The notes under the pieces were generated by a model. It saw nothing but the letters and a program-made list of their open reading frames with translations, had not been told where the DNA came from and searched no databases. The position numbers and the translations under genes were made by a program. DNA of 64,000 bases from NCBI GenBank assembly GCA_021776335.1, contig JAJFGB010000005.1, positions 1 to 64,000 on the forward strand. The letters are read 5' to 3'. Shown here in pieces: positions 1 to 64,000 of the stretch. Within the stretch, counting starts at the first letter, position 1, and every line of letters starts with the position of its first letter. This DNA is from Hyphococcus sp. (GTDB lineage: Bacteria > Pseudomonadota > Alphaproteobacteria > Caulobacterales > Parvularculaceae).

Positions 1-113
1 CATCCTTCGAGGCTCGCCCTGCGGGCTCGCACCTCAGGATGAGGTACGGTTTTTTATTGCGCTACCCTCATCCTGAGGTGCGAGCGACTCTGGTCGCGAG
101 CCTCGAAGGATGA
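1..113. repeat. Inverted intergenic repeat, 'catcctgagg' family
   Basis: Two arms face each other. The left runs from catccttcgaggctcgc into cctcaggatgag, and the right from ctcatcctgaggtgcgag into gcctcgaaggatg, so the segment can fold into a long hairpin around the T-rich centre near 50-60. Related hairpin sequence recurs at 12264-12357. It ends just before the methyltransferase stop codon, so it may also act as a 3'-end structure for that gene. Such elements are usually dispersed non-coding repeats in alphaproteobacteria. Confidence 0.8.
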
Positions 114-122
114 AGTCCCGGA

Positions 123-1025
123 TCAGCCCGCAGCGGTGATCTTCCAGCAGGCGGCGTTAAAGCGAACCGCGTCGCCATGGATGTAAGGGTCAAACGCCGC
201 GCGCACGACATTTATAATGTGCGCGCGCTTTTCTTCATCGGCGTCCTGCAACATGAGGCCCAGGGGGCCAAGGCGGGTTAAAAACCGCGTGAGGGCGGCT
301 TCGGGCAGGGTGCATGTCTCGTCGACGGGTTCGATATTGATATGCGCCCATCCGCTTTCTTTCAGGATGCCGCGCAGCTTTTCGGCATCCGCAAAGGCAA
401 ACTGCCCCGGCGCATGGGGGTCGCGGGCCGGCATCGCCGGGATAAAGGGCGCGGCTGCGGTTTCGGCAACGGTCATGAACGGATTTTCCGCCGCACTGCG
501 CCATGCGATCATGCAGAGCGCGCCGTCATCCTTCAGGGCGCGCCGCAAATTTGAAAACGCCGCCGTGTTGTCGCTGAAAAACATGACGCCAAAGCGCGAG
601 ATCATCATGTCATAACCGGCCGGCGTAAATTCATGGGTCTGCGCGTCGGCATTGATGAAACGCGCCGGCGAATTTTCCTCTTCGGCCCGCGCCCGCGCAA
701 GCGCCAGCATCGGTTCTGAAATATCCAGCCCCGTCGCGCGGCCTTGCCCCTTTAACAGCCGCGCCATGGCCAGCGTCGTGGCGCCGGTGCCGCAGCCAAT
801 ATCGAGAATGTCACGGGCCGAACGTTCCGCGACGGCTTTTTCGAGCAGGGTTTCAAACGGCTGAAGCATCGCGTCCATTATCGCCTGCGCATCGACCCAG
901 GCCTTGCCGCCGGCGCCGTTCCACAGCGCTGTCTGATCGATCCCTGTTTCCTGCGAACCTGCCTCTTGCGAACTTGTTTCCTGCGAACCTGCCTCTTGCG
1001 AATTTGTTTCCTGCGACTGCGTCAC
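123..1025 (-). CDS. Class I SAM-dependent methyltransferase
   Basis: Predicted 300-aa soluble methyltransferase of the ubiE/type-11 Rossmann class. The SAM-binding glycine motif DIGCGTGATT is followed by an acidic strand end (GLDIS) and an acidic motif before a phenylalanine-rich strand (SRFGVMFF). The substrate is unknown. The GTG at 1025 is chosen as start because an AGGGAG ribosome site lies 6 nt upstream and because the promoter -10 (1066-1071) would put the transcript start near 1059. A longer in-frame reading to 1064 would begin upstream of that transcript. The first ~25 residues are a low-complexity SQE-rich run encoded by 30-bp tandem repeats. It is transcribed divergently from the MerR gene, which probably controls it. 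Confidence 0.85.
   Translation of the reverse strand: MTQSQETNSQEAGSQETSSQEAGSQETGIDQTALWNGAGGKAWVDAQAIMDAMLQPFETLLEKAVAERSARDILDIGCGTGATTLAMARLLKGQGRATGLDISEPMLALARARAEEENSPARFINADAQTHEFTPAGYDMMISRFGVMFFSDNTAAFSNLRRALKDDGALCMIAWRSAAENPFMTVAETAAAPFIPAMPARDPHAPGQFAFADAEKLRGILKESGWAHINIEPVDETCTLPEAALTRFLTRLGPLGLMLQDADEEKRAHIINVVRAAFDPYIHGDAVRFNAACWKITAAG
947..1017. repeat. 30-bp tandem repeat inside methyltransferase N-terminus
   Basis: About two and a third copies of a 30-bp unit (947-976, 977-1006, partial 1007-1017). They encode alternating SQET/SQEA pentapeptides at the start of the methyltransferase. The period is a multiple of three, so gain or loss of a unit keeps the frame. Confidence 0.85.
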
Positions 1026-1065
1026 ACGCGTCTCCCTGAACTTGAACTGACTGAACCTGATCACC

Positions 1066-1096
1066 AGTTTACAGGTTCAAGCCGACTTGAGGTCAA
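1066..1096 (-). promoter_or_regulatory. MerR-type promoter with 19-bp spacer and operator dyad
   Basis: On the minus strand TTGACC (1091-1096) and TAAACT (1066-1071) are separated by exactly 19 bp. The spacer contains the dyad TCAAG-tcgg-CTTGA (1077-1090). An over-long spacer with a central dyad is the hallmark of promoters that MerR-family activators remodel. The dyad closely resembles the SoxR-type operator. It sits between the methyltransferase and the MerR gene, and would also allow autoregulation of the latter. Confidence 0.75.
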
Positions 1097-1116
1097 GACA
1101 TGAAAGTCATCTGGAC

Positions 1117-1674
1117 ATGAAAGATATCGAAATTTCGCAAGTGGCGCGGCGCGCCAATGTGCCGGCGTCGACCCTGCGCTATTATGAGGAAAGGGGGCTG
1201 ATCGCCGCCAGCGGCAGGCGCGGACAGCGCCGCCTGTTCGATCCTGATATTTTTGACCGGCTCTCCCTTATCGCTCTTGGCCGCGCGGCGGGTTTCTCCC
1301 TCGATGAAATCGCCATGATGTTTGCCGCCGACGGGACGCCGGATATCAAGCGCCAAATGCTGGTGGAAAAGGCCGACGCCCTTGACGATGTCATCAGGAC
1401 CCTGACGCTGATGCGAAAGGGCCTGCGCCACGCCGCCGAATGTTCGGCCCCGAGCCATATGGAATGCCCGACCTTCCGCAGGCTGATGAAAGCGGCGGGC
1501 GCCGGCGTGATCAGCGCCGGAAAACATAAATTGAACGCCTGTACATGTGTCGCCGCTGTTCGCATCGGCGCCCGCCACCCCCCGCCCATGCCCGCGCAGG
1601 CGGGAATCCAGTTACGCTCTTGTCTGGATTCCCGCCTGCGCGGGAATGGGCGGCGAGAGCGTTTATCTTCCTGA
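1117..1674 (+). CDS. MerR-family transcriptional regulator
   Basis: Predicted 185-aa regulator. Residues 1-70 are a winged MerR helix-turn-helix (SQVARRANVPASTLRYYEERG, then RLFDPDIFDRL). A dimerising helix around residues 75-110 and a Cys-containing tail (AECS, MECP) follow. The C-terminal cysteines are not spaced as in the SoxR iron-sulfur cluster. The start is ATG 1117; an upstream in-frame TTG (1087) falls inside the operator and is unlikely. The reading frame runs about 35 residues past the expected end into a palindromic repeat (1582-1653), giving a low-complexity tail probably added by repeat insertion. It most likely controls the divergent methyltransferase through the 19-bp-spacer promoter. 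Confidence 0.85.
   Translation: MKDIEISQVARRANVPASTLRYYEERGLIAASGRRGQRRLFDPDIFDRLSLIALGRAAGFSLDEIAMMFAADGTPDIKRQMLVEKADALDDVIRTLTLMRKGLRHAAECSAPSHMECPTFRRLMKAAGAGVISAGKHKLNACTCVAAVRIGARHPPPMPAQAGIQLRSCLDSRLRGNGRRERLSS
1582..1653. repeat. Palindromic repeat overlapping the merR 3' end
   Basis: Near-perfect inverted repeat. The left arm (1582-1611, containing cccgcgcaggcgggaatcc) pairs with the right arm (1624-1653, containing ggattcccgcctgcgcggg) around a 12-nt loop. This is a widespread proteobacterial intergenic palindrome. Here it lies within the open reading frame and supplies its C-terminal residues. Confidence 0.85.
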
Positions 1675-1836
1675 TCCGGATTTATGGCTCAACGCTGTAG
1701 CGCCGTCACGGCGCCCTGAACCGCGCCCTGTCGCAAAAGCATAAAATAATGGCGGCTTTTGCCGGCGTCATCCCGTGTCGCGAGCCCGCCCCGATTTTAT
1801 GCATATGCGCATCAAAATCGATGCGTCAATCGCCCC

Positions 1837-2181
1837 ATGACGCTCAGACAACAGGCAGGGCTGCGGATCCGCGCGCTTCGAAAGGCGCGCGGTATGACCC
1901 AGGCTGATCTGGCGCTGCGCATCGATATGTCTGTTCAGATGGTCCAGCAAATCGAACGCGGCGCCACGGCGCCGGGCTTTGACACAATCGACGCCCTGTC
2001 GCGCGCCCTTGCGGCGCCGCCGGCGCTGATGTTTCCGGCGACACGCCCGGAAAAAACCCCGTCGGCGAAAGATGAGACCGTCTCGGCGATCACCGCGCGC
2101 GCTGCCGGTCTGACACAGGAAGACGCCGAAACCCTGCTCGCCCTCGCAGCGCATCTCGGCGGGCGCGGGCGCCGGCGGTGA
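1837..2181 (+). CDS. XRE-family helix-turn-helix protein
   Basis: Predicted 114-aa DNA-binding protein. Residues 5-62 form a Cro/C1-type helix-turn-helix (IRALRKARGMTQADLALRI, MVQQIERG, IDALSRAL). A Pro/Ala-rich linker and a short helical tail ending in a basic GGRGRRR run follow. ATG 1837 precedes the conserved domain directly; 26 residues of upstream open frame look non-coding. No close partner gene is adjacent, so the target is unknown. Similar short XRE proteins are common orphan regulators in alphaproteobacteria. Confidence 0.75.
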   Translation: MTLRQQAGLRIRALRKARGMTQADLALRIDMSVQMVQQIERGATAPGFDTIDALSRALAAPPALMFPATRPEKTPSAKDETVSAITARAAGLTQEDAETLLALAAHLGGRGRRR

Positions 2182-2758
2182 CGCGGGAATATCACGATTG
2201 ATACGCCCAGCTTTGCAGGAAGCTTAGATGCAGCGCGGGCGACTTGCCTGATCACTGATGGATCTGATTGCAGCAAGCGTGGTTTAAAGGCGTGAAGGTT
2301 TGATGCAGATCACGGCGCCCTGCGTGTCTGCTTTGTGCATTATATGTCGGAGGCGTGAGGTCGCGAAGCTGGTTGAGAGTTTGGATGCGGTTTTGCGACG
2401 AGTGGTAAAAAAACCGTAAGTGATCAATAAATCATCTTAGTCCGCTTTGGCGCAGGAGCGGGCATGTTGAGATGGGCGGGCCACGTCGCCTAAATCCTCG
2501 GAGCAGACGTAAGGCTGGCCAATGCAAATTACTTCGAGCGAAAAGAGTGGGCCTATCGGTAAGGTTATTTATTGGCGCGCCTTTTGAAGAACCAAAGAGA
2601 TGGACAAAGAGCCTTCGAGCCCTTTTGCAATCCTGACTAACTCTACTCGGACTGGATGCCGTAATTGTTTTTCATTCAACGCAATATTCTATGTTAGCTT
2701 CTAGCATTTTAATTTATATTAAGTCGTAGTGATTCTGCAACATATAAAGGCAATATTC
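2182..2758. other. Intergenic stretch without recognisable gene
   Basis: No convincing coding frame. The left part resembles the surrounding GC-rich genome, but from about 2390 the sequence becomes visibly AT-richer and stays so through most of the next 7 kb. I read this as the left edge of the accessory island. No tRNA, integrase or direct-repeat attachment site was seen. Confidence 0.5.
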
Positions 2759-2983
2759 ATGGAAGCCTATGCAAATAAAGGTGGCGACTCCAGTGTTGCC
2801 GCCTACGAAATTGGCAATGACGGTATCCGAGTGCGGTTTCAGGACGGTGCGGTGTATCTTTACAGCTATGGCAAGCCTGGATCACATCATGTTGAGCAAA
2901 TGAAGACGCTTGCACGAAATGGTGTGGGCCTCAATTCGTACATCAATAGAAATGTCAGAAAAGAATACGCTGCGCGAGAGTGA
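2759..2983 (+). CDS. Small KTSC-like protein
   Basis: Predicted 74-aa protein with a compact alpha/beta pattern: SSVAAYEIGNDGIRVRF, then DGAVYLYSYGKPG, a helix with HHVEQMKTLA, and LNSYINRNVRKEY. Order and spacing resemble KTSC-domain proteins, small folds often found alone or fused to nucleic-acid enzymes, but the diagnostic residues are only partly matched. ATG 2759 has an AAAGG ribosome site 8 nt upstream; a longer frame back to 2729 lacks one. Function unknown. It is isolated at the left end of the AT-rich island and may be cargo. Confidence 0.65.
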   Translation: MEAYANKGGDSSVAAYEIGNDGIRVRFQDGAVYLYSYGKPGSHHVEQMKTLARNGVGLNSYINRNVRKEYAARE

Positions 2984-3235
2984 TACTTGCGCAATAGAAT
3001 ATTCGAATAAATTAGTCGGCAAGAAAATTTCTCGACAGTGATAATAATAGAATGAATAATGATGAGCCGCTCCCAAATTCACCCTCACCGAAGACTAGGT
3101 TTTTCCGGCTTCGTCACGAAGGCGGGATGATTGCAGTAATTTTGTGCGGTTAATTCGCTCACCGAAATTCTTATTCGAGAGTCTCGACCGGTCGAAACCA
3201 TAGCTTGCGGATTTGAGCATCATCGCTCAAACAAT

Positions 3236-4132
3236 CTATCGTCTCCATCGAGCCTGCGATTTTTGATAACGCTGCTTCGCTGTGAGGTCAGCGTCAGCAT
3301 CATACATGTCCTCATCGGGTTGCAAAACCTTGAGCTGGATCATGGCGAATCCGTTGGACTGAAGAAGTATTTGTTCATACATGGCTGAGACTTGGCGACC
3401 ACCATATGTGTCGACCCAGTATTCCGAGTCGGTGGAGTCGGAGTCGCTTGCGTGACCGCGATCCCGATACGAGTGTAGCAGAGAGATTGCGGGGATGGGA
3501 TCACCGGTATTTAGAATGATCCAGGGAAATTGTATGTTCTTGTATGCGCGCACAAATTTACCGTCCCGTGCGATGATGATAGCAATAGTTTCTGGATTGT
3601 ATTCGACGAAAGCACGAGCCGCAGCTTCTTTGCTCACATCAAAATGCTGGTGGATTTCGAGGACAGTTGTGAGGGAAGCGTAGCGCTTAGCGTCAATGAG
3701 CTGTCGCAATTGCGGCGGTGGCATCAAAATCAAAGAGGCAAAACGATTTGCTTCGGCTTCCATTTTCTTGGAGCTGTTCTTACTCTTCACATCCCAACTG
3801 CGCATGCCAGCCCGATCACAGAGAAACTGGCCAGTCTTGGGTGGTTTGTGGAAGGGAATGAGAAAATGACAGAGCTCATGGCCAATAGTAAAGCGCCGTC
3901 GCTGTCGTGAGACGCCAGCTTTCACGAGGATTCCGCCGACGCTCCTCGTTTCATCCGTGACAAGCCCGCCCTCAAAACCCTCCGTGGTCAGCGTTTTGAT
4001 CTCGGCGATGTCGAGTTGCAGTGCGAGGTCTTCTATAGGCACCGGGATTTTCAAATTGGGTTCGGCTTTGAGGATTTTACCGACCAGACCTATCGGTGAA
4101 TAGGTTCCGTCAAGATCGAGCCGGGTGACCAC
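3236..4132 (-). CDS. ImmA/IrrE-family metallopeptidase, CapP-like CBASS regulator
   Basis: Predicted 298-aa zinc peptidase. The HExxH motif (HELCH, residues 85-89) is followed about 38 residues later by EAEANRFASLILMP (from about residue 125), the usual third ligand and specificity segment of ImmA/IrrE peptidases. Residues ~175-298 form a C-terminal sensor-like domain. The GTG start lies 2 nt after the stop of the XRE gene, so the two form one operon, divergent from the CBASS genes. Known CapH/CapP pairs have this arrangement: CapP cleaves the repressor CapH after sensing DNA damage or single-stranded DNA, releasing CBASS expression. That role here is inference from family and position. Confidence 0.85.
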   Translation of the reverse strand: MVTRLDLDGTYSPIGLVGKILKAEPNLKIPVPIEDLALQLDIAEIKTLTTEGFEGGLVTDETRSVGGILVKAGVSRQRRRFTIGHELCHFLIPFHKPPKTGQFLCDRAGMRSWDVKSKNSSKKMEAEANRFASLILMPPPQLRQLIDAKRYASLTTVLEIHQHFDVSKEAAARAFVEYNPETIAIIIARDGKFVRAYKNIQFPWIILNTGDPIPAISLLHSYRDRGHASDSDSTDSEYWVDTYGGRQVSAMYEQILLQSNGFAMIQLKVLQPDEDMYDADADLTAKQRYQKSQARWRR

Positions 4133-4134
4133 GA

Positions 4135-4467
4135 TTAACCCTTGGATGGTGTGGGACGAATCTTCAATCGTTCCATCATCAACTTTATGGTCTCGCGGTC
4201 TTCGGCTCTGAGCTTTTGAAGGTCGCGATAGAGCACTACCGATTCGGCAATTTGATCTTCGCTATCAGGATTTTCGCCTACCAATGACGCAATTGGTGCA
4301 TCCAGTTTAAAGGACAGTTTTTTGAGCACATCGAGAGATGGATTGGTTGCGCGGCCGGTTTCCAGATCCCAAATATGGGCTTTGGAGACACCGACCTCAT
4401 TGGCAAGCTTCTGTAATGAATAACCTTTTTTTATTCGATGCTTTTTCAAATTGACGGCAAATGGCAC
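4135..4467 (-). CDS. XRE-family repressor, CapH-like
   Basis: Predicted 110-aa repressor. An N-terminal Cro/C1 helix-turn-helix (VNLKKHRIKKGYSLQKLANE, then SKAHIWDLETG, residues ~5-65) is followed by a linker and a charged C-terminal helical segment (~75-105) suited to dimerisation. The GTG at 4467 is chosen because GGGAGG lies 6 nt upstream; the frame stays open to 4554, but that part overlaps the promoter. It is co-transcribed with the ImmA-like peptidase and divergent from capV. The paired palindromes at 4519-4530 and 4565-4590 are its likely operators. Cleavage by the peptidase is expected in the linker but cannot be seen. Confidence 0.83.
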   Translation of the reverse strand: MPFAVNLKKHRIKKGYSLQKLANEVGVSKAHIWDLETGRATNPSLDVLKKLSFKLDAPIASLVGENPDSEDQIAESVVLYRDLQKLRAEDRETIKLMMERLKIRPTPSKG

Positions 4468-4518
4468 GGTAATCCTCCCTAAATGCGTGGGTCGCCAGCA
4501 TCCCCATCGCTCTCCCCA

Positions 4519-4590
4519 TACGAATTCGTACCATGTCAGGTTGACAAACGGCAAGTCACCTCAATACAACCACGGTTGTACGAAACCGTA
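4519..4590. promoter_or_regulatory. Divergent CBASS/capH promoter with paired operators
   Basis: TTGACA (4541-4546) and TACAAC (4565-4570), 18 bp apart, form a plus-strand promoter for capV. The same spot read on the other strand gives TTGTCA with a weak -10 over 4518-4524 for capH. TACGaattCGTA (4519-4530) overlaps the capH -10. TACGaaacCGTA (4579-4590) overlaps the expected capV transcript start. A third palindrome, TACAACC-AC-GGTTGTA (4565-4580), covers the capV -10. The two TACG-N4-CGTA sites are 60 bp apart. This layout would let one repressor shut both directions. Sites are read directly; binding is inferred. Confidence 0.65.
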
Positions 4591-4600
4591 TGGGAATGTT

Positions 4601-5593
4601 ATGAGGCGGATTCTTTCGATTGATGGCGGTGGCATCCGCGGGACCTTTCCGGCGTCGTTCTTGGCAACGCTGGAGGACGATCTTGATCAGCCCATCGGCA
4701 ACTATTTCGACCTGATTGCCGGGACCTCGACTGGTGGCATCATCGCGATCGCGCTCGCCATGGGCATCCCGGCCAAGCGCATTCTGCAGCTTTACGAGGA
4801 GCTCGGGCCGAGCATTTTTGACCAGGAGAAAACCGGGGTCGCGGGCTGGCTTACGAGGATGCATCGCTACCTACGCTGGTTAGGCTGGGGGCCGAAGTAT
4901 TCAACCGACCGTTTAGCAGCTGCGCTTAATGATGTGCTGGGGGATAAGAGGATCGGCGATGCGCAAACCCGGTTGGTGATTCCGGCTTGGCATGGCCATT
5001 CCAAGAAAGTCTACATTTACAAGACTGCGCACCACGAGCGTCTGACGACAGATTACAAGGACCCGGCGATTGACGCTGCGCTCGCGACCGCCGCTGCGCC
5101 AACCTATTTCCGAGAGCATATCACGTCGAATGATGTCGGACTTGTTGACGGCGGTCTTTGGGCAAACAATCCGGCGGCCATCGCTGTCGCCGAAGCAATT
5201 GGCGTCCTCGGTTGGCCTGCGGATAAGTTGAACGTGTTGAGCGTGAGTTGTCTCGAAGATATTTTCGAGATGAAGGAAGCTTATAGTGCGCGGAGTATGG
5301 TCAGAAAGACGGCCGATTTCTTCATGGCGGGCCAGTCACATGGTTCTATGGGGCTTGCACATATTCTCACTGGTGATCCACACAGGCGCAAAGCGATCTG
5401 GCGGATCTGTCAACCCGTTCCCGACGGGTTTTTCAGTCTCGACAATACCGCGCGTATTGGCCGACTGAAAGACCGCGGGTTCACCGAGGCGCGGGAGCAG
5501 AAGCCGATCCTCAAGCCTCATTTTTTTAACGAGCCGGCGGAGGCTTTTGTCCCCGTCCATAAACTGGAAAGCCAAGTGAATGACCGCGAATGA
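4601..5593 (+). CDS. capV: Patatin-like phospholipase, CBASS effector CapV
   Basis: Predicted 330-aa patatin-fold lipase. The oxyanion motif GGGIRG (residues ~9-14), nucleophile elbow GTSTG (Ser43) and DGG (Asp183, followed by LWANNPA) complete the Ser-Asp dyad. In CBASS this enzyme is switched on by the cyclic nucleotide from the adjacent synthase and degrades membrane phospholipids, killing the infected cell before phage release. ATG 4601 sits directly before the conserved MRRILSIDGGG start; the upstream open frame overlaps the divergent promoter. The stop overlaps the CD-NTase start by 14 nt, so the pair is translationally coupled. Effector first and synthase second is a frequent order. 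Confidence 0.93.
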   Translation: MRRILSIDGGGIRGTFPASFLATLEDDLDQPIGNYFDLIAGTSTGGIIAIALAMGIPAKRILQLYEELGPSIFDQEKTGVAGWLTRMHRYLRWLGWGPKYSTDRLAAALNDVLGDKRIGDAQTRLVIPAWHGHSKKVYIYKTAHHERLTTDYKDPAIDAALATAAAPTYFREHITSNDVGLVDGGLWANNPAAIAVAEAIGVLGWPADKLNVLSVSCLEDIFEMKEAYSARSMVRKTADFFMAGQSHGSMGLAHILTGDPHRRKAIWRICQPVPDGFFSLDNTARIGRLKDRGFTEAREQKPILKPHFFNEPAEAFVPVHKLESQVNDRE

Positions 5594-6818
5594 CGCCCCC
5601 ACCCATGAGAGTGTGCTGCAAGCGCTCCACGCCGGTATCGATATGCCTGAAGAAATCTTTGAAGAGATCGTCGCGAAGTACGAGTCATTGAGTGCTTGGC
5701 TTGATCGAGATGCGTCCAACATCAAGCGATACCAACCCTTTATCGCGCCACAAGGATCGGTCCTTCTCGGTACTGCGAACCAGCCCATCAAAGCTAACGA
5801 AGAATATGATGTTGATCTCGTCTGTCGACTGAACGCTGCCAAGAATGAGCTGACACAGCGGGAGCTGAAGGCATCGGTGGGGCGAGAAATACTCTCCTAT
5901 GCGGCGTCACACGATATGGCGTACACGCCGGAGGACAAACGCCGTTGCTGGACACTGAAATACGCCGACGACCGGCGGTTCCATATGGATGTCCTGCCCT
6001 GCATTCCAGACGCGGACTGCTATAGGAAGCGACTTGTCGAAAGCGGCCACCAGTCCATCGCCGCCAACATCTCGGTAACCGGTCAGGCAATCGCAATCAC
6101 CGACAAAACGGACCCCAATTATGATCGGCTTACAGAAGAATGGCCAACTAGCAATCCGCTCGGATACGCGGAGTGGTTTCTGGAGCAGATGGCCGAGCGC
6201 TTGCTTGTCGAGAAGCGGAATTTGATGCGGCATACCACGATCTATGACAAAGTAGAGGATATTCCAAATCATAAAGTTAAAACGACGCTGCAAAAGGCGA
6301 TTCAACTCCTGAAGCGCCACCGAGATACTATGTTTGCGGAAAATCCTGAGCATAAACCGATTTCGATCATCATCAATACGTTGTCGGCGCTGGCGTATGA
6401 TGATGAAGACTCGTTGGTCGGCGCATTAACAGCGATTCTGAAAACCATGGATAAGTTCATTGAAAATCGCGCCGGTGTTGCATGGGTGGCCAATCCAGTA
6501 AATCCTGAGGAAAATTTTGCCGATAAGTGGGCGGAAGAGCGGGAAAAGGAGGCGCAATTTTACCGCTGGCTGACGTCGGTAAGGCGCGATTTCGGGAGTT
6601 ACTTGAACGGGTCATTCCCAGAAAATGTGCCCGCAGCGTTGCGCGATAGGCTCGGCAAGACTCTTGTTGAGAAAGTTGTCGACGAAATTCAACTTACCGA
6701 AATTTCTGCGCCCGCCGTCATTACTTCGGCTGCTGCACTGTCCCGCGCGGAAACCATGGTAGAACAGGTGCGCGAAAGCGGCACAGAGACAACGCCATGG
6801 TGCGCAAAAAGAGATTGA
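5580..6818 (+). CDS. CD-NTase cyclic oligonucleotide synthase of CBASS
   Basis: Predicted 412-aa nucleotidyltransferase. The polymerase-beta-like core shows G-S-x3-GT (GSVLLGT, residues 59-65), the metal pair DVD in EEYDVDLV (Asp77, Asp79) and a third acidic residue in FHMDVLP (Asp137). A helical C-terminal half completes the usual ~400-aa length. On sensing infection such enzymes make cyclic di- or trinucleotides that activate the effector; the product cannot be read from sequence, so I do not assign a clade. It overlaps capV upstream (14 nt) and the E2-like gene downstream (22 nt), so the three genes form one coupled operon. The C-terminus lacks a clear conserved conjugation tail but ends in a short flexible segment. 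Confidence 0.92.
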   Translation: MTANDAPTHESVLQALHAGIDMPEEIFEEIVAKYESLSAWLDRDASNIKRYQPFIAPQGSVLLGTANQPIKANEEYDVDLVCRLNAAKNELTQRELKASVGREILSYAASHDMAYTPEDKRRCWTLKYADDRRFHMDVLPCIPDADCYRKRLVESGHQSIAANISVTGQAIAITDKTDPNYDRLTEEWPTSNPLGYAEWFLEQMAERLLVEKRNLMRHTTIYDKVEDIPNHKVKTTLQKAIQLLKRHRDTMFAENPEHKPISIIINTLSALAYDDEDSLVGALTAILKTMDKFIENRAGVAWVANPVNPEENFADKWAEEREKEAQFYRWLTSVRRDFGSYLNGSFPENVPAALRDRLGKTLVEKVVDEIQLTEISAPAVITSAAALSRAETMVEQVRESGTETTPWCAKRD

Positions 6819-7513
6819 CAAAAGTCAATACACTGACAATAGCGGAGGTGGAGCGGGCTCTCTCGTTTACGCAGCCCGGCCTGGCTATCACCGAGGCGAG
6901 AGACGTGATCCTCGCCGAAGGCGTGTATATTGTGACTGACGGCCCCAATGGTATCGGTCCAATTGCCCGTTATGAAATCGGAATCATTTTTCCGAAGATC
7001 TATCCATCAGAAGAACCGAGTGTCTACGAAACCGCCGGCACGGTTGAGCGTGTTGCGGATCGACATATGTATCCGAGTGGTCGGTGCTGCACCTGCATCT
7101 GGGAAGAATGGCTCGCTAAGTCCATTGATACGTCAGTGGAGGCTTTTTGCGACGGGCCGTTACACAACTTCTTTTTGAGCCAATTTATGTTCGATAAAAC
7201 TAGGAAGTGGCCGTTTGGCGACCGATCTCATGGTGTTGATGGCGTTATCGAAGCTATCGGCGACTTACTAGGGGTGGGACCAGATGAAGACGCGGCGCGC
7301 CGATACATCGAGATTGTAGCCGCACGAGAGATAAAAGGCCATTGGGCCTGCCCATGTGGGTCAGGAAAACGGTTGCGTAACTGCCATAACGATTATGTAA
7401 GAGAGTTACGTGGTCGAGTTAAACACGAGCGCGCACAGAAACTTCTTGAGCGGCTGATTGAAACGAAACTTCAGGAGCGCGCTACTCCCATGGAATCATC
7501 TCAGCAGCCCTAA
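6797..7513 (+). CDS. E2-like ubiquitin-conjugating protein with C-terminal SEC-C motif
   Basis: Predicted 238-aa protein. Residues ~10-150 match the prokaryotic E2 pattern of CBASS: beta strands (YEIGIIFPKIYPSEEP), then HMYPSGRCCTCIWEEWL, where Cys97 or Cys98 is the likely catalytic residue. Residues 183-197 are a SEC-C zinc motif (CPCGSGKRLRNCH), and a basic helical tail follows. There is no E1 or JAB gene, so with CapV and the CD-NTase this fits a type II 'short' CBASS, in which an E2-like protein alone is thought to form a thioester or isopeptide with the CD-NTase and tune its activity. ATG 6797 overlaps the CD-NTase end by 22 nt. The SEC-C part may bind nucleic acid or protein; its role is unknown. 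Confidence 0.85.
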   Translation: MVRKKRLTKVNTLTIAEVERALSFTQPGLAITEARDVILAEGVYIVTDGPNGIGPIARYEIGIIFPKIYPSEEPSVYETAGTVERVADRHMYPSGRCCTCIWEEWLAKSIDTSVEAFCDGPLHNFFLSQFMFDKTRKWPFGDRSHGVDGVIEAIGDLLGVGPDEDAARRYIEIVAAREIKGHWACPCGSGKRLRNCHNDYVRELRGRVKHERAQKLLERLIETKLQERATPMESSQQP

Positions 7514-7530
7514 TTAAATGCAGCAGATCA

Positions 7531-7540
7531 CCCCCCCCCC
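7531..7540. repeat. C10 homopolymer
   Basis: Ten consecutive C residues sit between the E2-like stop codon (7513) and the stop of the gene-end remnant. It is non-coding in both directions. The tract is slippage-prone and its length may be unreliable in an assembly. Confidence 0.9.
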
Positions 7541-7542
7541 AA

Positions 7543-8160
7543 TCACTCCGCCTTCTGGTAATGCCGTCTCTCCGGCCGGGCCTTGATCGCCAGCTCCAGG
7601 GTTTTTTCATTCGCCTTTTCCGCTTCGCGGTAAAGCTGGTAATGGCCGGAGGCGAGCTGGGCCGGCCAGCCCATGGCTTTGTTTCCGACTTTACGCACGC
7701 CGTAATGGCCGGCGGCCTGGCGCGTAAAGAACGGATTGTTCAGATGCGGGCGCGCCAGCGCGCAAAGGTCTGCACGATCATCGCAGATGATCGTGTTGAT
7801 CTGTTCGGGCAGGGTGATGTCGCCCACCGCGATGGTCGGAACGCCAACCTGTTGCTTGACGAATTCCGCAAAAGGCGTTTGCCACATGCGCCCGAACACC
7901 GGCTTTTGCCATTTCACGGTTTCGCCCGATGATGTGTGGATGATGTCGACGTCCGCCGCTTTGAAACTCTCGACAATTAGTCTAGGATAGGCGAGGGACA
8001 AGCCTTCGTTGGCCCAGTCGCTTGACGACACACTCGCCGACATTGGCTTTTTCTCCGGCCATATGGTGCGTATCGATTTAGAACATTCGACCGGAACCGT
8101 GATGCGATAGTCAAGATCGCAGCCATGCTCATCGTCTTGTCTTTTCGTGAATGGCAACAA
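7543..8160 (-). pseudogene. Decayed duplicate 3' end of the aryl-CoA flavoprotein gene
   Basis: This frame encodes a near copy of the last ~180 residues of the protein at 9878-12235. Shared segments include TPFAEFVKQQVGVPTIAVGD, CALARPHLNNPFFTRQAAGH and RRHYQKAE. Over about 430 bp from the stop codon, roughly nine bases in ten match by eye. Further in, the match decays (SDWANEGLSLAYPRLIVESF against SDWADGGLTLDDLKAIATSF), then fades to traces such as DDEHGCDLDYRI against VDDYGGDVANRV. It has no FAD domain, no start of its own and no promoter, so it is a remnant. It points the same way as the intact gene and borders the two-gene module. Confidence 0.85.
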
Positions 8161-8179
8161 GAAGCTAAAGGAGAGAGCA

Positions 8180-8596
8180 ATGAGTGATCAAGCAATTTCT
8201 GTAGATTTCGTAACCGAGGAATCTTCTGCGCCCGAGTACGTCGCTAAAATCGAGAAGAGTGGAGGCAAACTCGAAAACGCTGTAACACCATACACCATCC
8301 CCCCTGATCTCTTAGATGACTATTCGGATGCGCAGTTTGAACCCATAATGCTGGTAGCTGCGTTTGTGGGAACTGGATTCCTCATTAAACAAATCTCTGA
8401 TGTGTGGTTGGATCACACGCGGTCTGGAGGTCAAGTTATCGACACCCGAGGCGATAAGATTGCTGTTCGGGTTGCGCCATATCTGAAGCGAGGAACCCTC
8501 GTTCTACAATCCAAGGACGAAGTGAAAGTATTTCAGCCAAAGGATCGAGATACGGCGTTGCCCCTGCTTGAAAAGATTATTCTTGCTCATGGGTAG
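8180..8596 (+). CDS. Unrecognised 138-aa protein, first gene of HESVHYWQ module
   Basis: I do not recognise this family. The N-terminal ~50 residues are acidic and flexible. A possible short amphipathic or hydrophobic helix follows (EPIMLVAAFVGTGFLIKQI, residues ~59-77), then a beta-rich part (IDTRGDKIAVRVAP, GTLVLQSKDEVKVFQ). Size and layout faintly recall small effector-associated adaptor proteins of bacterial conflict systems, but no diagnostic motif supports that. ATG 8180 has an AAAGGAGAG ribosome site, one of the strongest in the window. Its stop overlaps the next gene's ATG (ATGGGTAG), so the two are coupled. Base composition matches the AT-richer island rather than the flanks. Confidence 0.75.
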   Translation: MSDQAISVDFVTEESSAPEYVAKIEKSGGKLENAVTPYTIPPDLLDDYSDAQFEPIMLVAAFVGTGFLIKQISDVWLDHTRSGGQVIDTRGDKIAVRVAPYLKRGTLVLQSKDEVKVFQPKDRDTALPLLEKIILAHG

Positions 8597-9776
8597 CGCA
8601 TTCAGACCCATCTCGGCGCTTATCGAAGTCGAATTTCCGTGGCGCGAAGCGAATCCCAAGACTCTTCGGCATCCGGCGATCCATAGGCCACAAGAATCGC
8701 GCATCGTATTTCATGAATCCGTGCACTACTGGCAGCAGTTGGGACAGGGCTTTATGACCAAAATCGCCCAAGAGGATTGGATACGGTTGCTGCTTTTTGA
8801 GAAAAACAATGTGGTGGCGGACCCAGGACCGTATCGCATCGAATTCGCGAGGCAGCACGTTGTGTCGGATTTTTCGGCACATGACCTCTTGGAGTCACTT
8901 GCGCGCTTCTGGGATGTGCATGCAATTGGTCCCCACCGATTGCTTGAAATGGAGTTTATTGATCCGCGGCGGAGCTTCAGCGAGTTGTTCAAAGAGCAGT
9001 ATTTTGCCTTCAAGAAGAAAGGCTTGATTGTTCATCCTGAACATGGCGGGTATTCAGACTTGGCCTTTGACATGACGATGGATGCAGCTGCAGGCAGCTA
9101 CGCGAAGCCCTACCAGTATGTTCGAGAGCGATTCAACTCCGTGGTCACCGGTACGGTATTTCCCTTAGCTGGTTACTTTGCGCTGCAGACCAAAAAACCG
9201 ATCGACGTATTCTTGAAAATCATCGACACAGTCGTGCCAAACCTTGAACACCCTCCTAGAGGGCGAGCGATACATGACCTATGGAAAACCTACTATTCAC
9301 TGATCCGTGACCACACTTTGCGAATTGCTCATCAACTCAAGATCGGTGATCTCATACTTACGGCCGCGTTAATCAAAAAAGGTCCGCTTCAAGATCACCC
9401 TGTTTATCGATGGATTTTTATTGAGCTCGACCGGGCACGTCGAGCGCTGGAGGATACGCCCTTTGCGAGCGAACTGGCGCAAACTTTTGGCCACGTCCCG
9501 CATGGTTTGCGCGGTGTATTGGCAACCGACTTCTGCCTATCGTGCCCCGGAGACACTTCGAACCGGAGCTTTTTGGTGGAATGGCTAGCTCCACTGTGCG
9601 TGCTGTTTCCAAATGGAAAACGCTGGCTCTTGACAGAACTTCACCGACGCGAACTCGTGCCTAGGATCGATGATTTAGAACGGGAAGTGTCCGAGGATCG
9701 GCTTAAAGTTGCGGAAGACGCTATGAATGTCCAAGAAAGATGGCTGGCATTTCGCCGATCGGCTCGTGGTTACTAG
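8589..9776 (+). CDS. Putative HExxH metalloprotease-like protein (HESVHYWQ)
   Basis: Predicted 395-aa protein of unknown function. Its one recognisable signature is IVFHESVHYWQQLG (residues ~39-52), an HExxH zinc-binding helix of metallopeptidase type; no third ligand can be named with confidence. The remainder is mostly helical with many Trp, Arg and aromatic residues, and a CLSC pair in LATDFCLSCPGD. No signal peptide or clear membrane span is seen. ATG 8589 overlaps the previous gene's stop; a TTG at 8568 is possible but has no better ribosome site. Position beside CBASS, the island composition and flanking gene-end repeats suggest a defence or conflict role. That is inference only. Confidence 0.75.
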   Translation: MGSAFRPISALIEVEFPWREANPKTLRHPAIHRPQESRIVFHESVHYWQQLGQGFMTKIAQEDWIRLLLFEKNNVVADPGPYRIEFARQHVVSDFSAHDLLESLARFWDVHAIGPHRLLEMEFIDPRRSFSELFKEQYFAFKKKGLIVHPEHGGYSDLAFDMTMDAAAGSYAKPYQYVRERFNSVVTGTVFPLAGYFALQTKKPIDVFLKIIDTVVPNLEHPPRGRAIHDLWKTYYSLIRDHTLRIAHQLKIGDLILTAALIKKGPLQDHPVYRWIFIELDRARRALEDTPFASELAQTFGHVPHGLRGVLATDFCLSCPGDTSNRSFLVEWLAPLCVLFPNGKRWLLTELHRRELVPRIDDLEREVSEDRLKVAEDAMNVQERWLAFRRSARGY

Positions 9777-9877
9777 ATCATACTGGGTTTTCGGCATGAC
9801 CGCTCCCGGCTAAAGTGAAATACCCTGTTCAACCAGAAATCAGAGAAGTTTTTCAACACGATCGCCGTGCTATCCGT

Positions 9878-12235
9878 TCACTCAGCCTTCTGGTAATGCC
9901 GTCTGTTCGGCCGGGCCTTGATCGCCAGCTCCAGGGCTTTTTCATTCGCCTTTTCCGCTTCGCGATAAAGCTGGTAATGGCCGGAGGCGAGCTGGGCCGG
10001 CCAGCCCATTTGTTTGTTACCCGTTTTCCTGACGCCGTAATGGCCGGCGGCCTGGCGCGTAAAGAACGGATTGTTCAAATGCGGGCGCGCCAGCGCGCAT
10101 AAATCTGCGCGATCATCGCAGATGATCGTGTTGATCTGTTCGGGGAGGGTAATGTCGCCCACCGCGATGGTCGGAACGCCCACCTGTTGTTTGACGAATT
10201 CCGCGAAAGGCGTTTGCCACATGCGCCCGAAGACCGGCTTTTGCCATTTGACGGTTTCGCCCGACGATGTGTGGATGATGTCAACGCCTGCGTCTTTGAA
10301 ACTTGTCGCGATGGCTTTGAGGTCATCAAGGGTCAAACCGCCGTCGGCCCAGTCGCTTGACGAGAGACGCACGGACATGGGTTTGTCGCCGGGCCAGACG
10401 TCGCGCAGGGCGTTGAAAACTTCCAGCGGGAACTTCACGCGGTTGGCGACATCGCCGCCATAATCATCCACACGCTGATTGGTGAGGGGCGAGAGAAAAC
10501 TCGCCAGCAGATAACCATGGGCGCAATGGAGTTCGAGCATGTCAAAGCCCGCCGCGTCGCCCCGCTGTGCGGCGGCGACGAAACTGTCGCGCACGTCATC
10601 CATCCGGGCGCGGGTCATTTCAGCGGGCGTATCGGAGGCGCCGTCAATATAAGGAATGGGCGATGCTGAAATCAGCGGCCAGTTGCCGTCGTGCATGGGC
10701 ATGTCCATGCCGAATTCGGGCGCCTTGGTTGATCCCTTGCGGCCCGCGTGTCCCAGTTGCAGCGCGATCTTTGTTTCCGTCGTCTCGTGAATGAAATCGA
10801 CAATGCGTTTCCATTGGGCGGTCTGCGCGTCGTTCCACAATCCGGTGCAGCCGGTCGTGATCCGCGCATCGGGGGTGGGGCAGGTCATCTCGGTGACAAT
10901 CAGCCCGACGCCGCCCAGGGCCCGGGCGGTATAATGGGTGAAATGCCAGTCGGTGAGATCGCCGTTCTCGGCGCAATATTGCGCCATGGGCGCCATGACA
11001 ACGCGGTTGGCGACGGTCATGTCACGCAGGGTGAAAGGCGTGAACATCGGCGTCGGGCGATCCGCCGCGACATCGCGGCCGGTGCGGGTTTCATAGCGCG
11101 CGTAAAACTCGTCTTCCGCGGCTTTATGGAAGGCGGCGTCGCGCAGTTTCAGATTATCCCAGGTGACCGACTTGCCGCGCGACATGACGGAGAATGCGAA
11201 CGCGTAATGGTCTTTTTCCCAATGCACCGGCATGTTTTCAAACCAGCGTAACGAAACCTCGGCGTTATGCTGGGTGATTTCCACGGGCGTGCGGCGGGTC
11301 GTTTCATAGGTTTCAAAAACCCGCGGCAAATCCTTGCCGTGATCGATCACCGCATCGGAAAGCGCGATGGCGCATTCCATGGCCAGCTTGGTGCCGGAGC
11401 CGATTGACCAGTGGGCCGTCGCCTTGTTGTCGCCGATGAGCACCATGTTGTTATGGCTCCAGCGCTCGCAAATAATTTTCGGAAAGTTGCGCCACATGGA
11501 ACGATTGATCAAAAAGTCGTGGCCCTGAAGGTCGTCTTTGAAAACCCCTTCAAGATATGTTGCGGTTTCTTCTTCACTCATCCCCTCAAAACCACAGGCG
11601 GCCCAGCATTCCGGCGTCGTTTCAACAACCCAGGTCGAGTGGCCTTCTTCATATTGATAGGTGTGGGCGCAAAAATGCCCGTGTTCGGTCTCGCGGAAAA
11701 AGAACGTGAACGCGTCAAGGGGGCGGGTGGAACCGAGCCAGGTGAATTTATTGCGCTTTTCTTCGATTTTGACGCCGAATTCGTTTTCATATTTTTTGCG
11801 GAAGCCGCTATTGATGCCGTCGGCCAGCACAACGAGGTCGCTCGTCTGACATTTTTCTTCAAATGTCGCGTCGTCGATGTGACTGGAAAAATGCATGTTG
11901 ACGCCCACAGCAGTGCAACGGTCTTGCAGCATTTTTAATAAAGTCTTGCGGGAACAGCCGGCAAAACCATTGCCGCCGACAATGGTGCGATTGCCCTTGT
12001 GCTCGATCACAATGTCGGACCAATAGGCGAAATTGTCCTTGATCAGTTCATAGCTTTCAGGGTCAGCGGCGAGAAACTCGTCCAGCGTCTCATCGGAAAA
12101 AACAACGCCGAAGCCGAATGTGTCATCGGCACGGTTTTGTTCGTAAACATCAATCTCGCATTCTGGATTTCGCTTTTTGGTGAGCAGCGCGAAATAAAGC
12201 CCGCCGGGTCCGCCGCCAATGACTGAAATTTTCAT
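9878..12235 (-). CDS. Two-domain aryl-CoA monooxygenase/reductase flavoprotein
   Basis: Predicted 785-aa fusion. Residues 1-~390 are an FAD aromatic hydroxylase (IGGGPGGLYFALL at 5-17, then GFGVVFSDETL and VLIGDNKATAHWSIGSG). Residues ~395-785 are an Old Yellow Enzyme-type FMN barrel (FTPFTLRDMTVANRVVMAPM, LQLGHAGRKGS, HCAHGYLLASFLSPLTNQR). This architecture is that of 2-aminobenzoyl-CoA monooxygenase/reductase and salicylyl-CoA 5-hydroxylase, which dearomatise an aryl-CoA thioester in hybrid aerobic pathways. The substrate here is inferred from that family. It lies 142 bp downstream of the RidA gene, separated by a hairpin repeat, so it may end the same operon. Its 3' end is duplicated at 7543-8160. 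Confidence 0.9.
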   Translation of the reverse strand: MKISVIGGGPGGLYFALLTKKRNPECEIDVYEQNRADDTFGFGVVFSDETLDEFLAADPESYELIKDNFAYWSDIVIEHKGNRTIVGGNGFAGCSRKTLLKMLQDRCTAVGVNMHFSSHIDDATFEEKCQTSDLVVLADGINSGFRKKYENEFGVKIEEKRNKFTWLGSTRPLDAFTFFFRETEHGHFCAHTYQYEEGHSTWVVETTPECWAACGFEGMSEEETATYLEGVFKDDLQGHDFLINRSMWRNFPKIICERWSHNNMVLIGDNKATAHWSIGSGTKLAMECAIALSDAVIDHGKDLPRVFETYETTRRTPVEITQHNAEVSLRWFENMPVHWEKDHYAFAFSVMSRGKSVTWDNLKLRDAAFHKAAEDEFYARYETRTGRDVAADRPTPMFTPFTLRDMTVANRVVMAPMAQYCAENGDLTDWHFTHYTARALGGVGLIVTEMTCPTPDARITTGCTGLWNDAQTAQWKRIVDFIHETTETKIALQLGHAGRKGSTKAPEFGMDMPMHDGNWPLISASPIPYIDGASDTPAEMTRARMDDVRDSFVAAAQRGDAAGFDMLELHCAHGYLLASFLSPLTNQRVDDYGGDVANRVKFPLEVFNALRDVWPGDKPMSVRLSSSDWADGGLTLDDLKAIATSFKDAGVDIIHTSSGETVKWQKPVFGRMWQTPFAEFVKQQVGVPTIAVGDITLPEQINTIICDDRADLCALARPHLNNPFFTRQAAGHYGVRKTGNKQMGWPAQLASGHYQLYREAEKANEKALELAIKARPNRRHYQKAE

Positions 12236-12263
12236 TGTTCTTTCTTTCGCTTTAAATTCCGAT

Positions 12264-12357
12264 CTTCATCCTGAGGAGAAAAAATTTCTTCGTCCTTCGT
12301 GACACGCGTTTTTCAAGCGCGCCCTCAGGATGAAGAAATTTTTTCGTCACGAAGGAC
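12264..12357. repeat. Nested inverted repeat between ridA-like and flavoprotein genes
   Basis: Three arm pairs face each other: cttcatcctgagg with cctcaggatgaag, aaaaaatttcttc with gaagaaatttttt, and gtccttcgtgac with gtcacgaaggac. The segment can form a large compound hairpin. It belongs with the repeat at 1-113 and lies in the only sizeable gap of the catabolic operon, where it might attenuate or stabilise the transcript. Confidence 0.8.
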
Positions 12358-12377
12358 CGCCGCAACGCGCTGCAACA

Positions 12378-12773
12378 TCACTCCGCCACCACGGCCGTCG
12401 CTTCAATCTCCACTTTCGCCGCGTCTTCCATCAGCGCGGTCACCTGCACCACCGCCATGCAGGGAAAAACCTTGCCCAAAGTCTCGCGCCATGCGGCGCC
12501 GACCGCAGCGGCGTTATCGAGATATTCGCGCTTGTCGGTGACGTAACAGGTCATGCGCACGATATCGGTCGGCGCGGCGCCGCCTTCATTCAGGATGGCG
12601 ACAATGTTTTCGAGGGTCTGGCGGAACTGCGCGACAAATCCGTCGGGGAATTCTTCTTGTTCGTTCCAGCCGACAACGCCAGCGGTAAAAACCTGTCGCC
12701 CTTGGGCGGCAATGCCATTGGCGTAGCCTTTGGGGCGCGGCCAGCCTTCCGGTTGCAAAATCTGATGGCTCAT
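12378..12773 (-). CDS. RidA/YjgF-family protein
   Basis: Predicted 131-aa member of the Rid family, trimeric proteins that hydrolyse reactive enamine/imine intermediates. Family features include [18 protein letters not shown] near the N-terminus, [18 protein letters not shown], and [14 protein letters not shown]. The typical RidA catalytic arginine segment is not clearly conserved, so it is better placed in a RidA-like subgroup. Its ATG overlaps the acyl-CoA dehydrogenase stop by 4 nt. An enamine hydrolase suits a pathway that makes amino-cyclohexenone CoA intermediates from 2-aminobenzoyl-CoA, which supports that substrate over salicylyl-CoA, though only by inference. Confidence 0.85.
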
Positions 12774-13951
12774 TTCAGCGCCTCCGGTGGTCTGAAGTTT
12801 TGAAGGTGCTGGCGCGCGATGACGATTTTTTGAACTTCCGATGCGCCCTCATAAATCCGCAGCGCGCGAATTTCCCGGTAAAGCTCTTCGACCTTCACGC
12901 CTTTTTTAACGCCGAGCCCGCCAAACATCTGCACGGCTTTATCAATGACAAGCTGCGCCTGATCCGTCGCAAAAAGTTTCGCCATGGCCGCTTCGCGGGT
13001 GACGCGGGTTTTCTTCACGTCCTTGGTCCAGGCCGAGCGATAGACAAGAAGCGCGGCGGCGTCGATATCGAGCGCCATTTCCGCAAGGCTTGCCTGGGCC
13101 AGGGGCAAATCGGAAAGCGTCGCGCCGAACATCTTACGCGTCAGGGCGCGGGCGGTTGCGTCATCCAAAGCGCGGCGGGCAAAGCCCAGCGCCGCGGCGC
13201 CGACGGTGGTGCGGAAAATATCAAGGGTCGCGAGCGCGGCTTTAAAGCCCGCGCCTTCTTCGCCGACGATATTGCTCGCGGGGACGCGGCATTGCTCAAA
13301 TTTCAAGCGGCCCAGCGGGTGCGGCGCGATCACATCAATGCGTTCCGTGACGGAAAAGCCCGGCGTGTCAGCGTCAACAACAACAGCGGTGACACCCGCC
13401 GGTGAGCGCGCGAACAGCGTATAAAAATCCGCAATGCCGCCATTTGAAATCCAGGTCTTTTCGCCGTCGATCACATAGCCGCCGCCATCATGCTGCATGG
13501 CGGTGGAGAGCGCGGCGGCGTCAGAGCCCGCATCTTCTTCGGAAAGCGCGAACGCCGCGATCTTTTCGCCGGTGGCGACCGCAGGCAGATATTTTTGCTT
13601 GATCGCATCGGAGGCAAAAAGGCTGATCGCGCCGGAGCCAAGGCCCTGCATCGCGAAACAAAAATCAGCAAGGCCCGAATGGCGCGCGAGGGTCTCGCGG
13701 ATGATCGCAAGTGAGCGCACATCAAGGTCATCATGGACGCCGCCATAGGCGGCCGGAACGCAGTAATGCAGCCAGCCGCCATCGCCTAAAGCTTTCACAA
13801 GGGCGCGGCAGGTTCCGTCGAGATCTTTATGGGCGTCTTCGCCCTCGGTAATCGCGGGGAGGGTTGCCGCCGCCCAGGCGTCAAGAGCGATCGCGAGCTC
13901 TTTATGATGGGGCTCAAAAAACGGCCAGTCGAGAAAGGTGCGGTCTGTCAT
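12770..13951 (-). CDS. Acyl-CoA dehydrogenase
   Basis: Predicted 393-aa FAD enzyme of the acyl-CoA dehydrogenase fold, full length. It shows the FAD/substrate signature [15 protein letters not shown], the second signature (ISNGG with KTWIS), the helical C-terminal domain with QMFGGLGV, and [15 protein letters not shown] near the C-terminus, the usual end of the active-site region. It would introduce a double bond alpha-beta to the thioester of a ring or ring-cleavage intermediate. The ATG abuts the enoyl-CoA hydratase stop with no gap, and its own stop overlaps the RidA start. It belongs to the MarR-controlled operon. Confidence 0.92.
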
Positions 13952-14761
13952 TTAATCGCCCTCGAATTTTGGTTTTTCCTTGGCGACAAAGGCGTTGTAA
14001 GCGCGCTCGAAATCCTTTGTCTGCATACAGATCGCCTGCGCCTGGGCTTCGGCCTCTATTGCCGTATCAAGGCTCATATCCCATTCCATATTCAACTGGT
14101 TCTTGGTGACGCCATTGGCAAAGCTCGGGCCGGCGGCGAGCTTTGTCGCCATTTTCATGGCGTGGTCGTCAAGTTGCGCCGCATCCACGATCTGGTTGAA
14201 ATAGCCCCAGTTAAAACCTTCTTCTGCGGAAAAGCTGCGCCCAAAGAAAAGAAGCTCGCTGGCGCGGCCCTGGCCGATAATGCGCGGCAGCATTGCGCAA
14301 GCGCCCATGTCGCAGCCGGCAAGACCGACGCGATTGAAAAGAAATGCGGTTTTAGCCTCTGGCGTGGCGTAACGAATGTCCGACGCCATGGAGATGATCG
14401 CGCCGGCGCCGACGCTGACCCCGTCAATGGCGGCGATGATCGGCTGCGGACAGCCGCGCATGGCTTTGACGAGATCGCCGGTCATGCGGGTAAAATCGAG
14501 AAGTTCCGGCATGCCCATTTTCGTGAGCGGCCCGATAATGTCGTGAACATCGCCGCCGGAACAAAAATTGCCGCCATTGGAACCAAAGATGACCGCCTTT
14601 ACCTCTTTGGCGTAGACAAGATCGCGAAAGAGATTGCGCAGCTCCGCATATGAATCGAAGGTCAGCGGGTTTTTGCGCTCCGGGCGGCTCAGTGTAATCC
14701 GCGCCACGCCATTGTCGAATTGCCAGTTGAAATGTTGCGGCTTGAAGCTTTTCGGGTTCAT
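13952..14761 (-). CDS. Enoyl-CoA hydratase/isomerase family protein
   Basis: Predicted 269-aa crotonase-fold enzyme. The N-terminal strand motif [19 protein letters not shown], the first oxyanion segment ([17 protein letters not shown]) and the second ([20 protein letters not shown]) are intact. A catalytic glutamate of the hydratase type is not evident in the expected helix, so isomerase or ring-hydrolase activity is possible. In aryl-CoA pathways such enzymes hydrate or open the dearomatised ring. Its start overlaps the MarR stop by 4 nt and its stop touches the acyl-CoA dehydrogenase start. Confidence 0.88.
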
Positions 14762-15222
14762 GCTGCGTCCTTTCGCGTCTGTCCGCCGGTTTGCGACAGG
14801 TTGAGTTTGCCCATTAGTTTTTGAATGGTAGCGAGTTCGGGTTTTGACAGGCCGGCAAAGACATCAGCAATCCACGCCTGATGTTCTGCTGCCATTTTCG
14901 CAAACAGCTTTTCGCCTTTTTTCGTGAGGCTGAAAATCGCGACGCGCGCGTCTTCGCGGTCGGTTTTGCGTTTCACCAATCCGTCGCGGATCAAGGGCGC
15001 TGTCACTTGCGTTGTGTTGCCGTCGGTCACCATCAGCTTTTGCGACAGGGCCCCGGCGCGCAGGCCTTCGGGCCCGGCGCGATCGAGGGCGGACAAAACA
15101 TCAAAGCGGGAAATAGAAAGACCAAATTGCGACCTGAATTCCGTATCGGTGAATTTCTTGATGGCGTTTGAGGCGCGCAACAGCTCCAGCCAGGTGCGTA
15201 AAGCGTCGCGGGTTTCACTCAT
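14758..15222 (-). CDS. MarR-family transcriptional regulator
   Basis: Predicted 154-aa winged-helix dimer. Helices [15 protein letters not shown] and [14 protein letters not shown] lead to the recognition region ([22 protein letters not shown]) and the wing ([23 protein letters not shown]). It sits second in the operon, overlapping both neighbours by 4 nt, so its level tracks the operon. MarR proteins in aryl-CoA catabolic clusters commonly repress until the aromatic acyl-CoA binds. The near-identical sites at 15978-15994 and 16021-16037 upstream of the first gene are its probable operators. Confidence 0.9.
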
Positions 15223-15968
15223 GACGCGGTCTCCCCGCCGTCAATGATGATCGACTGACCATTCACGGATGCGGCGCCGTCGCTCGCGAGCCACAAAGCG
15301 GCGCTCGCGACTTCTTCCGGCGTCACAAGCCGTCCCATGGGATTGTCTTTAACAAAGGCGGCGAGTGCGTCTTCGCGGCTCATTTTTGTTTTCGCGACAA
15401 TATTGTCGATAGCGTCATCGATCAGCGGCGTATCGGTAAAGCCCGGACAGATTGCGTTGACGGTAATACCGGTTTTCGCCAGTTCCAGCGCCAGACTTTT
15501 CACCCATCCCAAGACGCCATGTTTTGCAGCCGCATAGGCGCCGGTAAAAGGATAGGCCTTGAGCGACGCGGTCGACGCAATGGCGATGAACCGGCCCCAG
15601 CCGCGGGTCCGCATGGACGGCAGACTTTCGCGCGCACAAAGATAAGCGCTCGTCAAATTGACGGCGATCATCTGATCCCACATCTCGCGTCTGGTTTTAA
15701 GCGCCGGCGCCGTCGCCGCCGCGCCGGCATTGGCGACAAAAATATCAATCACGCCCGCGGCTTTGACGCCGTCGATGACCGATTGTTCGTCGGTGACATC
15801 CATTTCCACAAAAGGAAAACCGGATTTTTCAAGGCGCGCCGCATTTCGGCCCGCAATGGTTACCTCATGGCCGGCGGCGGAGAGTTCCCGCGCAATCGCG
15901 AGGCCGATGCCCGAGCCGCCGCCTGTAATAAAGGCGCGGCGCGGCGATGAGGGCGAGGGAGCGTTCAT
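15219..15968 (-). CDS. SDR-family 3-hydroxyacyl-CoA dehydrogenase-type oxidoreductase
   Basis: Predicted 249-aa short-chain dehydrogenase. The NAD(P) motif TGGGSGIGLA is at residues ~15-24, FVANAGAA follows near 85-92, the serine is in AIASTAS and the catalytic YAAAK motif is present; the C-terminus SVNGQSIIIDGG is typical. It probably oxidises a hydroxyacyl-CoA of the aryl-CoA pathway. It is the first gene of the operon. Its ATG (15966-15968) lies only about 8 nt from the inferred -10 (15976-15981), so the message may be leaderless or nearly so. Confidence 0.9.
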   Translation of the reverse strand: MNAPSPSSPRRAFITGGGSGIGLAIARELSAAGHEVTIAGRNAARLEKSGFPFVEMDVTDEQSVIDGVKAAGVIDIFVANAGAAATAPALKTRREMWDQMIAVNLTSAYLCARESLPSMRTRGWGRFIAIASTASLKAYPFTGAYAAAKHGVLGWVKSLALELAKTGITVNAICPGFTDTPLIDDAIDNIVAKTKMSREDALAAFVKDNPMGRLVTPEEVASAALWLASDGAASVNGQSIIIDGGETAS

Positions 15969-15975
15969 AGATAAT

Positions 15976-16037
15976 AGTTTAGCATTAAAATAAATTGCGT
16001 CAACGCTTTCAAAAATTTATTTTAGGATTAAAATAAA
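15976..16037 (-). promoter_or_regulatory. Promoter and twin MarR operator candidates
   Basis: TTTAGcATTAAAATAAA (15978-15994) and TTTAGgATTAAAATAAA (16021-16037) match at 16 of 17 positions, 43 bp apart (about four helical turns). Each contains an AT-rich dyad TTTA-N4-TAAA. On the minus strand a promoter TTGACG (15998-16003), 16-bp spacer, TAAACT (15976-15981) is covered by the first site, as expected for MarR repression. Confidence 0.65.
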
Positions 16038-16099
16038 GTGAATTTCGTTGGTTTTCTTGAGTTTTTAGTTGGGGGAGAGGGTGACATTTTGCAGTAGCT

Positions 16100-16276
16100 G
16101 TCATCCCGGGGGCGGCGTAGCCGAAACCCGGGATCCATGGCGCCGCCTTTTCGCTGGAACAAGATTGGCGACGGAGCACCATGGATCCCGGATCAGCAGT
16201 GCAGCACTGCGTGCCGCAATGCATCCGGGATGACGCTTGAGTATGTGGTGCGGCGTGTCCTTTCTCGTCATCCCGG
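16100..16276. repeat. Dispersed 'gtcatcccgg' palindromic repeats
   Basis: gtcatcccggg at 16100 pairs with the inverted cccgggatgac-type sequence near 16222-16234. Inside, cccgggatccatgg and ccatggatcccgg form an inner inverted pair. Another gtcatcccgg starts at 16267. These are typical non-coding alphaproteobacterial repeat modules. Confidence 0.75.
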
Positions 16277-16412
16277 ACGCGCTGCGGCATCTTTGATGAC
16301 GCTGCGCAGGTTGATCGAACTCGATCAACGGGACCCACGCGCGATGCGAAACAGAGTTGGCCGCGCCGCCAAACGCGCGGTAGATTGATTAAATGAGCCG
16401 GGGAGAAAACCG

Positions 16413-18485
16413 ATGAGTGTAAAAATCGAAAACAAAGACGGCGTGTTGGTCATCACGATCGATAATCCGCCGGTAAATGCCCTCGGGATTGCGGTTCGGT
16501 CTGGATTGGCGACAGCGCTCGATCAGATCGACAGTGATGAAACCATCAAAGCGGCCGTGATCACTGGCGCCGGTAAAATCTTTATCGGCGGCGCTGACAT
16601 CAAGGAGTTCGGTAAGCCGCCGCAAGAACCGCATCTGCCTGACTTGCTCTCACGACTGGAACAGACACGTGTGCCGACTGTCGCGGCGATCAATGGCGCG
16701 GCCCTTGGCGGCGGCCTCGAGACGGCGCTTTCCTGTCGTTATCGTGTGGCGTCCACCAATGCATCTGTTGGTCTGCCGGAAGTAAAGCTCGGTATTATTC
16801 CCGGCGCCGGCGGCACGCAACGTCTGCCGCGTCTGGCGGGGATGAAATGCGCGGCCGAAATGATCAGCAGCGGCAAACCGAAAAAAGCAACCGAGGCCCA
16901 TGCGCTCGGCATTATCGATCAGATCATCGAGGGCGATTTAGTCGAGGGCGCATTGGCCTTTGCGCGGTCCTTGTCCGCAGACAAATTACGCCCGCCGTTG
17001 TGCAATATCGAAAAGCCTGCGGATTGGGACAGCGCATGGCTTGACGGGTTCGAAGAAAAAACCCGCAAGCGCGCGCGCGGACAATTATCGCCATTGAAAG
17101 CGATCGAAGCGGTGCGCGCCGCCGGCACCATGCCCTTCGCAGACGGGCTCGCGAAGGAGCGGGAGATTTTTCAGACCTGCATGAAAAGCGAACAACGCAA
17201 AGGCTTGATCCATGCGTTTTTCGGCGAGCGGCAGGTTGGGAAAATACCGGCGCTGGAGGGCGTTGCGCCGCGCGCCGTCGAAGAAATCGCGGTGCTGGGC
17301 GCCGGCACCATGGGCGCAGGCATTGCGATCGCCTGTGCGCAGGGCGGCTATCGCGTCAAACTGTTTGATACAAATGCCGATGCGCTGGCTGCCGGTGTGA
17401 AACGGGTCGATCAAAATTTCACCGCAGCCGTCGCCAAAGGGCGCATGAGCGAAAAGGCGGCAGCAGAAGCTGCCGGTCGCGTCGCGCCCATATCGACGCT
17501 GCAAGCCACAAGTGATGCTGACCTCATCATTGAAGCGATTGTCGAGCGCATGGATGTGAAGCAAGCGGTCTTCAAAGAGCTTGATGAGATCGCCAAACCC
17601 GGCGCGGTGCTGGCGTCCAATACATCTTACCTCAACATTGACGAGATCGCTGCGGCGACGTCGCGCCCGCAGGACGTGATAGGGATGCATTTCTTCAGCC
17701 CTGCCAATGTCATGCGCCTTCTTGAGGTTATTAAAACCAACAAAGGCGCCCCCGATGCGCTGGCGACGGCTTTTGCCGTGGGTAAAAAGATCGGTAAAAT
17801 CTCTGTGCTTGCCGCGATCGGCGACGGGTTTATCGGCAATCGCATCTATAAAGCCTATCGTCGGCAGGCGGACTATCTTCTCGAAGACGGCGCCCTGCCG
17901 CAGGATGTTGACCGCGTCATGAAGGGCTTCGGCTTTGCTATGGGACCCTTTGCCGTATCGGACCTCACCGGGCTCGATATTGGTTGGCACACGCGGCGGC
18001 GCGAAGATGCGACACGCGATCCTGATGAGCGCTATGTGGATATCGGCGACCGGCTTTATGAGGCGGGCCGCCTCGGTCAGAAGTCCGGCTCGGGCTATTA
18101 CAGATATGAAGACGGCGCCCATACCGGATCAATTGATCCCGATGTTGAAAAAATCATTCTTGAAGCCTCCAAAGCCAAAGGCATTACGCGCCGCGCGATT
18201 GATGATGCGGAAATTCTCGATCGCATTCTTTTTGCGATGATCAATGAAGGCGCCAAGGTGCTTGAGGAAGAAGTTGCTGCACGGGCCATTGATATCGATA
18301 TGGTGTTTTTGCAGGGCTACGGGTTTCCGGCCTATCGCGGCGGGCCGATGTTTTACGCCGACACTATCGGCCTCGATACGGTGTTCGATGGGGTCAGACG
18401 TTTTGAAAAGACCGATAGCGCTGCATGGCGCTCGTCAGACTTGCTGTTAAAGCTCGTGCAAGAGGGAAGATCATTTTACAGTTAG
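16413..18485 (+). CDS. FadB/FadJ-like enoyl-CoA hydratase/3-hydroxyacyl-CoA dehydrogenase
   Basis: Predicted 690-aa bifunctional beta-oxidation enzyme. Residues 1-~190 are a crotonase domain (ITGAGKIFIGGADIKEFG; INGAALGGGLETALSCRYR; LPEVKLGIIPGAGGTQRLPR). Residues ~290-480 are the NAD-binding 3-hydroxyacyl-CoA dehydrogenase (VLGAGTMGAGIAIACAQGG; NTSYLNIDEIA; GMHFFSPANVMRLLEVI), and two C-terminal dimerisation repeats follow (~485-680). It would hydrate and oxidise the acyl-CoA released by the neighbouring ring-degrading enzymes. It is divergent from the MarR operon with GGGGAG before ATG 16413. No thiolase gene is adjacent in this window. Confidence 0.93.
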   Translation: MSVKIENKDGVLVITIDNPPVNALGIAVRSGLATALDQIDSDETIKAAVITGAGKIFIGGADIKEFGKPPQEPHLPDLLSRLEQTRVPTVAAINGAALGGGLETALSCRYRVASTNASVGLPEVKLGIIPGAGGTQRLPRLAGMKCAAEMISSGKPKKATEAHALGIIDQIIEGDLVEGALAFARSLSADKLRPPLCNIEKPADWDSAWLDGFEEKTRKRARGQLSPLKAIEAVRAAGTMPFADGLAKEREIFQTCMKSEQRKGLIHAFFGERQVGKIPALEGVAPRAVEEIAVLGAGTMGAGIAIACAQGGYRVKLFDTNADALAAGVKRVDQNFTAAVAKGRMSEKAAAEAAGRVAPISTLQATSDADLIIEAIVERMDVKQAVFKELDEIAKPGAVLASNTSYLNIDEIAAATSRPQDVIGMHFFSPANVMRLLEVIKTNKGAPDALATAFAVGKKIGKISVLAAIGDGFIGNRIYKAYRRQADYLLEDGALPQDVDRVMKGFGFAMGPFAVSDLTGLDIGWHTRRREDATRDPDERYVDIGDRLYEAGRLGQKSGSGYYRYEDGAHTGSIDPDVEKIILEASKAKGITRRAIDDAEILDRILFAMINEGAKVLEEEVAARAIDIDMVFLQGYGFPAYRGGPMFYADTIGLDTVFDGVRRFEKTDSAAWRSSDLLLKLVQEGRSFYS

Positions 18486-18511
18486 GCGCTTGCTGTGACA
18501 TGCGAAAATCG

Positions 18512-21238
18512 TCAGGGCATTCTAACGTCGATACGCGCCGAAAAATTATTTGTCTCATCGGCTTCCGCTATGCGGCATTCGGGGGGCATGAATTCGTCGC
18601 CCGAGCAGCTTTCGGCCTCCACGCGAACGGAAATCGATCCGCCGGCAGGGCCGGGTCTTATAAGCACAAATTCACCTTTAATGGTCCATGTCTCACCGGG
18701 CTGCAGGGCCGTGCGCCGATAGGGATAAAACGAATTGTGCGTCGACGGCGCGACGAGGCTCATGACAAATTCCCGTGTTGGCGCCACGGCTAAACCGGTG
18801 AAATAGGCCGCCACTTTAAATGGCGCGGCGGCGGGCGCTGTTCCCCGATTGACGATGGTGACAAGCGCCGGGATGTGAACAAATTCTGCGCCGCCCCGCG
18901 TTTCAATACGCGGCGGCCCATCAATGTCGAGCGTTTTGACGGCAAGATCGACGCAGGGAACGCCAGCGGTACACAGATCATCTGTATCCGCCTTGACCCG
19001 CCAGATGCCTGATCCAATGGAGGCAATATAAAGATCAGTCTCAAGGCCGGGGCGCAGGCCGTCAAAATAAACATCACGCGGGCGCGGCATGGCCGGCGCC
19101 GCCGCGCTTGGCGAAAGAGCGTTAGAAATCTCTGCCCAGGTCGCGCCGCCATCAACTGACAGGTGAACGCCGGCATCATTGGCGCCGGCGACGATCATGT
19201 CGCTGTCAAACGGGCTGATGCGCACAAGCGCCGGCTGCGGATAACCGTAATGGCCCTGCGGTACGACATGGCCGGTCTCATTCCAGGCGGCAAAGACGCC
19301 GCCCGCTGTCATCGCGGCGTCGAGGGTTGGCATCAATGTCCATCGGGCGCCGCCATCGATGGTCTGGACCATTTGCACGCGCCCGCCCTGAAGGTCGGTA
19401 GCAATGATCCGCTGTGGGTCGTTCGGATCGACGCCGAAGGCGCCGAACTGGCTGACGCCGGCGCGATTGATGCGTCGCCAACCAGCGCTCGGGGCTGCGC
19501 TGTCATAACGATAAAGGGCGGCGCCCAGATGCGCGGCGCAATATCGATTGCTGGTCTCCGGCGCGAGCGCAAATAGTGACCAGTGGCCATCGGCGCCTTC
19601 GGCGCGCGTCAACGCACAAAGATTTGTTACGCCGCTATCGCCGGGCAACCGTGTCCATGTGGTTGCTACGGAAAAATCCCGTAAGTCACTCGACAGATAA
19701 ACACCGCTATCAGTCGCCGCCGCCACCCTGCCGGGTGAAATCGTCACAAGATAATCCCGCTCGCTGAAGGTGCGGAAACTGCCTGGCGGCGCAGTGATGA
19801 GCGCACCGCTAAGCGGTGTCGTCAGTGGCGCCCGTGAAAGACGCACCGGCGGTCCTGATGCTTTGAGAACATAATTTTCGCCGAGTTCCGCTTCAAAATT
19901 ATCGCCAATACCAATGTGGTCCCAGGCTGGCGTCGGCGCCGCCGCGTCGGTCGTCAGCACCATGCCGTTATCCTGCAGCGATAGCGCGATTAGCTTCGTA
20001 TCCGGATCGTCTGTTGAGCGACCCGTCAGGTCATACATATGAAGCGCGCGCGCCGCGCGGTCCGCTTCGCGCCAGACCGGCGTGTGACAGGCGGGCGCAC
20101 CTGCATGGGTTTCGTAATAAAGTCCGCCATCGCTGGCATGGGCGAGGGGGCAGGCGTCAACACTGACACTTGGGTCGAAGATGATCGTGCTGGGGTCCGC
20201 ATGGGCGCCGTCGCGTCTCGTTGTCCAGCTTGTTGCGGGCGCGCAGCTTGGATCGGACGGTGACGCCAGCGCTGGTAAGTCGACGCAATTTGCTTGCCGG
20301 AAGAAAATACCAGAAAACCACAGATCATAAGCGTCGCCCGCGCGGTTGTTGGTCGCAAGGTGGCCGGGCCGATAAATATATTCGCGCGGCGGATATTCGA
20401 TCGGCCAGGTCAATCCGCCGTCACGCGATTCCTTGATAAGAGATCCGCTGAGCCCCTGGGTGAAGATTACGTTGTGATTTTTTGGTGACCGCGCAATGGA
20501 GCAATAGCCGCCGACGGCATAAGGATAAGACGGCCAGGTCCAGCTGGCGCCATTATCCGTCGAGCGCTGATGACCGCCTGCGCCGCAGATATCGACGGCG
20601 CCATCGCCGACAATAACATCATAAACTTCACGCGCGGCGGTCGCTGTCGGTGATGGATTGACATAAGCCCAGCTGGCGCCCGCATTGCGACTGATTGCGA
20701 GGCCGCAACTGGTGCCCGCATAAACATTATCTGGATCGGCCGGATCAAACGCAACGGCGTATCCGCGCAATTCGATTTCTGCGGCCGGGGCGGCGCAAAA
20801 CCCTGAAGGCGGCGTCACCGATCCATGGCGCGTCCAGCTGGCGCCGCCATCTGTCGAAAGGTTTATGCCCGCGCCGCTCGACAGGCGGCCGTCATAAAAT
20901 GATGTGGCGACGACATGTTGCGGGTCGGTGGGATGCACGGCGACGGCCCAGGCGACTTTCGGCCGGTGATCATGAAGCGTCGTCCATGTGCGGCCGCGAT
21001 CAATCGACTTGAAGACGCCGCCGAACTCGGTCGTGGCATAAAAAATGTCAGGATTGCTTGGCGCCACGGTAATATCTGTCGCCCGCCCGCCTGAGGCGCC
21101 TGCCCCGGACAGGCCGCGTGTGAAGGGTGTGGATGTCGGGCTAATATTTTCAACGCTGACGATTTGTGCGGCGGCTGAACCGAGTGTCAGCACCGCGGCA
21201 ATGCCTGCTGCGGATGCGATCTTGCTAAATCTAGTCAT
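18512..21238 (-). CDS. Secreted BNR/sialidase-type beta-propeller protein with CARDB-like end
   Basis: Predicted 908-aa exported protein. A signal peptide (residues 1-~25, IASAAGIAAVLTLGSAAAQ) precedes repeated propeller blades with Asp-box-like motifs such as SIDRGRTWTTL, STDGGASWTRH, SRNAGASWAYV and SVDGGATWAEI. Residues ~790-905 form a CARDB-like beta-sandwich (VDLAVKTLDIDGPP, LVTIVNRGTAPAAAPFKVAA, ADETNNFSARIDV). Such architectures resemble photosystem-assembly or sialidase-like propellers, but catalytic sialidase residues cannot be established, so the function is probably extracellular binding. ATG 21238 has GAGGG upstream and is preferred over 21250. It overlaps the end of the upstream gene. 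Confidence 0.82.
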   Translation of the reverse strand: MTRFSKIASAAGIAAVLTLGSAAAQIVSVENISPTSTPFTRGLSGAGASGGRATDITVAPSNPDIFYATTEFGGVFKSIDRGRTWTTLHDHRPKVAWAVAVHPTDPQHVVATSFYDGRLSSGAGINLSTDGGASWTRHGSVTPPSGFCAAPAAEIELRGYAVAFDPADPDNVYAGTSCGLAISRNAGASWAYVNPSPTATAAREVYDVIVGDGAVDICGAGGHQRSTDNGASWTWPSYPYAVGGYCSIARSPKNHNVIFTQGLSGSLIKESRDGGLTWPIEYPPREYIYRPGHLATNNRAGDAYDLWFSGIFFRQANCVDLPALASPSDPSCAPATSWTTRRDGAHADPSTIIFDPSVSVDACPLAHASDGGLYYETHAGAPACHTPVWREADRAARALHMYDLTGRSTDDPDTKLIALSLQDNGMVLTTDAAAPTPAWDHIGIGDNFEAELGENYVLKASGPPVRLSRAPLTTPLSGALITAPPGSFRTFSERDYLVTISPGRVAAATDSGVYLSSDLRDFSVATTWTRLPGDSGVTNLCALTRAEGADGHWSLFALAPETSNRYCAAHLGAALYRYDSAAPSAGWRRINRAGVSQFGAFGVDPNDPQRIIATDLQGGRVQMVQTIDGGARWTLMPTLDAAMTAGGVFAAWNETGHVVPQGHYGYPQPALVRISPFDSDMIVAGANDAGVHLSVDGGATWAEISNALSPSAAAPAMPRPRDVYFDGLRPGLETDLYIASIGSGIWRVKADTDDLCTAGVPCVDLAVKTLDIDGPPRIETRGGAEFVHIPALVTIVNRGTAPAAAPFKVAAYFTGLAVAPTREFVMSLVAPSTHNSFYPYRRTALQPGETWTIKGEFVLIRPGPAGGSISVRVEAESCSGDEFMPPECRIAEADETNNFSARIDVRMP

Positions 21239-21809
21239 TGCCGCCCTCATCGTGACCGGGACAAGTCGTGATCACGCAATACGCTTCGAGCGGATCGGCG
21301 GATGTTTTACCCCCAATGACTTCAAGCCGTAAATAATAAGATGCAAGCGGTGTAAGCCCGTCGACAACGATTGCGTAGTCGGCGCGATTGCGGCCTCGTG
21401 ATGAGGCAAATGTCTCCAGCCGTCCCGCTTTCGCGTTCTCGAAGGCGCCGGACGTCGACATTGGTTTTTGCTTTGTCACCCACTTCGCGCGCCGCTTTTT
21501 TTTGATATTGGCGCCGGTTGTCAGGCGCCGGGCGTCAATCGAGCGTCGCGACATTTCGATGATGACGCCATCAGATTTTTCATCGATAGCTTCGGGGCCT
21601 GTCGACAGGTAAAGCCGGAAGGCCCGCTCATTTTTCTGCAGTGAGGGCCAACTGGCGTGAAGCGTTGCAAAGCCGCCCGCAGGCGCTGCGCAATAGGACC
21701 GACAGTCAAGGCTTTGCTGATCAGCAGGAAGTTTTTGCCCTAAAGCAACGTTTGGCGCGATTAGCACGCTTGCCGCCGTTAGCCATGCAATAATTTTTCT
21801 GTGAACCAC
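21231..21809 (-). CDS. Hypothetical secreted protein, partner of the propeller gene
   Basis: Predicted 192-aa exported protein. A signal peptide (HRKIIAWLTAASVLIAPNVALG) is followed by a fibronectin-III-like pattern (GGFATLHASWPSLQKNERAFRLYLST, then ADYAIVVDGLTPLASYYLRLEVIGG). Three cysteine-bearing spots (CRSYC, CVITTC) could form disulfides in the periplasm or outside. The GTG at 21809 has GGGGAG 4 nt upstream; a GTG at 21824 is the alternative. Its stop overlaps the propeller gene's start region, so the two are co-expressed. I do not recognise a specific family. Confidence 0.7.
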   Translation of the reverse strand: MVHRKIIAWLTAASVLIAPNVALGQKLPADQQSLDCRSYCAAPAGGFATLHASWPSLQKNERAFRLYLSTGPEAIDEKSDGVIIEMSRRSIDARRLTTGANIKKKRRAKWVTKQKPMSTSGAFENAKAGRLETFASSRGRNRADYAIVVDGLTPLASYYLRLEVIGGKTSADPLEAYCVITTCPGHDEGGND

Positions 21810-22000
21810 AACGCTCCCCTGCACCGCCGTTGTGTTGCAATTTGTATCGTCGGCGGAATCTCTTGTCCAGCTGTCGCGGCTGGCTGGCGCCTTGAAAAAA
21901 CTGACGGTCGCGAATGGCGACCGTCAGCATTACCGGTGATATGCGCAAAAGAAGGCGCAGGGTTTGCAGCGCATTACTCAATGCATGTTTCCGAGCGGGT

Positions 22001-22807
22001 CTAATGAGCGATCATTTTCCGATAGACATGCCAGCTCGCGTGACCAAGCACCGGCAACACGATTGCGAGCCCGACCAACAACAGCAGGGAGCCGAGGACC
22101 ATTGAGCTGACGATAATGAAGCCCCAGAGCAGCATGGCCTGCGGATTGGCGAACGCCGCGCGCATTGATGTCCTGACGGCGACGAGTGGTCCAACTTCAA
22201 GATCAAGCGCCAGTGGGAATGATATGACATTGGTCGCGAGAACAAGAACCGCCAGTAGAAAGCCGACGGTGTTCCCGACAATGATCAATGTCCAGCCCTC
22301 AGATGTTGTGAAGACGAGGCGTAAAAACTCTTCCGCGGAGCTGAAACCCATCGGGCCAATTGTTGAATCATAAATGATCCGGGCAGCCGCCAGCCAGACC
22401 ATAAAGATTGCCACCAGAAAAAGCCCGAGAACAGCAATCGTCCTGCCGTTGGGTCCGGTGAGTTTTGTAAAAGCATCCGTCCACGGAAAGTCTCGCCCTT
22501 GCTCTCTTCGCCGGCTGATCCTGTAAAGGATAACGGCTGCAAATGGCCCCATCAGTGCGTAACCGGCAACGACAGGAAAAACCAGGGGAATAAGATCGGC
22601 GCCAAAAGCCCAGGCGGCGCCCAGGGCGCCGGCGATCGGATAGATTAATCCTAGCAAAAATAGATGACTTGGTTTTGCGTTGAAATCATCGATGCCCAGC
22701 TTAATAGCATCGACAATATCCTTCGCACGAATATCGCGTATTTCGAATTCTGGTATCGCGTCCGAGTGATGGACGCTGACATGTGATGCAGCCACGTTCC
22801 AATCCAC
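22001..22807 (-). CDS. DUF2189 family membrane protein
   Basis: Predicted 268-aa integral membrane protein with about six hydrophobic spans. The N-terminal IRDIRAKDIVDAIKLGIDDFNAKPSHLFLLGLIYP is the family hallmark. Later segments (FVAIFMVWLAAARIIYD, PLALDLEVGPLVAVRTSMRA) and the ending PVLGHASWHVYRKMI also fit. DUF2189 genes often neighbour cytochrome oxidase genes in alpha- and gammaproteobacteria, as here, but no molecular function is established. It is divergent from the cox operon across an 883-bp gap. Confidence 0.87.
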   Translation of the reverse strand: MDWNVAASHVSVHHSDAIPEFEIRDIRAKDIVDAIKLGIDDFNAKPSHLFLLGLIYPIAGALGAAWAFGADLIPLVFPVVAGYALMGPFAAVILYRISRRREQGRDFPWTDAFTKLTGPNGRTIAVLGLFLVAIFMVWLAAARIIYDSTIGPMGFSSAEEFLRLVFTTSEGWTLIIVGNTVGFLLAVLVLATNVISFPLALDLEVGPLVAVRTSMRAAFANPQAMLLWGFIIVSSMVLGSLLLLVGLAIVLPVLGHASWHVYRKMIAH

Positions 22808-23690
22808 TTCAATGCAACAAAAAGAGAAAATTACGGCACTTGCGACACATTGTCCAGCGGCCGATTAGTTTGTGATTGATAAGTGATGTTCCGCCTCAAG
22901 CGTTACGTTACCAAAATCAAATATCCGTATTCAGAACGATTGTGTTGAACGCGCGGTCCGCATGCGGCTAATCAACCCGCTGGGCTGCAGCGCATTGCTC
23001 GGACCAAACAACACATGTTGAAAAATGTATATTTCTAACTGTGCATTATGTTTTGACAGTCGCTTTTGGCGCCCGCCAATGCGGCAATATCAGCAACAAG
23101 ATTTTCAGAATACAGCGTTTTTACCTCGCGGTGCAATATCACTGCTTTAGCAGCCTGAAGGGCCAGTTTTCTGTTTGATGGCCGCACATTGCCGGGTGTT
23201 TCTTCGCAAGCGCACAAAGATGCACTTCGCGGTTGCAGCAATTCAGCTGGGATATCCCCATTTGCTCGGCGCGGCCTGTGTAAAAGCCAGCGTTGATGGG
23301 GCTGTTTTATCTTCCATCCGTCAGTGCCTGGCGCCGCGCACGCGGGCGTGGATGGGGTTTCTCTTTAAATCGAAATCGCTTAATCTTCGGAGGATTCGTG
23401 TATTTGCCGTCCGGCAAAATGAATTATATTTCGCTCTCTTGAGCGGCAGTAGTCTCAGTAAGTTTGTGCGTTAGTACGATTCTGCGGGACACTTATGAAA
23501 CAAGACAAAGACGATGGATGTGTATGTCGTTGCTCAACTGGGCGACAGCAATACGTTCAAAACCCACGCGTAGTGACGCTATGAAGCGAGCAGCGTGTGA
23601 TTACGGCCGACCGGCCGATAGCGATTTAAATGTATCACTTTCGATTTCGCCGCTATTTGCCCGGCAATGGCGCCTAGATGGAGCGCATAT
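22808..23690. other. Long intergenic region upstream of the oxidase operon
   Basis: 883 bp with no convincing gene. Short open frames inside have poor composition and no ribosome site. It must contain the coxB promoter, and the DUF2189 promoter at the left. A half-conserved FNR-like sequence (ttgataagtgatg, near 22876) is too degenerate to call. A small RNA cannot be excluded. Confidence 0.5.
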
Positions 23691-24509
23691 ATGAGAGTCG
23701 CAATCGTAATCGTCCTTCTCGTTATAGGATCGGTGGCCTTTCATTTTCTCAGCCCATGGTGGATGACGCCGATCGCCTCCAATTGGACTGAGCTTGATGA
23801 TGCCTTGATTATTACGTTTTGGGTGTGCGGCGCGGTGTTTATCGCGCTGAACCTTTTTCTCGCTTATTGCGTATACAAATTTAGCCATCGTGAAGGCAGT
23901 AAAGCGACCTACGAACCGGAAAACGAGGCGCTGGAAGGCCGGCTGACATTCTGGACGGCGATCGGGATTGTCATCATGCTGGCGCCAGGGCTGATTGCCT
24001 GGAATAAATACATAACGGTGCCCGACGATGCGATTACCGTCGAGGCTGTGGGCCAGCAATGGCAATGGAGTTTCCGTTTTCCCGGAGAGGACGGTGTTCT
24101 TGGCGCCGTTGCGACCGAACATATCAGCCCAGACAATCCATTTGGTTTAAATCCCGGCGACCCCTGGGGCGCCGACGATATACTGATCGATGACGGATTT
24201 GGCGAATTGCATCTGCCGCTCGATCAGCCGGTCAAGATTGTTTTGCGGTCCAATGATGTTCTGCACAATTTCTATGTGCCACAGTTCCGCGCCAAGATGG
24301 ATCTGGTGCCAGGAACCTTTACGTATATCTGGTTGACCCCGACACGGACCGGCGAATTCGAGATTCTGTGCGCCGAATATTGCGGCAGGAGCCATTACAA
24401 TATGCGCGGCCTGGTTGTCGTTGATGAAACGCCCGCATTTGAAGAGTGGCTGAAAGAGTTTCCAAGATTTGGCCAATCGGATGTCGCCGCAGCGGCAGGC
24501 GCGCCTTGA
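23691..24509 (+). CDS. coxB: Cytochrome c oxidase subunit II
   Basis: Predicted 272-aa subunit that takes electrons from cytochrome c through the CuA centre. Two N-terminal membrane spans (residues ~1-20 and ~35-60), the aromatic electron-entry patch WQWSFRFP and the CuA ligands (His in DVLHNFYVP; CAEYC-x3-H-x2-M in CAEYCGRSHYNM) are intact. An Asp/Gly/Pro-rich insertion (SPDNPFGLNPGDPWGADD) precedes the copper domain. ATG 23691 has TGGAG 7 nt upstream. It starts a five- to six-gene oxidase operon. There is no lipobox or fused haem domain; the cytochrome c is encoded separately at 28267. Confidence 0.95.
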   Translation: MRVAIVIVLLVIGSVAFHFLSPWWMTPIASNWTELDDALIITFWVCGAVFIALNLFLAYCVYKFSHREGSKATYEPENEALEGRLTFWTAIGIVIMLAPGLIAWNKYITVPDDAITVEAVGQQWQWSFRFPGEDGVLGAVATEHISPDNPFGLNPGDPWGADDILIDDGFGELHLPLDQPVKIVLRSNDVLHNFYVPQFRAKMDLVPGTFTYIWLTPTRTGEFEILCAEYCGRSHYNMRGLVVVDETPAFEEWLKEFPRFGQSDVAAAAGAP

Positions 24510-24569
24510 AATGAGTAATGCAAGAGTGATGACGTACAGACTGATGAAAGATCTGAGGGCGAAGGCGCA

Positions 24570-26318
24570 ATGACCACATATACAACGATCGCAGAAGACA
24601 CCCGGCCACTGCATCACCCGAAAACCTGGATCGGCAAATATGTCTGGAGCCAGGATCATAAGGTTATCGCCATACAATATTCGCTGACGGCTGTTGGCGT
24701 CGGGCTCGTTGCGCTTGTGCTTTCCGGTTTGATGCGCATGCAACTCGCCTTCCCGGGGATGCTCGAATTTATCACGCCAGATGCCTATTATCAGTTCGTC
24801 ACCATGCACGGGATGATCATGGTGATTTACTTATTGACGGCGCTGCTGCTTGGCGGGTTCGGCAATTACATGATTCCGTTAATGATCGGCGCGCGGGACA
24901 TGGTGTTTCCGTTTGTAAATATGCTCAGCTATTGGGTTTATCTGCTGTCCGTCATCGTTTTGATGGCGAGCTTTTTCGTGCCGGGGGGGCCGACCGGCGC
25001 GGGCTGGACGCTCTATCCGCCGCAAGCGATTACCGAAGGGACGCCGGGCGCTGGCTGGGGCATTATCATGATGCTCACATCGCTCGCGATTTTTATCGTG
25101 GCCTTTACGATGGGCGGTCTCAATTATGTGACGACCGTCCTGCAGGCGCGCACGAAGGGCATGACCCTGATGCGCATGCCTTGCACCATTTGGGGCATTT
25201 TTGTCGCGACAATTCTTGGCCTCCTGGCGTTTCCAGCGCTTTTCGTGGCCGCAATCATGATGACGCTGGATAACACCATCGGCACCAGCTTTTTTATGCC
25301 GGCAATCATTTCCAACAACGTGGCGCTTGACCATTCCGGTGGCAGTCCGATCCTGTTCCAGCATCTGTTTTGGTTCTTCGGTCATCCAGAAGTTTATATC
25401 GTTGCGCTGCCGGCATTCGGGATTGTGTCCGATCTCATTGCGACACATGCACGAAAGAACATTTTCGGTTATCGCATGATGGTCTGGGCGATCATCATCA
25501 TTGGCGCGCTCAGTTTTATCGTTTGGGCGCATCACATGTATGTGTCCGGCATGAATCCGTATTTCGGATTCTTTTTCGCGACATCGACATTGATCATTGC
25601 GGTGCCGACGGCGATCAAAGTTTATAATTGGGTACTGACCTTGTGGCGCGGCGATATTCATTTGCGCGTGCCAATGCTATTTGCGATCGGGTTTATTTTC
25701 ACTTTTATTCACGGCGGCCTGACGGGCCTTTTCCTCGGCAATGTCAGCGTTGATGTGCCTTTGTCAGACACGTACTTCGTGATCGGACATTTTCATATGG
25801 TGATGGGCGTATCGCCGATCATGGTTGTCTTTGGCGCCATTTATCACTGGTATCCGAAAATTACTGGCCGGATGTGGGACACCATGCTTGGTCAGGCGCA
25901 TTTCTGGATCACTTTCCTCGGCGTCTATGCGATTTATCTACCGATGCATTATCTTGGCTTTTTGGGTGTGCCGCGTCGCTACTATGAAATGGGTGAAACC
26001 GCTTTCGTACCGGAATCGGTGCATTTGGCGAATGTTGGCATCACCATTGCGGCGCTCACGGTTGGCGCCGCGCAGCTGATTTTCTTTTACAATTTGATCT
26101 ACAGCTATTTTAAAGGCCGCAAGGCGGATCCTAATCCGTGGGGCGCGACATCACTGGAATGGCTGACGCCGGATACGCCGCCAGCCCATGGCAATTGGGG
26201 CCCCGATCTCCCGAAAGTTTATCGCTGGGCTTATGATTACAGCGTGCCTGGTGCGGCTCAGGACTTTATTCCACAAACGACACCGCCGGGACCCGACGAG
26301 ACACCGCACGATCATTAA
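24570..26318 (+). CDS. ctaD: Cytochrome c oxidase subunit I
   Basis: Predicted 582-aa haem-copper core with 12 spans. Ligands seen: His80 (MHGMIM, low-spin haem), His272-Tyr276 in GHPEVY (CuB His and cross-linked Tyr), His321-His322 (WAHHMY), and His407/His409 (GHFHMV). D-channel residues (Asn99, Asp110, Asn117 and Glu274) and the K-channel lysine (PTAIK, Lys350) are present, so this is an A-type proton-pumping oxidase. The N-terminus HHPKTWIGKYVWSQDHK is characteristic of this alphaproteobacterial subgroup. It follows coxB by 60 nt. Confidence 0.97.
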   Translation: MTTYTTIAEDTRPLHHPKTWIGKYVWSQDHKVIAIQYSLTAVGVGLVALVLSGLMRMQLAFPGMLEFITPDAYYQFVTMHGMIMVIYLLTALLLGGFGNYMIPLMIGARDMVFPFVNMLSYWVYLLSVIVLMASFFVPGGPTGAGWTLYPPQAITEGTPGAGWGIIMMLTSLAIFIVAFTMGGLNYVTTVLQARTKGMTLMRMPCTIWGIFVATILGLLAFPALFVAAIMMTLDNTIGTSFFMPAIISNNVALDHSGGSPILFQHLFWFFGHPEVYIVALPAFGIVSDLIATHARKNIFGYRMMVWAIIIIGALSFIVWAHHMYVSGMNPYFGFFFATSTLIIAVPTAIKVYNWVLTLWRGDIHLRVPMLFAIGFIFTFIHGGLTGLFLGNVSVDVPLSDTYFVIGHFHMVMGVSPIMVVFGAIYHWYPKITGRMWDTMLGQAHFWITFLGVYAIYLPMHYLGFLGVPRRYYEMGETAFVPESVHLANVGITIAALTVGAAQLIFFYNLIYSYFKGRKADPNPWGATSLEWLTPDTPPAHGNWGPDLPKVYRWAYDYSVPGAAQDFIPQTTPPGPDETPHDH

Positions 26319-26349
26319 CGCTCAGTGATGGTATAGATGGAGAGCCGAG

Positions 26350-27057
26350 TTGAAATTACTGCGTGAACTGACAAAAAAGCCCTGGCTGGAAAAGGGGTTT
26401 GACTCCGACGATGGGCCCGGCGCTGATGGTATTCGCGGTCCTGCAGTCGCGGCCACCGGTATGTGGTTTTATGTCGGGGTCGCCTCGGTGATGTTCTCGC
26501 TGATTATCGCTGCCTATGTGTTGCGACTTGGAAATTATGGCGCTGATCCCGCTAGCGCGGCTGCGGCAAAAGCATCGCTTGCCTGGTGGACGCTGGCGGC
26601 GATCTGCGGCATTCCGCCAGCGGATGATTGGGCGCCCATGGCGGAACCCTTTCTTTTATGGATCAATACGGGCGTACTGATTCTCAGCAGTATCGCCTGG
26701 CAACGCGCGCGCGGCGATCTGCGCAGCGGGCGCATGGACAAATTGCGCATCACATTGACGGCGGGCGGTCTTCTGGCCCTGGTATTCCTCGCCGGTCAGC
26801 TGACGGTTTGGCGCACGCTCATGGCCAGCGGCCAGTTTGCGCCTGACGGCCCCGCTCTTGCGTTCTTTTACCTGATTACAGCGCTGCATGGATTACACAT
26901 GCTTGGCGGGTTGTTTTTTTGGGGCCGGACAACGGCGATGGTCTTGAATGGGGCAGAACCCGCCGAGGTTGCAACCGGCGTTAATGTTTGTGCGATCTAC
27001 TGGCATTATTTGCTCATTGTCTGGGTCGTCATGTTCGGGCTGCTGCTTATCACATGA
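26350..27057 (+). CDS. Additional subunit-III-like membrane protein
   Basis: Predicted 235-aa membrane protein with five or six spans. The layout resembles haem-copper oxidase subunit III: GMWFYVGVASVMFSLIIAAYVLRLG, later FYLITALHGLHMLGGLFFWG and CAIYWHYLLIVWVVMFGLLL, whose histidines echo the COX3 helices. It precedes the true subunit III, so the operon has two COX3-fold genes; such a pair is known in several alphaproteobacterial cox operons. The start is TTG 26350 with GGAGAG upstream. It may be an accessory or assembly subunit. Confidence 0.85.
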   Translation: MKLLRELTKKPWLEKGFDSDDGPGADGIRGPAVAATGMWFYVGVASVMFSLIIAAYVLRLGNYGADPASAAAAKASLAWWTLAAICGIPPADDWAPMAEPFLLWINTGVLILSSIAWQRARGDLRSGRMDKLRITLTAGGLLALVFLAGQLTVWRTLMASGQFAPDGPALAFFYLITALHGLHMLGGLFFWGRTTAMVLNGAEPAEVATGVNVCAIYWHYLLIVWVVMFGLLLIT

Positions 27058-27103
27058 TCATGTTTTCGCTTCTTTTTCCCCATCATCGGAACGGCTAATC
27101 GAT

Positions 27104-27784
27104 ATGTCGCAAAATACACACGTAGCCACAGAACCACATAGTCTTGAAACGCTTGTTTCGGATTGGTCGACGGATCAGGAGGTCTTCAAAAAGGTCCAGT
27201 GGGGCAAGGCCATGATGTGGATCTTCCTCCTGAGCGACACATTTATTTTTTCATGCTTCCTGACGTCTTACATGACAGTGCGGGCGACAACGATGGTGGC
27301 CTGGCCCAATCCCAGTGAGGTATTCGCCCTAACGTTATTTGGCGAGAATATTCCGCTGATTTTGATCGCCATCATGACATTTGTGTTGATCAGTTCGAGC
27401 GGCACGATGGCGTTGGCGGTCAATTTTGGCTATCGCCGCAATCGAAAAGCAACTGCCTACCTGATGCTGGCGACAGCGTTGTTAGGGGCGACCTTTGTCG
27501 GCATGCAGGCTTTCGAATGGTCAAAGCTTATCGCAGAGGGCGTTCGGCCCTGGGGCAATCCATTCGGCGCACCCCAATTTGGCGCTTCTTTCTTTATGAT
27601 CACTGGCTTTCACGGATTCCACGTGTCCATCGGCGTCATTTATCTGACGATCATCGCGCTGCGTGTTCTCAACGGCGTTTACGATCGCAATGGCAAATAT
27701 GAGGTCGTTGAAATCACCGGTCTTTATTGGCACTTCGTCGACCTTGTATGGGTCTTTATCTTTGCATTCTTCTATCTTTGGTGA
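27104..27784 (+). CDS. coxC: Cytochrome c oxidase subunit III
   Basis: Predicted 226-aa COX3 with about five spans. Characteristic segments are WGKAMMWIFLLSDTFIFSCF, GATFVGMQAFEWSKLI, FFMITGFHGFHVSIGVIYL and EITGLYWHFVDLVWVFIFAF. Subunit III stabilises the D-channel proton uptake of subunit I. ATG 27104 is chosen because the N-terminal MSQNTHVATEPHSLE is the natural start; the upstream open frame overlaps the previous gene. It is 46 nt after the subunit-III-like gene and 10 nt before the subunit-IV gene. Confidence 0.93.
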   Translation: MSQNTHVATEPHSLETLVSDWSTDQEVFKKVQWGKAMMWIFLLSDTFIFSCFLTSYMTVRATTMVAWPNPSEVFALTLFGENIPLILIAIMTFVLISSSGTMALAVNFGYRRNRKATAYLMLATALLGATFVGMQAFEWSKLIAEGVRPWGNPFGAPQFGASFFMITGFHGFHVSIGVIYLTIIALRVLNGVYDRNGKYEVVEITGLYWHFVDLVWVFIFAFFYLW

Positions 27785-27794
27785 GGACCTTGTA

Positions 27795-28199
27795 ATGGAT
27801 CAAGCAACACACGCTGTTCAGACGCCTTCGACGCCGGTTGGGACCACGCAAGGTCATGATGACGCCGGGCAACAGCACCCGCTTGGCGTCTATTTCAAAA
27901 TCTGGGGCCTTCTGTTTGTTTTGAGCGCTTTGTCTTATGCGGTTGATTATTTTGGATTCCAGGGCCTTACCCGATGGTCCCTTATTCTCATCTTCATGTT
28001 TCTAAAAGCGGGCCTGATCGTTTCCGTCTTCATGCATATGGTGTGGGAGCGCCTGGCGCTGATCTACGCGATCCTGCTGCCGCCGCTGGCCCTGATTGTG
28101 CTTGTCGGCCTGATGTCTCTTGAGGCCGATTATACGCACTGGACGCGTATGTTGTTTTATGAAACGCCCGCGGCAATTGAACCCGTAGAGCATCATTGA
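27795..28199 (+). CDS. Prokaryotic cytochrome c oxidase subunit IV
   Basis: Predicted 134-aa membrane protein. A ~30-residue hydrophilic N-terminus precedes three spans (YFKIWGLLFVLSALSYAVDYF; SLILIFMFLKAGLIVSVFMHM; IYAILLPPLALIVLVGLMSLE). The FLKAGLIVSVFMHM segment with its conserved Lys and His-Met is the signature of the COX4_pro family. ATG 27795 sits 10 nt after subunit III. It completes the oxidase complex. Confidence 0.9.
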   Translation: MDQATHAVQTPSTPVGTTQGHDDAGQQHPLGVYFKIWGLLFVLSALSYAVDYFGFQGLTRWSLILIFMFLKAGLIVSVFMHMVWERLALIYAILLPPLALIVLVGLMSLEADYTHWTRMLFYETPAAIEPVEHH

Positions 28200-28266
28200 T
28201 GATTGAGGCTGAGGGTAGAAAGGATCGCAGTGTGATGCATTTGTATCCAACGACAAGGCGTCAGTT

Positions 28267-28953
28267 ATGACCAAGATCACGCTCGCGGTAACATTCGCCT
28301 TTTCACTGATGTTTACAGCCAATTGGTTTGCTGGCTTTGTTTTTCGTGACGCCTATTCTCATCAACTTGTCATCGACATACCGGACTTTGATGAAGCGCC
28401 GCTTGTTAATCGTGCGGCTCTGCAACGAAGCTGGCCAAATGGCTTGAGCGAGCTAAGTATGCGCGCGCAGGTGCGCGCCCAAATGCAGGACGTCGAAAAC
28501 CTGGAGCCTCCCAAACGCACAGCAGCGCTCACATCTGAAGCTGCGGCGCCGCCAGCGCCGGAACCCGACCTGGGGACATTGCTTGCGAGCGCCGATCTTG
28601 CAAATGGCAATAAGAGAGCGCGTATTTGCGGCAGTTGTCACACATTCAATGACGGCGGGAGAAACGGGACCGGTCCGAATCTCTGGGACGTTGTCGGGCG
28701 CGATATTGCGGCTGTGGCGTCCTTCGACTATTCGGCCGCGCTCGCCGCAGAGCCTGGTAATTGGACGTTTGAAAAACTCGATGATTATCTTCTAAAGCCA
28801 GGTGCGGCGATTCCCGGCAATTCAATGAATTTTCAAGGGATTAAAAAGGCGCGGGATCGTGCTGATGTGATCGCCTATCTGAGGGCGCAGGCCGCTTCGC
28901 AAATTCCACTCCCAGAACCGGCGCCCGCCGCTGGGGACAGTGATGCCAACTAA
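28267..28953 (+). CDS. Membrane-anchored class I cytochrome c
   Basis: Predicted 228-aa electron carrier. An uncleaved N-terminal helix (ITLAVTFAFSLMFTANWFAGFVF) anchors it in the inner membrane, a ~75-residue Ala/Pro/Glu-rich linker follows, and residues ~108-215 are a cytochrome c domain with CGSCH haem attachment, TGPNLWDVVGR and the axial Met in GNSMNF. The layout matches the CycM/cytochrome c552 type that links the bc1 complex to aa3 oxidase. It is 67 nt after subunit IV and probably last in the operon. Confidence 0.92.
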   Translation: MTKITLAVTFAFSLMFTANWFAGFVFRDAYSHQLVIDIPDFDEAPLVNRAALQRSWPNGLSELSMRAQVRAQMQDVENLEPPKRTAALTSEAAAPPAPEPDLGTLLASADLANGNKRARICGSCHTFNDGGRNGTGPNLWDVVGRDIAAVASFDYSAALAAEPGNWTFEKLDDYLLKPGAAIPGNSMNFQGIKKARDRADVIAYLRAQAASQIPLPEPAPAAGDSDAN

Positions 28954-29152
28954 GGGCGCCCGTGTGGGGTTTGCTCGAAATGGCGCTGTTATTGATACGG
29001 TATTGCGCCGTTAAAGCCTGATTAACCAACGTAACCTACAAAATTCGCCGATTGAGGCGATTGTCGTGCGCTTGGAATTTTGCGCCGAGCAGGTCAGGAC
29101 GGGTAACTTGGACCAGCATAGAGATCCTTCGCGGAAGAATTCGCGGCAAAAT

Positions 29153-29497
29153 ATGGTCGACCAGTATGTCGGCCGACGGTTAAAGCTGTTGCGACGTCAG
29201 AAACACATTTCCCAAAAAGTGCTCGCTGAAAGGTTGGAAATCACGTTTCAGCAAGTTCAGAAATATGAAAAAGGCTTGAACCGGCTTCCTGCTGGAAGAA
29301 TGCTGGCTATTTGTATGGCTCTCGACATAACGCCAAACGACTTGTTTCATGACCTTTTGTTGAAAGAATATCCGATCAAAGAGCCGGAAAATTACACCGA
29401 CCAGGAAATGGAACTGATTGAATCCTTGCGGCAATTGGCGCCGCCATTGAAAAGTCAGGTTCGTCAGATGGTCGGAACGCTCGCGGCCCGGCAATAA
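29153..29497 (+). CDS. XRE-family transcriptional regulator
   Basis: Predicted 114-aa DNA-binding protein. Residues 3-65 are a Cro/C1 helix-turn-helix (VGRRLKLLRRQKHISQKVLA, then TFQQVQKYEKGLNRLPAGRM, LDITPNDLF). The C-terminal LIESLRQLAPPLKSQVRQM is typical of a conserved alphaproteobacterial group of short regulators. ATG 29153 lacks a strong ribosome site; a GTG at 29066 with 29 more residues is possible. No target is evident, though the neighbouring deacetylase gene follows in the same direction after a hairpin. Confidence 0.82.
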   Translation: MVDQYVGRRLKLLRRQKHISQKVLAERLEITFQQVQKYEKGLNRLPAGRMLAICMALDITPNDLFHDLLLKEYPIKEPENYTDQEMELIESLRQLAPPLKSQVRQMVGTLAARQ

Positions 29498-29504
29498 GGC
29501 CCCG

Positions 29505-29528
29505 TGCCGCCAAAACTGCTTGGCGGCA
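29505..29528 (+). terminator. Hairpin between XRE and deacetylase genes
   Basis: TGCCGCCAA (29505-29513) and TTGGCGGCA (29520-29528) form a perfect 9-bp stem around a 6-nt loop just after the regulator stop. There is no downstream U-tract, so it may be a transcript-end stabiliser rather than a full intrinsic terminator. Confidence 0.45.
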
Positions 29529-29585
29529 TGCAAATTGCGCTATAAGTCGCAAATATTGTGTTTCACATCCTTGATGGAATTTCTG

Positions 29586-30341
29586 ATGAGCGCGCATAGG
29601 CAACATATCGATGTGCTGATGTATCACTCGATCTCTGACGCTGGCGGTCCAACCAGTATGCCGGCGCCGGTATTTGCCGCTCAGATGAAAGCGCTTGCCG
29701 AGACCGGGTATCATATTGCGAATCTGACCGACCTTGTCGCCTGGCGCGAAGGTCAATTGAAGTTGCCGGAAAAGACCGCAATCATCACTTTTGACGATGG
29801 ATTTCTGGATTTTCGTGACGCGGCCTGGCCTGTTTTGGAAAGGCTCGGCTTTTCCGCAATCGTGTTTCTTCCAACTGACTGCCTCGGGGAAAATGAAAGC
29901 TGGGAAGGGGCAAACAGCCCGCCGCGCGCCTTGATGAGCTGGGGTGATGTCAGCGCTTTGTCAAAAAACGGCGCGCAGTTCGGCAGTCACAGTTTGACAC
30001 ACGCTAACCTTACGCTGCTTGATAGGGAAACACTAAATACGCAGTTAAGCCAGTCGCGAAGTCGTCTCGAAGATGCGCTTGGAGAGGCGGTTACAACTTT
30101 TGCAGCGCCCTATGGAGCGGTGAATGAAACTGTGCGCAGCGCAATTGCAGACCATTACGCGATTGCTGCAGGAACGCAGCTTGGCCGCACCGATGATTCA
30201 GTTGATGTCTTTGATGTGCCGCGCCTGGAGATGCATTATTTTCGAGATATTGCTTTGTGGAGAAAATATCTTGAAGGAAAAGCTGACCGATATCTGGCGG
30301 TCAGAAAATTTGCGCGAAATATTCGGCAGGTTTTTCGATAA
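29586..30341 (+). CDS. Polysaccharide deacetylase (NodB domain)
   Basis: Predicted 251-aa carbohydrate esterase family 4 enzyme. TFDDGF carries the catalytic Asp and first metal Asp, HSLTHANL supplies the two metal histidines (H-x3-H), and AAPYGAVNE is the groove motif. It removes N-acetyl groups from a surface glycan or oligosaccharide intermediate. ATG 29586 is preferred, with 29574 in frame as an alternative; ribosome sites are weak for both. It heads the short glycan operon with the glycosyltransferase at 30423. Confidence 0.88.
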   Translation: MSAHRQHIDVLMYHSISDAGGPTSMPAPVFAAQMKALAETGYHIANLTDLVAWREGQLKLPEKTAIITFDDGFLDFRDAAWPVLERLGFSAIVFLPTDCLGENESWEGANSPPRALMSWGDVSALSKNGAQFGSHSLTHANLTLLDRETLNTQLSQSRSRLEDALGEAVTTFAAPYGAVNETVRSAIADHYAIAAGTQLGRTDDSVDVFDVPRLEMHYFRDIALWRKYLEGKADRYLAVRKFARNIRQVFR

Positions 30342-30422
30342 TTCAGCTGTTGATTATTGTCGACAGTTTTGGCGGTAATGTGAACGAACAGTGCTCAATT
30401 GATCACTCCGGGGAGGCGAAAT

Positions 30423-31628
30423 TTGAGGGTTGCGATCGTTACGACTTTCTACCCGCCATATAATTTTGGCGGGGACGGACAATATGTCCGGCGTTTTGCG
30501 CACGCGCTGGTGGCGCGCGGTCATGAAGTTGAAGTCATCCATGAGAGCGATGCTCATCGCATATTGAGCGACAAAACCGATCTTGAACCGATGCCAGAGC
30601 CGGAAGGCGTCACGATTCATCGCTTGAAAAGCGTGCTGCCCACTTTGTCCTGTCTTGCGACCCAGCAATTAGGAACCCCGCTGGTGCAGGGGCGGCGGAT
30701 CAAAGATATCCTGTCGCGCAAATTCGACGTCATTCATTATCACAATGTTTCGCTGGTTGGCGGGCCCGGGGTTTTGGGCCTTGGTGATGCGGTCAAACTT
30801 TACACGGCCCATGAGCATTGGCTTGTTTGCCCCATGCATATTCTTTGGAAAGACAATCGCGAACCCTGCAACAAAAAGGCTTGTTTTTCGTGCAGCCTGA
30901 AACATCGCCGACCGCCTCAACTATGGCGTTATACGCCGTTGTTAAAAAGGGCCGGGCGACATGTAGACGCCTTTCTGGCGCTCAGTGAATTCAGCGCCCA
31001 GAAGCATCAGGAATACGGGTTTCCTTTCCCGATGCGCGTAACACCATCGTTTCTTCCGGATGTTCCGCTGGCGCCGCTGCCGGCAAACCAGACACGGCCA
31101 TATTTTTTGCTCGTCGGGCGTCTTGAAACGATTAAAGGGTTTCAGGATGTGATTCCGGTATTCGACGAAGCAATGCCCGCAGATCTGTTGATCGCGGGTG
31201 ACGGAAATTTTGGCGACGAACTTCGCAAATTGGCTAAGGATCGTTCGAACGTTAAGTTTTTGGGTTCGCGGACGCCGGAACAACTACGCACACTCTATCG
31301 CGGCGCCCGTGCCTTAATTGCGCCGTCGCGGTGTTATGAGGTGTTTCCGCTCGTGCTTCTTGAGGCATTCCAACAGGAAACGCCCGCGATCGTCCGCGAT
31401 CTCGGTCCTTATCCGGAGATAATTCAGGCAAGCAAAGGCGGTGCGTTATTTCATGATGAACAATCGCTGCGTCAGGCGATATCAGAATTCATAGGAGACG
31501 ACGGGCCACGTGATGCGACGGGACTGCAGGCGCGCAAAGCTTTCGACACGCAATGGTCGGAAGAGGTTGCGTTGAAAAACTACATTGATCTCGTTGAGGA
31601 GATCAAAGCGCGGAAGAAAGCTGCTTAG
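30423..31628 (+). CDS. GT4-type glycosyltransferase
   Basis: Predicted 401-aa GT-B enzyme. The N-terminal Rossmann half begins RVAIVTTFYPPYNFGGDGQY and contains HYHNVSLVGGPG and TAHEHWLVCPMH. The C-terminal nucleotide-sugar half has FLLVGRLETIKGF, FLGSRTPEQLRTLYRGARALIAPS and the EVFPLVLLEAF glutamate motif. A CNKKACFSC cysteine cluster in the middle resembles that of a subgroup of family 4 transferases and may bind zinc. The TTG at 30423 is supported by GGGGAGG about 6 nt upstream. Donor and acceptor are unknown. Confidence 0.9.
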   Translation: MRVAIVTTFYPPYNFGGDGQYVRRFAHALVARGHEVEVIHESDAHRILSDKTDLEPMPEPEGVTIHRLKSVLPTLSCLATQQLGTPLVQGRRIKDILSRKFDVIHYHNVSLVGGPGVLGLGDAVKLYTAHEHWLVCPMHILWKDNREPCNKKACFSCSLKHRRPPQLWRYTPLLKRAGRHVDAFLALSEFSAQKHQEYGFPFPMRVTPSFLPDVPLAPLPANQTRPYFLLVGRLETIKGFQDVIPVFDEAMPADLLIAGDGNFGDELRKLAKDRSNVKFLGSRTPEQLRTLYRGARALIAPSRCYEVFPLVLLEAFQQETPAIVRDLGPYPEIIQASKGGALFHDEQSLRQAISEFIGDDGPRDATGLQARKAFDTQWSEEVALKNYIDLVEEIKARKKAA

Positions 31629-31644
31629 CGCGTTATCGGCAGAA

Positions 31645-33129
31645 TTAGTCTTCGACGACGTGGCTTTCAAACTCGTGACGCTTTTCCGTCCACAAAACCT
31701 CGTCGAAATTTCCATCGGGTTCCAAACAGTCAACGGCGCCGATCGCCATGGCAAGCGCGTGATGTGTGTTGTCATGGGCAAAGAGCCCCTGCCGGCCGAA
31801 AGTGAGAAGGCCGTCAAGATTGCCGATCCATTCATCAAGAATATTGAAATGACCTTCATAACCACGCGAATAAACCGGGTAGGCAAATTTCAACCGCTTC
31901 GTCTCAGTTTTTACCACGGGCGCTGTTACCGGTAGCCCCATTTCTGTAAGCCACTGACAATAAAGTTTGCCCAATTCGTCGTTACTCATCGTCCAATATT
32001 TATCGGAAGGATCGGCCGGCAGCTCCGCACAAAGGACGGTTCTGTTTTTTGGCTCTTCCCCCGCATAGTAATTTTTAGTTTCCGACATTCTTGAGATTGG
32101 AACGCTTAGTTCGGGAAAATAGTGCGCGTCATATTCAGAGAACTGGTCGGTTTCAAGAACAAGATAGATCAGGATCATGCCGCGAAACTTGATCGCATTG
32201 GCCGCCTCAAGAACAGGCGGTGGCGGTGGTGGTTCGATCATGCGCGCCATCATACTCAGCGGCAGCGTCGTCCAGACGTGGTCATAGGAAACGCGATGCT
32301 CGCTATCGCCATCTTTGTAACGCAATCCAGTTACGCGATTACCATCACGTTCAATCGCAGTGATTTCTGCATTGAGGTTTAGCGTTGCGCCCTGATCAAC
32401 GGCGGCTTGTGCGAAGCTTTCGGTAATCTGGCCAAATCCCTTGCGCGGGTAATGGAAAACGCCGGTTGTAGGCGATTTTAGACCGGGAATTTGCCGCGCG
32501 ATTTTTAACAATATTTTGAAGACTGAACTGCCTGAAACACGCCTGTGCGCAAGTTTAACAGCGAGTTCCGACGGTTTTAGGCCCCAGAGTTTTTCGACGT
32601 AAGGAAAGTAAAATGCTTCACTCATTGCCGGACCGAGGCCGCCGTCCAGAATGGTGGCAAACGTTTCTTGCGCTGGTTTCTTTCTGGGAAAAATCTTTTT
32701 GATAGTGTCGAATGCGAGCGCCAGAGCAAACGTCTTTTTGATACGCAATAACAAATCTATCGGCTTCAGGGGAAAATGAATCCAGCGCCCCTGAAGAAGA
32801 ATGCGGCCATGGCGAGGGCGCGTCAGGAAGTCATCACCCAGAAGTTGTTTGACTTGATTTTTGATACGGGGCTCAGCAATGGGGTGAAAACGGTGGCTGC
32901 CATGATCGCACCAGACGCCATCGATCTGGAAACTTCCAGCATTGCCGCCAACTCTGGCGCCTCGTTCAAAAAGTTGAACATCTACACCATCACGTTGCGA
33001 CAGATAAAAAGCGGCGCCGGCGCCGGCCGGACCTGCCCCCAACACAGCAATTTTTTGTTTTGCATTCTGCGATGCGCCGGCTCCAGCCGAGCGTTCGTCA
33101 GAAGTCTGATTGCTACTCTTATCCATCAC
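31645..33129 (-). CDS. FAD-dependent amine-oxidase-fold oxidoreductase
   Basis: Predicted 494-aa flavoprotein. The dinucleotide motif VLGAGPAGAGAAFYLS is at about residues 29-44, followed by ERGARVGGNAGSF, a UDP-galactopyranose-mutase or protoporphyrinogen-oxidase-like body (FYFPYVEKLWGLKPSELAV) and the C-terminal FAD segment (GLLTFGRQGLFAHDNTHHALAMAIGA). The substrate is not known; in clusters with GT2 and flippase-like genes such enzymes act on polyprenyl-linked sugars or lipids. It converges with the GT4 gene, and is last of the minus-strand glycan/lipid set. Confidence 0.85.
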   Translation of the reverse strand: MMDKSSNQTSDERSAGAGASQNAKQKIAVLGAGPAGAGAAFYLSQRDGVDVQLFERGARVGGNAGSFQIDGVWCDHGSHRFHPIAEPRIKNQVKQLLGDDFLTRPRHGRILLQGRWIHFPLKPIDLLLRIKKTFALALAFDTIKKIFPRKKPAQETFATILDGGLGPAMSEAFYFPYVEKLWGLKPSELAVKLAHRRVSGSSVFKILLKIARQIPGLKSPTTGVFHYPRKGFGQITESFAQAAVDQGATLNLNAEITAIERDGNRVTGLRYKDGDSEHRVSYDHVWTTLPLSMMARMIEPPPPPPVLEAANAIKFRGMILIYLVLETDQFSEYDAHYFPELSVPISRMSETKNYYAGEEPKNRTVLCAELPADPSDKYWTMSNDELGKLYCQWLTEMGLPVTAPVVKTETKRLKFAYPVYSRGYEGHFNILDEWIGNLDGLLTFGRQGLFAHDNTHHALAMAIGAVDCLEPDGNFDEVLWTEKRHEFESHVVED

Positions 33130-33146
33130 TCAACTTTCAATTGACG

Positions 33147-34109
33147 CTAGTCATTTTCTGGTAATGCCGGCGTTGGTGTTTTTTGGGACGTCAGCATGAG
33201 AATGAGCCCCCCAATCATGCCGCCGCCAAATAAAATCGACTGCCATAATAGGCTTGCTGCTACGATTCCTGCAGGATTAGCGCCAAGTCCGCCCAGGATT
33301 GCGGCAAGACTTGCCTCTCTGACGCCAAGCCCCGCAAGGCTGAAGGGCAGAATGGCGATCAGTTTTGCCAAAGGCCAGGCAAAGAACCATTGCGCTGCGC
33401 TGGCGTCTGCGACGGTTGCGCGCGCAAGCAAGATTGTCGTTAATATAAAAGCGCTTTGAATGCCCATGGACAAAAGAAGACAAGCGCTCAGCCGAAGCGG
33501 CTGCCTTGCAAAGTCAGCCACAAGCGCATCTATTTTCTGCATGATTTTCTGAATGGCGGCGATGCTGACTTTACGCAGCACCAGGTAGCCGCCGATCGCA
33601 ACGGTCGCCGCTAGTATCATGAACGCAATGATGATTGCGAGCCGCATGTCGAATAACGCAAAACCAATGGCCCAGATGCCGCCGATAGAAGCAAGGATCA
33701 GCAAGCCGAGTGTGTCGAGCAGCCGATCGAGAAGCGAGCCTGCGGCGACACGTGTGGGGTCTTTAGCGCTGCGCATCACGATGCCGGCGCGAACGACATC
33801 GCCGCCAGCAACGCCTGGCAGGCATAGATTGGCTGCAAGTCCCGCAAAATGCGCGCGTATTGTTGTGTAGGCAGATATTTCAGCATCTGTGCTGATCAGC
33901 AGGCGCCATTTCAGGGAGGCCAGTATATGCCCAGTCAAAAAAATGGCGAGTGCGCTGAACCAAATCGCGGGTTTTAGTTTTTTTATCGCCACAATAACGT
34001 CGCTGAGCGGCAGGAAGTAAAAAACTGCCGTCAAAAACACAGCGGAACCGAGCAATCGGAACCCCCATTTCAACAATCCGGATTTCGATGTGGCAGCCTC
34101 GGTTGTCAT
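33147..34109 (-). CDS. Lysylphosphatidylglycerol synthase TM-domain / UPF0104 flippase-like protein
   Basis: Predicted 320-aa protein with about eight membrane spans and no catalytic soluble domain. Family features are GHILASLKWRLLIS, the AGLAANLCLPGVAGGDVVRAG loop, LLDRLLDTLGLLIL and the closing FSLAGLGVREASLAAILGGLG. It is thought to move lipids or lipid-linked intermediates across the membrane. It lies 17 nt downstream of the GT2 stop-start junction region and 17 nt upstream of the flavoprotein gene, in one operon. Confidence 0.88.
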   Translation of the reverse strand: MTTEAATSKSGLLKWGFRLLGSAVFLTAVFYFLPLSDVIVAIKKLKPAIWFSALAIFLTGHILASLKWRLLISTDAEISAYTTIRAHFAGLAANLCLPGVAGGDVVRAGIVMRSAKDPTRVAAGSLLDRLLDTLGLLILASIGGIWAIGFALFDMRLAIIIAFMILAATVAIGGYLVLRKVSIAAIQKIMQKIDALVADFARQPLRLSACLLLSMGIQSAFILTTILLARATVADASAAQWFFAWPLAKLIAILPFSLAGLGVREASLAAILGGLGANPAGIVAASLLWQSILFGGGMIGGLILMLTSQKTPTPALPEND

Positions 34110-34124
34110 TGCTTAACAGCTTGC

Positions 34125-35003
34125 TCAAGGACGCAGATTTAGGCGCGAAATCATATCTGCGATCAGGCCAAGCGACCACACCATGATGGCGGCAAGAAAA
34201 GCGAAGATCGCGCTTTCGGAGAGGTTCCAAAGAACCAAATCGTAAATCAACTTCAGCGTGCCTAGTGCGAATAAAATAGCGCCGAGTGGTAGGAAAATAC
34301 GCAACGGATTAAAGAGTGCGATGACGCGCAAAACCAGCAGGATAAATGAGAAGAAATCAGTCGGCTTTATTTTTGAAACACCAACCCGCTGACCATATTC
34401 AATCGGCGTATAGACCACGCGAAGATCAGAGCAGAGCATGCAAAGCGTAATCGTCGTCGTGAACGAAAACCCAGATGGCAGCAGCGGAATGAAAGACTTT
34501 AGGGAGTCGCGCTTAAAAACCCGTAATCCTGAATTAAGATCAGGAATTTCCCGTTGAGATAAGTAGTTCGCCAGACCGTTTAATATGAATTTTGCAGGCC
34601 GTCGCACCATCGGGACATTTTTCATCGCGGTTCCACGATTGCCTACGACCATATCGGCGTCGCCAGCGAGCCCAAGCATGTCCGGCAAACGCTCGGCAGG
34701 ATAGGTGCCGTCAGCGTCGAGGATCGCCACATATTCTGAATTGCCAGCAGCGATGCCTCGCTTCAAGGCAGCGCCATATCCCGCGTTTTCTGGCAGATCA
34801 ACGATGCGTGCGGTTGTTTCCTTGGCGCGCGCCAGTGTGTTGTCTGACGATCCGTCATTGACGACGATGACATCGTGGCTGATCCCGGCTTTCGTGAGGA
34901 CCGACTGGACCTGAGCGATCGTGTCGATGATCGCCCCCTCTTCGTTATAAGCTGGAATGACGACGCTGAGGTCAACATAGTCAGGCTTGGAATGCGGCGT
35001 CAT
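34125..35003 (-). CDS. GT2 glycosyltransferase, dolichol-phosphate-mannose-synthase type
   Basis: Predicted 292-aa enzyme. A GT-A domain (LSVVIPAYNEE; VNDGSSDNT; DLPENAGYGAAL; LDADGTYP with DxD at 96-98) is followed by DLNSGLRVFKRDSL and two C-terminal membrane spans (~225-285). It transfers a sugar from a nucleotide donor to a polyprenyl phosphate at the inner membrane. ATG 35003. The gene leads into the flippase-like gene 15 nt downstream, which fits making and flipping of a lipid-linked sugar. Confidence 0.9.
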   Translation of the reverse strand: MTPHSKPDYVDLSVVIPAYNEEGAIIDTIAQVQSVLTKAGISHDVIVVNDGSSDNTLARAKETTARIVDLPENAGYGAALKRGIAAGNSEYVAILDADGTYPAERLPDMLGLAGDADMVVGNRGTAMKNVPMVRRPAKFILNGLANYLSQREIPDLNSGLRVFKRDSLKSFIPLLPSGFSFTTTITLCMLCSDLRVVYTPIEYGQRVGVSKIKPTDFFSFILLVLRVIALFNPLRIFLPLGAILFALGTLKLIYDLVLWNLSESAIFAFLAAIMVWSLGLIADMISRLNLRP

Positions 35004-35113
35004 AGGTTGGGTTCCTTTTAGGGTGTTCTTATGTGCCTGTTTTCGTTGGTCGTGAAAGGCTTAACGAAACGTTAACGCCGGTACAGCAACCGTCAGTTGG
35101 TTTGATCCGGGAA

Positions 35114-36688
35114 TTAGGTCGATGGGCGGTTCGCGCCTTGTTGTGTTCCGTTTTTCCACGGTTTGTTGACGGCAACCAGTGCTGTCGCGATCAGTGGCAG
35201 GAGCCAAATCAGCCGACCCTGATATCGGTCTGCGGGCCCCGAAAGAACGCCGCAGATGACAGCATTGACCAACAAGGCGCCACCGATAAGAGCAATCGCG
35301 CGCAATGCGGCTTCATTTCCCGCTTTTCGCCCGACCAGCAAATAGCCGAGCAGTCCAAGGGATGCATAAACGACGACGATCTGTAGCGTTTCGAAAGGTT
35401 GAATAATGTAGTTTGTATCCGTTTGGGCAGGAATTATTCTCCAGGCGCCATACTCGCCGCGATGTAGTTTCTGGCCCACGCCAATCGCAGGAATGCCGAT
35501 GCGGGTGATTTGCTCATATGTGTTCGCGAAGGCTTTGCGTATTTGCGCCATCGGATATTCGCGCGCTGCACGCGCTACGATGGTCATCTCTTCTGCTCTG
35601 ATGCGATCCAGCTGTTCGGGTGTCGCTTTATATCGAAGGCCGGTTTCCTCCCACAAAAACTCACCCACGCCCTGCGGTATTTCATCAAAGACTTCGCATA
35701 CGGCATAGTGATAAGTGTCGCAGTGTTTCTCGAGGTGCCAAAGTGCTGGACCATCGGTAACAGAGCGCGCAAGCGCATATGGATACCGTTTGGGTGCGAC
35801 GCTTGCTTCACCAAAACCCAACAGTGAAATTGCCAGAATCGCGCCGACGCCGAGTGCGAGAGGCGCGCCAGCCCAGCAATATGTCGCAAAGGCAAATTTG
35901 TTTCCGGCGCGTATGTCTCGCACCAGCCGTTCGATCCCACCAAGGCCGGCAAGTGCGGCAACCAATAATACATTTCCAGGATGTGCTGTGATCGCAAATG
36001 CGGTTATTGCCGCGATTGTCAGTTTTTCAAAAAGGTTCAATTTCTCGAGGTAAAAATAGTATAAAGCCAGCGACAAAACCGCCGCGGCGCCGAGAATATC
36101 CGGCATCGCAAAGGAACCGTACCACGACGCTGATGTCAGTAGGGTCAGGATGACAACCGTTGCTGCAAATTCGGTCTGCGAGAGCGCGGGCGTGAATACA
36201 CGAAGGAACAAGACTGTTGTAAACGCAACCATGGCGGCCTGGCCGGCGACAATAAAAATTCCATTATCGGCAAGCATGCCCATGAGATAGGCGTATACGC
36301 TGTAGGTTGCTGACCGCATGCCGGAGATCGCTCCGCCGGAGTTTGTTGTTGAACCGTCCAAATTGTTACCGGTCGCCGCTTCGTTATGCGGCGCCTCATT
36401 TGTCGGTAAAAGATTGTCGATTAAGGCGCCGAGCTTTTCCAGTGCGACGGGGCCGCCCTTGATATAACTGATGCTATCAGGAAAGGGCAAAGCGCTGCCG
36501 TTCACAATGGCAGGCAGGAGCAAGGCAAGCGTTAATAGTGCAATCCGCCAAAAAGAAATGCGGCTGGACGCCTGGCGCAAGAATCCGCGCCAATCTGTGC
36601 CGGGTTCAGCATCAGTGTTTTCGTCCGATTTTGAGCTCTGTGCCAAAATGGAACGAGACCACAACCTGTATACGCCCTTATCAATCAT
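35114..36688 (-). CDS. Polytopic membrane protein, possible GT-C glycosyltransferase
   Basis: Predicted 524-aa protein with about eleven hydrophobic spans. After the first span a ~80-residue loop includes DSISYIKGGPVALEKL and LLPTNEAPHNEAATG; the pattern of an acidic residue in the first loop recalls GT-C transferases (ArnT/PMT type), but no family can be assigned firmly. Later segments include YALARSVTDGP and a soluble loop around residues 310-400. It is 110 nt upstream of the GT2 gene on the same strand and could use its polyprenyl-sugar product. Inference from position only. Confidence 0.7.
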   Translation of the reverse strand: MIDKGVYRLWSRSILAQSSKSDENTDAEPGTDWRGFLRQASSRISFWRIALLTLALLLPAIVNGSALPFPDSISYIKGGPVALEKLGALIDNLLPTNEAPHNEAATGNNLDGSTTNSGGAISGMRSATYSVYAYLMGMLADNGIFIVAGQAAMVAFTTVLFLRVFTPALSQTEFAATVVILTLLTSASWYGSFAMPDILGAAAVLSLALYYFYLEKLNLFEKLTIAAITAFAITAHPGNVLLVAALAGLGGIERLVRDIRAGNKFAFATYCWAGAPLALGVGAILAISLLGFGEASVAPKRYPYALARSVTDGPALWHLEKHCDTYHYAVCEVFDEIPQGVGEFLWEETGLRYKATPEQLDRIRAEEMTIVARAAREYPMAQIRKAFANTYEQITRIGIPAIGVGQKLHRGEYGAWRIIPAQTDTNYIIQPFETLQIVVVYASLGLLGYLLVGRKAGNEAALRAIALIGGALLVNAVICGVLSGPADRYQGRLIWLLPLIATALVAVNKPWKNGTQQGANRPST

Positions 36689-37236
36689 TTTCTGTGCTTG
36701 CCGTTTTTGCCAGTCGTTTCTAAGTCGTCGAAATTTTTCGCAAGCGAGTTGCGATTGTTATTGTGGGCTTATCAAGCCGTTGTAAACTGCCATTTACCCT
36801 CGTTCGTGGAAGAGTTTTAGCGCGCGGCGAATGGCGGAGCATTTCGCATCGCAACCGATCAAAAAATGTGCTGGTGTGCGCCCGTGACACCGCAAATGGC
36901 GATAAGGCCTTGCAGGCCATGCTGCATTTTTTGAAGGTCCCCCGACTCAAAATCTTACACTGCGCCCAATTCTTGAGCATTATCAAGAATTTGAACGCAA
37001 CTACCATGCCAGAAAACCGGCCGGATGCAAGCGGGCCGTCATGGCGCTTTCATCCAAATAAGGCATTGAAATCAGTGTTAGCTGGCGCCCCGCCAACCAC
37101 ATCTCTAGGCGTAAACAGGCTGATCGCGGCGCCGCCAATCTCCTCTTTGGCGGGAATATCAGTTTGCTCCACGTGAAGATTGCATTGTTACAGTGATCCG
37201 GTTTAGTTTCGCTGCCCGTTACAGGATCTATGTAGC
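36689..37236. other. Divergent intergenic region, nothing recognised
   Basis: 548 bp between divergent genes. An open frame at 36763-37176 has no ribosome site or recognisable domain and I reject it. Two GTTACAG copies lie just upstream of the 37237 gene and may be regulatory. Confidence 0.45.
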
Positions 37237-37902
37237 ATGAGCGACGCACTCAGCATTTATTTCGCAGGCGACCTTTTCGATCATAAAGATCTTATCGGCA
37301 ACGCATTGCTGGCTTCCCATATCGAGCAGGAATCCTCAGGCAGGTATAAATGCCTGTTGCCGCAGGATTTCGAACAGGGCAGCAATCGTAAAGAGCATAT
37401 CCGTGATCAGGATTTAAAAATGGTCATGGAGGCTGATCTGGGTTTGTTTAATTTTGACGGCGCCGATCTCGATTCCGGCACTGTTGTTGAGTTTATCGTC
37501 GCCAAACAACTGGATATTCCCTCTGTTATTCTCCGGTCGGATTTTAGAAATGCTGGAGACCAGGATACCAAAGGCGACAAATGGAATTTGATGTGCTCAT
37601 TTTATCCGCGCACCGAGATCGTATCGATCAACGGAATGGAATGGTATCAGCAAGCTCGCACAGGTCCCCTGTCGGTAGAGGAAACCATCAAAGCTCTCTA
37701 CACGCGATTGGCGTTGCAATTGATCACTGCTTTCGACAAAGCGCGCAGCGATACGCCGCTGGCGACAGAACCCGACTTTATGAAAAAGCTTTATCAATGG
37801 GCGGTGACGTTTCCAGGCGCCGGGTTTGAGGAATTCATCGACAACAAAAACTGGGTTGCGGAAACTATCGAAAAGAAAAAACGCAAAGGCCTTATCGGCT
37901 GA
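37237..37902 (+). CDS. Nucleoside 2-deoxyribosyltransferase-like protein
   Basis: Predicted 221-aa protein. LSIYFAGDLFDHKDLIGN at the N-terminus and ADLGLFNFDGADLDSGTVVEFIVAKQL (residues ~66-92) are the substrate-binding and catalytic-glutamate segments of the 2-deoxyribosyltransferase fold. The family exchanges bases or hydrolyses deoxynucleosides via a glycosyl-enzyme intermediate. The C-terminal ~70 residues (from KLYQWAVTFPGAG) are an extension I do not recognise. Neighbouring ribokinase and deoC genes suggest it frees base and deoxyribose for catabolism, which is inference. Confidence 0.82.
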   Translation: MSDALSIYFAGDLFDHKDLIGNALLASHIEQESSGRYKCLLPQDFEQGSNRKEHIRDQDLKMVMEADLGLFNFDGADLDSGTVVEFIVAKQLDIPSVILRSDFRNAGDQDTKGDKWNLMCSFYPRTEIVSINGMEWYQQARTGPLSVEETIKALYTRLALQLITAFDKARSDTPLATEPDFMKKLYQWAVTFPGAGFEEFIDNKNWVAETIEKKKRKGLIG

Positions 37903-37970
37903 TCCGGGCCGCCGCCGTTAGCGCATACTGAAAGCCGTGTTTTCTGGCGGCGTTCTTTGGGAGGAATCAC

Positions 37971-38930
37971 ATGTTCGATGTCGTTGTTGTTGGCAGTTAT
38001 GTTCAGGACCTCGCTTTTAACACGGAAATATTTCCAGCGCCTGGCGAAACGCGTATCGGCGCCTTTCGGACGGGGCCTGGCGGCAAAGGCTTTAATCAGG
38101 CGGTTGCGTGCAACAGGCTTGGCGTTGAAACCATGTTTATTGGCGCGGTTGGCGACGATATTTTTGCAAAAGGCGTAAGAGAATTCATCGCATCTGAGGG
38201 ACTAACCGCCGAGCTGGAGGTCTGCCCTGAACACGCCACTGGCGCGGCGTCAATTGTTGTCAACGGCGCAGGACAAAACCTTATCGTTGTTGCTCTTGGC
38301 GCTAATGATCATTTATCTGAAAATCATGTCGCAGATTTCAAATCAGAGATCGCGGCGGCGAAATATCTTGTCTGTCAGGTCGAGAACCAGTTGTCTGCGA
38401 CTGAAGCGGCGATGCGTATTGCGCGGGAAAATGGAACAACGACGATCCTAAATCCTGCGCCGATCAATGACGGTTTGACGCTGGCGCTGGTTCAAGGCGC
38501 CGATATTTTAACGCCAAACGAAACCGAATTTGTATTCTTGATGAATAAGGTTCTGGGCCAGAAGATTCCAGATGATTTCTGGTTGCAGGATGACGCCAGC
38601 ATCCATCAGTTTTGCCGGCAATCAGGTGTCGCTACCGTCGTGCTGACCCTCGGTGATAAGGGTTGTTTTGTATCGTTCGATGAAAATTCAAAAAATGCCG
38701 CCATTTCAACTGACGGCGCTTATTATCGAGTGCCCGCGACAAACATCGAAGTTGTCGACACGACAGGCGCAGGTGATGCGTGCAATGGCGGGCTGGCTGC
38801 TGGCCTCGTTAAGTTTCCCAATGATTTTCGCGCTGCGATCGCTTACGCCAACAAGGTTGCGGGACTTTCAACGACAAAACCTGGCACCGCACCAGCAATG
38901 CCAATGCTGGCTGAAGTCGAAGCTGTTTAA
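37971..38930 (+). CDS. PfkB-family sugar kinase, ribokinase-like
   Basis: Predicted 319-aa kinase. The N-terminal signature GPGGKGFNQAVACNRLG (residues ~41-57), ILNPAPINDG, ILTPNETEF and the catalytic anion-hole motif DTTGAGDACNGGLAAGL are all intact. It phosphorylates ribose or deoxyribose, supplying DeoC if deoxyribose is the substrate. GGGAGG lies 7-8 nt before ATG 37971. It follows the transferase-like gene by 68 nt, and its stop shares bases with the convergent aldehyde dehydrogenase stop. Confidence 0.88.
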   Translation: MFDVVVVGSYVQDLAFNTEIFPAPGETRIGAFRTGPGGKGFNQAVACNRLGVETMFIGAVGDDIFAKGVREFIASEGLTAELEVCPEHATGAASIVVNGAGQNLIVVALGANDHLSENHVADFKSEIAAAKYLVCQVENQLSATEAAMRIARENGTTTILNPAPINDGLTLALVQGADILTPNETEFVFLMNKVLGQKIPDDFWLQDDASIHQFCRQSGVATVVLTLGDKGCFVSFDENSKNAAISTDGAYYRVPATNIEVVDTTGAGDACNGGLAAGLVKFPNDFRAAIAYANKVAGLSTTKPGTAPAMPMLAEVEAV

Positions 38931-39892
38931 CCTCCAATGGGATGCCAGGTTGTCTTCGTCTCTTGGCAATCCATGATCTGATAGGGATCAGGCGCGGCTG
39001 GTTTTTTACGGATAACGACGCGCTTGATGTTATTGGCGGCCTGTTCCTGAACCAGTTTGATTTCATCTGCGTCGGCGCCATTATAGATCACCGCATTGAC
39101 GTCCATATGCGATGCAAAATGCTCGTTCAGTTCGTTTCGGTAGCCGGAAAGAATGTTGACGACACCAGGCGGCACATCAGACGAATGCAGCACTTCCGCA
39201 AAGCTGATCGCACATAAAGGATTTTGCTCTGACGCGAGGCTGACGACAGTATTTCCGCCGGCGATGATCGGCGCAATATCCGATACAAACCCCAGAAGGC
39301 CTTTTTCTTGTGGTGCGATAGCGCTGACAACGCCTGTTGGTTCCAGAATTGAGAAATTGAAATGCGACGAGGCGACTGGGTTCACTGAGCTGAATATCTG
39401 CTGATATTTATCCGCCCAGCCTGCGTAATAAACGAGGCAATCGATGGCTGCTGTTACTTCCTGCGCGGCGGCGCGTTTGCTCGAACCCGTTGCGGTAAGC
39501 TCGCCAACGAACTGTTCGCCGCGGCCTTCGAGCATTTCCGCGACTCGATATAATATCTGACTGCGCAAATAGGCACTGGCGCGTGACCAACCTGAAAAGG
39601 CGCCGCGCGCGGCAACGACCGCTTCGCGGAAATCCTTGCGACTGGCGCGGCACATATTCGCGACATTATTTCCGGATGCATCCGCTACGGTAAAATAACG
39701 TCCGGATTCAGTGCGTGGAAATTTTCCGTTGATGTAAAGTTTATAGGTTTTTTCAACGCCAAGCCGAGGCGCGCTTGCCGACGTTGTGCGCGATTTCGAT
39801 TTTGATTGTGACTCTGACGTTGCCGGCATGGATGTTTCCTGCGCGCTCGCACGTTCTGCATAATGTGCTTCGGTTTTTATATTTTTATCCAT
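38927..39892 (-). CDS. Aldehyde dehydrogenase homologue lacking the catalytic domain
   Basis: Predicted 321-aa protein. A ~45-residue Ser/Lys/Thr-rich leader precedes an ALDH NAD-binding half ([65 protein letters not shown] DVPPGVVNILSGY). The frame ends at KTTWHPIGG without the catalytic Cys or Glu segments, so it cannot oxidise aldehydes alone. The end looks natural, not frameshifted, and similar short ALDH homologues sit beside a full ALDH and deoC elsewhere. It lies 17 nt downstream of the full ALDH, and may serve as a non-catalytic partner subunit. Confidence 0.8.
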   Translation of the reverse strand: MDKNIKTEAHYAERASAQETSMPATSESQSKSKSRTTSASAPRLGVEKTYKLYINGKFPRTESGRYFTVADASGNNVANMCRASRKDFREAVVAARGAFSGWSRASAYLRSQILYRVAEMLEGRGEQFVGELTATGSSKRAAAQEVTAAIDCLVYYAGWADKYQQIFSSVNPVASSHFNFSILEPTGVVSAIAPQEKGLLGFVSDIAPIIAGGNTVVSLASEQNPLCAISFAEVLHSSDVPPGVVNILSGYRNELNEHFASHMDVNAVIYNGADADEIKLVQEQAANNIKRVVIRKKPAAPDPYQIMDCQETKTTWHPIGG

Positions 39893-39909
39893 AGTCGATC
39901 GCCTCAGTT

Positions 39910-41385
39910 TTAATGCAGGTTCACATAGGCAGAAAGGCCATGCAGTCCGCCCTCCCGACCGACGCCGCTTTCTTTATAGCCGCCAAAGGGTGATGTGGGG
40001 TCAAACTTGTTGAAGGTATTAGCCCAAATCACGCCCGCGCGAATATTTTGCCCTACTTTAAATATTTTCGCGCCCTTGTCGGTCCATACCCCGCCGGACA
40101 AGCCATATTGCGTATTGTTAGCTTTGCTGACCGCCTCATCCAAGGTGCGGAAGGTCTGGATCGCCAGCACCGGACCAAAGATTTCTTCACGAACCACCCG
40201 GTGCGACTGAGCGACATCCGTGAACAATGTTGGCTGGCACCAATAGCCTTTCTTCGGCGTTTTGCCGCCAGCCTGATACATCTCCGCACCTTCTTTTTGG
40301 CCCAGTGCAAGATAGTCATTGATACGCTCTAGCTGCGCGGCTGAATTGATCGCGCCGATATCGGTGTTTTTGTCCAAAGGATCGCCGACAACCAACGTCT
40401 GCATGCGCTCTTTGAGTTTTGTGATGACTTCCTTCGCGACGGATTCCTGCACCAGCAGGCGCGATCCCGCGCAACAGACATGACCCTGATTGAAAAAGAT
40501 GGCATTGACGATACCTTCAACCGCCTGATCAATTGGCGCATCTTCGAAAATGATATTGGCGGCCTTGCCGCCTAGCTCCAGCGTGTATTTCTTGTCCGTA
40601 CCCGCAAGCGCGCGCTGAATGATTCTGCCGACGTCGGTGGAGCCGGTAAAGGCGACTTTGTCGATGTCATCATGGTCGACAATGGCGGCGCCCGTTGATC
40701 CGTCGCCGGTAATAATGTTGACGACGCCGGGCGGTAAATCGGCCGCCTGAATCACTTCCGCCAGCTTCAAGGCCGTTAGCGGTGTTGTCTCTGCGGGCTT
40801 TAGAACAACTGTGTTGCCGCAAGCCAGTGCCGGCGCAATTTTCCAGGCCGCCATCAAAAGCGGAAAATTCCATGGGATGATCTGGCCGGCAACGCCAAGA
40901 GGTTTGGGCGTTTTTTGTGGAAAGGCGTAATCAAGCTTGTCCGCCCAGCCTGCATAGTAGAAAAAATGCGCCGCCGCTAATGGAATATCTACATCGCGCG
41001 CCTCACGGATGGGCTTGCCGCCATCCATTGATTCTATCACAGCAAATTCGCGCGCCCGTTCTTGGATGATACGGGCGATACGATAGATATATTTGCCGCG
41101 CTCCGCTGCCTTCATTTTAGACCAGACATTGTCGTAAGCGCCGCGGGCGGCTTTTACGGCGCGGTTGACGTCAGCTTTGCTGGCCTGTGCAACACTCGCG
41201 AGGGTTTTTTCATTCGCGGGGTTGATGGTGTCAAAATAAGCGCCTGACTTTGGCGCTGTAAACTTGCCGTCAATAAACAACTCATACCGATCATTGATGT
41301 TGATATGATCGGTGCTCTCAGGCGCGGCTGCGTATTCCCATCCAGTATCATAATTCAGTTTGATAGCGTTTTTGCCGTCGCTCAT
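39910..41385 (-). CDS. Aldehyde dehydrogenase
   Basis: Predicted 491-aa NAD(P)-dependent aldehyde dehydrogenase. The cofactor and active-site motifs are intact: [40 protein letters not shown] (catalytic Glu) and [16 protein letters not shown] (catalytic Cys). It ends [16 protein letters not shown]. Next to deoC it probably oxidises acetaldehyde or another aldehyde released from deoxyribose-5-phosphate. It starts 6 nt after the deoC stop and is followed by the catalytically incomplete homologue. Confidence 0.93.
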
Positions 41386-41390
41386 CAGGC

Positions 41391-42317
41391 CTAATCCTTT
41401 GAGAAATAATCGCCGGACTGATAGACGCCGGTTTCTTGTTTTTTCAACTGCATCAATACGTCATTCGCAAGACTGCTGGCGCCGAATCGGAACCATTCCG
41501 GTGTCATCCACGCTTCGCCGAGCGTTTCGCGGAGCATAACCAGATATTGTATTGCGAGCTTTGCCTTGGAAATTCCGCCTGCGGGCTTCATGCCCACCAT
41601 GCGGTCGGTCTTGTAATAATAATCGCGGATTGCCTGTAGCATTACCAGCGTCACTGGCATGGTCGCGGCGGGCTGGATCTTTCCCGTAGATGTTTTGATA
41701 AAGTCGGCGCCGGCGTGCATTGCGAGATCACTGGCGTGACGCACGCGGTCGAGAGTGCCCAATTCGCCGGTTTCCAAAATGACTTTAAGATGCGCGTCGC
41801 CGCAGGCTTCTTTGCAGAGAGCAATTTCGTCAAACACCGCCTGATACTCGCCTTGCAGGAATTTGCCGCGGGAAATCACCATGTCGATTTCGTCGGCGCC
41901 CTCTTCCACGGCGAGCTTGATTTCCTCCAGCTTGGCCTCAGTCGTTGCCATGCCGCTGGGGAATGCGGTCGCGACAGAGGCAATATGAATGCCGCTGTCG
42001 GTAAGCGCCTTTTTTGCAACGCCCACCATCATTGGATAAACGCACACCGCCGCCACATGGGGAATATCCGGCAGCGTGTCGTGCAGATGCTTTGCCTTCT
42101 GACACAATTGCCGCACCTTGCCCGGCGTGTCCTGCCCCTCAAGCGTCGTGAGGTCGATTTGACTGAGAACAAGTTTAAGCGCGTGAACCTTCGATGATTT
42201 TTTGATGCTGCGGGTGCGGAAGCGCGCCACGCGTTCCTCAACACCGACCTGATCCACGCGGGATACGTGATCCGGTGCGGGGGCTGACATCTCTGCTGTG
42301 CTTGCTTCTGGCATCAT
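41391..42317 (-). CDS. deoC: Deoxyribose-phosphate aldolase
   Basis: Predicted 308-aa class I aldolase that splits 2-deoxyribose-5-phosphate to acetaldehyde and glyceraldehyde-3-phosphate. Schiff-base lysine in DFIKTSTGKI and the second essential lysine in VGMKPAGGISKAK are present, with EIDMVISRGKFLQGEY upstream. It is longer than the ~220-260-aa short forms because of an N-terminal ~55-residue extension, as in many alphaproteobacteria. It leads the operon deoC-ALDH-ALDH-like. A second ATG one codon in (42314) is equally likely. Confidence 0.93.
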   Translation of the reverse strand: MMPEASTAEMSAPAPDHVSRVDQVGVEERVARFRTRSIKKSSKVHALKLVLSQIDLTTLEGQDTPGKVRQLCQKAKHLHDTLPDIPHVAAVCVYPMMVGVAKKALTDSGIHIASVATAFPSGMATTEAKLEEIKLAVEEGADEIDMVISRGKFLQGEYQAVFDEIALCKEACGDAHLKVILETGELGTLDRVRHASDLAMHAGADFIKTSTGKIQPAATMPVTLVMLQAIRDYYYKTDRMVGMKPAGGISKAKLAIQYLVMLRETLGEAWMTPEWFRFGASSLANDVLMQLKKQETGVYQSGDYFSKD

Positions 42318-42500
42318 GAATTATTGACGTCGCTTTCTGTCTGATCCCTTAATACGCAACGCCATATGAATGGCATGCGCGTTACGTTTGGGGGCGGGCG
42401 TTATACGACAATCTCAGTGTTTTACCATTAAAATCTGTGTTTGAAAGCAGCCGGATCGTCGGTTTTTTGAATATTATAACGCTTTGCTTGACATGCGGGC

Positions 42501-42683
42501 ATGGCAAATCCCGAAAGAGGCGCTGACAACAGGAATGATGCCTGGTTGCCAGTCAGCCTGGCGCTAAAGAAGGCAGGCGCCAAATGTGTGCGGCGCTCTA
42601 GCGATGATTGCTGGTTAATCGTATCTTGTGATCATCCCAAACCGGATATATTTTCGAAAATAACAAGAAAACTCACAAAATAA
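42501..42683 (+). CDS. Small hypothetical protein upstream of uraH
   Basis: Possible 60-aa basic protein with AWLPVSLALKKAGAKCVRRS, a CWLIVSCDHP core and KITRKLTK at its end. There is no clear ribosome site before ATG 42501; a leaderless message is conceivable. It ends 14 nt before uraH in the same direction. I do not recognise it, and it could be a chance frame. Confidence 0.4.
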   Translation: MANPERGADNRNDAWLPVSLALKKAGAKCVRRSSDDCWLIVSCDHPKPDIFSKITRKLTK

Positions 42684-42697
42684 GGGCGACAGCACTT

Positions 42698-43069
42698 TTG
42701 GGAAATTTAACAACACATATTCTGGACACCAGCGCGGGAAAACCGGCGGCAAATGTTTCAATCGACCTTTACAAATTGACGCCGCAATCCTCCGGAGACG
42801 GTAAGCGCACTGAAAAGATCGTTTCGATGCTCACCAATAGCGATGGGCGCTGTGATGGTCCGATTTTGAGCGGTGATGACTTCCAGCCCGGCCAATATGA
42901 ATTGGCTTTTCATATCGGCGATTATTTTGATCAGATCGGCGTAAAACTGCCATCACCAAAATTCATCGATGTCGCGGTCGTGCGGTTCGGTATTGCGGAC
43001 AAGGATGCGCATTACCACGTGCCGCTTCTGGTCTCTCCCTATGGTTATTCCACCTATCGCGGCAGTTAA
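42698..43069 (+). CDS. uraH: 5-hydroxyisourate hydrolase
   Basis: Predicted 123-aa transthyretin-like hydrolase converting 5-hydroxyisourate to OHCU. The N-terminal LTTHILDTSAGKPAANV (catalytic His), internal RCDGPIL and the hallmark C-terminal tetrapeptide YRGS are intact. The start is TTG 42698 with a weak ribosome site. It stands 5 nt before the xanthine dehydrogenase small subunit and begins the purine operon. Confidence 0.94.
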   Translation: MGNLTTHILDTSAGKPAANVSIDLYKLTPQSSGDGKRTEKIVSMLTNSDGRCDGPILSGDDFQPGQYELAFHIGDYFDQIGVKLPSPKFIDVAVVRFGIADKDAHYHVPLLVSPYGYSTYRGS

Positions 43070-43074
43070 GAGCG

Positions 43075-44541
43075 ATGCGTGATCAGCTGTCCTTTTATCT
43101 TAATGGCGAACTCAAAACCATTCGTGATGCGCCGCCGACCCAAACGCTGCTGAGATATTTGCGCGAAGACGAAAATTTATGCGGCACAAAGGAAGGCTGT
43201 GCGGAGGGCGATTGCGGCGCCTGTACGGTGATGGTCAGCACGCTTGCGAGCGATGGATCTGTAAAACGCGAAGCCATTAACTCCTGCATTCGGTTTCTGC
43301 CAAGCCTTGAGGGAACGTCGGTCACCACAGTAGAGGCGCTGAGCGAAACCATCAGCGCGCCGCATTTGGTTCAGCAAAAGATGATTGCGCATGACGGTTC
43401 GCAATGTGGGTTTTGTACGCCGGGTTTTGTGATGTCGCTTTATACCGCCTATCGAAACGGTGATGCTCTACCGGTTAAGGCCGCTAATGATGTGGTGGCG
43501 GGCAATTTATGTCGCTGCACAGGTTACGGGCCCATTCTGACGGCGGCGAAAGAGATTGGCGACGTCGCGAAGAATGCGGATCAGTCCGGCGATAACAAAA
43601 TAGAGTACGATCAGCTTTCAAAGATTAATCACCAGGAAAACATCGTTCTTGAACATGGCGAGGCCCAGGCTTTCTTGCCGGCGACCAGCGATCAGCTGGC
43701 CGAGATTTACACCGAACACCCTGATGCAACCATCATCGCCGGGGCGACAGACGTGGGCCTGTGGGTGACAAAAATGCATCGCACCCTGCCTAAGATCATT
43801 TTCCTCAATCGCGTGCGCGATCTGGCATCTATGAAACGTGGGAAAAATGAGCTGATCATCGGCGCTGGCGTTACTTATTCCGACGCGATGGACGCGCTGG
43901 CGAGCGCCTATCCTGATCTCGGCGAACTGGTGCGGCGCATCGGCGCCCTCCAGGTGCGCAATGCCGGCACCATTGGCGGCAACATCGCGAATGGATCGCC
44001 CATCGGTGACATGCCGCCGGCGCTCATCGCCCTTGGGGCGACATTGGCTCTTCGTTGCGGCAGTGAACGCCGCACGATACCGCTCGAGGACTTCTTTCTT
44101 GATTATGGAAAGCAGGATCGCAAACCGGGAGAATTTGTTGAGGCTGTGCGCGTTCCGTTAGCTAAGCGCGCAGGTGATTTTAAGTGCTATAAAATTTCCA
44201 AGCGTTTTGATCAGGATATCTCCGCGCTGTGCGGGTGTTTCAATATTCAGGTTGTGGGCGGGGTCGTCAAATCAGCGCGCATCGCTTTTGGCGGCATGGC
44301 AGGCACCCCTAAACGGGCCGCCAAAGTGGAAGCGGTGTTAACCGGTGGGGCGTGGACCCAAGAGTCACTCGAATTGGCGATGCTTGCTTTTGCCGATGAC
44401 TTTACACCTTTAACTGACATGCGTGCGAGCGCCGACTACCGGCTGCGCACGGCGCAAAACCTTCTCATGAAATATTTCACGGAGAGTAGCGCGCCCTTTG
44501 AGCAAACGCGTCTTGTCGGCCATGGGAATGCATTTCTATGA
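43075..44541 (+). CDS. xdhA: Xanthine dehydrogenase small subunit (FeS/FAD)
   Basis: Predicted 488-aa subunit. Residues ~1-85 are a plant-type 2Fe-2S domain (CGTKEGCAEGDCGACTV), ~85-170 the second 2Fe-2S domain (CGFCTPGFVM, CRCTGYGPI), and from ~200 a FAD domain (TIIAGATDVGLWVTK; NAGTIGGNIANGSPIGD) with the C-terminal CO-dehydrogenase flavoprotein fold. It passes electrons from the molybdenum subunit to NAD. Stop overlaps the xdhB start by 4 nt. Confidence 0.96.
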   Translation: MRDQLSFYLNGELKTIRDAPPTQTLLRYLREDENLCGTKEGCAEGDCGACTVMVSTLASDGSVKREAINSCIRFLPSLEGTSVTTVEALSETISAPHLVQQKMIAHDGSQCGFCTPGFVMSLYTAYRNGDALPVKAANDVVAGNLCRCTGYGPILTAAKEIGDVAKNADQSGDNKIEYDQLSKINHQENIVLEHGEAQAFLPATSDQLAEIYTEHPDATIIAGATDVGLWVTKMHRTLPKIIFLNRVRDLASMKRGKNELIIGAGVTYSDAMDALASAYPDLGELVRRIGALQVRNAGTIGGNIANGSPIGDMPPALIALGATLALRCGSERRTIPLEDFFLDYGKQDRKPGEFVEAVRVPLAKRAGDFKCYKISKRFDQDISALCGCFNIQVVGGVVKSARIAFGGMAGTPKRAAKVEAVLTGGAWTQESLELAMLAFADDFTPLTDMRASADYRLRTAQNLLMKYFTESSAPFEQTRLVGHGNAFL

Positions 44542-46904
44542 CCGTCGCGCCAACATCACGGAAAAAGAGCACCGCCCCGCGCGCTGGCGGCATTCGCGGC
44601 GCTGTTTCTTCGCCTATTGCCCATGACAGCGCCTACAAGCATACATCGGGCGCTGCGCTTTATGTGGATGATATCCCGACGCCGGAAAATTGTTCACATG
44701 TCTATATCGCTGTCAGTGATCGGGCTCATGCGAAGATCATATCGGCGGACCTTGATGCTGTCAGGGCAGCGCCAGACGTTGTCGCGGTTCTGACAAAGGA
44801 CGATATCCCCGGCAAAAATGATGTGGGGCCGGTTGTCAGCGACGATCCGATGTTTGTCCTTGGAAAGGGCGGCGGCGTTGTCGAATGCGAGGGGCAGGCG
44901 CTTTTTGCAGTTGTCGCAACGACTATGGATGCGGCGCGCGCTGCCGCAGCCAGCGCAAAAATTACCTATGAAGATCTGCCGGCGATTTTGACCATTGATG
45001 ATGCGATGGCCGCAAAATCGCTGCTTGAGCCGCCCTATAAAATGAAACGCGGCGATGTTAAGCGGGCCATGCTTGCGAGTCCCCATCAGCTAAAAGGCCG
45101 CGTTGAAATCGGCGGACAGGAACATTTTTACCTCGAGGGGCAAGCGGCGCTAGCAACCCCCGGCGAAGATGACGACGTAACGATTTATTGTTCGTCGCAA
45201 CATCCGACAGAAATTCAGCACAAGGTCGCGAGTGTGCTTGGCATTCCTTATAATGCCGTCACCGTCGAAGTACGCCGCATGGGCGGCGGTTTTGGCGGTA
45301 AGGAAACCAACGGCAATCTGCCGACGGCAGTCGTAGCGCTCGCCGCCAAACTGACAGGGCGCCCGGCGAAAATTCGTTATGATCGCGATGACGATATGAT
45401 CATCACTGGCAAGCGTCATGATTTTCGCATTGATTATCAAGTGGGCTTTGATCATGCGGGATGTATTCAGGCGATCATTTTTGATCAGGCGGCGCGCTGC
45501 GGCCATTCCCATGATTTGTCGCTGTCGATCTGTGATCGCGCGATGTTTCACGCCGACAATTGCTATTACTTGCCGAATGTTTTGATCAATTCCTATCGCT
45601 GCAAAACCAACACCGTATCGAATACGGCGTTTCGCGGTTTTGGCGGGCCGCAGGGTATGGTTGGGATTGAGCGCGTGATTGATGAAATCGCCTTCCATCT
45701 TGGCAAAGACCCACTGGAAGTGCGCCGCGTAAATTTTTATGCCGCAAAAGGAACAGTGTCTGACAGGAATGTGACGCCCTATCATATGAATGTCGAGGAT
45801 TGCGTCATCGACAAGATTGTCGACGAACTGGTTGCGTCGTCAGGTTATGCATCACGGCGCAGGGAAATTGCTCACTGGAACAAAAACCAGTCCTTGTTGA
45901 AACGCGGTATCGCGCTGACGCCGGTGAAGTTCGGCATATCCTTTACGGCGACCCATCTGAATCAGGCGGGCGCCCTTGTCCATATTTACACCGACGGGTC
46001 GATCCATCTTAATCATGGCGGCACGGAAATGGGGCAGGGGCTTTTCACAAAGATTGCTCAAATTGTCGCCGAGGAATTTCAAGTTGATATTGACCGGGTA
46101 AAAATTACGCCGACCAACACCGGCAAAGTGCCGAACACATCGGCGACAGCCGCGTCCGCCGGTACAGACCTTAACGGCATGGCGGCGCTCGACGCGTGCA
46201 AAAAGATCAAAAAACGCCTGATTGATTTTATCGCTGCAGATTGGAACGTGAAGCCGAAGGAAATTACCTTCCTGCCGGGAAGCATTCAGTCCGGTAAAAA
46301 CAAAATCAGTTTTGATGATCTTGTCGCGAAAGCCTATATGGCGCGCATATCGCTGTCGGCAAACGGGTTTTACGCAACGCCAAAAATAAAATGGGATCGC
46401 AAGAAGGGAATTGGGCGCCCATTTTTCTATTTCGCCTATGGGGCCGCAGTATCAGAGGTCGTTATCGATACACTGACCGGAGAGAACCGTCTCCTGCGTG
46501 TCGATATTCTTCATGATGTAGGCAAGTCGTTGAACCCAGCGATTGATCTCGGCCAGATCGAGGGCGGTTTTGCACAAGGGGCCGGCTGGCTGACCACGGA
46601 AGAACTATGGTGGGATGATAGGGGCCGTTTAAAAACCCATGCGCCCTCCACCTACAAGATTCCGACAGCGTCAGATCGCGCGCCCGAAATGAACATCGCC
46701 ATTTGGGACCGGGGTCGAAACCCGGAAGAAACCGTCTATCGCTCAAAAGCCGTTGGCGAACCGCCTTTGATGCTCGGCATATCGGTTTTGATGGCGCTCT
46801 CCGATGCGGTGGCAAGTTCTAATGGGCGTGAGGCCTATCCATCGCTTGATGCGCCTGCGACGCCGGAGCGGGTGTTGCGCGCCGTTTCCGATGGTTGGGA
46901 ATAG
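44538..46904 (+). CDS. xdhB: Xanthine dehydrogenase molybdopterin subunit
   Basis: Predicted 788-aa subunit that oxidises hypoxanthine and xanthine to urate. It shows molybdopterin segments MGGGFGGKET and AFRGFGGPQGM, the substrate-site HGGTEMGQGLFTKIAQ, and the C-terminal KAVGEPPLMLG with the essential glutamate. Full length for the bacterial XdhB form. It is coupled to xdhA (ATGA) and followed after 2 nt by xdhC. Confidence 0.96.
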   Translation: MTVAPTSRKKSTAPRAGGIRGAVSSPIAHDSAYKHTSGAALYVDDIPTPENCSHVYIAVSDRAHAKIISADLDAVRAAPDVVAVLTKDDIPGKNDVGPVVSDDPMFVLGKGGGVVECEGQALFAVVATTMDAARAAAASAKITYEDLPAILTIDDAMAAKSLLEPPYKMKRGDVKRAMLASPHQLKGRVEIGGQEHFYLEGQAALATPGEDDDVTIYCSSQHPTEIQHKVASVLGIPYNAVTVEVRRMGGGFGGKETNGNLPTAVVALAAKLTGRPAKIRYDRDDDMIITGKRHDFRIDYQVGFDHAGCIQAIIFDQAARCGHSHDLSLSICDRAMFHADNCYYLPNVLINSYRCKTNTVSNTAFRGFGGPQGMVGIERVIDEIAFHLGKDPLEVRRVNFYAAKGTVSDRNVTPYHMNVEDCVIDKIVDELVASSGYASRRREIAHWNKNQSLLKRGIALTPVKFGISFTATHLNQAGALVHIYTDGSIHLNHGGTEMGQGLFTKIAQIVAEEFQVDIDRVKITPTNTGKVPNTSATAASAGTDLNGMAALDACKKIKKRLIDFIAADWNVKPKEITFLPGSIQSGKNKISFDDLVAKAYMARISLSANGFYATPKIKWDRKKGIGRPFFYFAYGAAVSEVVIDTLTGENRLLRVDILHDVGKSLNPAIDLGQIEGGFAQGAGWLTTEELWWDDRGRLKTHAPSTYKIPTASDRAPEMNIAIWDRGRNPEETVYRSKAVGEPPLMLGISVLMALSDAVASSNGREAYPSLDAPATPERVLRAVSDGWE

Positions 46905-46906
46905 TC

Positions 46907-47965
46907 TTGGCGACGCTGCTGCAAGAGATCGCCGAGCAATTCCACCGCGATGGGGCGTTCATGCGCGTTACCATCATTGATGCGCAGGGCTCCACGCCGC
47001 GCGGAAAAGGCGCCGCCATGATGGTGTCCGGGCAGGGTGTGACAGGAACGATTGGCGGCGGCGCTCTGGAGTATGACGCCATTGCACACGCCGGAGCGCT
47101 GCTGCAAAAAAACGCAGATCAAGCCTGGCAGCGCGATGCCAAAGATTATCCATTGGGGCCGCGCCTCGGGCAATGCTGCGGCGGCCATGTGCGGTTGTTG
47201 TTTGAGCGCTATGGCGCCGAGGAAGCAAAACATTTTGTCGAAGAAATCGATGCAGAGACGCGTTATCTTGTGAGACCTCTATCCACAGGCGCAGCGCCGA
47301 TCGGGATCTCTTGCTCGAAAGACGCTAAGGCGACGCCTGAGATCATGCGCAAACGATTCCAGTTTTTGGACGAAGAAGATAATGCAGACATTAACAGCGA
47401 GCTTGTGAAGGCAAGTGCAGGCGAGTGGTTTTTGGAACCGGTCAAAAAGAAACCCTTACCGATTTATCTCTATGGCGCTGGCCATGTGGGTCGCGAAGTG
47501 GTGCGGATCTTTGCCGGCATGGCGGTTGAGATTGTCTGGATCGATACGGACGCATCCCGATTTCCCGACCCGATGCCAGGTCATGTGCGGCGCCTGATTG
47601 CCGCGGCACCCCATGAAGCAGTCGCTTATGCGCCCAATGACGCCTTTCATATTGTCATGAGCTATTCTCACGCGCTGGACCTTGAAATTTGCCACGCCGT
47701 CTTAAAGCGCGGGAAATTTCGTTATTTGGGGCTTATCGGCTCCACGACCAAGCGGGCGCGATTTCTGAAACGATTGCAGGAATTGAACGTCGCGGAAGCC
47801 GATCTGGTGCGGCTCATTTGCCCCATTGGCACGGGCGGCCCCACTAGCAAGGAGCCAGCGGTCATTGCTATTGCATTGGCGGCGGAGATATTACGTCTGG
47901 CCGCAGCGCCTCAAAATGACGAAAAGAATGATCAAGAGACTGACTGCAACAGAGCAGAGCAATGA
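46907..47965 (+). CDS. xdhC: Xanthine dehydrogenase accessory protein XdhC
   Basis: Predicted 352-aa chaperone that sulfurates and inserts the molybdenum cofactor into XdhB. N-terminal GSTPRGKGAAMMVSGQGVTGTIGGGALE and LGPRLGQCCGGHV, and a Rossmann C-terminal half (IYLYGAGHVGREVVRIFAG; GLIGSTTKRARF; CPIGTGGPTSKEPAVIAIALAAEIL) fit the family. The TTG at 46907 is chosen because GGGA lies 6 nt upstream and it clears the xdhB stop; a TTG at 46895 would overlap it. Stop overlaps guaD by 4 nt. Confidence 0.93.
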   Translation: MATLLQEIAEQFHRDGAFMRVTIIDAQGSTPRGKGAAMMVSGQGVTGTIGGGALEYDAIAHAGALLQKNADQAWQRDAKDYPLGPRLGQCCGGHVRLLFERYGAEEAKHFVEEIDAETRYLVRPLSTGAAPIGISCSKDAKATPEIMRKRFQFLDEEDNADINSELVKASAGEWFLEPVKKKPLPIYLYGAGHVGREVVRIFAGMAVEIVWIDTDASRFPDPMPGHVRRLIAAAPHEAVAYAPNDAFHIVMSYSHALDLEICHAVLKRGKFRYLGLIGSTTKRARFLKRLQELNVAEADLVRLICPIGTGGPTSKEPAVIAIALAAEILRLAAAPQNDEKNDQETDCNRAEQ

Positions 47966-49272
47966 ACAAAAAAAACAGCCGGACTATTCTGCGCGGTCAG
48001 ACGCTGTCATTTTCGAGAAGCCCTTTTGAGGGTGACGCCGCCGGCTCAATTGACCATTGTGAAGACGGCGCGGTTCTGATCGAAGACGGGCGTATTATCG
48101 CCGTCGGAACGGCCGCGGAAATTCTCAAGCAAGGCAAGGATGCGTCCGTCGTCAATCACGGCGATGGATTGATTATGGCGGGGTTTGTTGACCCTCACAT
48201 TCATTACCCGCAGGTCGAGATCATTGGTTCTCACAGTCCGGGGCTGGTGGAATGGCTCAATCAGCACACTTTCCCATGTGAAACAAAATATGATGATGCG
48301 GATATTTCCCGCCAGGCGGCGGAGTTTTTCCTCGATCAGTGCCTCGCAAACGGCGTTACATCGGCGAGCGTTTATTGCACCGTTCACCCGCACTCAGTGA
48401 CGCAATTTTTCGAGGCGGCATCGCAAAGAAATCTTTGCATGGCGGCGGGCAAGGTCTGTATGGATCGCAATGCGCCGACGGAATTAAACGATAGCGCGCA
48501 ATCCGCTTATGATGATAGCAAAGCATTGATCGAACGCTGGCACGGCAAAGGCCGGAACAGATATGCAATCACGCCGCGTTTCGCGTTGTCATCATCGCCG
48601 GAACAGCTGGAAGCCCTTGGCGCGTTGTGGAAAGAACACCCTGATGTCTTGATGCAAACGCATCTTTCCGAAACGCAAGATGAAATTGCACAAGTGCTGG
48701 CTGCGTTTCCCGGACATAAAAGCTATTATGAAATTTATGAATCCTTTGGCCTTTCCGGACCGGGCGCTATTTTCGGCCATTGCATTCATCTCAGCGACCA
48801 TGAGCGGAAAGCCATGAGCGATAGCGGCGGCGCCATCGCTCATTGCCCGACGTCAAACGCCTTTATCGGGTCAGGCCATTTCGATTTGGCGGCAACGCGG
48901 CGCGCAGGCCCGAAAACTCCGATTGCGCTTGCCTCCGATATTGGCGCCGGCACGTCATTTTCGCCTTTTGCAACTATGCGAGCGGCTTTCGAAGCGGCTC
49001 GCCATCACGGCAATGGGCTTCACCCGGCTGAGGCCTTCTGGATGGCCACATGCGGCGGCGCAAAAGCGATGCGACTTGATGATCGGATCGGCAATCTCAC
49101 GCCCGGCATGGACGCCGACTTGATTGTCCTCGATCTGAAATCAACTCTGTTGATCGCTCGCCGCGTGGAGCAGGCAAACGACATACACGATGTATTGTTT
49201 GCACAGATGATTATGGGTGATGAGCGCGCGGTGAAGGCGACGTATGTTGCGGGGAGCAGATGTAGAATGTAA
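47962..49272 (+). CDS. guaD: Guanine deaminase
   Basis: Predicted 436-aa amidohydrolase that deaminates guanine to xanthine. Metal ligands are in FVDPHIHYPQ, the later QTHLSETQ and FGHCIHL, and Asp in ASDIGAGTSFS; PHSVTQFFEAA and CPTSNAFIGSG are guanine-deaminase features. It feeds the adjacent xanthine dehydrogenase and is coupled to xdhC through ATGA. It ends the first purine operon (uraH-xdhABC-guaD). Confidence 0.95.
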   Translation: MNKKNSRTILRGQTLSFSRSPFEGDAAGSIDHCEDGAVLIEDGRIIAVGTAAEILKQGKDASVVNHGDGLIMAGFVDPHIHYPQVEIIGSHSPGLVEWLNQHTFPCETKYDDADISRQAAEFFLDQCLANGVTSASVYCTVHPHSVTQFFEAASQRNLCMAAGKVCMDRNAPTELNDSAQSAYDDSKALIERWHGKGRNRYAITPRFALSSSPEQLEALGALWKEHPDVLMQTHLSETQDEIAQVLAAFPGHKSYYEIYESFGLSGPGAIFGHCIHLSDHERKAMSDSGGAIAHCPTSNAFIGSGHFDLAATRRAGPKTPIALASDIGAGTSFSPFATMRAAFEAARHHGNGLHPAEAFWMATCGGAKAMRLDDRIGNLTPGMDADLIVLDLKSTLLIARRVEQANDIHDVLFAQMIMGDERAVKATYVAGSRCRM

Positions 49273-49348
49273 GGCAGCCTAATTGTATAATACTTGATTT
49301 TTGGCGACTTGTAGCTTGAATTGATAATCGCGAAGGAAATCCATTGTT

Positions 49349-49870
49349 ATGGGCATAGATGATATCAGCAAACTAATGGCGCTGTTTGCAAAGGATCCAC
49401 GCAAAGCCGTAGTTGTTTTGATCTTTTTTGCTATTTCAGTCGCGGCAATAGCGTGGCTAGCTGATATTGTTAGACATCCCTCTGGTTCAAGCGATAGCAC
49501 CGTACAATACGTTGGTCTGACTCCCGCTGAAATAGTCGCGCGCGGTGGTCAGATGAATAAACTGATTGAGCAGGGAATGTCCGAAGATGATCGAGTTCGC
49601 AGGTTAGCTCGTGATTCAATGGCGGATTTCCTGAGTGCGGTAGACGACCCTGGATACACGCGAGATTACATTCTCTCGACTACGCCGGAAGATCATTATT
49701 ATGAAGTAATGCTATTAAGCCAGGCATTGGGCAAAATGGACCCGCCTGTCTCACTCACCAACAGGGATCAAGCGATAGATCAGCTTAAAATGCTTGAGGC
49801 TCATCCTTATGCTGATGATGAATTGTTAAATTCTTTGACGAGGGCAGCTAAAAATGTCTCAATTGAATAA
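49349..49870 (+). CDS. Hypothetical membrane-anchored protein
   Basis: Predicted 173-aa protein. A single span (residues ~20-40, VVVLIFFAISVAAIAWLADIV) is followed by a soluble, helix-rich domain (MNKLIEQGMSEDDRVRRLARDSMADFL and later AIDQLKMLEAHPYADDELL) that could be periplasmic. No family recognised. Base composition is slightly lower in GC than the flanking purine genes, and it breaks the operon between guaD and puuD, so it may be a later insertion. Confidence 0.65.
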   Translation: MGIDDISKLMALFAKDPRKAVVVLIFFAISVAAIAWLADIVRHPSGSSDSTVQYVGLTPAEIVARGGQMNKLIEQGMSEDDRVRRLARDSMADFLSAVDDPGYTRDYILSTTPEDHYYEVMLLSQALGKMDPPVSLTNRDQAIDQLKMLEAHPYADDELLNSLTRAAKNVSIE

Positions 49871-50022
49871 GGTTGGAACGGAATAGTTAGGATTTTCGAT
49901 CAACTTCGGATTTTGTTTTTTTTGACGCCTTTAGCGAAGGTTTTTTCTAGGTTAAATGCAAGTGTTTATAGATGTGCACCTTTCAAGAGTACATCGGATC
50001 AATGAAATCTAAGTCCAAGTGC

Positions 50023-51243
50023 TCATTCCCCCACCTCATTTTCAATCCACGCACCCAACAGCGTCCGTTCCTCTTCTGTCATCTCCGTTAAATTACCGGG
50101 CGGCATGGCCTGACTGATAACCGCCTGCACGCGCATTTGCGGCGCATGCTGTTTCATGAGGTCGAGTGTGTCATACTCAACACCGCCGGGTGCAGCGCCA
50201 ACAAAGTCCGTTGGGTTGGCTGAGTGACAGACACCGCAACGCTGTTGCACGATGGCAAAGACCTGATCGTTCAGATCTGGCACTTGTTGGTCATTTGTAG
50301 TCGCGGCTGCTTGGGCTGGCGTTTCATTCGCCGCCGGCCGCCAGGCGACAAACGCCATCAGGATCAGTAGCAACAGACTTGCCGTTGGCCATTGCCAGCG
50401 CAGGCCGGCGCCATGCACGCCGCTGTCATGAGCGTTGAAGTAGTGACGCACAACAGCGCCGATGGGGAGGATCAAGGCCACCACGATCCAGTTCATTGGA
50501 TGTCCGAAAGTCATCGGATAATGGTTTGAGATCATCATGAAAAGAACCGGCAGGGTCAGGTAGTTGTTATGGGTCGAGCGCAGCTTTGCGATTTTTCCGA
50601 ATTCCGGATTGGGTATCTTTCTCTCTTTCAAATCCGCCACAACGATTTTCTGATTGGGAATGATCACAAAGAATACATTGCCGGTCATGATCGTGCCGAT
50701 CATCGCGCCAATATGAAGGAAGACAGCGCGAGCGGAAAAGATTTCACCCAATCCAAATGCAGCGCCGACAATAAGAACGAACAAAACAGCAAACATCGCC
50801 GTCTGATTTTCCTTCAACGGTGATTTGCATAGCGCGTCATAGATCAGCCAGCTTGCAACAAGAACGCCGACGGAAATGCCGACGGCCTGGAGTTTTGACA
50901 GGGCGAGCACAGACCGGTCGATGAGATAAATATCAGCCTGCCAGTAATAAACGACCGACATCAGGGCAAAGCCGGTCAGCCAGGTCGCGTAGGATTCCCA
51001 TTGAAACCATTTGAGATCCTTCGGCATTTCCTCGGGCGCGACCATATATTTTTGAACGTGATAAAACCCGCCGCCATGAACCAGCCAGCTTTCACCTTTG
51101 ACGCCATGGGGCAGGCCGCTGCGATGGCGCAGGCTGAAATCCAGCGCCATGAAGTAAAAAGAGGCGCCGATCCATCCGACTCCGGCAATAATATGGGCCC
51201 AGCGCAGGGTCAGGCTCAGCCAGTCGGTAATCTGAAGGTCCAA
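50023..51243 (-). CDS. puuD: Urate hydroxylase PuuD with fused cytochrome c
   Basis: Predicted 406-aa membrane enzyme oxidising urate to 5-hydroxyisourate. Eight-span urate oxidase body (LTLRWAHIIAGVGWIGASFYF; GGGFYHVQKYMVAP; LRSTHNNYLTLPVLFMMISNHYP) is followed by a C-terminal cytochrome c domain (RCGVCHSANP, then the axial-type Met in SQAMPPGN). Electrons probably go straight to the respiratory chain. The TTG at 51243 is preferred because GGAG lies 7 nt upstream and it gives the usual MDLQITDWL start; a frame back to 51279 exists. Divergent from puuE. Confidence 0.94.
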   Translation of the reverse strand: MDLQITDWLSLTLRWAHIIAGVGWIGASFYFMALDFSLRHRSGLPHGVKGESWLVHGGGFYHVQKYMVAPEEMPKDLKWFQWESYATWLTGFALMSVVYYWQADIYLIDRSVLALSKLQAVGISVGVLVASWLIYDALCKSPLKENQTAMFAVLFVLIVGAAFGLGEIFSARAVFLHIGAMIGTIMTGNVFFVIIPNQKIVVADLKERKIPNPEFGKIAKLRSTHNNYLTLPVLFMMISNHYPMTFGHPMNWIVVALILPIGAVVRHYFNAHDSGVHGAGLRWQWPTASLLLLILMAFVAWRPAANETPAQAAATTNDQQVPDLNDQVFAIVQQRCGVCHSANPTDFVGAAPGGVEYDTLDLMKQHAPQMRVQAVISQAMPPGNLTEMTEEERTLLGAWIENEVGE

Positions 51244-51403
51244 AATCAATCTCCGGGATACGGTTTGGTTTGCAATCAACGAGGCGAGGGGGTGTTACAG
51301 CAGGAAATTCCCGGCACGCCATCAAAAAACTGTATGATGATTGGGATGATATTGAGTATGCTCATCTTTGAGACCGGTTCAACTTATTCCTCATTGGCGC
51401 AAC

Positions 51404-52333
51404 ATGTCTTATCCGCGTGATCTTATCGGCTATGGCGACAACCCGCCGCGTGCCCACTGGCCGGGCGGCGCGCGCATCGCTGTGCAGTTTGTCCTGAACT
51501 ACGAGGAGGGCGGCGAGCGTTGCCTGTTGCATGGCGATAAAGAGTCGGAAGCGTTCCTGTCCGAGATCGTCGGCGCGGCGCCTTTTGCCGATGCGCGGCA
51601 CATGTCCATGGAGTCGCTCTATGAATATGGATCGCGGGCTGGCGTGTGGCGCATTCTTGACCTGTTCAAGTCGCGAGGACTGCCGCTGACGGTTTTCGCC
51701 GTCGCCATGGCGGCGCAAAGAAATCAGGCAGTGATTGAGCACGCTTTGGCGGATGGCCATGAAATTGCCAGCCATGGCTTGCGCTGGATCGATTATAAAG
51801 ATGTGCCTGAAGACATTGAACGCGCCCATCTCGAAGAGGCGATTGAAATTCTGACCAGCGTTTGCGGCAAGCCGCCGCTTGGTTGGTATACTGGCCGAAC
51901 AAGCGTGAATACGAGGCGGATCGTCGCCGAACATGGCAGCTTTCTATATGATGCCGACGATTACTCTGATGATCTGCCGTTCTGGAGCACGCAAACGGAA
52001 AAACCGCATTTGATTGTGCCCTATACGCTGGACGCCAATGATATGCGGTTCGCAACGCCGCAAGGTTTCAACAAGGGCGCCGATTTTGAAGCCTATTTGA
52101 AAGACGCATTCGACGTTCTCTATCGTGAAGGTGAAACGACGCCGAAAATGATGTCGGTCGGTCTTCATTGCCGTTTGACTGGGCGTCCCGGTCGGTTCAA
52201 AGCGCTGGAAAATTTCGTTGATCACGTTTTGTCTTTTGACAATGTATGGGTCTGTCGCCGCGTCGATATCGCCGAGCATTGGCGGAAAGATCATCCCTTT
52301 GAGAAGGCCTCAGGAGACAAAGCCGGTGGATGA
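51404..52333 (+). CDS. puuE: Allantoinase PuuE, polysaccharide deacetylase fold
   Basis: Predicted 309-aa cofactor-independent allantoinase converting allantoin to allantoate. Typical features are YPRDLIGYGDNPPRAHWPGG, VLNYEEGGERCLLHGD, EIASHGLRWIDY, PPLGWYTGRTSVNTR and the terminal LHCRLTGRPGR. It has the NodB fold but none of the chitin-deacetylase metal triad in standard form, as usual for PuuE. Starts the second purine operon with uraD, allantoicase and allA; its stop overlaps uraD. Confidence 0.95.
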   Translation: MSYPRDLIGYGDNPPRAHWPGGARIAVQFVLNYEEGGERCLLHGDKESEAFLSEIVGAAPFADARHMSMESLYEYGSRAGVWRILDLFKSRGLPLTVFAVAMAAQRNQAVIEHALADGHEIASHGLRWIDYKDVPEDIERAHLEEAIEILTSVCGKPPLGWYTGRTSVNTRRIVAEHGSFLYDADDYSDDLPFWSTQTEKPHLIVPYTLDANDMRFATPQGFNKGADFEAYLKDAFDVLYREGETTPKMMSVGLHCRLTGRPGRFKALENFVDHVLSFDNVWVCRRVDIAEHWRKDHPFEKASGDKAGG

Positions 52334-52832
52334 TCACCCGCGTGAGGAATTCGTGGCGCGTTTCGGCAGCGTCTATGAACATTCGCCATGGGTGGCCGAA
52401 AGTGTTTTTGACAATGGTATTAATGAAGACCTCGATGCTATTGACGCTCTAGCTAAGCGCATGGCGGCGATCGTCAATGATGCTGGTGAAGACAGGCAAT
52501 TGGCCCTCTTACGCGCGCATCCGGACCTGGCCGGACGCCTGGCGCTGCAAGGAGAATTAACCGAGGCCTCGAGCGAAGAGCAACAATCGGCGGGGCTTGA
52601 CCAATGCACCCCAGATGAATTGGCGAAGTTTCAGTCCCTCAATGCGCGTTATACGACGAAATTCGGCTTTCCGTTTATTCTTGCGGTTTCCGGCAGGAAT
52701 CGTGCGCAAATCTTCGAAAATTTTCAATCGCGCGTCGATAATGCACTGAAAGAAGAATTTGCGACTGCGCTGAGCGAGGTGCATAAAATCGCCAGCATTC
52801 GACTGGTGAAGATTTTGAGCGAGCAGAGCTAA
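52326..52832 (+). CDS. uraD: OHCU decarboxylase
   Basis: Predicted 168-aa enzyme decarboxylating OHCU to S-allantoin. FGSVYEHSPWVAESVF at the N-terminus, LLRAHPDLAGRLALQGELTEAS (catalytic His) and KFGFPFILAVSGRNRAQI are family signatures. The GTG at 52326 has AGGAG 9 nt upstream and overlaps the puuE stop by 8 nt, indicating coupling. It acts after UraH. Confidence 0.94.
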   Translation: MDDHPREEFVARFGSVYEHSPWVAESVFDNGINEDLDAIDALAKRMAAIVNDAGEDRQLALLRAHPDLAGRLALQGELTEASSEEQQSAGLDQCTPDELAKFQSLNARYTTKFGFPFILAVSGRNRAQIFENFQSRVDNALKEEFATALSEVHKIASIRLVKILSEQS

Positions 52833-52835
52833 TCC

Positions 52836-53843
52836 GTGACAAACAACAACAAAAAAGAACCGGACTTCATACGACGTTTTCCAAACCTCGCTTCGCCGCG
52901 TTTTGGCAGTCACACTGTTAGTACGTCGGATGAGTTTTTTGCTGCGAAGGAACGTATGCTCGCTGATGCGCCGCCGGTTTTTATTCCGGATAAATATGAC
53001 GATCACGGAAAGTGGATGGATGGCTGGGAAAGTCGACGCCGTCGCGATGACGGGTATGACTGGTGCATTTTGGAACTCGGTATCGACGGGTTCATTCGCG
53101 GCGCAGAGATCGATACAAGTTATTTTACCGGGAATTTTCCACCTGCAGCTTCCATTGAGGCCTGCAGGGCTGATGCAGACTTAGGTGACCCTTCTGTCTG
53201 GAAAGCAATTCTGCCCAAGGCGCTCCTCAAAGGCGATCAGCGACAGTTTTTTGGCATTGAAGAGCCGGGGCCATGGCATTTTGTGCGATTGAATATTTTT
53301 CCGGATGGCGGCGTGGCGCGGTTGCGGCTCTATGGAGAAGCGGCGCCGTCATGGAACGATATTGCCGATGATGATCAGTTGGAATTATCGGCGCTAAAAA
53401 ATGGCGGACGCATCGTCGCCTACAATGATGCTCATTATGGTGATCTCTGGGCGTTGTTGTCGGAAGGGCGCGGTAAGACCATGGGCGACGGCTGGGAAAC
53501 GCGCCGTCGCCGCGAGCCGGGCAATGACTGGATTATCATCGCGCTCGGCGCCCGCGGGCTTATCGACGGGATTGAAATCGACACTGCGCATTTTAAGGGC
53601 AATTTTCCTGACGGTGCGTCGATCCAGGGCGCGGATTTATCGGACGCATCGAGCGACGTCGACATTGATGCGGCGGCGACCTGGGAAGAGATCTTACCGA
53701 GACAGAAATTACAGGCGGATGCCGTTCACCAATTTGATAGCGCTGATATCAGCGCACCAAAACCGGTTACTCATGTGCGGCTGAATATTTATCCTGATGG
53801 TGGCGTCAGCCGCTTGCGTATCTTTGGGCGGCGGGCGTCATGA
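52836..53843 (+). CDS. alc: Allantoicase
   Basis: Predicted 335-aa allantoicase with two homologous jelly-roll domains: DGWESRRRRDDGYDWCILEL with GAEIDTSYFTGNFPPAASI, and DGWETRRRREPGNDWIIIAL with GIEIDTAHFKGNFPDGASI. It splits allantoate to ureidoglycolate and urea. The GTG start is 3 nt after uraD, and its stop overlaps allA by 4 nt. Presence of allantoicase shows the urea-releasing branch of allantoate degradation. Confidence 0.95.
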   Translation: MTNNNKKEPDFIRRFPNLASPRFGSHTVSTSDEFFAAKERMLADAPPVFIPDKYDDHGKWMDGWESRRRRDDGYDWCILELGIDGFIRGAEIDTSYFTGNFPPAASIEACRADADLGDPSVWKAILPKALLKGDQRQFFGIEEPGPWHFVRLNIFPDGGVARLRLYGEAAPSWNDIADDDQLELSALKNGGRIVAYNDAHYGDLWALLSEGRGKTMGDGWETRRRREPGNDWIIIALGARGLIDGIEIDTAHFKGNFPDGASIQGADLSDASSDVDIDAAATWEEILPRQKLQADAVHQFDSADISAPKPVTHVRLNIYPDGGVSRLRIFGRRAS

Positions 53844-54352
53844 GTTTTGTGACATTAACGCCAGAAGTTTTGACCAAAGAGAATTTCGCCCCTTTTGGCG
53901 ATGTGCTTGAGGTTGACGGCGCGGAACGCATTCTCATCAATGAAGGGACAACGGAACGGTTTCACGGATTAACGACGCTCGATGTGACGGATGAAGGCGG
54001 CGCCGCGATTCTGTCAATCTTTCGCGCAAGCGCGCGTCCAACACCGATCCGGATTTCGATGATGGAACGGCACCCGCTGGGCAGTCAGGCATTCTTTCCC
54101 TTGAGCGACAAACAATGGCTTGTGGTTGTCTCGTCAGTGGAAAAACCAGCGCCGGATAATTTGAAAGCTTTTCTGGCGCGAGGCGATCAGGGCGTTCAAT
54201 ACGCAAAAAACATCTGGCATCATCCGCTGCTGATCATTGAACCAAATCAGGATTTTCTTATCGCCGATCGCTCGGGCCCGGGCGACAATCTCGAAGAAGT
54301 CTGGTTCGGCGAAAATGTTTTTGCGAACCTCAGGACGCCCGGGGATAAATAG
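53840..54352 (+). CDS. allA: Ureidoglycolate lyase
   Basis: Predicted 170-aa cupin-fold lyase that splits ureidoglycolate to glyoxylate and urea. ENFAPFGDVLEVDGAE, SIFRASARPTPIRISMMERHPLGSQAFFPL and IWHHPLLIIE are the conserved segments. It finishes the purine ring route. The ATG overlaps the allantoicase stop and its TAG overlaps the next GTG by one base. Confidence 0.94.
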   Translation: MSFVTLTPEVLTKENFAPFGDVLEVDGAERILINEGTTERFHGLTTLDVTDEGGAAILSIFRASARPTPIRISMMERHPLGSQAFFPLSDKQWLVVVSSVEKPAPDNLKAFLARGDQGVQYAKNIWHHPLLIIEPNQDFLIADRSGPGDNLEEVWFGENVFANLRTPGDK

Positions 54353-55962
54353 TGACAACATCAACCAGATATGACGCCGTCATTATCGGCGGCGGGCACA
54401 ATGGGCTGGTTTGCGCTTACTATCTCGCGAAGGCGGGTTTGACCGTCCGCATCTGCGAAAGACGCGGCATTGTTGGCGGCGCCGCAGTGACCGAAGAATT
54501 TCATCCCGGTTTTAAAAACTCCGTCGCCAGCTACACGGTTAGTCTCCTTAATCCCAAAGTGATTGCCGATATGCGTCTTGCGGATTACGGGCTCAAAGTC
54601 GTTAAGCGACCGATTTCAAATTTCCTTCCCATGCAAGGTGGCCGCTATCTGAAGCTTGGCGGCGGGCTTGAACGCACGCAAGAAGAATTCCGAAAATTTT
54701 CCAATGCCGACGCCGAACGACTGCCCGCCTATTATGAACGTCTTGAGCGTGTGGCGGATGTGTTGCGCGATCTTTCTATGAAAACACCGCCCAATCCGCG
54801 TCGCGGGCTCGCCGCCGGGTTTTCCGCCTTCACACAATTATGGCCTGTCGTAAAAGGATCACCTGAGTTGCATCAGGATGTCCTCGACCTTTTCACCAAA
54901 AGCGCGCGCAGTTTTTTGGAACCCTGGTTTGACAGCGACGCCGCGCAAGCAGCCTTTGGTTTTGATGCCGTCGTCGGCAATTTCGCAAGTCCCGATACGC
55001 CGGGCTCGGCCTATGTGCTGCTTCATCACGTGTTTGGCGAAGTGAATGGTGAAAAAGGCGCGTGGGGGCACGCCATTGGTGGTATGGGCGCCATTACTGA
55101 AGCGATGCGCAAAGCCTGCGTTGAAGTTGGCGTTGAGATTTCACTCGATGCGCCCGTTAAAACTCTCTGTGTTGAAAATGGAGCAGCAACGGGCATTATT
55201 CTGGAAAGCGATGAGGAAGTCATTGGCGCCCGCGTCATTTCTAACGTCAATCCAAAACTTCTCTATGGCAAACTGACGCCAGATGATGCGCTCGACCCGG
55301 AATTTTCCCGGCGTATGAAAGCCTATCGATGCGGATCCGGTACATTCCGCATGAATGTGGCGCTGTCGGAACTACCGGATTTTTCCTGCCTGCCAGGAAA
55401 AACGCCAAGCGAACATCACCAATCCGGCGTGATCATTGCGCCGAGCCTTGATTATATGGATCGTGCTTTTACGGATGCAAAAATTGGCGGCTGGTCGAAA
55501 AAGCCAATTGTCGAAATGCTGATCCCGTCAACTGTCGACGCTTCGCTTGCGCCTGACGACGCTCATGTAGCAAGCCTTTTCTGCCAACAATTCTCTCCAG
55601 AGCTCCCCGATGGACGCTCCTGGAAAGACGCGCGGGAGGCGGCAGCAGATTTGATCATTGACACGGTTGATGCGCACGCGCCGAACTTTAAAAAGTCGAT
55701 CCTTGGGCGGATGATCCTGTCACCACAGGATCTCGAAGACAAATTCGGGCTGATCGGCGGCGACATCATGCATGGCGCCATGACCCTCGACCAGATGTGG
55801 GCAGCGCGTCCGGCGCTCGGCCATGGCGATTATCGCGGGCCCCTTGCTGGTCTTTATATGTGCGGCGCCGGAAGCCACCCTGGCGGCGGCGTCACCGGTC
55901 TGCCGGGCAGAAATGCGGCGCGGGAAGTCTTGAAAGACGCTGGCAAGCGATTACCCCAATAG
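54352..55962 (+). CDS. PYROXD2/phytoene-desaturase-like FAD oxidoreductase
   Basis: Predicted 536-aa flavoprotein. The dinucleotide motif VIIGGGHNGLVCAYYLAKAGL is at residues ~10-30, followed by ERRGIVGGAAVTEEFHPGFKNS and, at the C-terminus, LYMCGAGSHPGGGVTGLPGRNAA, the hallmark of the CrtI/PYROXD2 family. The substrate is unknown. It is coupled to allA by a one-base overlap and precedes the pyrimidine genes, so it should act on a nucleobase-derived compound or detoxify a by-product. No carotenoid gene is nearby. Confidence 0.85.
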   Translation: MTTSTRYDAVIIGGGHNGLVCAYYLAKAGLTVRICERRGIVGGAAVTEEFHPGFKNSVASYTVSLLNPKVIADMRLADYGLKVVKRPISNFLPMQGGRYLKLGGGLERTQEEFRKFSNADAERLPAYYERLERVADVLRDLSMKTPPNPRRGLAAGFSAFTQLWPVVKGSPELHQDVLDLFTKSARSFLEPWFDSDAAQAAFGFDAVVGNFASPDTPGSAYVLLHHVFGEVNGEKGAWGHAIGGMGAITEAMRKACVEVGVEISLDAPVKTLCVENGAATGIILESDEEVIGARVISNVNPKLLYGKLTPDDALDPEFSRRMKAYRCGSGTFRMNVALSELPDFSCLPGKTPSEHHQSGVIIAPSLDYMDRAFTDAKIGGWSKKPIVEMLIPSTVDASLAPDDAHVASLFCQQFSPELPDGRSWKDAREAAADLIIDTVDAHAPNFKKSILGRMILSPQDLEDKFGLIGGDIMHGAMTLDQMWAARPALGHGDYRGPLAGLYMCGAGSHPGGGVTGLPGRNAAREVLKDAGKRLPQ

Positions 55963-56113
55963 ATATCACTTCAGATTTTGTGGCGGCGCCATTTCAGATG
56001 GAAAATCCACGCTGAAGTCCCGTCGACGGCGTTTTATTCTCCAGCGTTATTTACTGGCGGAGGGCAAAAAAAATTGCTAAGAGGGCTGCCCCCCAAAAGG
56101 CCAGGTGAGAAAA

Positions 56114-57409
56114 ATGACAAAAAGCGGCCGGAATATTTCTCTTCTCGATCGGCATCGTTCGGTCATGCCAAATTGGCTGGCGCTCTATTATAAAGAGCCG
56201 ATCCAGATCGTGCGCGGCGAGGGGCGGCGCGTTTGGGATCAGGATGATCGCGCCTATCTTGATTTTTTTGGCGGCATCCTGACCACGATGACCGGCTATG
56301 GCGTGCCGAGTGTGGTTGAGGCGATCCGCGACCAGGCGCAAAAGATGCTTCATACATCGACGCTCTATTTGATCGACTCACAGATAGAGCTGGCCGAGAA
56401 AATCGCGGATTTATCAGGCATTCCTGATGCAAAAGTTTTTTTTACGAATTCCGGCAGCGAAGCCAATGATACAGCACTAATGCTCGCTACTTCCTATCGC
56501 CGGTCCAATCAAATCCTCGCCATGCGTCACAGCTATCATGGGCGCTCTTTTTCGGCGGTCTCGACAACGGGAACATCTTCATGGTCACCATCATCACTGT
56601 CACCCTTTAACGTCTCATATGTTCATGGCGCTTATCGCTATCGCAGCCCATTTGCGACAATGTCCGACGAGGATTACATGAACGCCTGCGTTGCTGATCT
56701 TGAAAATATTCTGGAGGTAGCGACGGCAGGCGATGTTGCGTGTCTGATTGCCGAGCCGGTGCAAGGTGTTGGTGGTTTTGGCATGCCGCCTGACGGCATG
56801 TATGGCCGGTTCAACGAAACTCTGAAGAAAAAAGACATCCTGTTCATTTCAGATGAAGTGCAGACAGGATGGGGCCGCACCGGCGATCATTTCTGGGGGT
56901 ATCAGGCGCACGGCTTTACCCCCGACATTATGACGTTTGCCAAGGGGCTTGGAAACGGCCTCGCCATTGGCGGCATTGTCGCCCGCAAAGAAATCATGGA
57001 TTGCTTTAACGCCAATTCCATTTCGACTTTTGGCGGCAACCCGCTTGTAACGCGCGGCTCCCTCGCAAACCTCCAATATCTCGAAGACAATAATCTTCAG
57101 GAAAATGCCGCGCGGCAGGGCCGGCGTTTCCTCGACAAGCTTTCCGCTTTTGCCGAAACTACGCCTTTGATAGGCGAAGTGCGCGGCAAGGGGCTGATGA
57201 TCGGGATCGAGCTGGTCGGCGCTGACGGCAAGGAACCTAATGTCGAAGCGGTTGCGGAAATCATGGAAAAGACAAAAGAAGCTGGACTTCTTGTTGGTCG
57301 CGGCGGTTTTTATGGCAATGTGATCCGGATGGCGCCGCCGCTCTCGGTGACCGAGGCGGAAATAGACGAGGGATTTGATATTTTGGTCAGCGCCATCAAG
57401 GCTGCTTAA
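56114..57409 (+). CDS. Class III aminotransferase (AGXT2/beta-alanine type)
   Basis: Predicted 431-aa PLP enzyme. FFTNSGSEANDTALMLA, RHSYHGRSF, the DEVQTGWGRTGDHFWG motif, and the catalytic lysine in IMTFAKGLGNGLAIGGI are intact. Gene order before preT and pydC suggests it transaminates beta-alanine or beta-aminoisobutyrate to the semialdehyde used by MmsA; alanine-glyoxylate transamination, using glyoxylate from the purine route, is an alternative. ATG 56114 has AGGTGAG just upstream; a GTG at 56105 overlaps that site. Confidence 0.9.
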   Translation: MTKSGRNISLLDRHRSVMPNWLALYYKEPIQIVRGEGRRVWDQDDRAYLDFFGGILTTMTGYGVPSVVEAIRDQAQKMLHTSTLYLIDSQIELAEKIADLSGIPDAKVFFTNSGSEANDTALMLATSYRRSNQILAMRHSYHGRSFSAVSTTGTSSWSPSSLSPFNVSYVHGAYRYRSPFATMSDEDYMNACVADLENILEVATAGDVACLIAEPVQGVGGFGMPPDGMYGRFNETLKKKDILFISDEVQTGWGRTGDHFWGYQAHGFTPDIMTFAKGLGNGLAIGGIVARKEIMDCFNANSISTFGGNPLVTRGSLANLQYLEDNNLQENAARQGRRFLDKLSAFAETTPLIGEVRGKGLMIGIELVGADGKEPNVEAVAEIMEKTKEAGLLVGRGGFYGNVIRMAPPLSVTEAEIDEGFDILVSAIKAA

Positions 57410-57432
57410 ACAGACGGAGTGGAAATCACCGG

Positions 57433-58788
57433 GTGAAGCATTTCAAGATCAACACGGACAGCGCAGGCCTGACGCCACAGGAAGTGGCGGAAAATTTTGA
57501 CGATCTGCATCCCCGCCTTGATCCTGCACAAGCTGTTGTTGACGCCGCGCGCTGCATTTATTGTTATGATGCGCCCTGCATGAATGCCTGCCCGACACGC
57601 ATTGATATTCCAAAATTCATTCATCAGATTCGGTCGGGCAATGTTGAAGGGTCCGCAAAGACAATATTATCGCAAAACATTATGGGCGGCACATGCGCGC
57701 GTGCCTGCCCGACGGAAGTTCTTTGCGAAGAAGTCTGCGTTGTCCATCATACAGAAGGCGCGCCGGTAAAAATTGGCGAGTTGCAGCGCTTTGCGGTTGA
57801 CCATTTGATGGAAAATGGTGGCGCGCATCCGTTTCAGCGCGCGCCCGAAAGTGGAAAGCGTCTGGCGGTGATCGGCGCCGGGCCCGCAGGGCTCTCTTTT
57901 GCTCATCGCGCGGCGATGCTGGGGCATGATATCGTCGTCTATGACGCAAAACCAAAACCCGGCGGGCTTAATGAATATGGCCTTGCCGCCTATAAAATGG
58001 CGGATGATTTTGCGCAGCGCGAAGTTGCTTTCCTGTTAAGCATCGGCGGTATTCGAATTGAATATGGAAAGTCCCTGGGCGTTGAATTGACGCTCGACAA
58101 ATTACGCAGTGATTTCGACGGCGTCTTTGTCGGCGTTGGTCTGACGCAAAGCCACAATCTTGGCGTTGAAGGCGAAAATCTTGGGGGCGTGCGCGACGCA
58201 CTCGATTTTATCGAAGAGATTCGTCAGGCGAAGGATAAATCAAAGGTTGTGATCGGCGACAATGTCATCGTCATTGGCGGTGGCAACACGGCGATTGACG
58301 CGGCGGCTCAGGCGAAATGTCTTGGCGCGCGCAATGTAACGCTGGTTTATCGCCGTGGACCCGAAACGATGAGCGCCACGGGTTGGGAACAGGACCTTGC
58401 AGCGGCCAATGGCGTTACCATGCGTTTCTGGGCGGCGCCAAAAGGATTTATTGGGGCCGGCAAAGTTGAAAAGATCGCATTGTCAGAAACCCGTATTGTC
58501 GATGGCAAGCTGGCAATGACCGGCGTCGGGGATGAATTACCGGCAGATTTAGTGTTGAAAGCGATCGGACAGAAAATCGATCACGATGCTTTGGGCGGTC
58601 TTAAGATCGAGCGCGGAAAAATCTCGGTTGATGCGCAATATCGCACTTCGGTGCCGGGCGTTTATGCCGGCGGCGACTGTATTGCCGCTGGCGAAGACCT
58701 TACCGTGCAAGCAGTTGAAGATGGCAAGCAGGCGGCGATCTCAGCCGATGCTTTTTTGCGCGCTGAAACGAAAGGAGCCGCCCAATGA
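57433..58788 (+). CDS. preT: Dihydropyrimidine dehydrogenase subunit PreT
   Basis: Predicted 451-aa NAD(P)-dependent electron-input subunit. The N-terminal FeS ligands (CIYCYDAPCMNACPTRI and CARACPTEVLCEEVC) precede an FAD motif (VIGAGPAGLSFAHRA) and an NAD motif (VIGGGNTAIDAAAQ). With PreA it reduces uracil and thymine. The GTG start is 23 nt after the aminotransferase; its stop overlaps preA by 4 nt. Confidence 0.95.
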   Translation: MKHFKINTDSAGLTPQEVAENFDDLHPRLDPAQAVVDAARCIYCYDAPCMNACPTRIDIPKFIHQIRSGNVEGSAKTILSQNIMGGTCARACPTEVLCEEVCVVHHTEGAPVKIGELQRFAVDHLMENGGAHPFQRAPESGKRLAVIGAGPAGLSFAHRAAMLGHDIVVYDAKPKPGGLNEYGLAAYKMADDFAQREVAFLLSIGGIRIEYGKSLGVELTLDKLRSDFDGVFVGVGLTQSHNLGVEGENLGGVRDALDFIEEIRQAKDKSKVVIGDNVIVIGGGNTAIDAAAQAKCLGARNVTLVYRRGPETMSATGWEQDLAAANGVTMRFWAAPKGFIGAGKVEKIALSETRIVDGKLAMTGVGDELPADLVLKAIGQKIDHDALGGLKIERGKISVDAQYRTSVPGVYAGGDCIAAGEDLTVQAVEDGKQAAISADAFLRAETKGAAQ

Positions 58789-60062
58789 CCGATCTTGGAT
58801 GCGTAATTGGGGGCGTCGACAGTATCAATCCATTCTGGCTCGCTTCGGCGCCGCCAAGTGATAAAAAATATAACGTGGAACGCGCCTTTAAGGCGGGGTG
58901 GGGCGGCGCTGTTTGGAAAACCCTTGGTGTTGATCCCCCCGTTGTGAATGTCACAAGCCGATACGGCGTCCACAGATCTCATGATCGCAGCATTATTGGC
59001 ATCAACAATATCGAGCTGATTTCCGATCGGCCGCTTGATGTGAATCTTCGCGAAATCGAAGAGATGCGGCGGGAATGGCCGGACCGTGTGATTATCGGTT
59101 CGATCATGGCGCCTATGGATGAAGAGGCCTGGAAATCGCTGGCGATCAAAGTCGCGAATGCGGGTGTTCAGGGCATTGAACTTAATCTTGGCTGCCCGCA
59201 TGGCATGTGTGAGCGCGGTATGGGCTCGGCCGTCGGTCAGGTCGCTGAATTCGTTGAACAGACAACGCGCTGGGTGCGCGAAGCGGTTGATCTGCCGGTC
59301 TTCACCAAACTAACGCCCAATGTCACAGACATCATGATCCCGGCGGCGGCGGCGAAAGCCGGCGGCGCCCATGCCGTGTCGCTGATCAATACGGTGAACT
59401 CGATCATCAGCGTCGATCTCGACAAGATGGCGCCGACGCCGATTGTTGATGGACGCGGCACTCATGGTGGTTATTGCGGCGAAGCCGTAAAACCCATTGC
59501 GCTTCATATGACAGCGGAAATTGCGCGACAGCAGGAAACCCAAGGGCTCGAAATTTCCGCCATTGGCGGCATTACAACCTGGCGCGATGCCGCAGAGTTC
59601 ATTGCGCTCGGCGCCAGCGGCGTTCAGGTCTGCACCGCCGCCATGCTTTATGGCTTCCGTATTGTTGAAGACATGAACGAAGGTCTTGCCACCTTCATGC
59701 GTGACAAAAACTATCGCCAGATTGACGACTTCAAAGGCAAAGCATCTGCGCAGACCGTCGACTGGAATGCGCTTAACATGAATCATGATTTGCTGGCGCG
59801 GATTGATGAGGATGCCTGCATTGAATGCGGACGCTGTTTCATCGCCTGCGAGGACACATCCCATCAGGCGATCCGGATCGACGCAAAGCCCGAAGGCGGG
59901 CGCAAATTTACCGTCATTGATGAGGAATGCGTTGGCTGCAATCTCTGCATGCATGTGTGTCCGGTCAAAGACTGTATCACCATGGAGGCTGTCGATACGG
60001 ATAGGCCTTATGTGACATGGCCAGAGCATCCGAAAAATCTGGCAAACAAGGCGGCAGAATGA
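58785..60062 (+). CDS. preA: Dihydropyrimidine dehydrogenase subunit PreA
   Basis: Predicted 425-aa subunit. FMN-binding TIM barrel (GWGGAVWKTLG, ELNLGCPHGMCERGMGSAVG, VFTKLTPNVTDI, AIGGITTWRDAAEFIALGASG) and a C-terminal pair of 4Fe-4S clusters (CIECGRCFIAC, CVGCNLCMHVCPVKDC). It reduces the pyrimidine 5,6 double bond with electrons from PreT. Coupled at both ends by short overlaps. Confidence 0.95.
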   Translation: MTDLGCVIGGVDSINPFWLASAPPSDKKYNVERAFKAGWGGAVWKTLGVDPPVVNVTSRYGVHRSHDRSIIGINNIELISDRPLDVNLREIEEMRREWPDRVIIGSIMAPMDEEAWKSLAIKVANAGVQGIELNLGCPHGMCERGMGSAVGQVAEFVEQTTRWVREAVDLPVFTKLTPNVTDIMIPAAAAKAGGAHAVSLINTVNSIISVDLDKMAPTPIVDGRGTHGGYCGEAVKPIALHMTAEIARQQETQGLEISAIGGITTWRDAAEFIALGASGVQVCTAAMLYGFRIVEDMNEGLATFMRDKNYRQIDDFKGKASAQTVDWNALNMNHDLLARIDEDACIECGRCFIACEDTSHQAIRIDAKPEGGRKFTVIDEECVGCNLCMHVCPVKDCITMEAVDTDRPYVTWPEHPKNLANKAAE

Positions 60063-61555
60063 ACCGGATCGGACACATCATTGCTGGCAAAACCATCATA
60101 GATGGCGATGTTGTCGGCGCTGTTTTCAACCCGGCGACCGGGCAACAGAGTGGCGAAGTTTTGTTAGGCGGCGCAGCGGACGTAGCGCGCGCCGTTGAAG
60201 CCGCCGTCGCTGTGCAACCTGCATGGGCGGCGACGCCGCCGGCAAAGCGCGCGGAAGTGATGTTTGCTTTGCGCGACGGTATGCGCAAGCGCCGCGATGA
60301 AATTGCAGAAACGATCAGCGCCGAACATGGAAAAACTCATGATGACGCATTGGGTGAAGTCACCCGTGCGCTTGAAGTTGTTGAATTTTCCAGTTCCGTT
60401 CCGCAACTCTTAAAGGGTGATTTTTCACGGGCCGTTGCGTCGGGCGTTGATACTTATGCGGAACGCGAGCCCTTAGGTGTCGTTGCGGGCATCACTCCAT
60501 TTAATTTTCCGTCCATGGTGCCGCTGTGGATGATCCCGATGGCGCTCGCCTGCGGCAATGCATTTATTTTAAAGCCGTCGGAAAAAGATCCATCAAGCGC
60601 CAATTTGATTCATAATCTGCTTGCCGAAGCAGGGCTGCCGCCGGGTGTTTTGAATGTTGTTCACGGCGTCAAGGATGCGGTCGACGCGGTTCTTGATCAC
60701 CCGGATATTGCTGCCGTCAGTTTTGTCGGGTCAACGCCGATTGCGCAATATGTCTATCAACGCGGTTGTGCGGCGGGTAAGCGTGTGCAGGCCCTGGGCG
60801 GCGCCAAAAACCACATGATCGTGATGCCTGACGCGGATATTGATCAGGCAACGGATGCGCTGTTGGGCGCAGGCTTTGGGTCTGCGGGCGAACGCTGCAT
60901 GGCGATTTCCGTAGCGGTCCCGGTGGGGGAAGAAACGGCTGACAGGCTGGTTGAAAAACTTGGGCCGCGCGTGCGCGCCCTCAAGATCGGCCCCGCGACG
61001 GATAGCGAAGCTGAAATGGGTCCGCTGATTAATCGCGCTCATCACGATCGGGTCTCCGGCCTGATCGATCAGGGCGAAAAAGACGGCGCTACGCTTGTTG
61101 CGGATGGGCGCGGATTATCGCTGCAAGGCTACGAAGAGGGCTATTGGCTGGGCGGCACTTTGCTTGACCATGTTCAGCCCGGCATGAGTGTGTATGACGA
61201 GGAAATTTTTGGCCCTGTTTTATCCGTCGTGCGCGCGAACAGCTATGGCGATGCCGTCGATCTGATCAACGCAAACCCATACGCAAACGGAACGGCAATC
61301 TTTACCCGCGATGGCGATGCGGCGCGCGATTTCACGTCGCGCATCAAAGTTGGCATGGTGGGTGTCAATGTGCCGATCCCGGTGCCGGTCGGCTATCATA
61401 GTTTTGGCGGTTGGAAGAAATCGATCTTTGGCGCCCATGGTATTTACGGGCCCGAAGCCGTGCATTTTTATACAAGGCTGAAGACCGTGACATCGCGCTG
61501 GCCGACAGGCATTCGCGCGGGCGCGGATTTCAAATTTCCAACGATGAATTCTTGA
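60059..61555 (+). CDS. mmsA: CoA-acylating methylmalonate/malonate-semialdehyde dehydrogenase
   Basis: Predicted 498-aa ALDH-fold enzyme. GVVAGITPFNFPSMVPLWM, FVGSTPIAQYVY, the catalytic Cys in GSAGERCMAISV, and [17 protein letters not shown] mark the MmsA class, which forms acetyl- or propionyl-CoA plus CO2. It follows the aminotransferase product of beta-alanine or beta-aminoisobutyrate, closing the pyrimidine route. ATG 60059 overlaps the preA stop (ATGA); 14 residues upstream in frame lie inside preA. Confidence 0.94.
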   Translation: MNRIGHIIAGKTIIDGDVVGAVFNPATGQQSGEVLLGGAADVARAVEAAVAVQPAWAATPPAKRAEVMFALRDGMRKRRDEIAETISAEHGKTHDDALGEVTRALEVVEFSSSVPQLLKGDFSRAVASGVDTYAEREPLGVVAGITPFNFPSMVPLWMIPMALACGNAFILKPSEKDPSSANLIHNLLAEAGLPPGVLNVVHGVKDAVDAVLDHPDIAAVSFVGSTPIAQYVYQRGCAAGKRVQALGGAKNHMIVMPDADIDQATDALLGAGFGSAGERCMAISVAVPVGEETADRLVEKLGPRVRALKIGPATDSEAEMGPLINRAHHDRVSGLIDQGEKDGATLVADGRGLSLQGYEEGYWLGGTLLDHVQPGMSVYDEEIFGPVLSVVRANSYGDAVDLINANPYANGTAIFTRDGDAARDFTSRIKVGMVGVNVPIPVPVGYHSFGGWKKSIFGAHGIYGPEAVHFYTRLKTVTSRWPTGIRAGADFKFPTMNS

Positions 61556-61602
61556 CCACGGCGCTGCGCCTATCGTAGCGGCATAAAAGGAGACTGGCGA
61601 TT

Positions 61603-62472
61603 ATGACGAATTTGCGCGGCGGGCTGATCCAGATGGCGTTAAAAGGATCGACGGATGATACGCCTGAAAATATTCGCCAGGCGATGCTTGAGGCACATCT
61701 TCCGCTGATTGACGAGGCCGGGGCGCAGGGTGTGCAGGTTTTATGTTTTCAGGAAGTTTTCACCCAGCCTTATTTTTGCCCGAGCCAGGATTCCAAATGG
61801 TATGCGGCCGCCGAAGAAATTCCCGAAGGCCCCACCTGCAAACTGATGCAGGAATACGCCAAAAAATACAGCATGGTGATTGTCGTACCGATTTATGAAC
61901 GGACCAATGTTGCCGGCGTCTATTACAACACCGCTGCGGTGATTGACGCGGACGGTTCTTATCTCGGCAAATATCGTAAAACCCATATTCCACAAGTGGC
62001 TGGCTTCTGGGAGAAGTTCTTTTTCAAACCCGGCGCGTCCGAATGGCCGGTATTCAACACGGCCTATTGCAAGCTCGGCGTTTATATTTGTTATGACCGC
62101 CATTTCCCCGAGGGTTGGCGTGCGCTGGCGCTCAATGGCGCTGAATATATCGTCAACCCTTCCGCGACGGTTGCGGGGCTATCGGAATATTTATGGAAGC
62201 TTGAACAGCCGGCCTCCGCAGTGGCCAATGGCTGTTGGATCGGCGCCATTAATCGTGTCGGCGTTGAGGAGCCATGGAACATTGGCGAATTCTACGGCCA
62301 GAGTTATTTCGTCAATCCGCGCGGTCAGATCGAGAAAGAAGCAAGCCGCGATAATGATGAGCTCATTGTCCATGACATGAACATGGATATGGTGCGTGAA
62401 GTGCGGGATTTATGGCAATTCTTCCGTGATCGTCGCCCGGATGCCTATGGCCCGCTCGTTGCGCTTGAATAA
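61603..62472 (+). CDS. pydC: Beta-ureidopropionase, nitrilase superfamily
   Basis: Predicted 289-aa N-carbamoyl-beta-alanine amidohydrolase. The Glu-Lys-Cys triad is in CFQEVFTQPYFCP, GKYRKTHIPQV and GVYICYDRHFPEGWR; NPSATVAGLSEYLW and REVRDLWQFFRDRRPD are typical. It releases beta-alanine, CO2 and ammonia. AGGAG precedes ATG 61603 by about 9 nt. The expected dihydropyrimidinase gene is not within the window. Confidence 0.94.
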   Translation: MTNLRGGLIQMALKGSTDDTPENIRQAMLEAHLPLIDEAGAQGVQVLCFQEVFTQPYFCPSQDSKWYAAAEEIPEGPTCKLMQEYAKKYSMVIVVPIYERTNVAGVYYNTAAVIDADGSYLGKYRKTHIPQVAGFWEKFFFKPGASEWPVFNTAYCKLGVYICYDRHFPEGWRALALNGAEYIVNPSATVAGLSEYLWKLEQPASAVANGCWIGAINRVGVEEPWNIGEFYGQSYFVNPRGQIEKEASRDNDELIVHDMNMDMVREVRDLWQFFRDRRPDAYGPLVALE

Positions 62473-62504
62473 TCGAGGCGCGTGCAAAAACAATCAGGAG
62501 CCTC

Positions 62505-63995
62505 ATGACAGAAACCGCACCAACCGCCGCATCAATCGCAACAGGCGCCCCGTTGGGGTTTGATGCCGGTCTCTGGAATAAAGATCTTGCGCCTGTGGCG
62601 CCCGCTGCGCGGACATGGGGCGCACAGGCCTATGCCGCGCTTTGGGTCGCGATGGTTGCTTGCGTGCCAACTTATTTGCTTGCGGGCGGGTTGATTGCCG
62701 CCGGCATGAATTGGTATCAGGCGGTCTTCACTGTTTTCCTTGGTAATTTCATTGTTCTGATGCCGATGATCGCCATCGGCCATATGGGCGCCAAATATGG
62801 TGTGCCGTTTCCGGTGCTGTTGCGGTCAGCGTTCGGGCCGCAAGGCGCGAAGATCCCGGCTGTTGCGCGTGGGCTTGTTGCCTGCGGATGGTTCGGCATC
62901 AATACCTGGGTTGGCGGGTCGGCGATCTATGTGATCTTAAACACACTGACTGGCGATATGTTTATTGGCGCGCCTTTGCCTCTGTTGGGGATCGATCCTG
63001 CGCAAACAATCTGTTTTCTGATTTTCTGGGCAATGCATTTATATTTCATTCGCAATGGCACTGAGTCTATTCGCTGGCTCGAAGTTTTGGCGGCGCCGTT
63101 TCTGTTGGCGATGGCGCTTGCTTTGTTGGCCTGGGCCTATGTGACAGCGGGCGGTTTCGGCGAGATGCTGTCCGCCCCATCGCAATTCATCACCGGCGGC
63201 GCCAAGGAAGGGCAGTTCTGGGGAACCTTCTTTATATCGCTTACGGGCATGGTCGGGTTCTGGGCGACCATGGCGCTTAACATTCCTGATTTTACACGGT
63301 TTGCGAAAAGCCAGAAAGCTCACATGATCGGTCAGGCGATTGGTTTGCCGTTGCCCATGGCGCTCTTCGCTTTCGTTTCTGTTGCCGTTACGTCCGCGAC
63401 GGTAACGATCTATGGGGAAGCCATTTGGAACCCGGTTGAGCTGGCGGGGCGCATGGGCGGGATTAGCGTTCTTTTTGCGCTTGCTGCGCTCGTGATTGCA
63501 ACGCTCACGACGAATCTCGCCGCCAATGTTGTGGCGCCTGCCTATGGGTTTTCTAATCTGGCGCCGTCAAAAATCAGTTTTCGTATGGGCGGGTATATTA
63601 CCGCCGGGATTGGTATTGCTATTTTTCCATGGAAACTGGTGGAGGACGCCAGCGCCTATATTTTCACCTGGTTGGTGGGGTATTCCGCGCTTTTGGGGCC
63701 CATTGCGGGCATTTTGATTGCCGATTATTTTCTCTTTCGGCGCATGCGACTTGATGTTGACGAATTCTTCAAAGCAGATGGGGCCTACGCTGCACAAAAT
63801 GGTTGGAACCGGGCGGGGCTTGCTGCCTTTGTCGTTGGCGCCTTACCTAATTTGCCTGGTTTTTTGCACGCCGCAGGCGCGGTAAAGTCGGTCCCCGCAA
63901 TATTCAACGGCATATATGTTTACGCATGGTTTGTGGGTTTCATCGTTGCCGCGGCAGTCTACACTTTACTGACGCGCAATGTGGCTAAAGGCTGA
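62505..63995 (+). CDS. NCS1-family nucleobase permease
   Basis: Predicted 496-aa transporter with 12 spans. The N-terminus (LGFDAGLWNKDLAPVAPAARTWGAQAYAALW), GMNWYQAVFTVFLGNFIVL, LVACGWFGINTWVGG, GFWATMALNIPDFTRFAKSQ and the final DYFLFRRMRLDVDEFF are NCS1 signatures. Position after pydC suggests uracil, dihydropyrimidine or allantoin uptake. AGGAG precedes ATG 62505. The gene is complete and ends 5 bases before the window edge. Confidence 0.93.
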   Translation: MTETAPTAASIATGAPLGFDAGLWNKDLAPVAPAARTWGAQAYAALWVAMVACVPTYLLAGGLIAAGMNWYQAVFTVFLGNFIVLMPMIAIGHMGAKYGVPFPVLLRSAFGPQGAKIPAVARGLVACGWFGINTWVGGSAIYVILNTLTGDMFIGAPLPLLGIDPAQTICFLIFWAMHLYFIRNGTESIRWLEVLAAPFLLAMALALLAWAYVTAGGFGEMLSAPSQFITGGAKEGQFWGTFFISLTGMVGFWATMALNIPDFTRFAKSQKAHMIGQAIGLPLPMALFAFVSVAVTSATVTIYGEAIWNPVELAGRMGGISVLFALAALVIATLTTNLAANVVAPAYGFSNLAPSKISFRMGGYITAGIGIAIFPWKLVEDASAYIFTWLVGYSALLGPIAGILIADYFLFRRMRLDVDEFFKADGAYAAQNGWNRAGLAAFVVGALPNLPGFLHAAGAVKSVPAIFNGIYVYAWFVGFIVAAAVYTLLTRNVAKG

Positions 63996-64000
63996 CGCAT

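Follow-up and report, generated by a model that had tools for sequence, protein, structure and literature searches.

A candidate two-gene defence module encoding a putative HExxH metallopeptidase next to CBASS genes in Hyphococcus sp.

The 64,000-nucleotide stretch of Hyphococcus sp. DNA analyzed here (positions 1 to 64,000 of contig JAJFGB010000005.1, hereafter the window) carries on its forward strand two overlapping genes, which we call A (8180..8596, 138 aa) and B (8589..9776, 395 aa). A strong ribosome site precedes gene A (AAAGGAGAGAGCAATG, 8167..8182, with the ATG of A), and the stop codon of A shares an 8-base overlap with the start of B (ATGGGTAG, 8589..8596); both elements, read as signs of coupled expression in an earlier note on this DNA, are present in the sequence. 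In a mechanical list of open reading frames the genes are longer (149 aa for A and 402 aa for B) if GTG or TTG starts are taken. We favour the ATG starts, since the homologues of A and of B start there. Both genes are real, and so is their pairing. A consensus scan around the pair returned 2 promoter-like sites, versus 2.1 in shuffled sequences, and gave no sign of a promoter of its own. Many A proteins end in HG or RG, probably as a consequence of the start codon of B that overlaps there (8589-8596). We considered on this ground, and rejected, a ubiquitin-like nature of A: the final HG of the window's protein results from the overlap, as CAT GGG TAG holds the ATG of B, and we infer the same cause for the HG or RG of the relatives, which are known from proteins alone.

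The pair lies next to a CBASS system (4604..7513, forward strand) consisting of a patatin effector, a CD-NTase and an E2, itself adjoined on the reverse strand by capP (an M78 peptidase) and capH (HTH) (3236..4554; Pfam, PADLOC), and all of these components score strongly in PADLOC. To its left, alignment identified a partial, diverged copy of an FMN/FAD oxidoreductase gene, corresponding to its 3' end (7543..8061, reverse strand), and to its right the pair is bordered by the 3' end of the full-length gene (9878..12235, reverse strand), positions 7543-8061 and 9878-10396 matching in 460 of 522 columns (88%). The CBASS genes and duplicated gene ends that the earlier note had described around the pair are thus indeed there. 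Its description of an AT-richer island holds for the comparison of positions 2,001-10,000 (52.2% GC) with the flanks at 1-2,000 (60.9%) and 10,001-22,000 (58.0%), but does not extend to the whole window, since positions 22,001-64,000 are also low in GC (53.2%); we therefore rejected AT-richness as proof of an island. Several smaller features were seen in this region: a SEC-C motif in the CBASS E2-like protein (6797-7513; residues 185-197, 20.5 bits against a cut-off of 20.4), a small open reading frame bordering the CBASS island, whose KTSC match stays below threshold (2729-2983), and imperfect palindromes (self reverse-complement matches) at 1-112 and 1582-1653 near methyltransferase and MerR-like genes. 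Patatin gene counts in three genomes were uninformative.

The same gene end carries other cargo in a congeneric genome (G017), where three shorter copies of its 3' end come after the oxidoreductase gene (L040:4835-5065, 5867-6010 and 7517-7627, with protein identities of 70, 83, and 78%, respectively). The space from the gene to the last of these copies contains a HEPN-nucleotidyltransferase gene together with a 341-aa gene and a 258-aa open reading frame, the latter two matching no family at E 0.01; past the last copy there is a restriction-modification system composed of a C5-methylase, Vsr and an EcoRII-C endonuclease. No extra 3'-end copy was seen in 14 other relatives (stretches of 7.0-15.0 kb), in which mostly metabolic genes follow the oxidoreductase gene by eye; in one of them (L048) there is a piece of a paralogue with 30% identity. 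Cargo was thus found at this gene end in two of the 16 loci compared. The window's copy is homologous exactly as far as the oxidoreductase stop codon, a layout of cargo blocks followed by partial copies. The insert holding A and B has room for little besides the two genes, and no recombinase gene was noticed in it. That the pair is mobile defence cargo by its setting, as the earlier note expected, is well supported by the duplicated gene ends beside CBASS and by the other defence genes that occupy this site in G017.

Protein B contains the motif HESVHYWQ (8712..8735, forward strand), which the earlier note had singled out without naming its class: it corresponds to the HExxH motif of zinc peptidases. 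Among 39 sequences the motif is near-invariant, with H42, E43, W48, and Q49 present in all 39 and H46 in 38, and a downstream acidic residue, E102 (8892..8894, forward strand), is likewise found in 39 of 39 and may be the third metal ligand. The conserved HExxH and the acidic residue that follows are as expected of a zincin-like metallopeptidase. In one homologue, 79% identical to the window's protein (P0002), the second His of the motif is replaced by Asn at residue 46, which may reflect a sequencing error or an inactive copy. The model of B is of high confidence and almost all-helical. No Pfam family matched B at E ≤1, and therefore neither a caspase nor a cyclase domain; PADLOC and PHROGs gave no match, and NCBIfam a single sub-threshold one (E 0.078). 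When 35 B homologues were compared with Pfam, the best match was an isolated one (Glyoxalase in one protein, E 0.0035). B is likely a metal-dependent, probably zinc-dependent, peptidase of a family absent from the searched libraries.

In a second structural look at B the first entry was DUF2342 (Zincin_2, PF10103; structure 3cmn), which like B combines HExxH with a later conserved Glu. Unlike in B, where 56 residues separate the last His of the motif from the Glu, this distance is 77 residues in the solved structure 3cmn, and DUF2342 is not known to have a partner comparable to A. PF10103 did not match B at E 1 and was not among the families listed for the 35 homologues, no Zincin_2 was found in 10 records, and hhalign of B against seven DUF2342 members was not significant (P 0.26), so that the sequence comparisons do not establish homology to DUF2342. 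Lit of E. coli, also an HExxH protease, cleaves EF-Tu when phage T4 infects the cell, and the resemblance of B to this phage-triggered enzyme is an analogy of possible function alone; B matches no Pfam family at E ≤1. With the M78 peptidase capP of the adjoining CBASS, B shares the island and the metallopeptidase type, but it has no M78 or capP match.

For protein A, the AF2 model predicts an alpha+beta fold that is ferredoxin-like across residues 2-96, with a hydrophobic stretch (residues 51-69) modelled as a strand plus a helix. Over 29 A proteins the Kyte-Doolittle maxima range from 1.13 to 2.03, with 19 at 1.6 or more and 10 below. A had no match in Pfam (E 1), PADLOC, NCBIfam or PHROGs, and the best match of 28 A homologues to Pfam was an isolated one (RF-1 in three proteins, best E 0.0041). 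The statement of the earlier note that neither gene could be assigned to a named family thus stands after these library and homologue scans. PADLOC 2.0.0 likewise returned no family of known anti-phage systems for A and B (E 0.1), and the pair is not named in the titles and abstracts of the literature surveyed. That A regulates B is plausible.

A search of 5.8 billion proteins yielded 35 homologues of B and 28 of A, including the window's own, and a profile search with B (7,999 candidates scored) yielded 38 matches, seven of them new. Relatives of B are 27-79% identical to the window's protein and those of A 44-76%, with 27% for a cyanobacterial A; judged by sequence, these relatives are more than chance. 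B was found in one of 149 relatives and one of 385 class members, and A in one of 398 phylum members, in each case the window's own genome. Scans of genome contigs for the pair found none in the first round and one locus in the second, in the cyanobacterium Aphanothece saxicola (L002), and among 292 genomes of the Aphanothece phylum the only match was the Aphanothece genome itself. Plasmids contained no relative with B, a Streptomyces B relative (P0065), the cyanobacterial A or the window's A as query; none of B was found in phages, none of the pair in viral contigs (pattern search) or E. coli genomes (near DNA match only), and Foldseek against viral models returned nothing. The pair is rare but real, and is found in more than one phylum.

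A and B recur together. Their match lists have 12 contig sizes in common, the window's own included (matched by size, not by name), leaving 16 A and 23 B matches unpaired, of which 4 and 18, respectively, lie on contigs of at least 2 kb. Absence of A beside these 18 of the 35 B cannot be inferred from this count, since no more than 43 candidates were scored in the search for A; the co-occurrence proposed in the earlier note is therefore repeated, but not demonstrated in the strict sense. In L002, the A homologue (27% identity) ends three bases before the B homologue (32%), and in another protein (P0067) an A-like N-terminus is followed by unrelated residues and then by B. The distances of A and B correlate with r 0.94 over a set of 12 pairs, made up of L002 and 11 contig-matched ones (the twelfth, the truncated P0062 pair, was dropped), none of 10,000 permutations being as high; without the cyanobacterium r is 0.81, reached by 5 of 10,000. 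These correlated sequence distances show that A and B are inherited together; shared descent of the hosts may contribute to them.

The cyanobacterial locus is the sole other neighbourhood available, and in it the proximity to defence genes claimed in the earlier note, true of the window with its CBASS, is not convincingly repeated. Its A-B pair matched no PADLOC family (E 0.01), nor did six of its neighbours, and a gene encoding an HTH-GHKL ATPase-DUF4325 (STAS-like) protein directly upstream (L002:8359-9393) had a weak PADLOC match (E 0.0069). This gene may have a regulatory role or be adjacent by chance.

Defence, proposed here from position, is the most likely role of this candidate, and we give roughly even chances to the pair being a rare, horizontally moving two-gene defence module in which A gates the helical HExxH peptidase B. 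B would act as a metallopeptidase with H42 and H46 as metal ligands, E43 as general base and probably E102 as third ligand, while A, a small alpha+beta protein whose synthesis is coupled to that of B by the gene overlap, would bind B and hold or switch its activity. Either A or its complex with B would sense infection, upon which activated B would cut a host or phage protein and thereby stop the infection. If this is true, a new protease family joins bacterial immunity, in a two-gene system that is small, moves easily and has well-defined residues for mutagenesis, and the gene-end hotspot offers a way to look for further cargo of this kind in related genomes.

The pair might also be an addiction module, in which A, as antitoxin, restrains a toxic protease B, and which is maintained because cells that lose it die and not because it fights phage. 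The small first gene with a larger overlapping second one, the mobile cargo setting, and the rarity of the pair would all suit this scenario, yet classical toxins are generally smaller than the 395 aa of B, and Pfam, PADLOC, and NCBIfam gave no toxin or antitoxin match; we regard it as an unlikely explanation, albeit one compatible with defence. Unlikely, too, is that B is an ordinary processing enzyme, acting in the maturation or breakdown of a single host protein or peptide, with A as its chaperone or substrate, and that its position beside CBASS reflects only a site that collects any cargo. Two observations agree with it, namely the position of the L002 pair beside genes such as that of valyl-tRNA synthetase (by eye), with no convincing defence match among the neighbours tested, and the two open reading frames lacking a family among the gene-end copies of G017. 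A housekeeping role fits poorly with the rarity of the pair, as the single matches in relatives, class members, and the Aphanothece phylum are each the already-known genome.

In organisation the pair resembles the EACC1-caspase systems, in which, as described by Kaur et al. (2020, PMC7159879), the 5' gene encodes EACC1 and the 3' gene a caspase, EACC1 having one membrane helix between alpha+beta ends. In both, the first gene is short and its product has a hydrophobic stretch flanked by alpha+beta ends (modelled, for A), and the second gene encodes a peptidase (putative, for B), presumably as sensor and protease. Unlike in EACC1, about one third of the A proteins fall short of the hydrophobicity that a clear membrane helix requires (the Kyte-Doolittle maxima of 13 of 13 EACC1 proteins lie at 1.65-2.00), and PF19953, the EACC1 domain, matched neither A at E 1 nor any of 28 A homologues. 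An hhalign comparison of A with EACC1 was not significant (probability 2%, P 0.37 global, P 0.023 local), its local alignment falling on the hydrophobic stretch. One EACC1 protein (L009) scored above all 2,000 shuffles in the A-profile search, at E 0.13, whereas in the reverse search the best A protein ranked below six shuffles. That A is a diverged membrane-associated EACC1 component, with B in the caspase's place, is consequently quite improbable: gene order, similar size, the similarly placed stretch, and L009 speak for it, and the homology tests, the 10 less hydrophobic A proteins, the modelled strand plus helix, and the lack of a caspase against it. The likeness is one of organisation, and homology of A to EACC1 is not established. 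Returning to the defence module, we give a fairly low probability to its broader form: an undescribed immune module, spread over more than one phylum, in which an all-helical HExxH peptidase would take the part of the EACC1 caspase under the control of a small, sensor-like A. EACC1 itself was found in none of 60 genomes of the order and in 4 of 398 in Pseudomonadota, all four under the cut-off, and one of these loci (L005) has by eye an rnc-era-recO neighbourhood and looks like a chance match. On plasmids, a probe that scored 133 bits against PF19953 (the scan covering the probe only) had 15 matches, of which 13 were fetched, and 8 of these 13 EACC1-like loci list a caspase-family gene downstream.
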